Below, one piece after another: positions 1 through 49,547 of a stretch of 49,547 bases of DNA. The stretch comes from Methanocalculus taiwanensis (GTDB lineage Archaea > Halobacteriota > Methanomicrobia > Methanomicrobiales > Methanocorpusculaceae). Location: positions 1 to 49,547 of the forward strand of contig NZ_VOTZ01000019.1 in NCBI RefSeq assembly GCF_024372745.1. The letters are read 5' to 3'. The notes beneath the pieces are model-generated. The model was not told the origin of the DNA and ran no database searches. It saw only the letters and a program-made list of their open reading frames with translations. Each line of letters begins with the position of its first letter. The first letter of the stretch is position 1. Both the position numbers and the translations under genes were made by a program.

Positions 1-1020
1 CCACCATCAAATGATGTAATGACGCGTCCTGCACGGTCATCGGTCATATGTCCGGAATAGACAAGTGTATAGATCCTGGCCCATTCGATCGAGTCATATT
101 CAGGAAGCTCAAATGTTACTGTTCTATTTGCTCCATCCGGTTTTGCACCATAGACATCCTGTGATTCAAAGAAGAAACCGCCTGTAATTGTGCCGGATTT
201 TATTGTCTCCAGTGGCAGATCTTCTGGTGGCGGTGCCGGGGTTACCAGAGCCGCCAGTGTCCACTTATAGGACGAACCGATACGCTCCGCAGTCAGTGTG
301 GTTGGTTCTTCATCAGATATATCAGTAATATACCAGGAGTTGGTCTTGGCTCCATAACTCTTTCCCCCTGTGCCCGCATCAGGGAGTACTGTCCCGTTAT
401 AGGTGTATGTTGCATCTGCATAGGTGGTATAAACAACTGTCAGCTCGGCATCATCTGGTTTATCAGAGAGTACACTGGTATCAAATAGTGTTTCCCTTGG
501 CTCCGGATTATACCCTGAAGCTGTCACGGCATGACCTGCATTGAACCAGTATGTTGTCTCTTCCCCCTCATCATTTTTGTATGCGACAGCCAGTGCAATA
601 TACCGGATTCTGCCATCCCAGGTATCATCAACCTCCTGAGAGAGTACACGGGCAGTTATCTCTGTTCCGGTAATTTTATCGGTGACATCATACCAGATCT
701 GGTAGTCGCTCGTCACCCGGTTCACATGATCGTCTACCCGGTATACCTGTCCGTTTCTTGGAGCCGGGATATTCAGGAGCTCATTCCCAAGCTCGGTTAC
801 TCCATCTCCACCATCAAATGATGTAATGACGCGTCCTGCACGGTCATCGGTCATATGTCCGGAATAGACAAGTGTATAGATCCTGGCCCATTCGATCGAG
901 TCATATTCAGGAAGCTCAAATGTTACTGTTCTATCAGCTCCATCCGGCTTTGCACCATAGACATCCTGTGATTCAAAGAAGAAACCACCAGTAACTGTAC
1001 CGGAGTGAATGGTTTCAAGG
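1..1020 (-). repeat. In-frame 807-bp tandem duplication inside the DUF3344 gene
   Basis: Bases 1 to about 213 repeat at 808 to about 1020 with only a handful of mismatches, for example near positions 155 and 963. The offset is 807 bp, exactly 269 codons, so the protein gains whole modules. The near identity at DNA level points to recent duplication or gene conversion. The second copy continues beyond the left edge. Confidence 0.9.
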
Positions 1021-1964
1021 GGGAGATCCTCAGGTTGCTTATATTCAATTACCATAATCTGCTGGAGAGGCACCATAACTCCTTCTGTTGCCTGGATACC
1101 GGCGACATTGGTATTTGTCAGGAGATCGGTGACATTAAAGATCTCTGCTGAGGCAGTATTGGAAGTTCCATGCCAAGCATTTCTCTCAATGATCACATTG
1201 TTCCAGATCAGATTGCCCTCATTGGGCCCTGCACTTCCTGCAAAACTGTGGAGGGTGGCTTTTTTGATCGTATCTATCTCAATCTCTTTACCAGAGAAAG
1301 GTGCGTAGGTAGTTGCCTCCACCTGTGTTGTCTGGTAGGTTGCAGCGGTTGCAGAATACCCAATCAGATCACATTCCTCATTGATGAAAATCTGCTTTTT
1401 TGTCTCAGCATTATCAGTATATATGACAGCCAGCGTGCTTGGGTACAGGGCCTGTGAATTGCCATTATTGGCTGTCATGACAAGAATATTCTCATCTAAA
1501 TCATTGAACTGCTCTGTTACATTAACAGAGAAAAGGCCGTATTTCATCTCTCCATAGTTACCCATGTTGCTCTGGTCAGTATATGGATCTGCAAGAGTGA
1601 TCTGCTGGTTGTTGAATGATACCGAAATATTCGGAACACCGCCGGGTGTTGAGTCCCAGGTATATGATATGTAAAGCCTTGCTTCTTTTATCCCTGCACC
1701 GGCTGGGATTGGCAGATCTGTTGGACTCCAGATCTCTGTTCTCTCGGTCCAGCCAATGCCTTTATATGCACCCTCAGGCTGCGTATAATAGGTAATATTT
1801 CCGTACCCTTCAAATAACAATACTGTAGTACTATTATCCCCGCCATACATCCATTTGCCCATGTAGCCATTGTACTCATCTGCAGCAACTGGCGTAATAA
1901 AAAGGAACATAATAAGTAAAACGATAGATACCGATAGAGATTCCATCTTTTTTTTCATAATCAT
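1..1964 (-). CDS. Exported DUF3344 repeat protein, 3' end beyond window
   Basis: The frame is open from an ATG at 1964 to the left edge, about 654 codons, with no stop in the window, so the C-terminus lies outside. A GGTGAT ribosome binding site sits 7 nt before the ATG. The protein starts with a signal peptide (hydrophobic core at about residues 10-28, then PVAADEYNG). An N-terminal DUF3344-type beta-sandwich module (about 30-310) contains the family-like phrase ARLYISYTW. It is followed by a second module type (about 315-585) with EWARIYTLVYSG, and then the start of a third that almost copies the second. DUF3344 proteins are surface or secreted proteins of methanogens without known biochemical activity. 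It lies downstream of the DUF3344-transporter operon but is separated by 513 bp, so it is probably its own unit. Confidence 0.85.
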   Translation of the reverse strand, partial: MIMKKKMESLSVSIVLLIMFLFITPVAADEYNGYMGKWMYGGDNSTTVLLFEGYGNITYYTQPEGAYKGIGWTERTEIWSPTDLPIPAGAGIKEARLYISYTWDSTPGGVPNISVSFNNQQITLADPYTDQSNMGNYGEMKYGLFSVNVTEQFNDLDENILVMTANNGNSQALYPSTLAVIYTDNAETKKQIFINEECDLIGYSATAATYQTTQVEATTYAPFSGKEIEIDTIKKATLHSFAGSAGPNEGNLIWNNVIIERNAWHGTSNTASAEIFNVTDLLTNTNVAGIQATEGVMVPLQQIMVIEYKQPEDLPLETIHSGTVTGGFFFESQDVYGAKPDGADRTVTFELPEYDSIEWARIYTLVYSGHMTDDRAGRVITSFDGGDGVTELGNELLNIPAPRNGQVYRVDDHVNRVTSDYQIWYDVTDKITGTEITARVLSQEVDDTWDGRIRYIALAVAYKNDEGEETTYWFNAGHAVTASGYNPEPRETLFDTSVLSDKPDDAELTVVYTTYADATYTYNGTVLPDAGTGGKSYGAKTNSWYITDISDEEPTTLTAERIGSSYKWTLAALVTPAPPPEDLPLETIKSGTITGGFFFESQDVYGAKPDGANRTVTFELPEYDSIEWARIYTLVYSGHMTDDRAGRVITSFDG

Positions 1965-2477
1965 AGTCAATCACCTTAAATAAATCAACTAAAATATGCT
2001 GGAGAAAATCCAAATGCAATTCGGAAGCACAAGTACATTGCCAGCCTACGAGTGGTGACTATCACGTACTCCACTACTAATTTCCAGATTCTGATAAGCA
2101 AAAGGATACTCAATGCATGCCCCCCCGTCTCTAAGAAGCGATTGTAAGCAACATATTCGTCTCCATATTCAACATCCAAACACCATTCTGACGCTTCTGG
2201 CAACACGTACCTGAATTCCAAATCAAAGCCTGAAAAATCCTTCATCTGAGAGTATTCTCTCTCATATATGGTCATGGTTCGATTCCGGTTAGAATGATTA
2301 TTACCTGGGGGGTTTAAATAGTGTGTCATACTTTTTTCATAATCAAACATACTTCCTGATATCTTGCATATAATGAATGCAGAATCAGTATACAAAGATG
2401 AATAAACATTGAGAACTTATAATACTTACGAAAAGAAATAAAGATTTTAGTAATAAACTACATTGCTATGATGGAAA
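1965..2477. other. Intergenic region without a supported gene
   Basis: This 513-bp stretch lies between the DUF3344 operon end and the next DUF3344 gene. A minus-strand open frame (2395 to 1985) exists but begins with TTG, has no ribosome binding site that I see, resembles no family I recognise and is basic and hydrophobic at its end. It could be the remnant of a decayed gene. No tRNA or clear terminator hairpin was seen. Confidence 0.5.
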
Positions 2478-5400
2478 TCACGCATCCACATGCACATCTG
2501 TGACCTGGAACGGATGAACTGTTGTTTCGACAGTTTTTGACCAGCCTTTTCCTGTTAAACGCACATTATACCCTCCGATATTCATATAAGGAAATTCCTG
2601 GGGTGTCAGAAGCCCTGTATTCTGACCATAGAGGTAGATCCTGGCACCAGAGGGAGTGCTGTCTACCCGGAGTGTTCCAAAGACATAACGTTCAAGAGAG
2701 AAACGGAATTTCTCGGAATCTCCTCCATGAATTGATGGCGTCATCCAGAACTCACCTTCTTCAGGAAGATACCCTGGTTTTGAAATCGTAATATGATGGG
2801 GGCCGGATGATACATTATGAATTCTGGCCGGAGTATAGAGCCCGGTTGAGAAGCCGTCAAGTGTGATTGCGGCTCCTGAAGGGGTTGATTCAACAAATAT
2901 CGTACCTGATTCTGTTCTATCCCAGTTGATGGATCCAGCTGTGAGACGATAGGAGAGGTACGATGAACCATCATGAACAGTGATATACGGATGCAGACCT
3001 CTGACAGTCACCTCAGATGGAATCGTTTCTTTGTGTAGAATACCATTTGATGAGAAAGGCAGTTCTCTATACTCCGGATCATCAATGTACATCGTCCGGG
3101 TATACACCTCATCATAGGTGAGAAACGAGACAGGAGTGATCTCGCCCGGATATACCCGGATATTCTTTTCTTCTACTGGAAACGATACGTCCTTCAGGCG
3201 AAGCCGGATGGTATGACTTCCGGGTGCCACCCCATAGAGCACCTGTGGTGTCGTCCGGCCGGTACGTCGTCCGTCAAGATATATTTCAGCGCCATCTGGC
3301 CGTGAATGAATATAGATGCCACCAAGCGTCGCGGTATATGTATCGGGTTCTTCAACTTTCAAAACCCTGCTATCCGCGTTTGATACAGAAAGATCGATAT
3401 CAAGAATCGTATCCATTGTCAGATCAACAGTTGTATTCACCGATGAGAAACCATCAAGAGAGAGACCAATTACATAGAAACCTGACGGTAATGAAGGGAG
3501 CATATATGGTGTCACTTTACCCAGATACTTACCATCAAGGTGGATAAGGGCACCAGGAGGATTTGATCGGATCATAACTGAATAGCATGTATCGCTATGA
3601 TCGATTTGAATCACTTCTGGTGAGAGAAGGCGTTTGGTTTTGATAGCCTCCGGATAATCAGAAAGAGTACCTTCTTCTTCTAAAGACGTCCTATCTCTCG
3701 CCATTCCATTCCGGGAGAAAACAGATAGGATATCCACACGCCCGAAAACAGGGGTGAAAGATGAAGTGCTCTCATTAATGACACTTTCCTCCGATTCTAT
3801 CAGACCCTCGCCAATTCCAACTCCATAGAAACCAAGATTGGTTATACGTGTCGATACTGTGCATGAAACGCTATCATAGTGCGTGGGAAGTGCTACCCAT
3901 TCCAGCAGATCCTGATCATACCTGAGGATAACAGAACTCTCATCTCCTGTAGCCATCAGGATGATAGGGATATCGGTCTCCCCATCTACTGGTTCGATCT
4001 GGCACGCCACTCCCGGAATGATTCTGCCACCATCAGGAATTTCGGTGAGTGGAAGAAGCAACAGGGATGATGCGAAACGACCCTCCTCGATGCCCACCCG
4101 ACTTCCTTCACTGATGATAAGTGTGAACATATCACTTTCAAGACGGCTGCCCTGTATCCTGCCATCATCAGCAGCATATACTGCCTCAAAACCTGTAGGA
4201 TGCACCTCTGGATTGATCAAAACTGAAGAATCATCCAGATCGTCATCAATAGATCTCTTCTGGATTACTAGAATGAGGTTCCTGTTCTCCATGTAATCAC
4301 CGGTACCCCCATCATCCGCATAACTCTGGATAGTTGCAGTATTCTCTGCCTCGATCAGATGATCCCAGACTGGCAACTCCCTAAAGGAGATCTCTGAAGA
4401 CCCGCCTGTGAGACGGTTAATCCACTCCATATCATTCATTGTAATCCGGTTTGGTTCATCCACAAGACCTGATGCCGCTGTTGATACTGCGATCAGTTTT
4501 GCCTGTGATAACTGCTCCACATCAACACTGCCATCTAAAAAAGCGGTAGTCCTTGCATCATCTGGTGTTGTTCCAAAGACAGGATCAGCAAGAATGGCAT
4601 CACACCCTTCGGTAATCCAGTATTCAATTGCTGGCGAATCCGGAGATTCTGCAAGTATCAAAAGCGATGATCCATAGAGGGCAAATGTATCACCATCCCT
4701 GCCATTATTGGTAATGATGAAACTATAATTCCCAGACGATCTGATCCGCTCATCCAGATCAAATACAAAGGTATTCACAAGATAATCAAAAGTACCGTAC
4801 CCTTTCCGATCCCCATATGTTGCTACCATTGGAAGACTGTATCCATCCATCATAACCCGTATCGTCGGCGTAATACCGACTCTGGTATTCAGATTATGGG
4901 CCCAGGTAGTGTATACATACAATCGGGCCTCTTGAACCGTTGCATTGTCTGGCAGATGAAACTGGTGGACATTCTCATCTCCCTTTCCGCTCTCAAGAAG
5001 ACCTGTATAGGTGCCTGCTGTTGTTATACTAAGCGTCCCGTTGATCTCCCCTCTCTGGTACAGGGCAAGAATCCCGCCGTGATATCCGGTTCCTGGGGTG
5101 TTACCACCATCATCACCGGATGGTATAGGGATGGCACGCTCCAGTTCAAACAGGGCTTCAACAACATCATCTTCAACAACAGTCAGATCTTTTGATGTAT
5201 CCCTGTATCCTTCAAGTTTTACTGCAATGTTATGCTCTCCTACATGTATATCAGATAGAATACTGGGCGTCTTCTTTGTTGTATTCACGCCATCAAGGAT
5301 GATCCATGCACCTGAAGGTACGGATTCTACTGATATCTCACCGGTTTTTGGCTCTTCTTCCGGATAAGATACACTCAGCATAGCAAGCGGGATCTTATAT

Positions 5401-6257
5401 GATGTCGCATCTGGTGCCTTCTGGTATTCAAGCGAGCATGAGAAAGCACTACTGACGATATCAAGGACATTCCACTGGTTCCATCCTGAGTAAGCTCCCT
5501 GAGGTTTCCTCCCTTCAAACTCTTCGCCATTGATCCAGTACTTTCCATCAACACTGGCAAGATGAATCACTGAGAGAGAAGCAGCTACTGGATCTTCATC
5601 AAATGAAGGAAGATCGAATTCGGTCTGGCCAACATACAGTTCATCATAATATGACGAAACATCATGACCCTGGTTCACCTGGTAATAGATCTGATCCATT
5701 GTCCCATCATCATAGGCTACAACGAGAGCGACCAGTTTTATCCTGCCATCAAAAGTGCCAGTATATCCGGCAGGGCGGCTTGTTTTTACCTCGGTATTCA
5801 CCTTTGTTCCATGGATATCCCGGGTCACATCATACCAGTACAGGTAATCGCTTGTGACACGGTTCCCGTTTCCAAGTTCAACAGGACCGGATCCTCCATC
5901 CCCGGGCCAGCTATACTCTGAGTTCATATGCTCGTTCCAGGTGCGCTCATAACTGCTGTCGCCATCTCCGTCAAACCGGACATCCATCGCAACCTGGTAA
6001 TTCTCCCTCATGTTACCGCAATAGACGACGACATAAAGCCGGGCCCATTGTATCTCTGTGTGATCCGGTATGGTGAAGCTCTTCTGAGCTGTCGTCCCCA
6101 TCCCAAACCATCCATCATAATAGAGCCCCCCGGATACAACACCATCTGCGACCTTTCGGAGGGGGATTCCACCTACTTGATTGTCTGCTGTTGCTGCTGG
6201 TATCAGGAGAAGGGTAGCAATGATAAAAACGATCATCAATCTTGTGACTGTATGCAT
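2478..6257 (-). CDS. Large exported DUF3344-PEGA protein
   Basis: 1259 residues with an N-terminal signal peptide (core about 8-22, ending PAATADNQ). Domain order by reading: DUF3344-type module about 28-300; PEGA domain about 306-372 (VESVPSGAWIILDG); a second DUF3344-like module about 385-680, which shares the ITNN and ITEGCD phrases with the 320-residue protein of the same operon; a linker of about 200 residues; then four PEGA domains beginning near 890, 979, 1117 and 1192, each with an S-x-P-x-G-A-x-I-x-L-D/Y-G core. PEGA domains are short beta-sandwich repeats common in surface proteins; no enzyme motif is visible. It is the last gene of the operon, starting 11 bp after the permease stop, which suggests that the transporter acts on it or with it. 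No C-terminal anchor is evident. Function unknown. Confidence 0.88.
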   Translation of the reverse strand: MHTVTRLMIVFIIATLLLIPAATADNQVGGIPLRKVADGVVSGGLYYDGWFGMGTTAQKSFTIPDHTEIQWARLYVVVYCGNMRENYQVAMDVRFDGDGDSSYERTWNEHMNSEYSWPGDGGSGPVELGNGNRVTSDYLYWYDVTRDIHGTKVNTEVKTSRPAGYTGTFDGRIKLVALVVAYDDGTMDQIYYQVNQGHDVSSYYDELYVGQTEFDLPSFDEDPVAASLSVIHLASVDGKYWINGEEFEGRKPQGAYSGWNQWNVLDIVSSAFSCSLEYQKAPDATSYKIPLAMLSVSYPEEEPKTGEISVESVPSGAWIILDGVNTTKKTPSILSDIHVGEHNIAVKLEGYRDTSKDLTVVEDDVVEALFELERAIPIPSGDDGGNTPGTGYHGGILALYQRGEINGTLSITTAGTYTGLLESGKGDENVHQFHLPDNATVQEARLYVYTTWAHNLNTRVGITPTIRVMMDGYSLPMVATYGDRKGYGTFDYLVNTFVFDLDERIRSSGNYSFIITNNGRDGDTFALYGSSLLILAESPDSPAIEYWITEGCDAILADPVFGTTPDDARTTAFLDGSVDVEQLSQAKLIAVSTAASGLVDEPNRITMNDMEWINRLTGGSSEISFRELPVWDHLIEAENTATIQSYADDGGTGDYMENRNLILVIQKRSIDDDLDDSSVLINPEVHPTGFEAVYAADDGRIQGSRLESDMFTLIISEGSRVGIEEGRFASSLLLLPLTEIPDGGRIIPGVACQIEPVDGETDIPIILMATGDESSVILRYDQDLLEWVALPTHYDSVSCTVSTRITNLGFYGVGIGEGLIESEESVINESTSSFTPVFGRVDILSVFSRNGMARDRTSLEEEGTLSDYPEAIKTKRLLSPEVIQIDHSDTCYSVMIRSNPPGALIHLDGKYLGKVTPYMLPSLPSGFYVIGLSLDGFSSVNTTVDLTMDTILDIDLSVSNADSRVLKVEEPDTYTATLGGIYIHSRPDGAEIYLDGRRTGRTTPQVLYGVAPGSHTIRLRLKDVSFPVEEKNIRVYPGEITPVSFLTYDEVYTRTMYIDDPEYRELPFSSNGILHKETIPSEVTVRGLHPYITVHDGSSYLSYRLTAGSINWDRTESGTIFVESTPSGAAITLDGFSTGLYTPARIHNVSSGPHHITISKPGYLPEEGEFWMTPSIHGGDSEKFRFSLERYVFGTLRVDSTPSGARIYLYGQNTGLLTPQEFPYMNIGGYNVRLTGKGWSKTVETTVHPFQVTDVHVDA

Positions 6258-6268
6258 ATGAAGACCCC

Positions 6269-7465
6269 CTACAACGATCGTATCGCATCAGCCGGATGGA
6301 GACGGGAGGCCTTCAATGCTGGATAAATGCCTGAAATGAGCGATAAAACGATGGCAATCGCCATCCCGGAGATGATAACTCCGGGTGTCACCAGGACAAT
6401 ATCCGCCCCTGCAAAACCGGAGAACCCTGCCCCAAGCTCGGCGATCACAACGTTCCTTCCAACCGAGTTGATCACCCCGGCAAAGACGATCCCAAGGAGG
6501 TTTCCAATGATACCTCCGGCAATACCGATAATGAAGCATTCGGATAGGATCAACCGGAGGATATCTCCTGATGAAGCCCCGATCGCCATTGAGATCCCGA
6601 TCTCACGTGTCCGCTCAAAGACCGATATGATCATCGTATTCATAATCATCAGTGCCCCGATCACAAGGGAGATGCCGGTAAAACCGGAGAGGACAAGGAC
6701 GATGATATCAAAGAGCTTGTTTACTGCACGTATCTGTTCAAAAGCCCCATGGGCAGAGAGTCCAAGCCCTTCCACCCGGTCGACAACCGGAAATACCACA
6801 TCGGGGCTCACCACCCTGACAAAGACCGCATCAAAGGGTTCGTCTTTGTTCCCGGTATCGGTGATCATCAGCCGATCCAGTTCATCCCCCCGCTCCCTCA
6901 GGACACCGGTCAGGAGAAACTCATGCCTGATATCAGCTGGCCTTCCATCCTCATCATAATCACGGACGAGGAGCGTGAAACGGTCGCCGATACGTATACC
7001 TTCATATCTTCGGAGTGTTTCTGCAAGATCATACCCAAAGACGGCCTCTCCTGTACCCGTCTCCACACTCCTGCCATCAAGGTACGTGAGTGAGAATACC
7101 GATTGCATACCTGCTGAACCTGCATCAACAGCTGAGAGGAATGTCTGCCGCTCGGTCGCATATGTGATCCTCCGGGCAGGAACCGCTCCAACCACGCCGG
7201 GGTCACGCTGTATATCGGCTATCTTCTGACCGGTGATCGGTATCGTCACCCCATCCCGGATATCCGCATTCACTTCAAGGAGCGTCAGATCGGATTGATC
7301 CTTGATCATCTCAACAGAGAGAGAACGGACTCCCTCCCCAAGTGATACAACACCCACGACTGCGGCAACACCAATGGCAATTCCCAGGACTGTCAGGAAG
7401 AAACGGAGCCTTTTCCTTGTAACCTGGCGAAACGATATCGTCGCAACATCGGTCATTTTTACCAT
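6269..7465 (-). CDS. MacB/LolC-type ABC transporter permease (FtsX family)
   Basis: 398 residues with MacB topology: one membrane helix near residues 20-42 (LGIAIGVAAVVGVVSLGEG), an extracytoplasmic MacB_PCD domain to about residue 240, then three C-terminal helices of the FtsX domain (GFTGISLVIGALMIMNTMI; the GIAGGIIGNLLGIVFAGVI region; and the final helix before YPALKASRLHPADAIRSL). The ERTREIGISMAIGA phrase is the family coupling helix. Members use ATP hydrolysis mechanically to act on extracytoplasmic lipoproteins, peptides or cell-wall enzymes rather than by a classical pore. The start ATG at 7465 shares one base with the ATPase stop (TAATG); an ATG at 7456 is the alternative. Here the transporter is embedded among DUF3344 surface-protein genes. 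Confidence 0.92.
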   Translation of the reverse strand: MVKMTDVATISFRQVTRKRLRFFLTVLGIAIGVAAVVGVVSLGEGVRSLSVEMIKDQSDLTLLEVNADIRDGVTIPITGQKIADIQRDPGVVGAVPARRITYATERQTFLSAVDAGSAGMQSVFSLTYLDGRSVETGTGEAVFGYDLAETLRRYEGIRIGDRFTLLVRDYDEDGRPADIRHEFLLTGVLRERGDELDRLMITDTGNKDEPFDAVFVRVVSPDVVFPVVDRVEGLGLSAHGAFEQIRAVNKLFDIIVLVLSGFTGISLVIGALMIMNTMIISVFERTREIGISMAIGASSGDILRLILSECFIIGIAGGIIGNLLGIVFAGVINSVGRNVVIAELGAGFSGFAGADIVLVTPGVIISGMAIAIVLSLISGIYPALKASRLHPADAIRSL

Positions 7466-8130
7466 TACGGAACCACCTTCCCATCAGAGAGATGAATCGT
7501 CCGATCAGTACCAAACCAGATCGATGGTTCATGTGTAACAATCAGAAACGTCGTACCCATCTCTTCGTTGATCTGTTTTAACAATGTTATAATCTCATTA
7601 CTCGTTGTTGAATCGAGATTTCCGGTCGGCTCATCAGCAAGCACCAGGTTGGGTCCTGCAACAAGGGCGCGGGATATTGCCACCCGCTGCTGCTGCCCGC
7701 CTGAGAGTTCTCCGGGGAGATGATCGGATCGATCAAGAATGCCAACCAGTTCCAGCATATCCATCGTCCGCCTCTTCCTCTCAGAACCGGGAACCCCCGA
7801 GAAGATCAGGGGATATTCGATATTCTCTGCCGCTGTCATTGAGGGTATCAGGCTGAACTGCTGAAAGATAAAACCGATTTTAGATCTCCTGAGGGAGACG
7901 AGCTGTTCAGGATCTGAATAGTCTACATTCTGGCCAGCTATCTCGACAGTGCCGCCTGTTGGCTGATCGAGGCATCCGATGATATTCATTAAGGTCGACT
8001 TCCCGCTCCCGCTCCTTCCGGTTACGGTCACATACTCTCCCTCTTCAACTATAATCGAGATGCCATCAAGGGCATGGACATGCCTGCCGAATACTTTCTG
8101 CAGGTTTTCTGTCCTGACGATGGCAGCCAT
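7465..8130 (-). CDS. MacB/LolD-type ABC transporter ATP-binding protein
   Basis: 221 residues, the usual LolD size. Walker A is GRSGSGKST (about 38-46), the Q-loop lies in FIFQQFSLIPSM, the signature is LSGGQQQRVAISRAL, Walker B is LVLADEPTGNLD, and the H-loop is VTHEPS. PTGNLDS is characteristic of the LolD/MacB/FtsE group. It is the ATPase partner of the permease whose start overlaps its stop. It begins 2 bp after the stop of the upstream DUF3344 gene, with GAGG directly before the ATG, so translation is probably coupled. Confidence 0.95.
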   Translation of the reverse strand: MAAIVRTENLQKVFGRHVHALDGISIIVEEGEYVTVTGRSGSGKSTLMNIIGCLDQPTGGTVEIAGQNVDYSDPEQLVSLRRSKIGFIFQQFSLIPSMTAAENIEYPLIFSGVPGSERKRRTMDMLELVGILDRSDHLPGELSGGQQQRVAISRALVAGPNLVLADEPTGNLDSTTSNEIITLLKQINEEMGTTFLIVTHEPSIWFGTDRTIHLSDGKVVP

Positions 8131-8132
8131 CC

Positions 8133-9095
8133 TCAGGCACCCCCATACCGGATGTCGAGGATCGCATTTGTCAGGGTGAGATAATCTCCATTATCCTGCA
8201 CTATGACGGTATTACCGGTTGATCGGAGGTATTGGCGTATATCACGGTTATCGATTCCAATCTGGTTGATCTCATCTGAAACAAATGCATCATGCCAGAC
8301 CTTCCCATTATATCCCGGGAATAGTGAGGCGATTATCGATTCGATGAAGCCCGGCAGATCACTCCCTCTCTCCCTGTTGACGAAGATGGAATTCTTCTGT
8401 GGAATCTCTGTCCGGGTATAGCCACCTGATGGTGCAACCAGAAGCAGATCCGTAGATGTAACATCCCGTGTCCTGACATCGCCTTCAAATATGATAGCAG
8501 AGCTTGCCATTGCCGGGGTGATTCCATGGCTTGCATAGAGCATATCGCAGCCCTCCGAGATCCATAAAAGACCGGGAGGGTCTGACGGGGTGCTGTAGGC
8601 GACAAGGAGAGCGGCACCTGTCATCACAAAAGAACGGGTATCATCTGCGTTATTTGTGATCAGGAGAGAGATATCACCACTCCTCAGGAGAGTTTCAGGA
8701 GGGGCATAGGTATCCATTCCTGAGAAGAAGTCATTTGTAGCGACAAATCCCTTTGAATCAGTATACCTGTCAATGAGTGGGAGGGGTACTCCATCTGCTT
8801 CAACCTGGAGAAGAGGGTAGATCGCATCCTGGCCGATTTTGCTCCATGACCAGTAGAGATAGATCCGCTCATATAAGACTTCGGCATCCGGAGGAATCTC
8901 ATAGGGGAGTGAAACCCTGTACTGATCCCCGGAATTCATCGCCCCCCCATAATGGCTGTTTCCGGTGGAGAATGATATGGCTGCCGGACGATCGGTATGA
9001 AATACTGTAGTGAGCGTTTTATCTCCTGCATAGCTTGCCGCTGCCGGAGAGATGAGCAGGATGATTAGCATGAATATGTATTTAGGGGAAGACAT
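8133..9095 (-). CDS. Exported DUF3344-type protein (320 aa)
   Basis: The signal peptide is at about residues 1-22 (MLIILLISPAAASYAG). The rest reads as one DUF3344-like module with YERIYLYWSW, LLITNNADDTRSF and LLWISEGCDMLYA, matching the second DUF3344-like module of the 1259-residue protein in the same operon (ITNNGRDGDTF, EYWITEGCDAILA). No transmembrane anchor after the signal and no catalytic motif are visible. Its ATG overlaps the end of the preceding gene by 14 bp and its TGA lies 2 bp before the ABC ATPase start. The placement directly ahead of a MacB-type transporter suggests a substrate or partner of that transporter; this is inference. Confidence 0.87.
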   Translation of the reverse strand: MSSPKYIFMLIILLISPAAASYAGDKTLTTVFHTDRPAAISFSTGNSHYGGAMNSGDQYRVSLPYEIPPDAEVLYERIYLYWSWSKIGQDAIYPLLQVEADGVPLPLIDRYTDSKGFVATNDFFSGMDTYAPPETLLRSGDISLLITNNADDTRSFVMTGAALLVAYSTPSDPPGLLWISEGCDMLYASHGITPAMASSAIIFEGDVRTRDVTSTDLLLVAPSGGYTRTEIPQKNSIFVNRERGSDLPGFIESIIASLFPGYNGKVWHDAFVSDEINQIGIDNRDIRQYLRSTGNTVIVQDNGDYLTLTNAILDIRYGGA

Positions 9096-10866
9096 ACGCT
9101 CTCTCCATCACATTATCGTCAATATTTCTCTCCTTAAGCATTCTCGGTTCATCGGCAACTACCTTCACCATATGCCTGCCTGGTGTCGTGTAGATCGGGA
9201 TGATGATCTGCCTGCTGCTCTCTGCTGTAACCCCATCATTGATCCGCATTACCGCAGCCCGCTCACCATCAATATAGACGACAACCTCAAATGCCAATGC
9301 ATCGCTCCCACCATTATTCCTGATTGTAACGGGGAGATCATAGGCAACATATCCCCCATCTGCCGAAGCTGCAGGTACCATCAGCCCAACAGAGGAGAGA
9401 ATGATCATCCCTGTCAGAAGAGGTGCCATAATCTTCCCTGCATTCTGACGGGTAATCAGAAATGCCAGAAAAACACTGATAATGACAACGCATCCGTGAA
9501 TTGGACTTTGCTCTGAACGAATGGGGGCATCATCTCCGGCTCGGCGCGGCTCAAGGATCATCACAGCCAGATCAGGAGGCGATCCGACGGTGATCTCACG
9601 GTTCGCTTCATTATTGCTCACATCCCTATCGCCTCCAGCTTCAACAGTTACAGAAAGGGTAATCCTTCCAGAGGCAGGCTTCCAGGGAACAGAGACGGAA
9701 GCGACTCCATCATGGGATAGTAATACCATCTCACGTCCAAACTCAATGCCATCTGACCTGAAGATCACCGTTGCCGGATCATCAGGAATCCCCCCATAAT
9801 TCCTGATATCGGCTGTCACCGTCGCAGTCTCTCCTGCATATGCATTGGCGATCTCTATGCCGGCAACTGCCAGATCCGGAGCTATCGTTCCAGAACTCTT
9901 TTTAAGAGTCATAACGGCAAGCAATGGGTGCATATAATCCTCCCCCTCAACAAAGGATCCAGTTGTTTTGATCTCTCCGTCAAAATCGAGATCACGACCC
10001 CGCTCAAAGGTGATCTCATTTCTCTCCCTGACAAAAGCGGTCACATCGAACCGCTCAGCATCTATATAGCGGGATGGAATCCCCTCACCGCCGGTTGCTG
10101 AGAATGAGCGTTCATTTCCGATATCGCGGGAACCATCCGGGAGTTCAACACCGAGATCATAACCATTGATAAGAAGATAGTCGGGCTGGCCGGCATTTGT
10201 TGCGCTAAGTGTAATAAAGAGTTCGGCAGATTTCAACCCCTCGAGATCTGCCCCTTCAAATACTGTCGTCGATGAATCCTTCCGGGTGGGGTTTGTTCCG
10301 GCCCATCCCTCTCCATGGAGATTCTCGTTCCCTTCTGCGATCCAGTACTGTAACCTGCCGGAAGACGGATCTTCCACCCCGGCAACGACGATTACGCAAT
10401 ATACTCGTCCATCAAGCCGGTTCCCCGCTTCTCCACGGCTTGTGGTCACCGAAACAAGGTTCTGGCCTGAACGCATCAGATCAGTTGCATCATAGGCGAT
10501 CCAATAGGATCCATGGCTTGCAACATAGACATCGCGGTTCCGGTCCCTATCCCCTTCAAGCTGGTATATCACCTTCTGGAGATTGTTCACGGTTATCTCG
10601 GCACGTCCGGTATACTTCTCGGTTCCACCCCACACACCGGCATAGATCCGTGAAAAGACCGGCTTTGAGGGGAGGGTGAAGCGGAGATCAACAGGTGGTG
10701 TATCCAGGCCATATGTCCCAAAATAGAGAATATCACCGTTCATCTCACCCTGGATCACCGGCTCGACCGGGATACCTTCCCATGCATAGATGGCTGATGC
10801 TGTCGGACAGAAGAGCAATGCTATGACGAGGATAAGGAGGGTCCATGAGTGAGTATTACGTATCAT
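9082..10866 (-). CDS. DUF3344-CARDB surface protein with an internal membrane hairpin
   Basis: 594 residues. Signal peptide about 1-25 (ILVIALLFCPTASA). DUF3344-type module about 30-340 with FSRIYAGVWGG and YWIAEGNENL. A CARDB-like Ig domain about 345-440 (PDLAVAGIEIANAYAGETATV). Two closely spaced membrane segments about 457-472 (CVVIISVFLAFLI) and 480-498 (a helix ending MVPAASADGG). Then a second CARDB-like domain to the C-terminus (LPVTIRNNGGSDALAFEVVV). The second membrane segment with its AASA end looks like a complete signal peptide, so the gene may be a fusion of two exported proteins, or the protein loops through the membrane. It is the first gene of the five-gene operon. CARDB domains are adhesion-like Ig folds. 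Confidence 0.87.
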   Translation of the reverse strand: MIRNTHSWTLLILVIALLFCPTASAIYAWEGIPVEPVIQGEMNGDILYFGTYGLDTPPVDLRFTLPSKPVFSRIYAGVWGGTEKYTGRAEITVNNLQKVIYQLEGDRDRNRDVYVASHGSYWIAYDATDLMRSGQNLVSVTTSRGEAGNRLDGRVYCVIVVAGVEDPSSGRLQYWIAEGNENLHGEGWAGTNPTRKDSSTTVFEGADLEGLKSAELFITLSATNAGQPDYLLINGYDLGVELPDGSRDIGNERSFSATGGEGIPSRYIDAERFDVTAFVRERNEITFERGRDLDFDGEIKTTGSFVEGEDYMHPLLAVMTLKKSSGTIAPDLAVAGIEIANAYAGETATVTADIRNYGGIPDDPATVIFRSDGIEFGREMVLLSHDGVASVSVPWKPASGRITLSVTVEAGGDRDVSNNEANREITVGSPPDLAVMILEPRRAGDDAPIRSEQSPIHGCVVIISVFLAFLITRQNAGKIMAPLLTGMIILSSVGLMVPAASADGGYVAYDLPVTIRNNGGSDALAFEVVVYIDGERAAVMRINDGVTAESSRQIIIPIYTTPGRHMVKVVADEPRMLKERNIDDNVMERAYVFP

Positions 10867-11000
10867 GAAATAATGTTACTCGTCAATACTAAATAATGAT
10901 TCTTTCATAGGAAATAAACTCAATAAATACATAACAAATATCATATCACACAGATTCTATCGATGTTTCCATGGTAAAACTGATCATATAATTATCATCA

Positions 11001-14000
11001 CTATCGTTTTATCTTCTCCCGAACCTCATCCAGACTCATCATATGGATACTTCCACCCTGCATCTGACCATTCTCCCCATCCATCTGATCCTCAAGCCAC
11101 CCTTCTGTCTCAAGGTATGCCTCCCTGAGACCTGAAGAGAGCTCAGGATCGGGGGTCCAGAGACCTCTGGCCTCTGCTTCAAGCAGCCGCCTCCCAATCT
11201 CTTCAAGGGCAAATGGGTTATTATCCCGGAAGAATGCACGATTCTCTTCATCAAGAATAAAAGTCCGGGTGATATCATCAAAGATTCGATCATCAACCTC
11301 CCCGGTTGATGCCTCCCACCCATAGATAGTTCCAACTCTCTTTGCAATATCGCCGGCACCTTTGTACCCATGCCGTTTCATGCCTTCAATCCAGGCAGGG
11401 TTTAGGATCTTTGATCTGACAACCCTACGGATCTCTTCCGCGAGTGTCCGTACTTCAACCCGTGACGGGGTGCGGGTATCACCATAGTAAGATTCTATCC
11501 GCTTTCCTGACAGGTGCCGAGCCGCTGCCGTCATCCCTCCATGAGTGCCGAAATAACAGCAGCACCCGGTGAGATCGTACTCATCTGTTGCGGTCTTGTT
11601 GAAGGTTGCCTGGACTGTTGCCAGTAGGGCAGAGAAACCCAAAAGATCCTGGCTCCCGGAATCCCCGTTCCCATACGAGTATCCGTTCCACTCGATGAAG
11701 ATCTGAGAGAGATCCTTCTCGTCTTTCCATGCAGATGCAAATACTGCAAGATTAATCCCATTGCCATAGGTTCCGGGACGGCTTGAATAGAGCCGGCGTG
11801 ACGTCCCGCTCTCCAGCGTATGTGCACGAATCGGGTTCTCTTCATCTGACTCATCAAGTTCCGAGACAGCGGTGAATGCACGATCGAGCAGTTCAATTGC
11901 TGAGAAGAAACAGTCGCGGAGGATAGCGGATACACGGATCGTCACATCGACTCTGGGCCTTCCTAGTTGATGAACCGGAATAATCTCAAAAGAAACAACC
12001 TTTCCTGCCTTCCAGATCGGCCTGACCCCGATAAGATGCAGGATCTGGGCAAACTGTTCGCCATCAGCCCACATCAGATCCGTAGACTGCCAGTACATTG
12101 CAACCGAACGCGGATAGGCGCCATGCTCCTCTATAAATGTTGCCAGGAGGGCATCGGTCAGCCGCTGTCCGACCATCCATGCAGCCTTTGTTGGTACTGT
12201 TGCCGGATCGAGTGAGTAAAAGTTCCTCCCGGTCGGGAGGATATCTGGTCTCCCCCGTGTTATCAGACCTGAGGGGCCCGGGGCGATGAATCCTCCATCC
12301 AGGCCACTCAGGAGGGCTCCCATCTCATCTGAATCATCAATCCCTTCATTTAAGCTCCGGATAAGCTCGGCCATAAGGATGATCTGAACCCGTGTGCCGG
12401 GAAGAGGGTGTCGCCCGCACGCTGCCTGAACTGCATCGTCCTCGGTAGCACCTTCCAGAATGGCCTGTACAAAAACATATTCGCCCAACTCACGTTTCTC
12501 AGGGGACTCATTTTGGTAATCTGATCCGAAGAGGGCAGATGAGAGGGCATCATCAAACCGTGCAGCTGCATGAATGAAACGGGCACGATCCTCACCAGAC
12601 GGGCGTTCCCCGAAGATATGCATGCCATCAGGGATACGCGTAGATGAGATTCTGCCAAGGATTTGGTGAACCCGCTCAATGAATGCATGGAACCCGAGGT
12701 GGCCAACCGGCATGTCAGTCTCTTCTGCAAGACCAGCGGCGGTGACCGCATCTTTGATGAGATGCTGAAGGTCATGTGCCCGTACAGGATCACTTGTTTT
12801 TGCACGGGTATACTCATCAAGGAGGGTTTCAAGTTCCTTCAGCTCACCATAGAGGCCGGATGCCTGCATCACCGTCTGCATATGGTCAATCAGAGTCGCA
12901 GCAGCCCGCCGTTTTGCGATTGTTCCCTCAGGAGGGTTATCGGCATTATAAATATACAGGTGTGGCACTGTGCCGATCATATTGTCCGGGAAACAGCTAT
13001 CCGAGGGTGCTGCCGATTTTCCGGGGAGGAATTCCAGATTCCCGTGAGTCCCGACATGGATGATCATATCTGCCCCAAAAACCCGTTCAAGCCAGCGGTA
13101 TGTGGCAAGGTACTGGTGAGTTGGTGGCACCTCCGGATCATGGAGGAGTTTACATACAGATCCGTCGCACCGTGATCCTGCACACCCTCGTTTTGGCTGA
13201 ACACAGACGATGGCATTTCCATAGGATACACCCGTAACGATGATCTGGTTGTTATACACCATCGCCGGAGGAATCCCATCGATCTCCTCTCCAGGCGGCG
13301 AACCCCATGCCTCTGTCATTCTGGTTCTGACAGAGCTATCCAGTTCGTCGAACCACCCGAGATATTCATCCAGATCAATGAGAGCAAGGGCACCACCTGA
13401 GCGGACGATTGAAGCAGCCGTCGTCCATCTGAATTCACTGATCGCCCGACGTTCCAGTATTGTATCGATTAATTTCTTTCCATCTGACGGAGGATCAACA
13501 GCGTAGCCTTCCTTCTCCATCCGTTTGAGTATCCGGGCGGTGCTCTCCAGTGTATCGAGATGAGCACCTGCCCCGACTGTTGCCTCAACCGAGGAGCAGG
13601 GCTTGTTATGAAGGATGATAGCAACTCTCCGTTCTGAGGGGGCTTTTGTCTGGAGTGTTAACCATGAATGTGCCCGGGCAGCGATCCGGTTTATACGCTC
13701 ATCAATTGGATCATGGGTGCCGAATGCTACATTCACTTCTTCGGATCCGAATGGAAGCATCTCGATCATGCCCTGCATCTCAGGGAGGGCGACACTCCAT
13801 GCGAGCTCCATCGATGGCAGGCCGAGTGATGAATCAAGCCACTCCTGCTGAGTCTGATGGTAGAGGAGGAGCGGATGGATGACCGGAACATTCAGATCTT
13901 TGAAGCAACCTTCGGCAGCGCCCTGAATCCCGGATCGGAAGACCGGCTGGAGATTGATAATAACGCCCACATCAGATCCAAACCAATCCGCTGCCACCTC

Positions 14001-14648
14001 TGGCCCGGGACGTGCACCCAGTTCAGTATCCCCGCCTGAGAGGCAGAAGATTGCGATAACATCAGCATATGCCTCGATTTTTCGTATGAGGGCATCCACC
14101 GCCATTGTATCGCCATTTGCCCAGTAGGTTCGGGAGAAGACGATTCCGATTGTTCCCGTATGTCTTTTTGGTTTCAATCGCCAGTAATGATTTGGATCTG
14201 CTGATGCTTCGGCAAGATCGGGGTGATAGATCCCTTCCCAAGGCAGAATCTCAGGGGGTTCGGGGATAGATGCATCCCCTGAGACAACTTTTCGGAGTAG
14301 TCGGATCATCCGCCGGTAATTCTCCTCCCCGCCATGGGTTGCGTATGCTGATACGGCAGAGACGACAGGATAGGGAACCGTTGATAAGGTCCAGAATGCC
14401 TGATCATAGCCGAAGGAGATGATAGGGAGATCATTTCTGATATGGGGAATGAGATCATCCCAAATGGCATGCTGGGACGGGTGGAGAAGGATGATATCAG
14501 CATCCTGCTGGTACTGAAGAAATGCATTTCTGGCGTGTGATTCGGTGATCTCATGAGTTCCCATGACAGATAGTTCGACAGATTCAGCCCTTGCCGCCTG
14601 AGTTAGAAGGACTGCATCTGACCCCCAGACGATCGCGGCTATCTTCAT
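11001..14648 (-). CDS. cobN: Cobaltochelatase, CobN subunit
   Basis: 1215 residues, the normal length of the large chelatase subunit. Conserved CobN/BchH phrases are visible: HVGTHGNLEFLPGKS near the middle, the following YIYNADNPPEGTIAKRRA, PTGRNFYSLDPATVPTKAA, and LMWADGEQFAQILHLIGVRPIW. The family inserts Co2+ (CobN) or Mg2+ (BchH) into tetrapyrroles with AAA+ and vWA partners; the fused partner is encoded divergently at 18374. Its ATG overlaps the upstream ABC ATPase stop by 4 bp, making it the last gene of an importer operon. Methanogens generally insert cobalt early with CbiX/CfbA-type enzymes, so the substrate of this late-type chelatase is uncertain. CobN by similarity is secure; the exact metal and tetrapyrrole are not. 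Confidence 0.92.
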   Translation of the reverse strand: MKIAAIVWGSDAVLLTQAARAESVELSVMGTHEITESHARNAFLQYQQDADIILLHPSQHAIWDDLIPHIRNDLPIISFGYDQAFWTLSTVPYPVVSAVSAYATHGGEENYRRMIRLLRKVVSGDASIPEPPEILPWEGIYHPDLAEASADPNHYWRLKPKRHTGTIGIVFSRTYWANGDTMAVDALIRKIEAYADVIAIFCLSGGDTELGARPGPEVAADWFGSDVGVIINLQPVFRSGIQGAAEGCFKDLNVPVIHPLLLYHQTQQEWLDSSLGLPSMELAWSVALPEMQGMIEMLPFGSEEVNVAFGTHDPIDERINRIAARAHSWLTLQTKAPSERRVAIILHNKPCSSVEATVGAGAHLDTLESTARILKRMEKEGYAVDPPSDGKKLIDTILERRAISEFRWTTAASIVRSGGALALIDLDEYLGWFDELDSSVRTRMTEAWGSPPGEEIDGIPPAMVYNNQIIVTGVSYGNAIVCVQPKRGCAGSRCDGSVCKLLHDPEVPPTHQYLATYRWLERVFGADMIIHVGTHGNLEFLPGKSAAPSDSCFPDNMIGTVPHLYIYNADNPPEGTIAKRRAAATLIDHMQTVMQASGLYGELKELETLLDEYTRAKTSDPVRAHDLQHLIKDAVTAAGLAEETDMPVGHLGFHAFIERVHQILGRISSTRIPDGMHIFGERPSGEDRARFIHAAARFDDALSSALFGSDYQNESPEKRELGEYVFVQAILEGATEDDAVQAACGRHPLPGTRVQIILMAELIRSLNEGIDDSDEMGALLSGLDGGFIAPGPSGLITRGRPDILPTGRNFYSLDPATVPTKAAWMVGQRLTDALLATFIEEHGAYPRSVAMYWQSTDLMWADGEQFAQILHLIGVRPIWKAGKVVSFEIIPVHQLGRPRVDVTIRVSAILRDCFFSAIELLDRAFTAVSELDESDEENPIRAHTLESGTSRRLYSSRPGTYGNGINLAVFASAWKDEKDLSQIFIEWNGYSYGNGDSGSQDLLGFSALLATVQATFNKTATDEYDLTGCCCYFGTHGGMTAAARHLSGKRIESYYGDTRTPSRVEVRTLAEEIRRVVRSKILNPAWIEGMKRHGYKGAGDIAKRVGTIYGWEASTGEVDDRIFDDITRTFILDEENRAFFRDNNPFALEEIGRRLLEAEARGLWTPDPELSSGLREAYLETEGWLEDQMDGENGQMQGGSIHMMSLDEVREKIKR

Positions 14649-15430
14649 GGGATCACGTCAGCTATCGGGTGTAGCGGGGTCACGATCAAGCCCGCCTCGG
14701 GATCACGAAATATCTTTGCATCCACGCGATAGACCTCGCGGATCCGCTCCTGTGTGATGAGTTCTTCAGGGCTTCCATATCCGACAATCAATCCATTATG
14801 AAGCATCATCAGCTGATCGGCATAGCGTGCAGCAATCGTCAGATCATGCACCGCCATTATTACGGTTATCCCGGTTTTTCTTGAGAGACGATGGATCATT
14901 GCAAGCGCTTCTAACTGATGATGGATATCCAGGCTGTTGGTGGGTTCATCCAGAAGCAGAATCCTCGGATCCTGTGCAACTGCACGTGCAATCAATACCT
15001 TCTGCTGCTGGCCGCCTGAGAGCTCGTTGAACTCCCGATCTGCGAGATGATCGACTTTGAGTAGCTGGATTGCCTCTTCGACCAGGGAGAGATCCTCTTT
15101 CCGTGATTGCCATCCCATATGAGGTGTCCTCCCCATCATAACGACATCAAATACTGTAGCAGCAGCGATTTTTGCCCCAATCTGGGGCACATATCCGATA
15201 ATTTCTGCAAGCTCCCTCCTTCCCAGATCACGGATATGCTTCCCATTGATCAGGATCGCACCACTTGGATGGAGGATACGATCCAGGCACCTGATGAGGG
15301 TGGTCTTACCTGAGCCATTTGGCCCGACGATACAGAGTACAGTCCCTTCTCCAACAGTGAAGTTCAGGCCATGCAGTATCCGGGTGCTCTGATATGAAAA
15401 ATCCAGAGAATCAACAGTGATTGTTACCAA
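14645..15430 (-). CDS. FecE/BtuD-type ABC importer ATPase
   Basis: 261 residues, typical of metal-siderophore/cobalamin importer ATPases. Walker A GPNGSGKTT (about 35-43), Q-loop IGYVPQIGAKIA, signature LSGGQQQKVLIARAVAQ, Walker B ILLLDEPTNSLD, H-loop MAVHDLTIAARYAD. The C-terminal AKIFRDPEAGLIVTPLHP resembles the tail of this family. It overlaps the permease upstream by 7 bp and CobN downstream by 4 bp. Likely substrate is an iron, cobalt or corrinoid complex; the CobN neighbour favours cobalt or a tetrapyrrole, by inference. Confidence 0.94.
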   Translation of the reverse strand: MVTITVDSLDFSYQSTRILHGLNFTVGEGTVLCIVGPNGSGKTTLIRCLDRILHPSGAILINGKHIRDLGRRELAEIIGYVPQIGAKIAAATVFDVVMMGRTPHMGWQSRKEDLSLVEEAIQLLKVDHLADREFNELSGGQQQKVLIARAVAQDPRILLLDEPTNSLDIHHQLEALAMIHRLSRKTGITVIMAVHDLTIAARYADQLMMLHNGLIVGYGSPEELITQERIREVYRVDAKIFRDPEAGLIVTPLHPIADVIP

Positions 15431-16473
15431 TAGTCTCGCCTCCTGCGTAGGAAAAGATAGAGGAAGAATGGAACGCCAAGGAATGCCGTCATAATCCCAA
15501 CCGGGAGGATCATTGGGGCCATAATGGTCCTGCCGATGCTGTCGGCACCAAGCAGAATAACTGCACCCATGAGTGCAGTTCCGGGAATGAGGAAACGGTT
15601 ATCGCCCCCGATCATCATCCGGGTAATGTGCGGTGCAACCAGGCCGATGAACCCTATGGTGCCTGTGAAGCAGATCACGCCAGCTGTCAGGAGTGATGCA
15701 CCACCCATTCCGATTAACCTGACATGTTCAACAGCCACACCGAGGCTTGTTGCAGTTTCATCACCTGCTGCCAGGGCATTGATGCTCCGTGCAAAGAAGA
15801 TTATGAGCGGGAAGGTGAAGAGGAAAATTACTGCTGCAATCGTCACTGTCTCCCAGGTGGAACGTCCCAGGCTTCCGAACATCCAGAAGACGACTGCATG
15901 CACATCTTCAGAGGTGCCGATATACTGGAGAAAACTCGTAAGAGAGGAGAAGAGATACATGATCGCAATCCCGGCCATGATCATCGTTTCCGGAGTGATC
16001 CCCCGAACCTGCGCAAGACCATAGACGAGGGCAGCGGCAATGAGGGTGAAGAGGAAGGCATTTGCTGCAATGAGATAGCCTCCGGCGACAACGCCTGCAC
16101 CGAGTATGATAGCAAGGGATGCCCCGAAACTTGCGGCTGAGGCAATACCCAGGGTAAAGGGGCTTGCAAGTGGGTTCCTTAGAATTCCCTGCATCACAGC
16201 ACCGGCAACCCCAAGTGCAGCTCCTGTCAGAATTCCCATCAGGATTCGGGGAAGGCGGTAATCCCAGACGATTGTGGCCGCCTCAGTTCCGGTTCCAGGC
16301 CCTGCAAAGATCGTGGCATAGACCTCTATGACACTGATCGGATAGGATCCAAGTGTCGCAGCAACACCGATGAGGGTGAGAAGAACTGCAGTGAGGAGGA
16401 TGAGGGTGATGATTCTTCCATGTATCCTCTTAATATAACCTTCCAGAATCCTGCTTTGTTCCATATGATTCAC
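15424..16473 (-). CDS. FecCD/BtuC-type ABC importer permease
   Basis: 349 residues with about ten predicted membrane helices, typical of FecCD permeases. Family phrases seen: YRLPRILMGILTGAALGVAGAVMQGILRNPLA, TLGIASAASFGASLAI, FWMFGSLGRSTWETV, ATSLGVAVEHVRLIGM and GTIGFIGLVAPHITRMMIG. It starts with a short cytoplasmic segment. It overlaps the binding-protein gene by 4 bp. It works with the adjacent ATPase and binding protein to import a chelated metal or corrinoid. Confidence 0.95.
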   Translation of the reverse strand: MNHMEQSRILEGYIKRIHGRIITLILLTAVLLTLIGVAATLGSYPISVIEVYATIFAGPGTGTEAATIVWDYRLPRILMGILTGAALGVAGAVMQGILRNPLASPFTLGIASAASFGASLAIILGAGVVAGGYLIAANAFLFTLIAAALVYGLAQVRGITPETMIMAGIAIMYLFSSLTSFLQYIGTSEDVHAVVFWMFGSLGRSTWETVTIAAVIFLFTFPLIIFFARSINALAAGDETATSLGVAVEHVRLIGMGGASLLTAGVICFTGTIGFIGLVAPHITRMMIGGDNRFLIPGTALMGAVILLGADSIGRTIMAPMILPVGIMTAFLGVPFFLYLFLRRRRDYW

Positions 16474-17618
16474 CGTTTTGGATAATAGAAGGTACCCTCT
16501 TCTTTGATCTCTTTGCCAGTGTGGGTGAATCGATCCAGATATTCAGAATGAATGGCATCAGGGTCGATATCTGCAAAGAGATCCGGATAAAGCCATGAGG
16601 CAACCTTCACAAGAGAGGCGGGGGATGATGTTCCGAATCCATATGCTGATGAGATGACATAGATCCGTTCATCTCTGATCGCAGGTATGCGATTAAAACC
16701 CGGCATCTTTATCACATCATCCCATGCTTCATGGAAGTATTCCTCCTCACCGAGGACATAGCCTCCTTTTGGTGACCAGATCAGGATCACGTCAGGCTTC
16801 TGGGCAATTACCCATTCATTCTCAACATCTGCATATCCTGTTACCCGATCCCCTGCAATATTGATGCCACCCGCAGTAACGATGATATCATGTAACCCTG
16901 TCCCTTCAGACATGGTTCTCCGTCCTGTGCTCTTACCTGCTCCATAATCCACAAATACCCGGGTTCTTTCTTCCTCCGGGATGGTCATGACCCGCTCCTG
17001 TACAAGAGTATGTATCTTATCGTACCATTCAAGATATGCCGCCGCTTTTTCTGAATCGCCTGTTATATAGGATAGCCGGCTGAATTCATCCCTGAATGTT
17101 TCTGCCTTATAGAGATCCATCCTTATGACCGTAATCCGTTTCGGGAGATGGCGATCGAGCTTCTCAGCATCTGGCCAGAGTACATATGAGATGAGCAGAT
17201 CCGGCCTGAGTGCAAGAATGGTTTCGATATCAGGTTCATTATACTTCCCTATATTCGTCCGAAGGGCAAGATCAGGGAACTGAAGCGGTGTCTTCACAAC
17301 CGTATCTCCAACCCCGATAACCTGAGTGCCAAGGCCGATTACTGAGAGAACATCAGCGGCATTTGAATTCATTGCGATTATCCGATCCGGTGGTCGGTAT
17401 AGAACAATCTCCACACCTGCTGAGTCTGTAATGCTCCGTGGATAGGAAGGATAGAGTGCTGCTGCATCACGGAGGAGATCAATACCCGGACCATCCCCCT
17501 TCAGTGTTGCCAGTATCCCCTCTGCAAGGAGTTGATGTGAGTCGTCGCTCGCGGCTCCAAGAGATGAAACTGGTGCAATCAGAAGAAGGATGAGTGTGAG
17601 AGCGCCGAATCCTTTCAT
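16470..17618 (-). CDS. ABC importer substrate-binding protein (Fe/Co/corrinoid type)
   Basis: 382 residues. Signal peptide about 1-22 (LILLLIAPVSSLGAAS). An unusual segment of about 40 residues precedes the periplasmic binding domain, which starts near SITDSAGVEIVLYRPPDRIIAMNSNAADVL and continues through the BtuF/FepB-like YNEPDIETILALRPDLLISY and the C-terminal PGFNRIPAIRDERIYVIS. No lipobox or C-terminal anchor is seen, so anchoring may be by the uncleaved N-terminal helix. It overlaps its neighbours by 4 bp on each side, within the importer-cobN operon. Confidence 0.92.
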   Translation of the reverse strand: MKGFGALTLILLLIAPVSSLGAASDDSHQLLAEGILATLKGDGPGIDLLRDAAALYPSYPRSITDSAGVEIVLYRPPDRIIAMNSNAADVLSVIGLGTQVIGVGDTVVKTPLQFPDLALRTNIGKYNEPDIETILALRPDLLISYVLWPDAEKLDRHLPKRITVIRMDLYKAETFRDEFSRLSYITGDSEKAAAYLEWYDKIHTLVQERVMTIPEEERTRVFVDYGAGKSTGRRTMSEGTGLHDIIVTAGGINIAGDRVTGYADVENEWVIAQKPDVILIWSPKGGYVLGEEEYFHEAWDDVIKMPGFNRIPAIRDERIYVISSAYGFGTSSPASLVKVASWLYPDLFADIDPDAIHSEYLDRFTHTGKEIKEEGTFYYPKR

Positions 17619-18040
17619 GCCTTGCGCCTCCGGACTATAAGCGCAGCTCCTGCTAACGCGGCGATGATGATGAGAAGCGGAACTGGAGATTGCTCTTTTG
17701 TAGGGCTGTTCTCATCAGAGAATATCAGGGTACTGCCTTGTATCTCTGGCTTGCCTGGGCCGCGCAGCGTATAGGTCACCATCTCATCTCCGATGACGGC
17801 AAAGAGAAGGCGTTTGTCTTCAATAATAGTTTGTTCAGGCGGGTGGCTGGTGTCAACGAACGTAAAGCCGGGCGGGATCTCTTCGGTGATCCCCATGATG
17901 ATACCCTCAGCCAGTTCAATCCGTACAGTCACTGTACCATCCCCATTCTCCGTAATGGAACGCTCAATTCCGGCGGATGCGATTCCTAAGCAGAGGAGGA
18001 TCATAAGAATCGTGAGAATGAGGCGCCGCGATAGAGTCAT
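17615..18040 (-). CDS. Small exported protein with C-terminal membrane anchor
   Basis: 141 residues: signal peptide (about 8-23), a beta-rich exposed domain (ERSITENGDGTVTVRIELAEG), a short linker, and a C-terminal membrane helix (PVPLLIIIAALAGAALIV) ending in RRRKA. This topology suits a protein anchored on the outer face of the membrane. It is the first gene of the importer-cobN operon (4-bp overlap with the binding protein), so it may help capture or hold the substrate. I do not recognise a named family. An A/T-rich TATA-like box at 18061-18070 lies 21-30 nt before the ATG and no ribosome binding site is visible, so the mRNA may be leaderless. Confidence 0.8.
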   Translation of the reverse strand: MTLSRRLILTILMILLCLGIASAGIERSITENGDGTVTVRIELAEGIIMGITEEIPPGFTFVDTSHPPEQTIIEDKRLLFAVIGDEMVTYTLRGPGKPEIQGSTLIFSDENSPTKEQSPVPLLIIIAALAGAALIVRRRKA

Positions 18041-18060
18041 ATAGAGTGGTTGGCGGGAAA

Positions 18061-18070
18061 ATATTAAAAA
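18061..18070 (-). promoter_or_regulatory. TATA-like box of the importer-cobN operon
   Basis: On the minus strand TTTTTAATAT lies 21-30 nt ahead of the ATG at 18040. That is the spacing expected for an archaeal promoter of a leaderless transcript. Weak evidence by itself, but no Shine-Dalgarno sequence competes. Confidence 0.45.
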
Positions 18071-18083
18071 TGTGCTATTTTGT

Positions 18084-18093
18084 ACAATATTGT
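18084..18093. promoter_or_regulatory. Palindrome ACAATATTGT beside the operon promoter
   Basis: A perfect 10-bp palindrome lies about 14 bp upstream of the TATA-like box of the importer-cobN operon. This is a position used by archaeal activators or repressors. The factor is unknown. Confidence 0.35.
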
Positions 18094-18120
18094 TCGATGA
18101 GCCAATGTATTTTAATATTA

Positions 18121-18136
18121 AATGATACGTAACATT
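18121..18136. promoter_or_regulatory. Inverted repeat AATG-a-TACGTA-a-CATT
   Basis: A 16-bp near-perfect palindrome in the divergent spacer between the importer-cobN operon and the chelatase gene. It contains ATGATACG, which recurs in a second inverted repeat at 18263-18286. A shared regulator of both units is plausible. Confidence 0.4.
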
Positions 18137-18262
18137 GAATGAAGAAAAGTAATGATGACTGATTTGTATTCTTACGGCTACTGTTTCAACTTAGTCCGGA
18201 TGCCGATCTCTCTCTGTACTGTACGTTCATTGGAAAAAGAGTCAAAACAAATTATTAGTCTT

Positions 18263-18286
18263 ATGATACGTTCTATAGCGTATTAT
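18263..18286. promoter_or_regulatory. Inverted repeat ATGATACG-N8-CGTATTAT
   Basis: Two 8-bp arms with one mismatch (ATGATACG at 18263-18270 and CGTATTAT at 18279-18286) are separated by 8 bp in the same divergent spacer. They lie about 55 bp upstream of the TATA-like box of the plus-strand chelatase gene. The shared ATGATACG with 18122-18129 suggests an operator pair. Confidence 0.4.
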
Positions 18287-18340
18287 TATAATTGATATTA
18301 CGAAAGATGCAATATGGTATGAAGCATAATTTTTTTGTGC

Positions 18341-18347
18341 ATAAATG
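18341..18347 (+). promoter_or_regulatory. TATA-like box of the chelatase gene
   Basis: ATAAATG at 18341 lies 27-33 nt before the ATG at 18374, with no ribosome binding site before the ATG, which is the layout of an archaeal leaderless gene. Confidence 0.4.
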
Positions 18348-18373
18348 GTATTAACTAATAAGATAATAGTAAA

Positions 18374-20338
18374 ATGATGAGATCCGTGCCTCACCATAGA
18401 ACCCTGCCCTTCACTGCAATCATCGGTCAAAAGGAGATGATGCGTGCTCTCCTCCTCAATGCGATCAATCCGGGCATAGGAGGAGTATTAATTCGTGGGG
18501 AGAAGGGAACTGCCAAATCCACTGCTGTTCGGGCTCTTGCTGGTTTGCTTCCGGAGATAAAGGTGGTATCAGGATGCCCATTCTCCTGCGATCCTGAGGA
18601 GGATATATGCCACCACTACACCAATGAAGAGCCAGTTGCCATCACCCGTAAAGTCAGAATAGTGACTCTCCCTCTTGGCGCCACAGAAGATCGCGTTATT
18701 GGTACACTTGATCTGAAACGAGCCATAAAAGAGGGAATTGCTGCGCTTGATCCAGGTATTCTGGCAGCAGTTCACAGGGGAATACTCTACATCGACGAGG
18801 TGAATCTTCTTGATGATCATATCATTGATATCCTCCTTGATGCTGCAGCAATGGGCGTAAATACCATTGAGCGGGAGGGAGTATCGGTCTCTCATCATTC
18901 CCGGTTTATTCTCGTTGGAACGATGAACCCGGAGGAGGGCGAACTTCGACCCCAGCTGCTTGATCGTTTTGGCCTGATGGTCAATGTGACCGGGATCACT
19001 GATTCTGATGAACGTGTTGCTGTCATCTCCGCAGTAGAAGCATGGGATCGTGATCCCGGGAAATTAACAGAAGAGCATGTTGTAAGAACAGAAGAACTCA
19101 AATCTGCAATCATCAGGGCTCAAGAGATCCTGCCTTCCGTGAAAGTGCCAGATTCATTGATACGCCAGGTGGTTAACGCCTGCTTATCTCTTGGTATCTC
19201 GACACACCGTGCTGATATAACCGTAATCAGGACTGCAAAAACGATTGCGGCATTTGATGGGAGGGTGGAGGTTACTGCTCAGGATATAAAGGGGGCTATG
19301 TCGCTTGCCCTCCCTCACCGGATGAGGAAGAGGCCGTTTGAGGAGCCGGAGCTTAAACCCGAATCTCTTGATGAGATGATCTCCGATCCTCCGGATGATG
19401 AAGAGGGGAAAGAGAAATCTGAGGTGGATCAACCCTCTGGAGATGGAACCTCATCCCCCGGGAGCGAAAACACACAACAGCATCCGATCGGATCAGGTCT
19501 CCATACCGCCCCGATCTGGAAGGATCAGATGCCACAACGGGATCTAAGAAAAAAAGCACGGGGGCATATGATTGACACATTGACCGACGATCTCAGGGGA
19601 AGAAGAACTACCATCTATCAAACCCCACGATGGGAGAAACTGGTAATTGATGCAACGATACGTGCTGCAGCACCGTGGCAATTTCACCGTGAGAAGAATG
19701 GAAATGCAATCGTGATTAATGATGGGGATCTCAGGCGGGCACGTCGGAAGGGTAAAGCAGAGATCGCCTGTGTATTTGTTGTTGATGCAAGCGGTTCAAT
19801 GGGGGCTGAGAATCGGATGCAGAGTGCTAAAGGGGCCATACTCTCCCTCCTGAAGGATTCATATATACATCGTGACCGGGTCGGACTCGTAGCTTTCCGG
19901 GGGAGTACTGCCGATATTGTACTCCCTCTTTCAAGAAGTCCGGAACTTGCACTCCAACGCTTGCGGGAGATCCCGACAGGTGGACGAACGCCTCTTGGGG
20001 CCGGACTTATGAAGGGGATGGAGGTACTGAACCGTGAAAAGAGGAAGAAAAAGGATATAATCCCGATGATGATGCTGATCTCGGATGGCCGGGCTAATGT
20101 TGGATCCGGATCAATCAGAGAGGAGCTTCGGATGGTATCTGGTTATATTGCATCGTCAGGGATCCGTACAGTCGTTCTTGATACTGAGTCTGTTGAGAAC
20201 GGGAGAATCCTATCTCTGGGATACTGCAGGGAGATTGCAGATGCCAGCCAGGGCGCTTATTATTCTATTGCTGATCTCACTCCCGATGCTATTCTCTCAA
20301 TAGCGCAGAGAGAACAATATAGCTTCTATGGAGGCTGA
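18374..20338 (+). CDS. Chelatase AAA+/vWA fusion subunit (ChlI-ChlD/CobS-CobT type)
   Basis: 654 residues. The AAA+ domain of the magnesium-chelatase class carries Walker A GEKGTAKST (42-50), a cysteine-rich GCPFSCDPEEDICHH insert (67-81), Walker B ILYIDE (137-142) with NLLDDH after it, and an arginine-finger region LRPQLLDRFGL. An acidic, proline-rich linker (about 330-400) is typical of ChlD. A C-terminal vWA domain has the MIDAS motif DASGS (471-475), then GGRTPLGAG and ISDGRAN. In this family ATP hydrolysis drives metal insertion by the large subunit, here CobN on the opposite strand. Fusion of both small-subunit functions in one chain is common in archaea. The ATG lacks a ribosome binding site and probably begins a leaderless mRNA. 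Confidence 0.92.
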   Translation: MMRSVPHHRTLPFTAIIGQKEMMRALLLNAINPGIGGVLIRGEKGTAKSTAVRALAGLLPEIKVVSGCPFSCDPEEDICHHYTNEEPVAITRKVRIVTLPLGATEDRVIGTLDLKRAIKEGIAALDPGILAAVHRGILYIDEVNLLDDHIIDILLDAAAMGVNTIEREGVSVSHHSRFILVGTMNPEEGELRPQLLDRFGLMVNVTGITDSDERVAVISAVEAWDRDPGKLTEEHVVRTEELKSAIIRAQEILPSVKVPDSLIRQVVNACLSLGISTHRADITVIRTAKTIAAFDGRVEVTAQDIKGAMSLALPHRMRKRPFEEPELKPESLDEMISDPPDDEEGKEKSEVDQPSGDGTSSPGSENTQQHPIGSGLHTAPIWKDQMPQRDLRKKARGHMIDTLTDDLRGRRTTIYQTPRWEKLVIDATIRAAAPWQFHREKNGNAIVINDGDLRRARRKGKAEIACVFVVDASGSMGAENRMQSAKGAILSLLKDSYIHRDRVGLVAFRGSTADIVLPLSRSPELALQRLREIPTGGRTPLGAGLMKGMEVLNREKRKKKDIIPMMMLISDGRANVGSGSIREELRMVSGYIASSGIRTVVLDTESVENGRILSLGYCREIADASQGAYYSIADLTPDAILSIAQREQYSFYGG

Positions 20339-20412
20339 TTTCTCCATTTAGTGTAGAAGGTGGTTTCTTCTGATAGTGTCCTAACATTGTATGTGCCCAT
20401 GAATTAAGTGGG

Positions 20413-21216
20413 TCAGGAGAGACTCCAGTAAAATGTCTCCCCTGGTGAATCTGTCTCTACCCCGATATAGGCATCCTGTATGGAGAACTCTTCAGGAACG
20501 ATAAACAGAAGCCATCCCTCTTTCATTTCCTTTCGATTCAATATTGTTTCGCAATATAGCTCTCCAATGGATGTATGATGCACAATATTACCTGTCCATG
20601 GATAGATCGGGCGTTTAAACTCATCGAATTTATTGAGGTATGTAGATTCTATGAAACTACCGTCATCAATTGAGATATATTTCGGCGAATATATGTTATG
20701 GTAATCATAGAGTTTGAATGATGGGAGCCCCGGGGTGGTTATCTGTTGATCTGAAACCGATCGAGAGCCCATATGGCAGACCTTGAATGATAGCAGAACT
20801 AAGCGGTTACCTGGTGGAGGTTTGACTATTATAGATCCTGATTTGGTTTGAAAAAAGAAGCTGCCTCGCGTTGTTGACTGTATAAATGCGATTGAGATGT
20901 CATTATTTTTTCCATCATCCTGGTAATTACAACGTGCTCCTGGCGAGAGCATACTAGCGGGTTTGGGCAGTTTTTCAGGATTTTCCTGATAGGGTGGTGC
21001 TGATTCAACATTTTCTGATGTGGCTGCAACATCTGCTGATGCCGTTGATTCTGGAGTGGTAATATTTTCACGCTCGCTCACCGGGTTTGCCTGTGTACCC
21101 ACACATCCTGCAATCGATAGTGTAAGGAAGAACAATACTACGATAATGTATCCAAACATTCTCCCTCTGATCTGATATTTTGTTATCTTCTCTCTCTGTC
21201 TCATTGTTTTCCTCAT
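20413..21216 (-). CDS. Hypothetical lipoprotein
   Basis: 267 residues. After a basic N-terminus a membrane helix (about 21-36) ends in the lipobox SIAGC, placing the lipid on Cys38. A Ser/Thr/Glu-rich linker (about 42-85) follows, and then a globular domain (about 90-267) with a KPPPGNRLVLLSFKVCHMGSRSV phrase, reminiscent of DUF4352-like extracellular Ig-type domains. The family is not firm. ATGs at 21204 and 21159 are alternative starts. It stands alone between the chelatase gene (convergent, 74 bp away) and the second importer (divergent), and its role is unknown. Confidence 0.8.
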   Translation of the reverse strand: MRKTMRQREKITKYQIRGRMFGYIIVVLFFLTLSIAGCVGTQANPVSERENITTPESTASADVAATSENVESAPPYQENPEKLPKPASMLSPGARCNYQDDGKNNDISIAFIQSTTRGSFFFQTKSGSIIVKPPPGNRLVLLSFKVCHMGSRSVSDQQITTPGLPSFKLYDYHNIYSPKYISIDDGSFIESTYLNKFDEFKRPIYPWTGNIVHHTSIGELYCETILNRKEMKEGWLLFIVPEEFSIQDAYIGVETDSPGETFYWSLS

Positions 21217-21455
21217 TCAATTATCTCGTTTATTCGATCACCACTTGCACCGGAAAATTAACTGTTTGCATTCTTTTTCATCACAGTTCATGATATTTAG
21301 GGTTTCAAAGCAAATATATTCCGATTTTCGATGTATGTGATGCTCTCATCAAACAATTATTGTCGTGCAGGTGCAGGTGATCCGGCTGTTCATTTCCATT
21401 GGGCATGTATATCAACCCGGCTCAAAGCACTCCCGCTCGATTCCCCGATTATGAG

Positions 21456-21464
21456 TATTTATTT
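21456..21464 (+). promoter_or_regulatory. TATA-like box of the second importer operon
   Basis: TATTTATTT lies about 26-34 nt upstream of the ATG at 21490. The sequence between is A-rich and has no Shine-Dalgarno motif, again suggesting a leaderless transcript. Confidence 0.5.
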
Positions 21465-21489
21465 ACGTTAAAAAAACAAAATTGGTATA

Positions 21490-22440
21490 ATGCGCTACCG
21501 GGGCCTGCCTGCCATCCTCCTTCTTTCTGCTGCCCTTGTTCTGAGCCTCATCATTTCTGTGATGATCGGGCCAACGAGCATCATGCTCTCCTCCATATTT
21601 GTGGATGCAACCGCTTACCAGATCATTTTTGATATCCGTCTACCCCGTGTCATTGCAGCGGTGCTGGTGGGAGCAGCGCTTGCAACTGCCGGATCAGCCA
21701 TGCAGGCGCTCTTCAAAAACCCGATGGCAGATCCCTATATCATCGGGACATCTGCCGGTGGATCGCTTGGCGCGGTTGCCTCTATTGTATTTCTGGCAGG
21801 AACCGGCCTTCACGTTTTTGCCTTCACCGGAGCGGTTGGAGCGACATTCCTGGTCTATACAATCGCCCGCCGGGGTGGGAAGATCCCGGTAGAAACCCTG
21901 CTTTTGACAGGCGTTGCACTCTCGATGTTCCTCTCTGCAATGCTCTCATTTCTTATGTATGGTTCAGGAAAGAGCCTCCAGCAGATTGTCTTCTGGCTGA
22001 TGGGCGGGTTCTGGACCGTCTCGTGGAATGATGTGCATGTCGCACTTCTTATCCCGGCGGGCTGTCTCGTAATCTACCTGTTCGCACGCGATATCAACAT
22101 CATCTCGCTCGGTGACGAGGATGCCGTCCATCTCGGCGTGAATGTTGAGCAGCTGAAGGTGCTCCTGCTCTTTGTAAGCTCGGTTCTGGCGGGGATTGCG
22201 GTTGCGATCGCCGGTGCAATCGGCTTCATCGGCCTGATCACCCCCCACCTGATGCGGATCATCGTTGGTCCCGATCACCGGGTGCTGATTCCTGCTGCTA
22301 TTCTTGCAGGCGGGCTCATCCTACTCTGGGCTGATACCTTCGCCCGGACATTCGGAAACGAGATGCCGGTTGGGATCATCACTGCATTCCTTGGTGCACC
22401 CTTCTTTATGTTCCTCTTGCAGCGGAGGATCCACGCATGA
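21490..22440 (+). CDS. FecCD/BtuC-type ABC importer permease
   Basis: 316 residues with about nine to ten membrane helices. Family phrases include FDIRLPRVIAAVLVGAALATAGSAMQALFKNPMADPYIIGTSAGGSLGA, VFWLMGGFWTVSWNDV, HLGVNVEQLKVLLLF and AIGFIGLITPHLMRIIVGPDHR. It is shorter than the first permease at the N-terminus but complete. Its stop overlaps the next ATG by 4 bp. It forms an importer with the ATPase and binding protein downstream; likely substrates are corrinoids or iron complexes. Confidence 0.95.
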   Translation: MRYRGLPAILLLSAALVLSLIISVMIGPTSIMLSSIFVDATAYQIIFDIRLPRVIAAVLVGAALATAGSAMQALFKNPMADPYIIGTSAGGSLGAVASIVFLAGTGLHVFAFTGAVGATFLVYTIARRGGKIPVETLLLTGVALSMFLSAMLSFLMYGSGKSLQQIVFWLMGGFWTVSWNDVHVALLIPAGCLVIYLFARDINIISLGDEDAVHLGVNVEQLKVLLLFVSSVLAGIAVAIAGAIGFIGLITPHLMRIIVGPDHRVLIPAAILAGGLILLWADTFARTFGNEMPVGIITAFLGAPFFMFLLQRRIHA

Positions 22441-23681
22441 AGACGGTCGATGTGGTGCATCTGGATGTCTGTTATGGGGCACACCAGATCCTTGAGGAGA
22501 TTGCCTTCTCAGCAACTCCCGGGGAGATGATTGGGATCTGCGGACCGAATGGATCGGGAAAGACGACACTCCTGAAGGCAATGAGCAGGATAGTCGCCCC
22601 TTCAGGTGGCGAGATATATTATAATAATCAGAATATGGAGAATCTTTCATTCCGTATGCTGGCACAGCGGGTTGCGGTCGTTCCCCAGGAGACAGCAATC
22701 AACTTCGATTACACCGTCCGCGAGATCGTGATGATGGGACGCCATCCCTATATCGGGAGGTTCGCATCAGAAAGCAGAGAGGATCACGCAATCTGTGATC
22801 GGGTGATGCGGCTTGCCAATGTCTCCCCTCTTGCTGAAATGCCGGTGAATGCGATCAGCGGGGGGGAGCGGCAGCGGGTGCTGATTGCACGGGCTCTTGC
22901 ACAGGAGCCGGACATCCTGCTGCTTGACGAGGCGACCTCTCACCTTGATATCAGCCACCAGATTGAAATCCTGAGTATTATCAGAAAGGAGATGGAGGAG
23001 ACGACGACGATCAGCGTCTTCCATGACATCAACCTCGCCGCCTATTACTGTGACCGGATCATTCTCTTAAAAGAGAGGAAGATTGCGGCAATCGGATCGC
23101 CTGAAGATGTGCTAACCAGAGAGATGATTCGATTGGTCTATGGGATCGATGTGCTCATCAGTACCCATCCGACGACCGGGAGGCCATATATCCTCCCGCT
23201 TTACACATACGGGATGCATGATGCAATGGCCGGAAGGGTGCATATTGTCTGTGGCGGAGGATGCGGCACACCACTGATCCGGCGGCTTCACCAGGCAGGC
23301 TGGCATCTTACCACCGGTATCCTGAATGTGCTGGATTCTGATTATAGAACGGCAGAAGAGCTTGGTATTCCTGCATTGAGCGAGGCTCCGTTTGCCCCGA
23401 TATCAGAGGCTTCCTCATCGCTGCTCATGGAGTATTTTGAGAAAGCTGACAAAATCATCCTGGTTGCCATGCCGGTTGGGCGGGGGAACCTGGATAATAT
23501 CCGGCTTTTACATCCGCATGCGAAGAAGACAGTGATCATCGGATCTAGCGAATCTTTTGAAGATTATACCGGAGGAGAGGCGGGGTGTGTCCTTGGATCA
23601 TTGATCGAAAATGGGGCACGGGTGGAGACATCCCTTGACTCTGCTATGCTGCATCTCCGGAAACAAACCAATTCCGGGTAA
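22437..23681 (+). CDS. BtuD/FecE-type ABC ATPase with extra C-terminal domain
   Basis: 414 residues, about 150 longer than a usual FecE/BtuD ATPase. The ATPase part (1-260) has Walker A GPNGSGKTT (about 34-42), the Q-loop in VVPQETAINF, signature ISGGERQRVLIARALAQ, Walker B ILLLDEATSHLD and H-loop SVFHDINLAAYY. Residues about 262-414 form a separate domain beginning AGRVHIVCGGGCGTPLIRRL, with a glycine-rich phosphate-binding-like start and later KIILVAMPVGRGNLDN. I recall similar tails on archaeal BtuD-type ATPases; their job is unclear, but ligand sensing or nucleotide binding is possible. It overlaps the permease by 4 bp. Confidence 0.93.
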   Translation: MKTVDVVHLDVCYGAHQILEEIAFSATPGEMIGICGPNGSGKTTLLKAMSRIVAPSGGEIYYNNQNMENLSFRMLAQRVAVVPQETAINFDYTVREIVMMGRHPYIGRFASESREDHAICDRVMRLANVSPLAEMPVNAISGGERQRVLIARALAQEPDILLLDEATSHLDISHQIEILSIIRKEMEETTTISVFHDINLAAYYCDRIILLKERKIAAIGSPEDVLTREMIRLVYGIDVLISTHPTTGRPYILPLYTYGMHDAMAGRVHIVCGGGCGTPLIRRLHQAGWHLTTGILNVLDSDYRTAEELGIPALSEAPFAPISEASSSLLMEYFEKADKIILVAMPVGRGNLDNIRLLHPHAKKTVIIGSSESFEDYTGGEAGCVLGSLIENGARVETSLDSAMLHLRKQTNSG

Positions 23682-23708
23682 TAATGTGGCAGATAGAGGA
23701 GAGTGTAC

Positions 23709-24815
23709 ATGAAAGATAATGAAAGGAATTCAATTATGAATCGATTCGTTTATAGCTTATTTATTCTGTTTCTCTGTATAGGTGGGGCTGCCGGTCTGGC
23801 AACGGGAGAAGATGATCCGTGTGAATATCCTGACAGAGCCATGCTTATCGGGAGTTCGATGGAAGGGAACCGGTCAATCACTGTCACCGACGATTCCGGA
23901 CGTGAGGTTGCCATAAGGGCATATCCGAAACGTATCGTCTCCCTTGCACCATCCAATACCGAACTTCTCTTTGCAATCGGGGTCGGGGACCGGCTTGTCG
24001 GGGTTGCTGAACAGAGTGACTACCCTGCAGAAGCCCGACAGATCGAATCGATGGGTGGATTCACCACGATCAGTGCTGAAAAGGTTGTCTCTGCGAAGCC
24101 CGACCTGGTGGTGGCTGCTCCAAAGAACTCCGAAGAGGTGCTGAACCGGCTCCGATCACTTGGAATTACCGTGCTCATCATCGATCCGGCAACAATCGAC
24201 GAGATTCTGGAGACGATCATATTGCTTGGCAGGGTTTCTGGTGCTGAAGATGAAGCCGAAGCGCTGAATCAGGAGCTCAGTATGAGAATTACTGCGGTGG
24301 AGGAACGGGTTGCCACCCGATCCAACACCCCGTCTGTTGCCCATATCGTCTGGCATGATCCGATATGGGTGTCTGGTGACCGGACATTCCAGAACGAGGT
24401 GATCAGAACCGCAGGTGGCAGGAATGCCTTTGCTGAACTCGACGAATGGAAGATTGTCGGCCTTGAAGAATTTGTCTCAGCAAACCCCGATTATATTCTG
24501 GTAAGCTCGGGAACGGGGATGGGAAAGGCGGGATATGATGTCATCTATACGTACGTTATGACAGAACCACGGCTCGCAAGGCTGGATGCTGTTCAGAACG
24601 GGCGTGTATGTATCATCGAATCAGATGTCATCAGCCGTGGAGGGCCCCGGATCGTTGATGCGCTCGAAGAGGTGGCAGAGGCACTTCATCCGGAGCTCTA
24701 TAACCCTTCGGTTCGCGAAATGCCACAGGCAGAAGAATCCTCCCCGATTGCAGTAATTCCTCTGATTGCTCTCTTCTCACTTGCCCTGTTTATACAAAAA
24801 AGGAGGAGGCTCTGA
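23709..24815 (+). CDS. ABC importer substrate-binding protein, C-terminally anchored (BtuF-like)
   Basis: About 368 residues from the ATG at 23709, which has GAGGAGAG upstream; an ATG at 23736 (MNRFVYS) also has a weak site and gives a cleaner signal peptide. Signal peptide, then a binding domain with VTDDSGREVAIRAYPKRIVSLAPSNTELLFAIG and YPAEARQIESMGGFTTISAEKVVSAKPDLVV, which is the BtuF/FecB fold. The C-terminus is a membrane helix (IAVIPLIALFSLALFI) followed by QKRRRL, so the receptor is membrane-anchored, as suits an archaeon without a periplasm. It is the third gene of the importer. Confidence 0.93.
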   Translation: MKDNERNSIMNRFVYSLFILFLCIGGAAGLATGEDDPCEYPDRAMLIGSSMEGNRSITVTDDSGREVAIRAYPKRIVSLAPSNTELLFAIGVGDRLVGVAEQSDYPAEARQIESMGGFTTISAEKVVSAKPDLVVAAPKNSEEVLNRLRSLGITVLIIDPATIDEILETIILLGRVSGAEDEAEALNQELSMRITAVEERVATRSNTPSVAHIVWHDPIWVSGDRTFQNEVIRTAGGRNAFAELDEWKIVGLEEFVSANPDYILVSSGTGMGKAGYDVIYTYVMTEPRLARLDAVQNGRVCIIESDVISRGGPRIVDALEEVAEALHPELYNPSVREMPQAEESSPIAVIPLIALFSLALFIQKRRRL

Positions 24816-24821
24816 TCTCCT

Positions 24822-25643
24822 TCATAGTGTCCGGGTAACCGCCACCCGCCACTCTGTCCCATGCAGGGAGACGGTGGTCCAGACAGCTTCTTTTGTCTGA
24901 TCCCGGAAGATGTAGCTCCCCTTCCCCTGCCTCTCTTCTGTGACGCGGGTTACGAATTCGATCAGCACAGGATATGCAGAATAGATGGGATCATCAAGGG
25001 GGAGGTCGATCTGATCCGGGTCGGTATCATAGAGTACGCGGCCGTCAGTATCTACAACGGTGACTGAATAGGGTGTTTTTGAAACAACCGGCTCAGCTAC
25101 CCCCCCGATCAGGATATCCGGCCTGAAGACGATTGAGGTGAACCCGAGGAACCTCCCCGGCGGATCGCTTGCGATCCCGCCCCTGGTGAAGACAGGTGCG
25201 CTGATAAACGATGCATCGCCGCCTTCTGCAACAGGCACAATTCCGCTCATGATTGGGCGGCGGGTTGCAAGAATCTGCTGTGTCGCCTTCTGATCAGAGA
25301 CATCTGTTCCTTCCTCACCGTGGTGTATGGACGGCTCTGCAGCAAGGATGATGCCATCCGGGCTGACGGTGGTGCAGTCGATGATCGCCGGATGAATACC
25401 GCTTGTTTCAAGCAGGATATCGTGTGCTGCCTGGTTATCAAGGCCGGTTGATCCGAGATCATATGCGGCGGCTGCCATACTATTGTCAAGCATCTCCAGT
25501 GATGCTGAGATCTCAGACTGGAGCCTGAGAAGGATCATTGCCGCATCATGATCTGCATCAGGCACCGGAGCAAGAGCTATCCCAATGCCCATTCCTACGA
25601 GCAGGCAGGCAATGGCAATAATGATCGCATGGGAAGATTGCAT
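24822..25643 (-). CDS. Membrane-anchored Cache-like sensor domain protein
   Basis: 273 residues: one N-terminal membrane helix (about 6-26), then an extracytoplasmic domain that reads as a PDC/Cache fold (helical entry about 35-60, HPAIIDCTTVSPDGIILAAEPS, KATQQILATRRPIMSG, YSVTVVDTDGRVLYDTDPDQI and a closing EWRVAVTRTL). There is no cytoplasmic kinase or methyl-accepting part, so it is a stand-alone ligand-binding domain facing outwards. Such proteins occur in methanogens with unknown function. It converges with the binding-protein gene with a gap of only 6 bp. Confidence 0.82.
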   Translation of the reverse strand: MQSSHAIIIAIACLLVGMGIGIALAPVPDADHDAAMILLRLQSEISASLEMLDNSMAAAAYDLGSTGLDNQAAHDILLETSGIHPAIIDCTTVSPDGIILAAEPSIHHGEEGTDVSDQKATQQILATRRPIMSGIVPVAEGGDASFISAPVFTRGGIASDPPGRFLGFTSIVFRPDILIGGVAEPVVSKTPYSVTVVDTDGRVLYDTDPDQIDLPLDDPIYSAYPVLIEFVTRVTEERQGKGSYIFRDQTKEAVWTTVSLHGTEWRVAVTRTL

Positions 25644-25724
25644 AAGGAATTGTATCTCGTTCTATCTTAAGAATCGTTCGACTGCATGACGGCAATTGTC
25701 ACTCGCCAATTCGCCAGTTTTGGC

Positions 25725-25734
25725 AAAAAAATAT
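25725..25734 (+). promoter_or_regulatory. TATA-like box of the JAB-domain gene
   Basis: AAAAAATATT lies 25-34 nt before the ATG at 25759. Just upstream CGCCA occurs twice, with an inverted TGGC (25704-25724), which could be a small operator. Weak evidence. Confidence 0.35.
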
Positions 25735-25758
25735 TGGTTATAACAAATTAATTTTATT

Positions 25759-26400
25759 ATGATGGATCATTCTGCCACATCGGATAACCCCCTTCCTTTG
25801 GGTATTTACCGGGGTATTCTTGAAAAAACGGATGAGGCTCTTCTTTCGTTTCCGGCTCTCTTCCGGGGATCGGCATACCCGCTGCTCCCCTCCCCGCAGA
25901 TGCAGTTATCTGAGCTCCCCTATCCTTTCCGGAATTGCGATCCCCTCTCTCCCGGGGTGCTTGCTGCGTATACTTCCATGATCCGGGATGAAGGAATCGA
26001 GCATGCATTTGTCTTTGACGAGCATGGAACCTTTCTTGAGAAACTCACCGGCGAGAGGACACGGATACAGTTTGGGCACCGGGATCTCTTCGCTCTCACC
26101 CACACCATCTTCATTCACAACCATCCACGCGGCTCTTCGTTCTCATTAGCGGATCTGGAGACTGCCTGTGTCTTTGAGATGCGATCGATGATGGTCGTTT
26201 CGGGGAAAGCACTCCATATCCTGATGCCGCCGGTTGAAGACGAGTATTTCTCCCGGAAGCTGCTCCGTGATATCGTCCGGTGCTACCGGATCAGGTCATC
26301 TGCGCAATCTCTCTCGCAGCATTTTGAACCGAATGACAGCATATGGTATTTCATTGCAGAGGATCTTGGCCTTCGCTTATGGAAGATGCGGTTCTCCTGA
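25759..26400 (+). CDS. JAB/RadC-like metalloprotease-fold protein
   Basis: 213 residues. The JAB core spans about 70-175: FVFDEHGTFLEKLTGE, then FIHNHPRGSSFSLADLETA with H120, H122, S129 and D132 as presumed zinc ligands and active-site residues. The gap between the second His and the Ser is one residue shorter than in classical RadC/JAMM (six rather than seven), a spacing I associate with phage- and toxin-linked JAB proteins. The helix-hairpin-helix part of RadC is absent; the N-terminal 65 residues are proline-rich and unrecognised. Possible roles are a peptidase or isopeptidase, or a stress/mobile-element function. It is monocistronic. Assignment of the fold is firm, the function is not. 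Confidence 0.78.
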   Translation: MMDHSATSDNPLPLGIYRGILEKTDEALLSFPALFRGSAYPLLPSPQMQLSELPYPFRNCDPLSPGVLAAYTSMIRDEGIEHAFVFDEHGTFLEKLTGERTRIQFGHRDLFALTHTIFIHNHPRGSSFSLADLETACVFEMRSMMVVSGKALHILMPPVEDEYFSRKLLRDIVRCYRIRSSAQSLSQHFEPNDSIWYFIAEDLGLRLWKMRFS

Positions 26401-26537
26401 GTTCTCCCGGATGCCGGACTGCCCTGCCCCTCTCTCTACCAACAGATCCCAGGCTCCCCTCCGGGTTCCCTGCCAGATGTGAGGAAGCACGATCCATCCG
26501 GCATCTTCATTGCAGAGTGGTACACACAATCAGCATC

Positions 26538-26717
26538 ATGAAGAACATGGAAATGAGTAGAGAGGGATCAAAACTGATCATCGAAGTGGATCTCACAAAG
26601 GACTTCGGGGTTTCTAAGTCTGGCAAATCGAAGATCATCGCCTCAAGCGAGGGGAATATCAGCATACCTGATGATGAAGAGATCAAGATCGGGCTGAATA
26701 TCTACAAAAAAGCGTAG
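26538..26717 (+). CDS. Conserved small protein (59 aa)
   Basis: Starts at the ATG at 26538 (MKNMEMSREG), with an ATG at 26547 as an alternative. The core is a short beta-rich protein: KLIIEVDLTKDFGVSKSGKSKIIASSEGNISI, then IKIGLNIYKKA. I recall small proteins of this pattern (K-L-x-I-E-x-D-L, S-K-S-G-K, I-A-S-x-x-G, L-N-x-Y) in both bacteria and archaea, without a known function. It stands 137 bp after the JAB gene on the same strand and could be cotranscribed. Confidence 0.7.
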   Translation: MKNMEMSREGSKLIIEVDLTKDFGVSKSGKSKIIASSEGNISIPDDEEIKIGLNIYKKA

Positions 26718-26777
26718 AAAAAAAGAGAATATTGTACTTTTATTGCCCTGCCAGAAGATTCTCCTGTTTTGAATGCT

Positions 26778-27062
26778 TCACGGCAGGTTTCCATCCCCCA
26801 TACAGCCTCTCTGCTTATCCTCGCTCATCTGAACAAGCCTTAAAAAGATCTCACGCACCCCTGCCGGATCGACACCTGCCTCAACTGCCCGGTCCACCGC
26901 CCGTGCAATCACCTGCTCACGCTGAGCCGGATCTACGGGTGGCCTGCCTGCCCTCACCTTCTCATGTGCCATCAAACCTGCCAGCGACTGCCGTTTTTTG
27001 ATCAGATCGACAATTTCGGTATCCACAGTTGCAATCTCCTCGCGGATCTCATCAATGGTCAT
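26778..27062 (-). CDS. Chorismate mutase, AroQ class
   Basis: 94 residues, all-helical AroQ type. IDEIREEIATVDTEIVDLIKKRQSLAGLMAHEK gives the first long helix, with the expected R (I-R-E-x-I), D and K/R residues of the active site; later REQVIARAVDRAVEAGVDPAGVREIFLRLVQMSEDKQR fits helices 2 and 3. It converts chorismate to prephenate for Phe and Tyr synthesis, in the cytoplasm. It is stand-alone rather than fused to prephenate dehydratase or dehydrogenase, as is usual in methanogens. The next gene on this strand (glucokinase) ends 46 bp upstream, so they may share a transcript. Confidence 0.88.
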   Translation of the reverse strand: MTIDEIREEIATVDTEIVDLIKKRQSLAGLMAHEKVRAGRPPVDPAQREQVIARAVDRAVEAGVDPAGVREIFLRLVQMSEDKQRGCMGDGNLP

Positions 27063-27107
27063 GTGGAATCTCTCTCACCCGGTAAAATAAAAAGCCTCCT
27101 GATCGGC

Positions 27108-28064
27108 TTATACCCGGAGATGCACCCTGCCGTATAGGGCTGCTCCCAGGAGCCCGATATCTTCATCCCGAACGAGAGATATGGGAATTGTTTCGAGCAT
27201 ATCCCGGTAATGCAGAACATCGGCGAACTCCTCCCTGAAATAATCGTTATTCACGAGGAATGGATTCTTCATCGCAACACCGCCGGTGATGTAGAGGGCG
27301 CTGGTTGAAAGCGTACTGAGAACATAGTTTCTGCACGCACGTGCAAAGAACCTGGCAAAAAATTCTGTTGTCTCAGACTCCGGTCCAATTCTGCTAACCA
27401 CTTTCTCTGGAGGAAGCGTCCCGCCGGTGAGCCATGCATGCAGGTGGGAAAGGCCGGGACCGCTTACCACCAGATCGTTATGCGGGTAACTGGTACCGTT
27501 TATCTTCAGGAGATATTCCATGAAACCAATCTCATCATCTTTATAAAAGGGGAAGGCGGCATGGCCTGCCTCTGAAGGGAGAGCACAGATGCAATCTCCC
27601 GCTCCCTTCCTGATCGCACAATGCCCAAGGCCGGTTCCGGCACCAACCACTGCGATGGTCCCGCCATCTTCGGCTCTCCCTGCCTGTACCACATCTTGTT
27701 TGAGCTGCTTTTCCATCAGGCAGGCATAACCCTGTGCAACAAAATCATTTATCAGGTAGATCGCAGTCTTTGGCATCTTCGTGGTGAGGGTGCGTATATC
27801 AGCCATCCACGGTACATTGGGGAGGATCCCATGCACACCTTCCCTGACCAGTCCAGGTACCGCAATTACGATTGTGTCCCACGAACTCACGTCTCCCATG
27901 CCCGGATTCATGAGAGCTCCTTTGATCAGATCGTTAAATGAACTGAAACTGCCGGTTATGAATGAAATAGTATTCAGCCGCGAGATAGCACCATCATCAC
28001 TGAAGGTGAATCCAGAGAACCTGCTATATGTCCCGCCTATATCTGCTGTCAGGATTCGCTGCAT
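27108..28064 (-). CDS. glk: Glucokinase (Glk family)
   Basis: 318 residues from the ATG at 28064, chosen because GGGGAGG lies just upstream and the protein then starts with MQRILTADIGGTYSRF. Bacterial-type Glk motifs are visible: phosphate-binding DIGGT near the N-terminus, LINDFVAQGYA with the catalytic-type Asp, VGAGTGLGHC, SEAGHAAFPF, and GGVAMKNPF near the C-terminus. It phosphorylates glucose with ATP. This family differs from ROK and from ADP-dependent archaeal glucokinases, so presence in a methanogen suggests acquisition from bacteria and a role in glycogen or sugar turnover. A frame extends upstream to 28133 but without a ribosome binding site. Confidence 0.85.
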   Translation of the reverse strand: MQRILTADIGGTYSRFSGFTFSDDGAISRLNTISFITGSFSSFNDLIKGALMNPGMGDVSSWDTIVIAVPGLVREGVHGILPNVPWMADIRTLTTKMPKTAIYLINDFVAQGYACLMEKQLKQDVVQAGRAEDGGTIAVVGAGTGLGHCAIRKGAGDCICALPSEAGHAAFPFYKDDEIGFMEYLLKINGTSYPHNDLVVSGPGLSHLHAWLTGGTLPPEKVVSRIGPESETTEFFARFFARACRNYVLSTLSTSALYITGGVAMKNPFLVNNDYFREEFADVLHYRDMLETIPISLVRDEDIGLLGAALYGRVHLRV

Positions 28065-28180
28065 GTATGCCTCCCCACTCCGCCATATCTTCTGCCGGAT
28101 ACCATCTTTCCTCTCTATGATCAGATAAAGCATACCCTGAAGGCGTACGTTAATAACAGGTTCAATCTATAAACACATTC

Positions 28181-28513
28181 ATGCCGGTTCATGATATTGA
28201 GGCTGTCCTGAAGGTGGAGGAAGAGGCGATCTCACGGATTCTGGCTGCTGAAGAGGAGGCAGAAAAAGCAGTCAGTTCCGCAAGGATTGAAGCGGCAGCA
28301 TATATCGAAGATGAATTGAAGAAGGCAGGGACAGAGGCAGCAGAGACAGTTAACCGGGCTATACAGGATGCAGAGGAAAGAGCCCGGGAGATTGCAGTTG
28401 CAACAGAAGAGCGAGTTGAGCAGATCACGACTGCCGCCGCTTCACGAAAGGAAGAGGCAGTTGCAGCGATCATAGCCGCCATCACCGGAGGGGAGGATGT
28501 TCTATCCGGCTGA
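28181..28513 (+). CDS. atpH: A-type ATP synthase subunit H (peripheral stalk)
   Basis: 110 residues, almost wholly charged coiled coil (Ala/Glu/Arg-rich heptads from about 8 to 100), as in archaeal AhaH/AtpH, which pairs with subunit E in the peripheral stalk. It is the first gene of the operon. A weak A/T-rich box near 28148-28156 could be the promoter. The following gene starts inside it with a 17-bp overlap. Confidence 0.85.
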   Translation: MPVHDIEAVLKVEEEAISRILAAEEEAEKAVSSARIEAAAYIEDELKKAGTEAAETVNRAIQDAEERAREIAVATEERVEQITTAAASRKEEAVAAIIAAITGGEDVLSG

Positions 28514-30476
28514 GATGCAGAAGGTGACGGTAGGGATTCATCGCCGGCATGCAGCATCGTTCCTCTCTGCTCTCCATGAAGAGGGGATTATTGAACTGAC
28601 TCCGATCACCGGTGACGAGCATCTCCTCCACCTCATCACACTGGTGCAAAGGGATGAGATCCGGCAGTCACTCGCATCTGCCCAGGCCAGGATAGAGCGT
28701 GCGGTGGAGGCCCTTCTTGATCACAGGGAAGAGCTGGGGAGGATCACTGGTTTCTTCCTCCCGGATCGGAAATCCCCTGTTCCTGCAGAGCGATCTGATC
28801 CCACCTTACTGCTGAAGGTGGTGGATAGGTATAACCCGGTGATCTCGGATATCCTATCCTGCCGGGTTCGTCGTTCAGCTATCCATGAGCGTATCGCCCG
28901 CCTTGATGAAGAGGAGGAGCATCTTCTCCTCTTCCGGTGCGTTGCAGAGTCCCTCCCTCCGCGGGAGCCATCCCGTTTTATCACTGTCCGGGCAGGGCTT
29001 ATTCCAACCGGTGAATGCGAGGATTTAAACGCACTTTTTGAAGAAGAGGGAATATCAGAGGCAATTGCTCACTCAGCATGCAGGCTAAAGGAAGAAGGGA
29101 TGATTGCAGTCGTCCTTTCCCATTTACGTGCTGCCGAAAGAGTGGATGCACTCCTCCGTTCAAGGGGTTTTGCGGATTTTACCTTCGGTGATCATGGAAG
29201 TTCTGTTACTGAGGCGCTAGAGCATATCCGTAAAGAGAAGAGCTCTCTTTATCAGGAAGACGAAACGATACAGAATCTCCTGCGGGAAAAAGGCACAGAA
29301 TACCTTCAGCTGCTTGCCGGGCTTGGAGAAGACCTGGGGATCGCCCGTGATGCAGTTGATGCTGCCGCCCTCACCGGTTCAACCCGTGATCTCAGGCTCT
29401 ATTCAGGATGGATAAGGAGCCATGATCTCCCTCTCCTTGAGAAGATCGGAGACCTTCATGCTGGCGGCACCATGATCTACCGGGCAGTTCCGGGGAAGGA
29501 CGGGGATGCCGCTGTTCCTGTTGCCTACAACCATCCACGCTGGCTCTCGCCATTCAGGTCTCTCACCACGACATTTGCCCCGCCCCGGTATCGTGAGGTG
29601 GATCCGACATTTTTTATTGCTCCAGTACTCGTCATCACCTTTGGGGTGATGCTTGGGGATGCCGGGTACGGACTGCTGCTTGCACTGGTTGCAGCAGCCC
29701 TCCTTGCAGGCCCTGCACGGTACCCGGGATCCACCCGTGACTTCTCGTTCATCCTGTTTGCCTGCGGTATCTCCGGTATTCTCTTTGGCATCTTACAGGG
29801 GGGATTCTTCGGGGATCTCCTCCCGAGATTCTTCGGCATTGCCCCCCCTTTCGCTATAATCGATCCCCTGATGGATCCGATTACCATCCTCACCGCCGCC
29901 CTCCTCTTCGGGATCGCACACCTGAACCTGGGTCTTGGCATCGCGGCATACAGCTATATAAGGGCAGGAGATTTCAGGAAGATGCTCAGGGAACAGGGCG
30001 TCTGGTTCCTGATTCAGCCCTGTGCGGCAATCCTCCTCTTCGCCTTCTTCGGGTGGGCTGAGATCCCCCTCCCTCTTCTCTTTGCAGCGGGAGCTGGAGC
30101 TGCCGCCGCCGCCGGTCTGATCCTCACCTTCGAAGGGCCGCTTGGGTTCTTCAGCATCACGGGATTCCTTGGTGACTGGCTGAGCTATACAAGGATTCTT
30201 GCGCTTGCACTCGCAACCGCCGGAATTGCGATGACAGTGAATATCCTCTCTGAGATGATCGGATCAGTTCATCCATATCTCCTCATAATTGCTATTCTCT
30301 TTGCAGTCGCCGGTCATCTGGCAAACTTCCTGCTCCAGGCGCTTGGCGGATTTATCCATGCCCTCCGTCTCCAGTATGTTGAGTTTTTTGGGCATTTTTA
30401 CGAGGGCGGAGGGCGTCTCTTCCAGCCATTTTTCACGAACCGGGAGAAGACGATCCTTTTGGAGGATGAACCATGA
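28497..30476 (+). CDS. atpI: A-type ATP synthase subunit I (a-subunit)
   Basis: 659 residues. The N-terminal half (about 1-365) is the cytoplasmic stalk-binding domain (MFYPAEMQKVTVGIHRRHAASFLSAL), with coiled-coil segments near 70-130 and 250-290. The C-terminal half has about seven to eight membrane helices starting at TFFIAPVLVITFGVMLGDAGYGLLLAL. The ion-path arginine is expected in LSYTRILALALA, R566. It forms the static ion channel against the K ring. It overlaps atpH by 17 bp and atpK by 4 bp. Confidence 0.95.
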   Translation: MFYPAEMQKVTVGIHRRHAASFLSALHEEGIIELTPITGDEHLLHLITLVQRDEIRQSLASAQARIERAVEALLDHREELGRITGFFLPDRKSPVPAERSDPTLLLKVVDRYNPVISDILSCRVRRSAIHERIARLDEEEEHLLLFRCVAESLPPREPSRFITVRAGLIPTGECEDLNALFEEEGISEAIAHSACRLKEEGMIAVVLSHLRAAERVDALLRSRGFADFTFGDHGSSVTEALEHIRKEKSSLYQEDETIQNLLREKGTEYLQLLAGLGEDLGIARDAVDAAALTGSTRDLRLYSGWIRSHDLPLLEKIGDLHAGGTMIYRAVPGKDGDAAVPVAYNHPRWLSPFRSLTTTFAPPRYREVDPTFFIAPVLVITFGVMLGDAGYGLLLALVAAALLAGPARYPGSTRDFSFILFACGISGILFGILQGGFFGDLLPRFFGIAPPFAIIDPLMDPITILTAALLFGIAHLNLGLGIAAYSYIRAGDFRKMLREQGVWFLIQPCAAILLFAFFGWAEIPLPLLFAAGAGAAAAAGLILTFEGPLGFFSITGFLGDWLSYTRILALALATAGIAMTVNILSEMIGSVHPYLLIIAILFAVAGHLANFLLQALGGFIHALRLQYVEFFGHFYEGGGRLFQPFFTNREKTILLEDEP

Positions 30477-31927
30477 TACCTGAACTAACACCTGGATTTA
30501 TCCTGGCAGTCACCGGTGCCGGGCTCGCCGTTGGATTGTCTGCGATTGGATCCGGCATGGGTGTCGGCATTGCCGGCGCTACCGGTGCCGGAGTAATCGC
30601 AATCAAGCCCGAAAAGTTCGGGCAGGCACTTGTCTTCCAGGCGGTTCCCCAGACACAGGGGATGTATGGTCTTCTGGTGGCGGTTTTGATCCTCCTCTCG
30701 ACCGGGGTGATCGGCGGTATCGGCGATCCAGTCTCCACCCCGATGGGGCTTGCTGCTCTTGGTGCCGGATTAGCGGTCGGTATTGCGGGTCTCTCAGCAA
30801 TCGGTCAGGGTATTGCCGCATCTGCGGGGATTGCCACCAGCTCGGAGGACGATACGGCGATGGGAAGATCCCTCGTCTTCTCGGTGATCCCGGAGACGCA
30901 GGCTATCTATGGTTTGCTTGTTGCGATTCTGATCATGGCATTCTCCGGAATCCTGGCAGGTGACGCGGTAGCGACGATGGCGACCGGCCTTGCCGCGATC
31001 GGCTGCGGCCTTGCGGTCGGCCTTGCCGGCCTCTCTGCGATTGGCCAGGGTATTGCTGCTGCTGCCGGCTCCGCCTCTTCAGCCGAGCATGAGGGTGCAT
31101 TTGGACGTGCCCTCGTTTTTTCGGTGATCCCGGAGACGCAGGCTATCTATGGCCTCTTAGTTGCGATCCTGATCATGGCATTCACCGGGATGATCGCAGG
31201 CGGCCCGATCTCGGATATTTCGATTGGCATCGCTGCAATCGGGTGCGGATTTGCAATCGGCCTTGCTGCACTCTCTGCGATCGGTCAGGGTATTGCTGCT
31301 GCCGCTGGTGCAGCGGCAACCGCAGAGAAACCGGAAGCATTCGGAAGATCCCTTGTCTTCTCGGTGATCCCGGAGACGCAGGCTATCTATGGATTACTGG
31401 TTGCGATCCTGATCATGGCGTTCACCGGGATGATCACCCGGGATATCGTTCCCACCCTTGCCGCCGGCTTTGCCTCGATTGCCTGTGGAATTGCAGTTGG
31501 TTTTGCTGCACTCTCTGCAATCGGTCAGGGTATTGCCGCATCTGCCGGGATTGCGACCACCTCCGAGCGGGAAGATATGTTTGGGAAAGGGCTTGTCTTC
31601 TCGGTGATTCCTGAGACGCAGGCTATCTATGGCCTGCTGGTTGCAATCCTGATCATGGCCTTCACCGGGATTATCACCCGCGACGTGACGGCAACCGCGG
31701 CTGCGGGTCTTGCCTGTATCGGATCAGGATTTGCCGTCGGCCTTGCAGGACTCTCAGCAATAGGACAGGGGATGACTGCTGCTGCCGGTATTGGTGCGGT
31801 TGCACGGAGGCCAGAGGCGATGGGGCAGAGCCTCGTCTTTGCGGTGATGGCAGAGACCTTTGCAATCTTCGGCCTTCTTGTTGCGATCCTGATCATGTTT
31901 GGAATCGGGCTCTTTGGGGGTCTCTGA
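30473..31927 (+). CDS. atpK: A-type ATP synthase rotor subunit K, six fused c-hairpins
   Basis: 484 residues made of six consecutive two-helix hairpins of about 80 residues each. The ion-binding position of helix 2 is Q60 (PQTQGMYG), then E141, E221, E301 and E381 (each PETQAIYG), and E461 (AETFAIFG). Helix 1 of hairpins 2-6 has SAIGQG, whereas hairpin 1 has SAIGSG. So hairpins 2-6 carry the Gln plus Glu-Thr set known from Na+-binding c and K subunits, while hairpin 1 has lost both Gln and Glu. Typical archaeal K has one or two hairpins; M. jannaschii is known for three and Methanopyrus for 13. Two copies would give 12 hairpins with 10 sites; this stoichiometry is inferred. The gene overlaps atpI by 4 bp and abuts atpE. 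Confidence 0.95.
   Translation: MIPELTPGFILAVTGAGLAVGLSAIGSGMGVGIAGATGAGVIAIKPEKFGQALVFQAVPQTQGMYGLLVAVLILLSTGVIGGIGDPVSTPMGLAALGAGLAVGIAGLSAIGQGIAASAGIATSSEDDTAMGRSLVFSVIPETQAIYGLLVAILIMAFSGILAGDAVATMATGLAAIGCGLAVGLAGLSAIGQGIAAAAGSASSAEHEGAFGRALVFSVIPETQAIYGLLVAILIMAFTGMIAGGPISDISIGIAAIGCGFAIGLAALSAIGQGIAAAAGAAATAEKPEAFGRSLVFSVIPETQAIYGLLVAILIMAFTGMITRDIVPTLAAGFASIACGIAVGFAALSAIGQGIAASAGIATTSEREDMFGKGLVFSVIPETQAIYGLLVAILIMAFTGIITRDVTATAAAGLACIGSGFAVGLAGLSAIGQGMTAAAGIGAVARRPEAMGQSLVFAVMAETFAIFGLLVAILIMFGIGLFGGL
30640..31870 (+). repeat. 240-bp tandem repeats inside atpK
   Basis: The four internal PETQAIYG blocks recur with a period of exactly 240 bp; GGCTATCTAT starts at 30901, 31141, 31381 and 31621. 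Around each copy about 30 bp are almost identical even at third codon positions, unlike the flanking hairpin 1 and hairpin 6. This indicates recent duplication or ongoing gene conversion among hairpins 2-5. Confidence 0.92.
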
Positions 31928-32539
31928 ATGGGGCTTGAGAAGATCATCTCCTTGATTAAAGAAGAAACCGAAGAGGAGATCGCGAGGATCTGGCAGAAGG
32001 CAGAAGAAGAAAGTAATGCGATCCACGATGCTGCATGGGAGAGGGCTCGTCGTGAACACGAACGCACCCTTCTTGAAGGTGATCGGAAAGCTCTGCGTGA
32101 AGAACAGAAAATCCTCCTCCAGGCTGAGTATGATGAGATGAAGGCCATCCGGGATGCGAGATGGCATGGGATACGGGAGGTGTTTGTTTCTGCTGAAGAA
32201 GAGCTGGCTGCACTCTCGTCATCTCCCGGATACCCCGAAATTCTTCGAACCCTAATCGATGAAGGGAGGGAGATCCTCGGGGGGGGAGAGATCGTTCTTC
32301 TCTGCCGGTTTGCTGATATGAAAGCAGTTGAAAGCGCAGCAGAAGGACTTGAAGGGGTGACAATCCGCTCCTTACCACCCCATGATCCGCAGATCCGCTC
32401 TGGCGGGGTGATCGTCATCTCCAAAGATACTCCCATCCGGTGTGACCAGACATTTGCGACACGGTTGGATCAGATGCGGGATCACCTGGCATGGAAGGTA
32501 TCCGGGATTCTCTATGGAGGTGGGGAGAATGGATATTGA
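31928..32539 (+). CDS. atpE: A-type ATP synthase subunit E (peripheral stalk)
   Basis: 203 residues with the family layout: an N-terminal coiled coil (MGLEKIISLIKEETEEEIARIW to about 100), then a globular C-terminal domain containing SLPPHDPQIRSGGVIVISKD and a closing ATRLDQMRDHLAWKVSGILYG. It joins subunit H in the peripheral stalk and binds the A3B3 head. It directly follows atpK and overlaps atpC by 11 bp. Confidence 0.93.
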   Translation: MGLEKIISLIKEETEEEIARIWQKAEEESNAIHDAAWERARREHERTLLEGDRKALREEQKILLQAEYDEMKAIRDARWHGIREVFVSAEEELAALSSSPGYPEILRTLIDEGREILGGGEIVLLCRFADMKAVESAAEGLEGVTIRSLPPHDPQIRSGGVIVISKDTPIRCDQTFATRLDQMRDHLAWKVSGILYGGGENGY

Positions 32540-33716
32540 TCTGATCTTCTCAGAACTCTTCACCGGAGAAGGATCAGGGCTGATCGCGATTGCGTTTGCC
32601 ATTGCGTTTTTTATCGCAGTCTTCATCGCGGTATCTGCCGGATGGTTCAGGCTGATTTTAAGCATCGCCTCGTTTGCCTATCCATCTGCACGGGTCAGGG
32701 CGATGGGAAATCCGCTCGTGACGGCAGAGGGTGCAGATACCCTCTCGGATGCAGGTGATCTCCTCGAACTCTTTGAACGGGCCGGAAGGTCAGGCCATTC
32801 AATTGAGTACCGGGAGGGGATGACCGCAGACGATACCGAACGGCTGATCCGTCACTATCACTATACATTACTAGGCAACCTCGCTGTATCTGTCCCGGAT
32901 GCGATCCATTCCCTGATCCTCGGATATATCCAGGTCTACGAGGGATTGGAGGTTGCAGCCGTTCTGAGGGGGATTGCAGGCGGTCTGCCGGGAGATCTGA
33001 TCGAGAAGAGGGCGGTTCCAATCGGCTCATTTTCTGAATCAGCGATCAGGAAGGCCGCCCATTCAGGCTCTGTTGAAGAGGCAGTCCAGCGACTTGACCG
33101 GGCAGGTATTCTTCCCCGAATCAGGGATCTCTGGAAGGTGGTTGGTGAACAGGAAGAATATGCGGCATTCGAATCAGCGCTTCTCTCTGAGAGCTACCTC
33201 TCCCTGATGATGACCGCACGGGGCATCGAAGAATCCCAGTACGAACCGGCAGTCCTGATGGCCGGACGGATGATAGACTGCAAAAACCTTGGGATTCTGA
33301 TCCGGGGACGACTGTCTGGTGCGGATGCAGCAGCAATCGAGCCATTCCTCATTCAAAAGGGAGGCTTTGAGATCACAGATGATATGCTCCGGGCATTAAC
33401 CCGTTCTGCCGATCTTGTGGAACTCTCTTCCCTGATCAGTGAGACGATGTATAGCCCCTATATCGAGCCTTTCATTGAGCAGGTGAGGAAGAGCCGTGAT
33501 CCCGGTGCAATCGAGATGGCCCTCTCTCAATGCCTGCTTGATGTCGGCAGGATGGTGAGCAGCCAGTATCATCTTGGGAGCGGTCCGATTCTTCGGTACC
33601 TGATGGCGCTTGGCATCGAATGCGAAAACCTGCGGGCGGCTGCTGCCGGAATTCTGTATCATGTACCTGCCGAGACGATCAGGGGGCAGATGGTGGTGGA
33701 GGTGAGCGGCAGGTGA
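32529..33716 (+). CDS. atpC: A-type ATP synthase subunit C with N-terminal membrane helix
   Basis: 395 residues from the ATG at 32529 (MDIDLIF). The subunit C body begins at FAYPSARVRAMGNPLVTAEGADTL, the usual start of V/A-type subunit C (d), and continues as an all-helical domain to the end. The family attaches the central stalk to the K ring as a socket. Unusual is the extension of about 45 residues before it, with a strong membrane helix (about 16-38, LIAIAFAIAFFIAVFIAV). I recall Methanomicrobiales relatives with similar leaders, so this may be a lineage trait. Its stop overlaps the GTG start of atpF. Confidence 0.92.
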   Translation: MDIDLIFSELFTGEGSGLIAIAFAIAFFIAVFIAVSAGWFRLILSIASFAYPSARVRAMGNPLVTAEGADTLSDAGDLLELFERAGRSGHSIEYREGMTADDTERLIRHYHYTLLGNLAVSVPDAIHSLILGYIQVYEGLEVAAVLRGIAGGLPGDLIEKRAVPIGSFSESAIRKAAHSGSVEEAVQRLDRAGILPRIRDLWKVVGEQEEYAAFESALLSESYLSLMMTARGIEESQYEPAVLMAGRMIDCKNLGILIRGRLSGADAAAIEPFLIQKGGFEITDDMLRALTRSADLVELSSLISETMYSPYIEPFIEQVRKSRDPGAIEMALSQCLLDVGRMVSSQYHLGSGPILRYLMALGIECENLRAAAAGILYHVPAETIRGQMVVEVSGR

Positions 33717-34030
33717 AGATCGTTGCACTTGGTGATCGGACGGTCACTCTCCTATGCCGGCTCGGCGGTGTGGCAGAGACGATCCGGTGCGAGGATTTTT
33801 CATCTGCTGAAGCTGCACTGAAAGAGCTTCTTATGGAGGAATCAGTCGCTATCGTCCTTATACAGGATCGGTATGTGCGACCGCTCATCCCGATGCTTGA
33901 AGAGCATGGGCGGTCGCACCGGGTCTATCCGGTTGTTGTAGAAATACCGGGGCCAAAGGGTCCGGTGAAAGGGGATGATACGATAACCGAGGCGATCAGA
34001 CGGGTTGCCGGGCGGGGGATGCCAGGGTGA
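33713..34030 (+). CDS. atpF: A-type ATP synthase subunit F (central stalk)
   Basis: 105 residues starting at the GTG at 33713, supported by a GGAGGTGA ribosome binding site a few bases upstream inside atpC and by the 4-bp overlap with the atpC stop. The N-terminus KIVALGDRTVTLLCRLGGV and the middle IVLIQDRYVRPLIP match the small Rossmann-like F subunit, which binds subunit D in the rotating stalk. Confidence 0.92.
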   Translation: MKIVALGDRTVTLLCRLGGVAETIRCEDFSSAEAALKELLMEESVAIVLIQDRYVRPLIPMLEEHGRSHRVYPVVVEIPGPKGPVKGDDTITEAIRRVAGRGMPG

Positions 34031-34034
34031 TTGG

Positions 34035-35789
34035 ATGACAGAGAGCAGTATAATTCGGATTACAGGACCGGTTGTCGAGGCTGACCGGATGCGTGGAGCA
34101 CAGATGTATGAGGTCGTCTTTGTCGGCGAGGATGAGCTTATCGGCGAGATCATCGGGCTGTATAACGATACCGCAACCATCCAGGTCTACGAGGATACCA
34201 CCGGTATTACCCCCGGTGAGCCGGTAAAACGATCAACGATGCCGCTCTCGGTGGAGCTTGGCCCCGGCCTTCTTGAGATGATCTATGATGGCATCCAGCG
34301 GCCGCTGACAGAGCTTGGGGATCTCTCCGGGGATTTCATCGTCCGGGGTGTCTCGGCTCCGGCACTATCGCGTGAGAAGAAGTTCCTTTTCACCCCTTCC
34401 CTCTCTGAGGGAGACGAAATTTCCGGTGGTGCGGTGATCGGGTCAGTTCCTGAGACGAAGCAGATTCTGCACACAATTCTCCTCGCACCTGATCTCTCGG
34501 GGACGGTGGAGCGGATCGCAGGTGAAGGTGAGTATACCGTGGATGAAACGATCCTCTGGCTGAAAGATGATACCGGCAAGGTACAGAAGATCACAATGCT
34601 CCAGCGCTGGCCGGTCCGGGTGCCCCGCCCGATACAGTCGAAGCTCCCGGCGATCCGCCCCCTGATCACCGGCCAGCGGGTGATCGACTCTTTCTTCCCG
34701 ATGGTGCAGGGGGGAACCGCCGCTGTACCTGGTCCCTTTGGTGCTGGCAAGACGGTTGTCCAGCACCAGCTCGCCAAATGGTGCGATGCAGATATCATTG
34801 TGTATGTCGGGTGCGGTGAGCGGGGGAATGAGATGGCAGATGTGCTCAGGCAGTTCCCGTCTCTTGTCGATCCAAAGACAAAGGAGCCCCTGATGAAGAG
34901 GACTGTCCTGATCGGCAATACTTCGAATATGCCGGTTGCGGCCCGTGAGGCATCGGTCTATACCGGTATTACGATTGCAGAATACTATCGTGACATGGGG
35001 TATTCTGTTGCCCTGATGGCAGACTCAACTTCCCGGTGGGCAGAGGCGATGCGGGAGATCTCAGGCCGCCTGGAGGAGATGCCGGGTGAACATGGCTATC
35101 CTGCCTACCTCGGTTCCCGGCTTGCCGATTTCTATGAACGGGCAGGGCGGGTGAAGACGCTCTCCGGCGAAGAAGGCTCAATCTCGGTGATTGGGGCAGT
35201 CTCGCCGCCGGGGGGCGATTTCTCCGAGCCGGTGACCCAGAACACGCTCCGGATTGTCCGGGTCTTCTGGGCTCTGGATGCTGATCTTGCACACCAGCGC
35301 CATTTCCCGGCAGTGAACTGGCTCCTCAGCTATTCGCTCTATTCGGATCTTGTTGCCCCATGGTGGGAGAAGCACGGGGGATCTGAATGGGGAACGATGC
35401 GATCTGATCTGCTTGCCCTCCTCCAGAAAGAGAACGAACTTGAGGAGATTGTTCAGCTGGTGGGCCCCGATCTCCTCCCCGAAGAAGACAAGTTCACGCT
35501 GAATGTCGCTGCCATCCTGAGGGAGTCCTTTCTGGTGCAGTCTGCATTTGATCCGGTCGATACCTTCTGCCCACCAGAGAAGCAGTATCGGATGATGACG
35601 CTGATCCATCGGTATTACCGGCTGGGGCGTCATGCAGTTGGTGAGGGGATGACAGCTGCTGAGATCCAGCAGCTTCCGGTGACTGCCCGGCTCTCCCGGC
35701 TGGGCCCGATACCGCATGAGGAGTTCGACTCGTTGTATCCAAAGATTTGTGAAGAGATGAACTCTGCATTTCCAGGGGGTGATGCCTGA
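34035..35789 (+). CDS. atpA: A-type ATP synthase catalytic subunit A
   Basis: 584 residues from the ATG at 34035, with GGTGAT 5 nt before it. N-terminal beta-barrel ([14 protein letters not shown]), the A-specific bulge domain (about 110-190), the catalytic P-loop GPFGAGKT (233-240), [35 protein letters not shown], the Walker B region [27 protein letters not shown] and a helical C-terminal domain. It makes or hydrolyses ATP in the A3B3 head. The stop shares one base with the atpB ATG (TGATG). Confidence 0.97.
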
Positions 35790-37174
35790 TGCCGCCGCTC
35801 CGCGAGTTCCAGTCTGTTGTCAGGGTGGCAGGGCCAATCCTTGCAGTATCCGGGATCGATGATGCCGGGTATAACGAGGTAGTGAAGGTTCTCCTCCCCG
35901 ATGGCACAGTCCGGACAGGGCAGGTGCTTGAGTCAAGGAAAGGGATGGCGATCGTGATGGTCTTCGGAGGAACACGCGATCTCGACTGCGATATCACCGC
36001 GGTACGGTTCACCGGCAGGCCGATGACGATGCCTGTTTCAAAAGAGATGCTCGGCCGGATCTTCTCAGGATCGGCTGATCCGATCGATGGCGGAGGGAGT
36101 GTCGTACCTGAGAAGGAGATGGAGATCTCCGGCTATGCGATCAACCCGACAAAACGGGAGTTCCCGCAGGATTCGATTGAGACCGGGATATCCGCAATCG
36201 ACGGGATGAATACGCTTGTCCAGGGCCAGAAACTCCCGGTCTTCTCGGGCTCAGGCCTCCCCCACAGTTTCCTTGCCGCCCAGATCACACGGCAGGCCCG
36301 TGTACGGGGGACTGACGAATCGTTTGCAGTCGTCTTTGCGGCGATGGGAATCACCCACGAGGAGGCACGATTCTTTGTCGAGGAGTTCTCCGAGACCGGG
36401 GCCCGGGCACATGCGGTGATCTTTCTGAATCGTGCCGATGACCCTGCGATTGAGCGGATCGTTACCCCACGGCTCGCCCTGACTGCGGCTGAATACCTGG
36501 CATTTGACCTGGGGATGCATGTGCTTGTTGTCATGCAGGATATCACCGCATACTGCGAGGCGCTCCGCGAGGTCTCGGCTGCCCGTGAGGAGATACCGGC
36601 ACGGAGAGGGTACCCGGGATATATGTACACGGATCTCGCATCGCTCTATGAACGGGCCGGTCGGGTGAAAGGGCGGCCAGGCTCGATCACTCAGCTTTCG
36701 ATCCTCTCAATGCCTGATGATGATATCACCCATCCGGTTCCTGATCTGACCGGGTACATCACCGAAGGGCAGATTGTCCTCTCCCGCGAACTGCACAGGA
36801 AGGGGATTTATCCCCCGATCGATGTGCTTCCCTGCCTGTCACGGCTGATGCAGGGCGGGATCGGGGAGGGGAGGACCCGGCCCGATCATGCGAATGTATC
36901 AAGCCAGCTCTATGCCGCCTATGCCCGGGGACGGCGGCTTGCCGGGCTTGTGGCAGTGATCGGCGATGAAGGGCTGACTGATGTCGACCGCCTGTACCTG
37001 ACCTTCCTCGATCGGTTCGAGCATGAGTTTGTCGGCCAGAAGCGGGATGAGGGGCGATCATTTGATGAAACCCTCGACCGTGCATGGGATCTCCTCTCGA
37101 TCTTCCCACAAGATGAGCTGAAGCGGATTGATCCGAAGTATATTAAAGAGCATTACCGGGGTGGCACCGGGTGA
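35789..37174 (+). CDS. atpB: A-type ATP synthase regulatory subunit B
   Basis: 461 residues. The beta-barrel starts [18 protein letters not shown]; the nucleotide-binding region has the degenerate P-loop FSGSGLPHS expected of the non-catalytic subunit, then [26 protein letters not shown] and the C-terminal [25 protein letters not shown]. It alternates with subunit A in the head. It overlaps atpD by 4 bp (GTGA). Confidence 0.97.
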
Positions 37175-37818
37175 GCCGGAGGCTCCCCCCCGGTACACGC
37201 CCGACACGGATCGAACTGCTGAAGGTGCGCAAGCGGCTTGTGATCGCGGAGAAGGGGCACGAGCTCCTCAGGGAGAAGCTTGACGCGATGGTGATGGAGT
37301 TCTTCTCCCTCTCAAAACGGCGGGATGAGCTGAGGGGAGTGATGGAGAAGGCGTTTGCTGCGGCATACCCGGCACTCTTTGCAGCGGAGATGGCGGCGTC
37401 TCACCGGGAAGTGGAGAGCTGTGCCGCTGTCGAGCGGATCATACCCGATCTTTTGGTAATTGAGAAGGGTATCATGGGGGTAGGGGTTCCGCGATTTGAT
37501 ATCCCCGATCCGCTCAGGGAGGGGCGTGTCCCCGGATACGGCTTCCCGGCAGCAACCGGGAGGCTGGATTGCGCTTCCGATCTTGCAGAAGAGGCAATTG
37601 CCGCCGCCATCCGGCTCGCCGAGGTGGAAGGCGCCCTCCTCCGCCTTTCGTCCCGGATAACTTCGGTCAGGCGGCGGGCAAATGCCCTTGATTCGATCAT
37701 GATCCCGCAGCAAAAAAGGATTATTGCCTATATCTCGGATTATCTTGAGGAGATGGAGCGGGAGGATCTCTTCAGGAGGAAACGGACAAAGGCACGGGGG
37801 GAGGAGCGGCGATGGTGA
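37171..37818 (+). CDS. atpD: A-type ATP synthase subunit D (central stalk)
   Basis: 215 residues from a GTG start overlapping the atpB stop. The family opening [31 protein letters not shown] is present, as are long antiparallel coiled-coil helices at both ends (the second near [31 protein letters not shown]). The middle of the protein is a short globular insert. It forms the rotating shaft together with F. Confidence 0.95.
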
Positions 37819-37922
37819 ATGACTATCTGCCGCTCCTCTATCTGGCTCTTGGGATCGCCGGGGTACTGACGGTTGCAATCGGGGGGATTGTGCTGATATT
37901 GATTGTGATTGGGGTTATTTGA
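37812..37922 (+). CDS. Small one-helix membrane protein closing the ATP synthase operon
   Basis: 36 residues. The ATG lies inside the last codons of atpD (ATGGTGA overlap), so it is translationally coupled to the operon. After a short [12 protein letters not shown] start the remainder is hydrophobic (LGIAGVLTVAIGGIVLILIVIGVI), giving one membrane helix, or two short ones split at the glycines. No family is recognised. Its position suggests an assembly or accessory subunit of this ATP synthase, comparable in size to small membrane subunits of other rotary ATPases, but this is inference from position. It is followed only 51 bp later by the convergent dockerin gene. Confidence 0.65.
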   Translation: MVNDYLPLLYLALGIAGVLTVAIGGIVLILIVIGVI

Positions 37923-37973
37923 GACGTTTGCCGTTCCCATGAAATCCATGGAACCGGATAGTACACTACCCAA

Positions 37974-40900
37974 TCAAAGCTCTGAAATTTTCCCGACATA
38001 GTAGTAAGCGATTATTGCGGCATCGGCACCATTCACTCTGCCATCTTTGTTGAAATCTGCTGCTAAATCTGGTTTGATTTGTTCTAATGCCATCCATGCG
38101 ACTTTTGATACATCTCCTATATCAACATGCCCGTTTCCATTGAAATCACCTTGGATATTAACGATAACTCTGTCTATCTGGGTGTCAGTGTTAATTCCGC
38201 CATCATTCTTCGCGGTGAGCCTGATGGAGTAGTTTCCTGGTTCGAAGAAGGTGTATTGGGGGTTTTTCAACTGTGAGAAGGTTCTCCAGCCGATACCTGT
38301 ATTGTATTCCCATCTGAATGCGTCGGGATTTTTGGTTGACATATCGGTAAAATTAACGGTAAGGGGAGCATTTCCCTTGTGCGGTGCGGTTATGAAGGTG
38401 GCATTGGGTGGGGATGGGAGAAAATCTCCTTTGGAATAATCATGTGTTCTATAAGGAGATCTATTATAATCTATTTGAATATTATCCTGGCTCATTATAA
38501 CTACATCCCGCAACTCATAAGGCCCGTCAATACCCTGTAATCCGATTACCCGTCCACTGAATAAAAGGGGTGCTATATTTTCTCCCATGTAGAATTCTCC
38601 TTCATAAAATGCAGTGGTGATGTGCCCGGAATATCCATACAGTGCTGCTGAGACTTTGTATCTTCCAGCGTGTGTCACTGACAGTCCGGTATCAATTCTC
38701 AAGAAATCCAAGGTTCCGTCCCCATCTGAATCAATAGCGAAATCGGCATATGTATCTGTTAGGGAGATCTGGGCTCCTTCGAATTGGGAGGGGGTGTAGC
38801 TCTCAGTTAAATGGGCATATGCCCTATTGTCAAGGATAAATGCTTCCCTTCCCCCGGACTCTGACAGGATTACATTGAGTATATATGGTCCATTTCTTTC
38901 AGATTGATGGATCTCTGTCCCGTTAAATTGTAAAGTAACTTCGAAAATGCCGTTGGTGGCAAGAGGGATCCGTTGCGATGAGGATGCTATGAAGGTACCC
39001 TCTTCATCAGTGAGGTTTCCATATAGCGTATATGTTCCCGGATAGTCAACGCCCAATGTCACATCAACGATAAGAAGATTGTATAATCCATTCCCGTTTG
39101 TATCGAGACCATTATCTACAAAATGAAGGAATCCAGAGTCATCGGTCTCTTCTGAGAGGAGTATTGTCTGATCGAGAGAGGGTATGGTTACACGTTCACT
39201 ACTATATGTTGATGGGACAGTTGAATCTGCCTGCTCTTTGGCCATCCTCCCTCCATCTGACCAGTCTTTGGTATAATCATACCTGGGTACAAAGCCTTCG
39301 ACACGGCCGAGAGCCCGGTTCTCCTCCCGGTAGCAGAGATACTCTTCGTCTCCATACGTGATGTAATTTTGATCAAAATGAGTACGGAAATTGTATGTGT
39401 CTGTATGGTTGATGTCGGTTTGGGATCCCCGGGGTTCCCATTCTGTCGTCAGTGTTCCATTTTCAAAAGCATCAGGTAGATTGTCGTTTGATGTCTGATA
39501 GTATGATCGGCCATCTGCTCTATAATTATATCGTAATGATGAGTTATTGTAATCAGAGTCATGCAATCCTGAAAATATTCCCGATTCACGTGTAAGCCGT
39601 ATTGTTTCATGATGGAGTTCATGGAAGACTGTTGCTGTTGCCCCTGTTATTCCAACTGTCCCACCGATGGTCTCCCCATCAGGTTCGAGAGCGGTGTTGA
39701 GGGTGATTGTATTCCATAGTGTCGGAGCTGCCGGACCAAGGGCGATGATTCCTGTTGATGAATTATAATAACCTGCGCTGCCAGTGCCTGGATCATAGGT
39801 TGTCAGATTGATCTTCTCGATAGAACCCTCCCTTTTCCAGTAATGGTACCAGTTTGGCTCGTTAGTTAGAATGGATGGATCCTTTCTCCAGTTTAGCGGG
39901 GATGCATAGGGATTTGTCTTCCAGTCAGATGGACCTCCCATTGGGAAGAACACTTTGAAATCAATATCTTTCTGATCGAGAAGGTATGGGTCGTTTTCGC
40001 CATTTTGTTTGCCAAAGAGCTTCACTTGTAACTGTTTATTGCCATATTCTCCGTATTGCCATGTTTTTCCCTGAGAATAATTCAGGTTTGTTTTTCCTCC
40101 GAGTCTTTCTTCAGGACGTGATGATGCTTCTGTGCCGTTCAAAAAATCCCACTCCAGACCGCAGATCTCATATCCGGGCACTTCAGCGATAACGGCAGAG
40201 AATATTGTCTTTGTTTCCGGTCCCGTAACTGGTATTTTAGGGGAGTAGTTTAGATGCAGTATGACTGGTATTGTGGTGAACATCTGGATTCGGGAATTGT
40301 CGCTGTCAACCACATAGACTTTGCTCCCCTCCCCATACACAGCGACACTTCTTGGTCTGAGAAACTCTCCATCAGCTGTACCGTACCTTCCCCATGCTGT
40401 GATGAATCTGCCATTACTGCTGAATTTTTGTATACGGTCGTTTTGGAGATCTGCCACATAAACGCCACCCGTATCATCAACTGCAATCCCCCAAGGCCAG
40501 TATAATTGCCCTTCTTCCGAACCCTGTGTCCCCCAGGATGTAATATAGGTGCCATTGTCTGTGAATTTCTGGATGCGATGGTTTTGGTTGTCTGCTACAT
40601 ATATATTGCCGGATATATCGACTGTGATTCCGGTAGGTGCTGAAAACTGGCCCTCACCCGAACCATGAGATCCCCAGCTGGTGATGTAGGTGCCGCCACC
40701 TGTAAACTTCTGTACGCGATGGTTATTTTCATCTGTTACATAGACAACTCCTGAACTACTATCAACGGCGACATCATGTGGATAGATGAACTGCCCCGGT
40801 TTTTCTCCATATCCTCCCCAATTTGTTATAAATATCCCTGTGCGTGAGAATTTCCATACCCGGTGATTGGATGAATCGGTCAGGTAGACATTCCCGAAAG

Positions 40901-41216
40901 CGTCACATGCAATCCCCTTTGGAGTAAATAATTTTCCGGTTTCAGGATCCCTTGTTTTCCATGTGGTGATAAATCGGCCTGTGCTATCGAAGATCTGGAC
41001 GCGGTTATTTCTGCTCTCTGTTACAAGGACGTTTCCAGCAGTGTCAAGTGTAGCATACACCGGTGTTCTAAACTCCCCTTCCCCTTCCCCAAAAGTACCC
41101 CACTTTGTCACATAACTATAGTTTTCAATAGCCTGCACTCCTGAAGCAAGAAAGGAGAATATGATCAGGAGAAAGAGGATCATCCTTATTGCCTGGTTAT
41201 TTCGTCTTCCTATCAT
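37974..41216 (-). CDS. Exported NHL-propeller protein with HEXXH motif, PKD and dockerin domains
   Basis: 1080 residues from the ATG at 41216, preferred over a GTG at 41228 because GGTGGTG lies about 7 nt upstream. Signal peptide about 10-30. Six NHL repeats (about 35-320; motif NHRVQKF / GIAVD / VYVAD). A middle region (about 330-760) contains HELHH (H532, E533, H536), a zinc-peptidase-like HEXXH. Beta-sandwich modules follow with SDGDGTLDFLRID, then a PKD domain (about 940-1020: APLTVNFTDMSTKNPDAFRWEY) and a C-terminal type I dockerin with two DxNxDG loops (DFNGNGHVDIGD and DFNKDGRVNGAD) ending AYYYVGKISEL. The dockerin suggests binding to cohesins on the cell surface. Proteolysis is possible but unproven. 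Confidence 0.9.
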   Translation of the reverse strand: MIGRRNNQAIRMILFLLIIFSFLASGVQAIENYSYVTKWGTFGEGEGEFRTPVYATLDTAGNVLVTESRNNRVQIFDSTGRFITTWKTRDPETGKLFTPKGIACDAFGNVYLTDSSNHRVWKFSRTGIFITNWGGYGEKPGQFIYPHDVAVDSSSGVVYVTDENNHRVQKFTGGGTYITSWGSHGSGEGQFSAPTGITVDISGNIYVADNQNHRIQKFTDNGTYITSWGTQGSEEGQLYWPWGIAVDDTGGVYVADLQNDRIQKFSSNGRFITAWGRYGTADGEFLRPRSVAVYGEGSKVYVVDSDNSRIQMFTTIPVILHLNYSPKIPVTGPETKTIFSAVIAEVPGYEICGLEWDFLNGTEASSRPEERLGGKTNLNYSQGKTWQYGEYGNKQLQVKLFGKQNGENDPYLLDQKDIDFKVFFPMGGPSDWKTNPYASPLNWRKDPSILTNEPNWYHYWKREGSIEKINLTTYDPGTGSAGYYNSSTGIIALGPAAPTLWNTITLNTALEPDGETIGGTVGITGATATVFHELHHETIRLTRESGIFSGLHDSDYNNSSLRYNYRADGRSYYQTSNDNLPDAFENGTLTTEWEPRGSQTDINHTDTYNFRTHFDQNYITYGDEEYLCYREENRALGRVEGFVPRYDYTKDWSDGGRMAKEQADSTVPSTYSSERVTIPSLDQTILLSEETDDSGFLHFVDNGLDTNGNGLYNLLIVDVTLGVDYPGTYTLYGNLTDEEGTFIASSSQRIPLATNGIFEVTLQFNGTEIHQSERNGPYILNVILSESGGREAFILDNRAYAHLTESYTPSQFEGAQISLTDTYADFAIDSDGDGTLDFLRIDTGLSVTHAGRYKVSAALYGYSGHITTAFYEGEFYMGENIAPLLFSGRVIGLQGIDGPYELRDVVIMSQDNIQIDYNRSPYRTHDYSKGDFLPSPPNATFITAPHKGNAPLTVNFTDMSTKNPDAFRWEYNTGIGWRTFSQLKNPQYTFFEPGNYSIRLTAKNDGGINTDTQIDRVIVNIQGDFNGNGHVDIGDVSKVAWMALEQIKPDLAADFNKDGRVNGADAAIIAYYYVGKISEL

Positions 41217-41468
41217 CGTTTCCACCACCGTTCATGGCAACACCGCAGGATATACGACTTTATTGCACCGGTAAAATCCTGTTTGGCGATATCCGCTTCC
41301 CTGTCATACTGGTATTTCAGAAAAAAAACGAAATGGGGTGATTCAGTAACCAGATTGTGAGATACTGACATGATGAGTGGGGAGCATTCTTCCCATCATT
41401 ATCCGTCTAATATCTCTTTTTATATAAAAAACTATTGTTGGTTTCCGACCCTCTCCACTCACGTGAGT

Positions 41469-43664
41469 TCAGAGCTCACTGATCTTTCCTACATAATAGT
41501 AGGCGATTTTGGCAGCATCTTCGCTACCGACTCTGTTCTCTCCGTCAAAGTCCGCCTCAAAATCTTCTTCAATGAGGCCTGCTGCCATCCATGCAACCTT
41601 TGAAACGTCCCCGATATCTATCCTCTGATTGCCGTTAAAGTCGGCACGCTGATGAATAATCAATATTGCATTCTCTATTCTGCCAAATTCAACCGCGAAA
41701 TGAGGTCGGCTCCAGGCAGCATCAAGAATCTCGATCCTGCTTTCCCCGGGAACGGCCCTGGCACGAACCATGATTTCCAGGATCTGAAGAGGTGTTGCGC
41801 CGGCAGTAAAAGTGCTGGTATTTCCGATAAGGATAATCATGGCACTTCCCGTTTCATCATTGATTGTGCTCTCAATGATTACTCCTTTGGAGACTGAGTT
41901 GTTAACCATGATACTGATAATTCGTGCGTACTCGGGACTGATCGTTACATTCAGGGATATTCTACCGGCATCGGTGATATTAGTGATCTGAATTGGAATT
42001 GTGTTGTTCATACCGGTAGCAAGGTTGAGTGTTCCTGCACGGATTCCCATATCGGATCTTGGTTGAAGAGCAACGATATGATCCTTCTTTTGTGTTCGGT
42101 TTGATCCGATTCCATTCTTCGCCTCAAGTTCAACTGTGTAGATACCAGGTATTGTGTAGATGTGTGTGGGGTTTTGATCGGTTGATGTCGCCTGATCCCC
42201 AAAATCCCAGAGCCAGGATGTAGGGTATTCTGTTGATGTGTCGGTGTACGCGATAGTGAGTGGTACCATGCCGATCGTTCGATCTTCGGTGAAGTTTGCA
42301 ATTGGGGCGGTAGTTGGAGCAGACGTTTCTCTATCATGGATATAGATGGATTTGGGATATGATGACCCACCTGGAATGAGATTGGATGCTCTCCCCTCAA
42401 AGGCTATGTACCTGCCATCTTCAGAAATCACAGCATTTTCAGTGGTGCCATCTGCGGGTGTTCCATCATATGCAACAGAGATGAGCGTGGTGCTCTCTGT
42501 TTCGATCTCGTAGAGGAAGATGCGTTTCATGTAGGATTCTGGAGGTAATCCGGTGACAAGATTTGTTGACTCAGAATCATATGTAATATATCTGCCATCT
42601 CCGGAGATGGAGGGATTATGTGACCAGTAGTTGCCGGGTGCTCCATTTGGATCTTTTGATACGCGGGTGGTTGTAGTATGTTCTCTGTCATGTACAAAGA
42701 TATCCGGAAGCTCACCATACCCCTTTGATTCTGCCCCTGATTCAAAATTCTTTGATTTTGATGTAAATGTGATAAACCTTCCATCATCAGATATTGAAGG
42801 CGAGGATGATTCGCCATCCCCTTCGGTCCCATTTGATGCAATCGAGACTCTTGAAGTGATTTTTGCACCTTTCAAATGCACAAAGATATCAGCCAGTCCA
42901 TTCGTATCATTCGGCACAAGATTGTTTGCAGAGGAGTCAAATGCAATGATGCCGCCTTTATCCGCAGTTGAAGGGTTTAACGACTGTCCGAGTCCTGCCT
43001 GCCCGCTTGAGCTGACTGAAACCCGCGTGGTGGTGCTCGAGTTTATATCATGTATATAAACATAGGTATACCCTGCGTGGCCTGTCGGCTCACCAAAGTC
43101 ATCCATTGATTCAAATGCTATGTAATGACCATCCAAAGAGATAGATGGATTCCGTCCGCCCCATCCTTCTGTACCATCTGTTGCTACGGAGACACGGGTA
43201 ATATTTGCGTTATTCCTGTCATATACAAAGATATCAGTCCTGCCGTTTGTATCATTCAGCACAAGGTTGTTTGCATTTGACTGAAATGCTATATATCGCC
43301 CATCTGATGAGATTACAGGTTTTGTGGAGTCTCCGTTTGCTTGTGTTCCATTTATAGCAGTGGATACAAGAGTTGTGGTTCCTGCTATTCTATCCCGCAC
43401 GAATATATTCTGAAGCCAGGTTGGCGGGTCCATTCCCTGCACGAGGTTTGATGAACTTGATGAAAAGGTCACAAACCTGCCATCCGATGAAATGTCCCCC
43501 AGAAATGAATCTGAATTTCCTGGATTACCGTCTGTTGCGACTGAAACGAGGATATTACTTCCTCTGCTGAATGAATCAGCCATGACTCCTGTTCCAGAAC
43601 AGAAGCAGAGAAGAAGAAATCCAATTAGTATGATTTTCCGGTTTCTGTACAGTGCTTTTGTCAT
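41469..43664 (-). CDS. Exported TolB-like propeller protein with PKD, cohesin-like and dockerin domains
   Basis: 731 residues; GGAGGAG 4-5 nt before the ATG. Signal peptide about 10-30. Repeats of SISDDGRYIAFxSxAxNLV...DIFVHDR (about 35-445) form a TolB/WD40-like propeller. A PKD domain follows (about 453-535: MVPLTIAYTDTSTEYPTSWLWDFGD), then a cohesin-like domain (about 540-675: GIRAGTLNLATGMNNTIPIQI). The C-terminus is a type I dockerin (DFNGNQRIDIGD and DFDGENRVGSED) ending AYYYVGKISEL. A cohesin-like and a dockerin domain in one chain could allow self-assembly or chain formation. The dockerin tail is almost the same as in the neighbouring NHL protein, pointing to duplication or cassette exchange. 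Confidence 0.9.
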   Translation of the reverse strand: MTKALYRNRKIILIGFLLLCFCSGTGVMADSFSRGSNILVSVATDGNPGNSDSFLGDISSDGRFVTFSSSSSNLVQGMDPPTWLQNIFVRDRIAGTTTLVSTAINGTQANGDSTKPVISSDGRYIAFQSNANNLVLNDTNGRTDIFVYDRNNANITRVSVATDGTEGWGGRNPSISLDGHYIAFESMDDFGEPTGHAGYTYVYIHDINSSTTTRVSVSSSGQAGLGQSLNPSTADKGGIIAFDSSANNLVPNDTNGLADIFVHLKGAKITSRVSIASNGTEGDGESSSPSISDDGRFITFTSKSKNFESGAESKGYGELPDIFVHDREHTTTTRVSKDPNGAPGNYWSHNPSISGDGRYITYDSESTNLVTGLPPESYMKRIFLYEIETESTTLISVAYDGTPADGTTENAVISEDGRYIAFEGRASNLIPGGSSYPKSIYIHDRETSAPTTAPIANFTEDRTIGMVPLTIAYTDTSTEYPTSWLWDFGDQATSTDQNPTHIYTIPGIYTVELEAKNGIGSNRTQKKDHIVALQPRSDMGIRAGTLNLATGMNNTIPIQITNITDAGRISLNVTISPEYARIISIMVNNSVSKGVIIESTINDETGSAMIILIGNTSTFTAGATPLQILEIMVRARAVPGESRIEILDAAWSRPHFAVEFGRIENAILIIHQRADFNGNQRIDIGDVSKVAWMAAGLIEEDFEADFDGENRVGSEDAAKIAYYYVGKISEL

Positions 43665-44013
43665 CTCTCTCCTCCAAAATTTTAAAAAAAATTAACTGTT
43701 TGGACATCCATTTTATGGTTCCATCCAGCTTTAAATGGAGTATAATCTGTTATTATTAATATCTATCTCTTGAGCAATTTATTGCTCAATTAATGTTAAA
43801 TATAAAATTGTATTTTCTCTAATCTTTTCAGATGTTGAATTGTAATGTGTCAATCTCCATAATTATGAGGATTGTTTTTGACTCGGGGTTATTGATACTC
43901 GGGGTCCGATCTATTAGCTCTATTCAGGGGATGCGGGATGCGCCTGCTAAGTGATTTCCGTGTAGTACCTCAAACCCTGCCTGATGATTTGGCTTCTATA
44001 TTCGATACTACTC
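43665..44013. other. A/T-rich intergenic region
   Basis: 349 bp between two minus-strand dockerin genes. It holds the inverted repeat at 43770-43789 and two copies of ACTCGGGGT (about 43879 and 43898). No gene, tRNA or dockerin remnant was recognised in it. Confidence 0.5.
43770..43789. promoter_or_regulatory. Inverted repeat TTGAGCAAT-TT-ATTGCTCAA
   Basis: Perfect 9-bp arms (43770-43778 and 43781-43789) separated by 2 bp, about 106 bp upstream of the start of the TolB-like dockerin gene. The compact symmetrical form suits a dimeric DNA-binding protein site better than a terminator, as the loop is too small for a stable hairpin. Confidence 0.45.
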
Positions 44014-44586
44014 TCAGAGCACCTGGTTCTTCCCCACATAATAATATGCAATCCGGGCTGCGTCTGCCGCATCAACCCCTCCATCACTATTGAAATCAGC
44101 TGCCGGATCCGGATCAATAAGCCCGGCTGCCATCCAGGCAACCTTTGCGACATCCCCGATATCGATCCGATCGTTTTGGTTTAAATCACCTCTGAGCAGT
44201 CGGGCATCAAGGTCGATTTGGTAGCTTTCTCCGCTTACGAAGGGGATAGTGTTATTTGCCGGAATATCATTCACCAGAAATGTGATCATCTTCCCCAGGT
44301 CATCCCCTTCCCCCTGGATGACGATCCGCTCATCAAAGGCTCCTGTCCCACCGAATATCCCGGATGTTCTGATTATGATCCTGCCACGTTCCAGATTGTC
44401 TATGTACGCAACGACGATTGTCCCGGCAGGAGCCGGTTCACCGTTGATGGTGACGGTGCCGGATATCTCGCAGGGAAGGAGCGGGATGGATGATGCCAAT
44501 GCTACAGGTATTATGGCTCCAATTGCGATGCCCATCAATAGAATGGTTGTAAAAACTGCCTTTGAGTTGTTTTTTATCGGCATCAT
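44014..44586 (-). CDS. Small exported dockerin protein
   Basis: 190 residues. Signal peptide about 12-32 (ILLMGIAIGAIIPVALASS). A short beta-sandwich domain (about 36-130: CEISGTVTINGEPAPAGTIVVAYIDN) resembles a carboxypeptidase-regulatory or invasin-type fold seen in archaeal surface proteins. The C-terminal type I dockerin has two calcium loops (DLNQNDRIDIGD and DFNSDGGVDAAD) and ends AYYYVGKNQVL. It has no enzyme motif and could be an adaptor that presents its domain on a cohesin scaffold. ATGs at 44586 and 44583 are both possible. Confidence 0.87.
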   Translation of the reverse strand: MMPIKNNSKAVFTTILLMGIAIGAIIPVALASSIPLLPCEISGTVTINGEPAPAGTIVVAYIDNLERGRIIIRTSGIFGGTGAFDERIVIQGEGDDLGKMITFLVNDIPANNTIPFVSGESYQIDLDARLLRGDLNQNDRIDIGDVAKVAWMAAGLIDPDPAADFNSDGGVDAADAARIAYYYVGKNQVL

Positions 44587-44610
44587 GGCTGCCCCTGTTT
44601 GTTTCTGTTT

Positions 44611-44620
44611 ATTATATTTA
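44611..44620 (-). promoter_or_regulatory. TATA-like box of the small dockerin gene
   Basis: TAAATATAAT on the minus strand lies 25-34 nt before the ATG pair at 44583/44586, in a very A/T-rich stretch. Good archaeal promoter spacing. Confidence 0.5.
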
Positions 44621-44780
44621 TGTTTGTTTTACGTTTTATCGGTCGTTCAGCAGACAGTCGAGATGGCCTCAACAATATAAAATAGTAATAAACCCAAAGA
44701 AAGAAAGGCTTTTTGGCTAAAGGCAGTCTTTTGAGACCGGATGCCTCCTGAAAATGTCAATTCCTGTTTGTATAATGATC

Positions 44781-44885
44781 TTATGAATTGCTGCTCTTCC
44801 CCACAGAATAACATACATTCAGGGTGGCATCGAATGCACCCACTTAGCCATTACCATTGAAATCTGTCCGGATCAGGATCGATCA
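44781..44885 (-). pseudogene. Decayed dockerin C-terminus
   Basis: Read on the minus strand, the segment gives LIDPDPD, then after a 2-base deletion DFNGNG, an in-frame TAA, VGAFDATLNVCYSVGKSSNS and a stop at 44781. This lines up with LIDPDPAADFNSDGGVDAADAARIAYYYVGK of the intact gene beside it. Only the second half of a dockerin remains, with one frameshift and one stop. It is the relic of a former tandem dockerin gene; the rest of 44587-44908 shows nothing recognisable. Confidence 0.8.
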
Positions 44886-44908
44886 GGTGGCACCTCCCCG
44901 GACCACGT

Positions 44909-45871
44909 CTACAGTCCGCTGGTAGTGGTCAGGTCTACATGGTAATTCGTGATGATCAGCTCGTTGATTACACCCCTCCCAGCACCATTTGAATTGATCA
45001 TCCGTGTTGCAGGTACGCGTTTGATGGTGAAGCCGGAATAGAGATCATCAAAGAAGCAGTCATCGGGATCGGTGTTTTTGGGATCTGAATTGGAGAGCAT
45101 GACTTTTGCTCCCTTTGCATCAAGTTCCCGGAAGAACTCAGCGAGACGAACCTGATCGCCTTCGTCAAACCCATCCTTTGCATATGAGGTGAATACGGCA
45201 GTCTTCTCGTTGAGTGGGCGGTAGGGGGGATCAAAATAGACAAACGTCTTATCATCCACAACATCCCGGCAGCAGGTGAAGTCTCCCTGCCTGATTGTGG
45301 TGTCCGCAAGGAGTTTTGCGACATTCCTCAGGTTCTCTGCATTCAGGATATCCGGGTTTTTGTACTTCCCAAAGGGAACATTGAACCCGCCTTTCTGGTT
45401 CACCCGGAACAGCCCGTTGAAACAGGTGCGGTTTAAAAAGATAATCCATGCCGCACGAGTGATCCAGTCCCGGTTGTATCCTTCACATGATATCAGAGAG
45501 AGCTGCCTGTTGAAGCTCTCCCTGATCTCGTAATAAAAGGCTTTTCTCCCCTCCTCGTCACGTTTGAAAAACTCAGATCGAAGGTGTTCCAGTTCTCCGA
45601 TCAACGCCTCGGCATCCTTCTGAATAACGGTGTAACAGAGGATCAGCTCGCAGTTGATGTCGTAGAGATATGACTGTTCTATGGTATGATGTTCATGCAG
45701 GGCAAAGAAGAGCGCCCCTCCGCCAATGAAAGGCTCGACATAACTGGTGATCTCCCCGTGGGCAATCCCTGGCGGGAGGCGGCCGATGAGTTCGGGCAGA
45801 AGTTGTGTTTTGCCGCCCGCCCATTTAAGAAACGGGTGCGCCTGTCCGGGTGTTCGTTTTGGCCTGGGCAT
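44909..45871 (-). CDS. dam: DNA adenine-N6 methyltransferase, D12 class
   Basis: 320 residues. PFLKWAGGK (13-21) is the SAM-binding motif of the Dam/DpnII group; YVEPFIGGGALFF (44-56) and the catalytic DPPY (214-217) give the alpha order of motifs. The target is likely GATC, as for most relatives, but the recognition residues cannot be read with certainty. No restriction endonuclease gene lies beside it, so it appears to be an orphan enzyme or a remnant of a restriction-modification system. The start is preceded by GGAGAC 12 nt upstream, a loose site. Confidence 0.92.
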   Translation of the reverse strand: MPRPKRTPGQAHPFLKWAGGKTQLLPELIGRLPPGIAHGEITSYVEPFIGGGALFFALHEHHTIEQSYLYDINCELILCYTVIQKDAEALIGELEHLRSEFFKRDEEGRKAFYYEIRESFNRQLSLISCEGYNRDWITRAAWIIFLNRTCFNGLFRVNQKGGFNVPFGKYKNPDILNAENLRNVAKLLADTTIRQGDFTCCRDVVDDKTFVYFDPPYRPLNEKTAVFTSYAKDGFDEGDQVRLAEFFRELDAKGAKVMLSNSDPKNTDPDDCFFDDLYSGFTIKRVPATRMINSNGAGRGVINELIITNYHVDLTTTSGL

Positions 45872-45938
45872 AGTTAGAGTGTCTCCTTGGTGGCTGTTCC
45901 TGCTTCTTTGGTATCTATGTGTACTATGAACAAAAAAA

Positions 45939-46000
45939 TCCGCCAGATTGAGTCAGGGGCTCCAGCCTGATACTCCAAAGGATGGCGGAATCTGGCGCCA
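45939..46000. other. Nested inverted repeats: candidate RNA hairpin
   Basis: The outer arm CGCCAGATT (45941-45949) pairs with AATCTGGCG (45989-45997). Directly inside, GAGTCAGG (45950-45957) pairs with CCTGATACTC (45966-45975) with a 2-base bulge, around an 8-base loop. A 13-base asymmetric bulge contains GGATGGCGG. The element lies between the methyltransferase start and the end of the minus-strand peptidase gene. It could be a structured RNA, a transcription end signal or a small mobile repeat. Confidence 0.5.
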
Positions 46001-46051
46001 GCACCCGTCATGGAGCCTGTAAAGAGGGGGATGTGGTATTATTCGATTGGT

Positions 46052-48133
46052 TTACCCTTCGATCCGGAGGAACCGGTATAGCGGCTCGATCCCCGGTTCT
46101 TCCCCGAGGAAGTCTGTCAATAGCACCATGCCGTCTGCCATATTGCCTCTCTCAAGAACTGTTCTTCGGTATGCCATTCCGGTTGTCCGGCTGGTCATGC
46201 CGTCCTCTTTGAAGCGCTCTACGATATTCATCGCATACACTTTTGACCAGAGGTACCCGTAGTACCCGGCATCATATCCGCCCATCAGGTGGGAGAAGCT
46301 GGCAGGCTGTTGTGTCCCCTCGATTGCGGGCATCCCCCGCAGCTCTTCATGCAGCTCCCTGTAAATCAGGACAGTGTCAACGGGCCCGTCTGTCGTGTGA
46401 TAGATCATATCCTGGAGTGAACCGAGGAGTAATGAGGAGTAGGTATATCCCTTCCCGAAATCTTCCGAGGCGATCACCCGGTCCCGAAGATCCGGTGGGA
46501 TCTTTTGTTCCGGATCTGTATAATGGCCGGAGATCGATTCCATGATGGCAGGGTCATATATCCACTCTTCGAATGCCTGGGATGGGGTTTCCACAAAGTC
46601 CCACTCGACCTCGAACCCTGAGAGAATGCCATATGGTGCACGGGTGAGAAGGTTGTGGGTGGCATGCCCCATCTCATGGAACAAGGTCCAGACTTCATCT
46701 ATTGTTAACAGGGTAGGCTTGCCAACCTGTGGGGTGTTAAAGTTTCCGACTATCACCGCAGAAGGTTGTGCATACCCTTCTTCAGTCATCCGTCCGCTTT
46801 CAAGGCCATGAATGACGAAATGATTGTACTTTCCTTCGCGTGGATAGAGATCAAGATAGAGGTGTGCAATTGTTGTCCCATCTGCCTCATCGCTGATTTT
46901 GAAGAGCCGGACATCGGGATGCCATACGACTGGATTATCGACTTCCTCAATTATTATCCCATAGAGGGATTCATAGATTTCAAACAATCCATCCAGTACC
47001 CGATCAAGGGGGAAGTACTCTTTCACCTCATCCGTGCTGTACCCGTACTCTTCGGTTTTGTAGATCTCGGTGAGATACATAATATCCCATGGATCGAGTG
47101 ATTCTGCTCCGGGTTCATTCCGCTGTTTGATTGAGAGAAGGGTGGCAAATTCAGCCTCCCTCTTCTCCCGGAGGGGATCTTTCAGATCGTTAAGGAATGC
47201 CATTACTGAATCCGCATCCCCTGCCATCCGGCCATCGATCTGGTAGTCAGCCCAGGTATCATATCCGAGTTCACGGCCAACCTTCTGGCGAAGCTGGATG
47301 GCTTCTTCAAGAAGCGGGATGTTCTTGTCTCCCTGCATGGCATTGTTAGCAGCAAGCATCCGCTTCCGGGTTTCACTCAGATCCGCATAGCTCATGACTG
47401 CGATATAATCGGGATAGCTTGTCGTGACGATACAGGCTCCTGTTTCTGTCCTGCCAAAACCCGCAAGGGTGGATGGGGGGAGTCCGCGGAGCTCTTCCTC
47501 TGAGAAGATCAGGGTTGTGTTATCACTGTTGAGGTTAGCGTTGTACTCTGCCTCAAGTGCAGCAATCCGGTTCTTCATCCTGATGACCTCCTCAAGCTGA
47601 TCATCGTCGAGGTGGAGCCCCTGCTTCTCAAATCTTCTCACAATAACATCACGGAGACGTTTTTCATCCGCTGTCCGGGGCAGCTGATCAGCCAGAGCAT
47701 CATAGAGATCCCGCCGGGCATAGGTCTCTGTTGTGAATACCGAAAGGGCTTCATCGGCGGCCATCCCCTCCTCCCGGACGGTTGGATCGGGATGGACATA
47801 CCCCATCACCAGCATGGGGTGGACGAGATCCGTATAATCGGTGAAGATGGTATCAAAAGCAAGGAAGGTATTCTCAAATGTCCGCTTATCTGCCGGTATA
47901 TCTGCGATTGCATCGAATCCGGCTCGTGCCTTGTTTTCTGCCTCTGCATAGAGGAGGGTTATTTCGCCCGGGGCATACTCTGCCTGTATCGGCTGTTCTG
48001 TCCCAGTGGCCGGGTTCTGGTTTTGTTCTTCACTGAGGCATCCCGCTGCTCCGATGAGTGCACTGAGGATCAGGAGGAGAGAGATAGTGAAGATGAGTTT
48101 TCTGGGTGATGATATAGTACTCATGGTATTCAT
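46052..48133 (-). CDS. Lipoprotein oligoendopeptidase, M3 family
   Basis: 693 residues. Membrane helix then lipobox GAAGC with Cys32 as the lipid site, and an acidic, Gln-rich linker. The body is an M3 thimet-oligopeptidase fold with the zinc motif LFHEMGHATHNLL (H486, E487, H490) and the family phrase VEWDFVETPSQAFEEWIYDP downstream, which supplies the third ligand region. It cleaves short peptides. Most M3 enzymes are cytoplasmic, so a lipid-anchored external form suggests peptide scavenging or clearing of processed signal peptides. ATG at 48124 is an alternative start. Confidence 0.92.
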   Translation of the reverse strand: MNTMSTISSPRKLIFTISLLLILSALIGAAGCLSEEQNQNPATGTEQPIQAEYAPGEITLLYAEAENKARAGFDAIADIPADKRTFENTFLAFDTIFTDYTDLVHPMLVMGYVHPDPTVREEGMAADEALSVFTTETYARRDLYDALADQLPRTADEKRLRDVIVRRFEKQGLHLDDDQLEEVIRMKNRIAALEAEYNANLNSDNTTLIFSEEELRGLPPSTLAGFGRTETGACIVTTSYPDYIAVMSYADLSETRKRMLAANNAMQGDKNIPLLEEAIQLRQKVGRELGYDTWADYQIDGRMAGDADSVMAFLNDLKDPLREKREAEFATLLSIKQRNEPGAESLDPWDIMYLTEIYKTEEYGYSTDEVKEYFPLDRVLDGLFEIYESLYGIIIEEVDNPVVWHPDVRLFKISDEADGTTIAHLYLDLYPREGKYNHFVIHGLESGRMTEEGYAQPSAVIVGNFNTPQVGKPTLLTIDEVWTLFHEMGHATHNLLTRAPYGILSGFEVEWDFVETPSQAFEEWIYDPAIMESISGHYTDPEQKIPPDLRDRVIASEDFGKGYTYSSLLLGSLQDMIYHTTDGPVDTVLIYRELHEELRGMPAIEGTQQPASFSHLMGGYDAGYYGYLWSKVYAMNIVERFKEDGMTSRTTGMAYRRTVLERGNMADGMVLLTDFLGEEPGIEPLYRFLRIEG

Positions 48134-48349
48134 TCCGAATTTTTAACCCTAAAGAGATATTTTGCAGAAGAGGAGAAAATATGTTCTGATACCGATTGTT
48201 CATTGAGAGTTTTCACCTGTCTCCCGCACACTACCCTCTCTTCCCTCTCCGGGAATGAAGATCAGGACGATTTCTTGATTTGGATGATTGATTGATGGAT
48301 TTGATCAAAATGAGAAACCCTATCTCTTCATGCAACAGAGGTATACAGT

Positions 48350-48970
48350 ATGTTGGAACGTATATCGGAACGTGAGCGCAAGGATCTCGGCATTGCCTGG
48401 CTTGCGCTTGCCCTGGCGTTCACCCTTGCGCTTGTCGGCGGATTTTCGGCAACCGGCGTGCATCTTGGAACTGCCGCCCTCTTTTTCCTCCTCTCGCTGA
48501 TAACGGTCGGGGTGGGCTTTGTGCTTCATGAGCTTGCCCATAAGTTCACAGCGATGCGGTATGGGTACTGGGCAGAATTTCAGAAAGATAACCAGATGCT
48601 CCTTGTTGCAGTAGCAATTGCCGCCCTCGTCGGGGTTGTCTTTGCGGCACCCGGCGCCACGATGATCTATGGTCCGACCCTCTCAAAGAGGGAGAACGGG
48701 TTGATCTCGGTTGCCGGCCCGGTAACAAACCTCCTCCTCGCAATCCCCTTTGGTCTGCTCTTTATAGCGGGAACAATGTTTGGTCTCGGCTGGTTTGTGA
48801 TGCTTGTCGGCGCTGTCGGCGTCAAGATCAACGCGATGCTCGCCGCCTTCAATATGCTCCCGTTCGGACCACTTGACGGGAAGAAGGTACTTGCATGGAA
48901 CCCGTTAATCTTTATTGTGGTAATCGCAGTTTCGTTTGCACTGCTCTTTGGGGCGCTGTTTTACCTGTGA
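48350..48970 (+). CDS. Site-2-type membrane metalloprotease, M50 family
   Basis: 206 residues with about five to six membrane helices. Zinc motif HELAH (60-64) within VGFVLHELAHKFTAMRYGY and the second motif NMLPFGPLDGKKVLAW with D176 as third ligand. There is no PDZ or CBS domain, so it is a minimal S2P-like protease. It cleaves membrane-embedded substrates, often regulators; the target here is unknown. AGAGG lies about 8 nt before the ATG. It is divergent from the M3 peptidase gene with a 216-bp spacer. Confidence 0.9.
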   Translation: MLERISERERKDLGIAWLALALAFTLALVGGFSATGVHLGTAALFFLLSLITVGVGFVLHELAHKFTAMRYGYWAEFQKDNQMLLVAVAIAALVGVVFAAPGATMIYGPTLSKRENGLISVAGPVTNLLLAIPFGLLFIAGTMFGLGWFVMLVGAVGVKINAMLAAFNMLPFGPLDGKKVLAWNPLIFIVVIAVSFALLFGALFYL

Positions 48971-49008
48971 TTGTTGGGGGATGTGGGAATTGCTCCCCCT
49001 TCTTTATT

Positions 49009-49336
49009 TTATTTAATCTCTAAATGCAGGGTTTTTAAGTCCCCTATCTCATGAGTGATAACGTCCCATACAATAATCCAGTTGATTGAAAAATACCCGT
49101 GAATGATCTTATCCCGTATCCCACCAATCTCTTTCCAGGGAATGTTATCATGGGCGCTCTTCATCTCTGGAGAGATATTCTTTGACGCTTCGCCAATGAT
49201 TTCTAAGGCACGGGATACGATATGTTGAAGATCCTCATCTGAATAAAGGTCATCAATGGTTTGATTTTCACATTTCTTCTGGATGTAGTCAATCTCATGA
49301 ATAATATGGCTGATATAAAAAGGTATCTGTCTTCAA
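49009..49336 (-). pseudogene. hepT: HepT-like HEPN toxin gene with one-base frameshift
   Basis: A TTG at 49336 follows a perfect GAGGTGATC ribosome binding site (49350-49342) at 5 nt, and its first bases overlap the stop of the upstream mntA remnant. It reads MKTDTFLY and then leaves frame. Removing one base from the five-base run at 49317-49321 gives MKTDTFYISHIIHEIDYIQKK and continues to GEASKNIS, the HEPN active-site motif IRDKIIHGYF (R-x4-H-x-Y) and a stop at 49009. That is a complete DUF86/HepT protein of about 108 residues, an RNase-type toxin regulated by MntA adenylylation. The shift suggests inactivation, or a sequencing error in the homopolymer. Confidence 0.85.
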
Positions 49337-49422
49337 ATCCAGATCACCTCATCAATAACTACCGGTCGGATTCTGGAATCGAGTGCATGTTCTGCGATAA
49401 GTTCGACGTTTTTACCGAAAAT
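49333..49422 (-). pseudogene. mntA: C-terminal remnant of an MntA-like nucleotidyltransferase antitoxin
   Basis: Minus-strand reading gives FGKNVELIAEHALDSRIRP then VVIDEVIWI and a TGA at 49333-49335. This matches the end of MNT-family antitoxins that adenylylate HepT. The stop overlaps the hepT start codon (TTGA). The catalytic GSxxRG...DxD part is missing because the reading frame is cut at 49423 by an insertion element end. Confidence 0.8.
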
Positions 49423-49547
49423 TGTATTCGCCGATCCAAATTGATCCCCTAACGCCGATCCGAACTGATCCCCCCTTTAAATACTCACTCTTGGATAATC
49501 ATATTTAATGATTATGCTTTCTTCTCTCTTCGGTAACTCTTCCCGTT
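49423..49547 (+). mobile_element. End of an IS21-like insertion element, continuing right
   Basis: The element begins TGTATT at 49423, exactly where the mntA reading frame loses homology. It is followed by two copies of a 21-bp repeat (49429-49449 and 49453-49473, core CGCCGATCC-A/G-AA-T/C-TGATCCCC) at a 24-bp period. TG...CA termini and multiple short end repeats are typical of IS21 family ends. The transposase (istA/istB) would lie outside the window. Confidence 0.7.
49429..49473 (+). repeat. Two 21-bp terminal repeats of the insertion element
   Basis: Copies at 49429-49449 and 49453-49473 differ at two positions only and are separated by TAA. They are probably transposase binding sites. 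Confidence 0.8.

Follow-up and report, generated by a model that had tools for sequence, protein, structure and literature searches.

A six-hairpin rotor subunit with five predicted ion sites in an accessory A-type ATPase of Methanocalculus

The operon and its rotor subunit

The window, by which we mean the whole stretch of 49,547 nucleotides of Methanocalculus taiwanensis DNA analysed here, carries a complete set of A-type ATPase genes in one operon, in the order H-I-K-E-C-F-A-B-D at positions 28181-37818 of the forward strand. ORF and profile searches showed every gene of the operon to be intact within the window, and the genes were assigned as follows.

28181-28513, forward strand: subunit H (peripheral stalk, V-ATPase G/H-like), which opens the operon; PF03179 E=4.6e-4, under the curated cut-off, the assignment being made from position and length, with overlap with I
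28497-30476, forward strand: subunit I (stator a subunit), in which the conserved Arg (residue 624) lies in HALRLQYVEF; PF01496 E=1.7e-18 and motif
30473-31927, forward strand: subunit K, 484 aa, with six hairpins predicted to form five composite ion sites; PF00137 in six stretches (E=1.8e-92), ligand positions and AlphaFold2 model
31928-32539, forward strand: subunit E (peripheral stalk); PF01991 E=4.8e-23
32442-33716, forward strand: subunit C (AC39), real start probably 3' of the ORF start; PF01992 E=7.9e-34 from residue 82
33620-34030, forward strand: subunit F, real start probably 3' of the ORF start; PF01990 E=5.1e-12 from residue 34
34005-35789, forward strand: catalytic subunit A, with Walker A GPFGAGKT; PF00006 E=1.1e-75 and motif
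35789-37174, forward strand: subunit B; PF00006 E=1.9e-80
37171-37818, forward strand: subunit D (central shaft); PF01813 E=6.9e-47

This gene order is constant and complete across the relatives that we compared. Downstream and convergent with the operon, at 37974-41228 on the reverse strand, lies a gene for a large secreted protein that by eye appears NHL-repeat-like with a dockerin-like C-terminus.

Methanocalculus is a salt-tolerant methane-making archaeon, and many of its relatives carry a six-hairpin K. The closest genomes are also from Methanocalculus, namely a metagenome-assembled genome labelled Methanocorpusculaceae (L009, 99%) and M. chunghsingensis (L012, 91%). The same 2.3-Mb genome contains two further A-type operons, each with a single-hairpin rotor gene, at L102 (C18) and L103 (C13). 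The operon that includes 30473-31927 is therefore one of three A-ATPases, and it is an accessory one. Three A-type clusters have also been described in Methanospirillum hungatei JF1 (PMC4704411).

The K (c) subunit belongs clearly to the ATP-synt_C family, scoring 304 bits over its six separate stretches against a curated cut-off of 24 bits. Its hairpins fall into three types.

30482-30736, forward strand: hairpin 1 (aa 4-88), without the helix-1 Gln, with Gln60 in place of Glu and with Thr61, Gln62 and Tyr65 kept (candidate half-site donor)
30737-31696, forward strand: hairpins 2-5 (aa 89-408), each with the full ligand set Q..ETQxxY
31697-31924, forward strand: hairpin 6 (aa 409-484), with Gln432, Glu461 and Thr462 kept and with Phe463 and Phe466 in place of the second Gln and the Tyr

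The helix-1 motif is AIGSG (Ser27) in hairpin 1 and AIGQG in hairpins 2-6 (Gln112, 192, 272, 352 and 432), and the helix-2 motif is PQTQ (Gln60) in hairpin 1, PETQ in hairpins 2-5 and AETF in hairpin 6. Depending on a one-residue indel, the Gln position of hairpin 1 is occupied by Ser27 or by a nearby Val, and there is no Gln either way. The internal hairpins are 68-74% identical to one another; hairpin 6 shares 51-57% identity with them, and hairpin 1 shares 39-48% with the others. The translation thus bears out the residues named in the original prediction (Ser and Q60 in hairpin 1; Gln, Glu and Thr in hairpins 2-6, with five carboxylates), and its count of six hairpins and five predicted sites per chain agrees with the six PF00137 stretches and the ligand positions. 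Absent from it were the retention of Thr61, Gln62 and Tyr65 in hairpin 1 and the loss of the second Gln and the Tyr in hairpin 6.

Proposed ion sites shared between successive hairpins

The best match to K in the PDB was NtpK of Enterococcus hirae (2BL2), both in sequence (E=2.4e-20) and in fold (rmsd 1.2 Å over 150 columns, TM 0.89 on the target). In the alignment, NtpK PGTQGLYG corresponds to PQTQGMYG of hairpin 1, and NtpK IAQG and VETYAI correspond to IGQG and AETFAI of hairpin 6. An AlphaFold2 single-chain model of K (pLDDT 89.2, pTM 0.88) supports the predicted hairpin fold and a packing of neighbouring hairpins like that in NtpK. The single Na+ site of NtpK is built from Leu61, Thr64 and Gln65 of its first hairpin and Gln110 and Glu139 of its second, with Tyr68 supporting the Glu (PMC2359735). 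That ligands come from two different hairpins in multi-hairpin subunits has already been stated for E. hirae (PMC2359735); what is added here is the extension of this two-hairpin plan to longer chains.

When K was read in this way, Thr and Gln of each hairpin were found together with Gln and Glu of the following one at all five internal junctions, as judged by residues with the geometry inferred by homology to 2BL2, and the site at the joint was absent on the residue level (Ser27/Gln60, Phe463/Phe466). We therefore propose, with a probability of about 0.78, that K is the rotor of an accessory A-type ATPase of the NtpK kind, coupled most likely to Na+, in which sites would be shared across successive hairpins. 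Each hairpin would donate Thr and Gln from helix 2, together with the supporting Tyr, and the next would donate Gln from helix 1 and the essential Glu from helix 2, giving five putative intrachain sites: 61/62+112/141, 142/143+192/221, 222/223+272/301, 302/303+352/381 and 382/383+432/461. Hairpin 1 would then contribute only a donor half, to site 1, and hairpin 6 only an acceptor half, to site 5, while hairpins 2-5 would each act as both acceptor and donor, as if the NtpK plan had been lengthened by four internal hairpins. If the ring is a homo-oligomer of K, as we assume, a sixth site would fall at the chain-to-chain joint, where it appears to have been dismantled on both sides, by Ser27/Gln60 on one and Phe463/Phe466 on the other. 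Six hairpins would give five sites because each site spans neighbours and only the joint site is removed.

Na+ is the likely coupling ion of this rotor and is well supported by sequence. As the original prediction had proposed, the ligand set is of the Na+ type, and the E. hirae side-chain ligands, the second Gln included, are predicted at all five internal sites. The other two rotors of the genome have the motifs M..ETLAIF and E..ETIVIF, each without at least one ligand of the E. hirae type. Given that these single-hairpin rotors do not have the full ligand set, the three rotors look specialised. It is also conceivable that the rotor is coupled to H+ or takes both ions despite its Na+-type ligands, since the ion choice in K is a prediction and some Na+ ligands persist in proton enzymes (PMC2359735). 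However, the complete set at every internal site of K, against its incompleteness in the two single-hairpin rotors, makes this alternative rather unlikely.

Conservation, distribution and evolution of hairpin number

To survey the relatives of K, loci were gathered from named genomes and then from the order Methanomicrobiales and the phylum. A census of 232 Methanomicrobiales genomes, in which hairpin number was judged from open-frame length and query range, showed that 57 of them have relatives; 35 copies are full-length with six hairpins, about 13 have three and one has four, and no five- or seven-hairpin K was found in these genomes by the same measures. Several apparent exceptions were rejected as contig-end truncations, namely 'two-hairpin' L023, L024, L054 and L145, 'three-hairpin' L021, L022 and L059, and 'five-hairpin' L011 and L018. 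The K of L019 was set aside as a broken reading frame. At this locus (3960-13408), which comes from Methanogenium cariaci JCM 10550, the six-hairpin operon has most of its genes broken into several frames, by either sequencing errors or decay.

The ligands follow a positional code, in which the first hairpin has QTQ..Y without the helix-1 Gln, internal hairpins have Q..ETQ..Y, and the last has Q..ET(F or P)..F. The code is obeyed by 59 intact frames out of 70 distinct multi-hairpin ones (six hairpins in 30, four in 3, three in 5 and two in 21), and in all 59 a protein of n hairpins has n-1 predicted sites. These sequences share ancestry, so that they are not 59 independent trials. Ten further frames are contig-end truncations or broken, and match the code as far as they reach. 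The remaining one, L140 (= L133), is a divergent relative that breaks it.

Locus L140 (7666-8619, reverse strand, in G127) encodes a three-hairpin K with Gln in place of the carboxylate throughout (QTQAIF, QTQAIF and QTQAVY). Directly after it comes a gene for a single-hairpin K in which the set is complete (Q..ETQAIY), and Mrp-like antiporter genes lie upstream. The motifs of this pair suggest a mixed rotor with few live sites. Rotor-like proteins of 152-162 aa with an LTQTIY motif were also seen at L104 (2208-2663, forward strand) and L107 (11489-11974, reverse strand), where, next to the ordinary operon, their genes adjoin a divergent subunit I; these proteins may belong to a further type of ATPase in family f6.

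When 26 six-hairpin proteins were aligned, the ligands were invariant down to 65% identity, among them Gln60, Thr61, Gln62 and Tyr65 in hairpin 1 as well as Phe463 and Phe466 in hairpin 6. Among the same sequences, silent codon changes occur at Thr61 and Tyr65, and Ser27 drifts to Ala. Given that the hairpin-1 ligands are invariant despite silent changes in their codons, selection appears to act on hairpin 1 as a half-site, which agrees with the earlier suggestion that this hairpin is under selection.

That suggestion had been made for a plainly dead hairpin 1 followed by five self-contained sites, two copies of which would form a ring of 12 hairpins and 10 sites. The counts of six and five are correct, and the complete hairpin numbers in relatives (2, 3, 4 and 6, never 5 or 7) all divide 12. 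The helix-1 Gln and the Glu of hairpin 1 are indeed gone; however, hairpin 1 keeps invariant Thr61, Gln62 and Tyr65, as expected for a half-site donor to hairpin 2, and hairpin 6 is without the partner ligands, just as a shared site predicts. One site is missing per chain, but it would lie between chains and is lost in hairpin 6 as well (Phe463 and Phe466). Moreover, the solved sites are common to two hairpins (PMC2359735), and divisibility fits a ring of 24 equally well, while that of NtpK has 20. We thus consider this reading improbable, slightly more so than coupling to protons or to both ions.

A non-functional gene or operon, or a repeat number produced by misassembly, is highly improbable. 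In its favour, repeats are difficult to assemble, L019 has several fragmented operon genes and one internal stop occurs in G470. However, the six-hairpin order recurs in the 35 full-length copies of the census, several of them in one-contig assemblies, and so is no assembly accident; the ligands are conserved across silent codon changes, and all operon genes of the window are intact.

In the tree of catalytic subunit A, the three-, four- and six-hairpin operons of Methanomicrobiales cluster together in a supported group (36 rows, 100/99). Separate from it are the single-hairpin operons and the two-hairpin operons, the latter coming from sulfate-reducer-type bacteria and from other archaea. Three rows of the supported group that are labelled K2 (L023, L024 and L145) are among the truncations named above. 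The group also includes L139, which has four hairpins and comes from another family of the phylum. Three-hairpin L099-L101 are nested among the six-hairpin operons, L079 and L090 (three) and L139 (four) lie near the base, and L138 (four) falls outside. Hairpin number has changed more than once.

Among the six-hairpin proteins, hairpins 1, 2 and 6 stay in register between species, and the middle ones are less clear past the nearer genera. We also considered an origin of the internal hairpins by crossover between the front of a last-type hairpin and the back of a first-type hairpin; this was seen in a first count and disappeared when the ligand columns were left out. Without these columns, the helix-2 tail resembled that of the last hairpin more closely, in 134 of 134 cases. 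A one-residue indel that is common to internal and last hairpins and missing in first and single ones points instead to a descent of the internal hairpins from a last-type hairpin.

Ring size and comparison with known systems

The number of sites per ring depends on the number of chains. With two chains, 12 hairpins would carry 10 sites (3.3 ions per ATP); with three, 18 would carry 15 (5.0), and with four, 24 would carry 20 (6.7). The ring of NtpK consists of 10 chains (K10), with 20 hairpins and 10 sites (PMC2359735). Given that the closest solved relative has a ring of 20 hairpins, K could likewise form a ring of 18 hairpins and 15 sites, or one of 24 hairpins and 20 sites. A ring of 20 cannot hold if made only of six-hairpin K, because 20 is not divisible by six. 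A two-hairpin fit to 2BL2 alone does not separate 30 from 18 degrees per hairpin. The observed hairpin numbers of 2, 3, 4 and 6 all divide both 12 and 24, which is suggestive, with few independent changes behind it. The lower ion-to-ATP ratio proposed originally holds only in so far as one sixth of the positions would have no site, compared with a ring of the same size in which all are live.

We also speculate, as an unlikely scheme, that a ring fixed at 12 hairpins is cut into chains of 2, 3, 4 or 6 hairpins and so carries 6, 8, 9 or 10 ions per turn. If this were true, ions per turn would equal 12 minus the number of chains, and gain or loss of repeats in one gene would shift the Na+-to-ATP ratio at an unchanged ring diameter. 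The number of sites in a rotor sets the ion-to-ATP ratio and, in turn, the smallest energy gradient on which a cell can live. Related methanogens provide a natural series of 2, 3, 4 and 6 hairpins per chain, with one site fewer than hairpins and the loss confined to the joint, so that K offers a testable case of site number being changed through repeat number. The six-hairpin K with its five predicted sites is real, conserved and informative, and the earlier reading of it needed correction on the lost site and caution on ring size.

The original prediction drew a parallel to the three-hairpin subunit of Methanocaldococcus, in which the first carboxylate is lost. The operon order of E. hirae, which we take to be ntpFIKECGABD, matches that of the window. 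Like K, NtpK of this V-type Na+-ATPase has its Na+ ligands divided between hairpins and has lost the joint site. However, each NtpK chain has two hairpins and one site, whereas K has six hairpins and five predicted sites, and Gly63 of NtpK stands where the K family has Gln60. K is therefore of the NtpK kind, not NtpK itself. In the open-licence literature we found three- and 13-hairpin archaeal subunits described, and none with six. The proteolipid of Methanocaldococcus jannaschii is likewise a multi-hairpin archaeal K, but its hairpin is triplicated, and loss of ligands is common in multi-hairpin subunits (PMC2359735). The K of Methanopyrus kandleri also combines many hairpins per chain with Na+-type ligands; however, it has 13 hairpins with the full set in every one, and no dismantled joint site has been described for it (PMC2359735). 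Finally, the K of Methanospirillum hungatei JF1 and its genus (L100 and L058) shares the operon clade and the positional code with that of the window, but has three hairpins and two predicted sites per chain instead of six and five.
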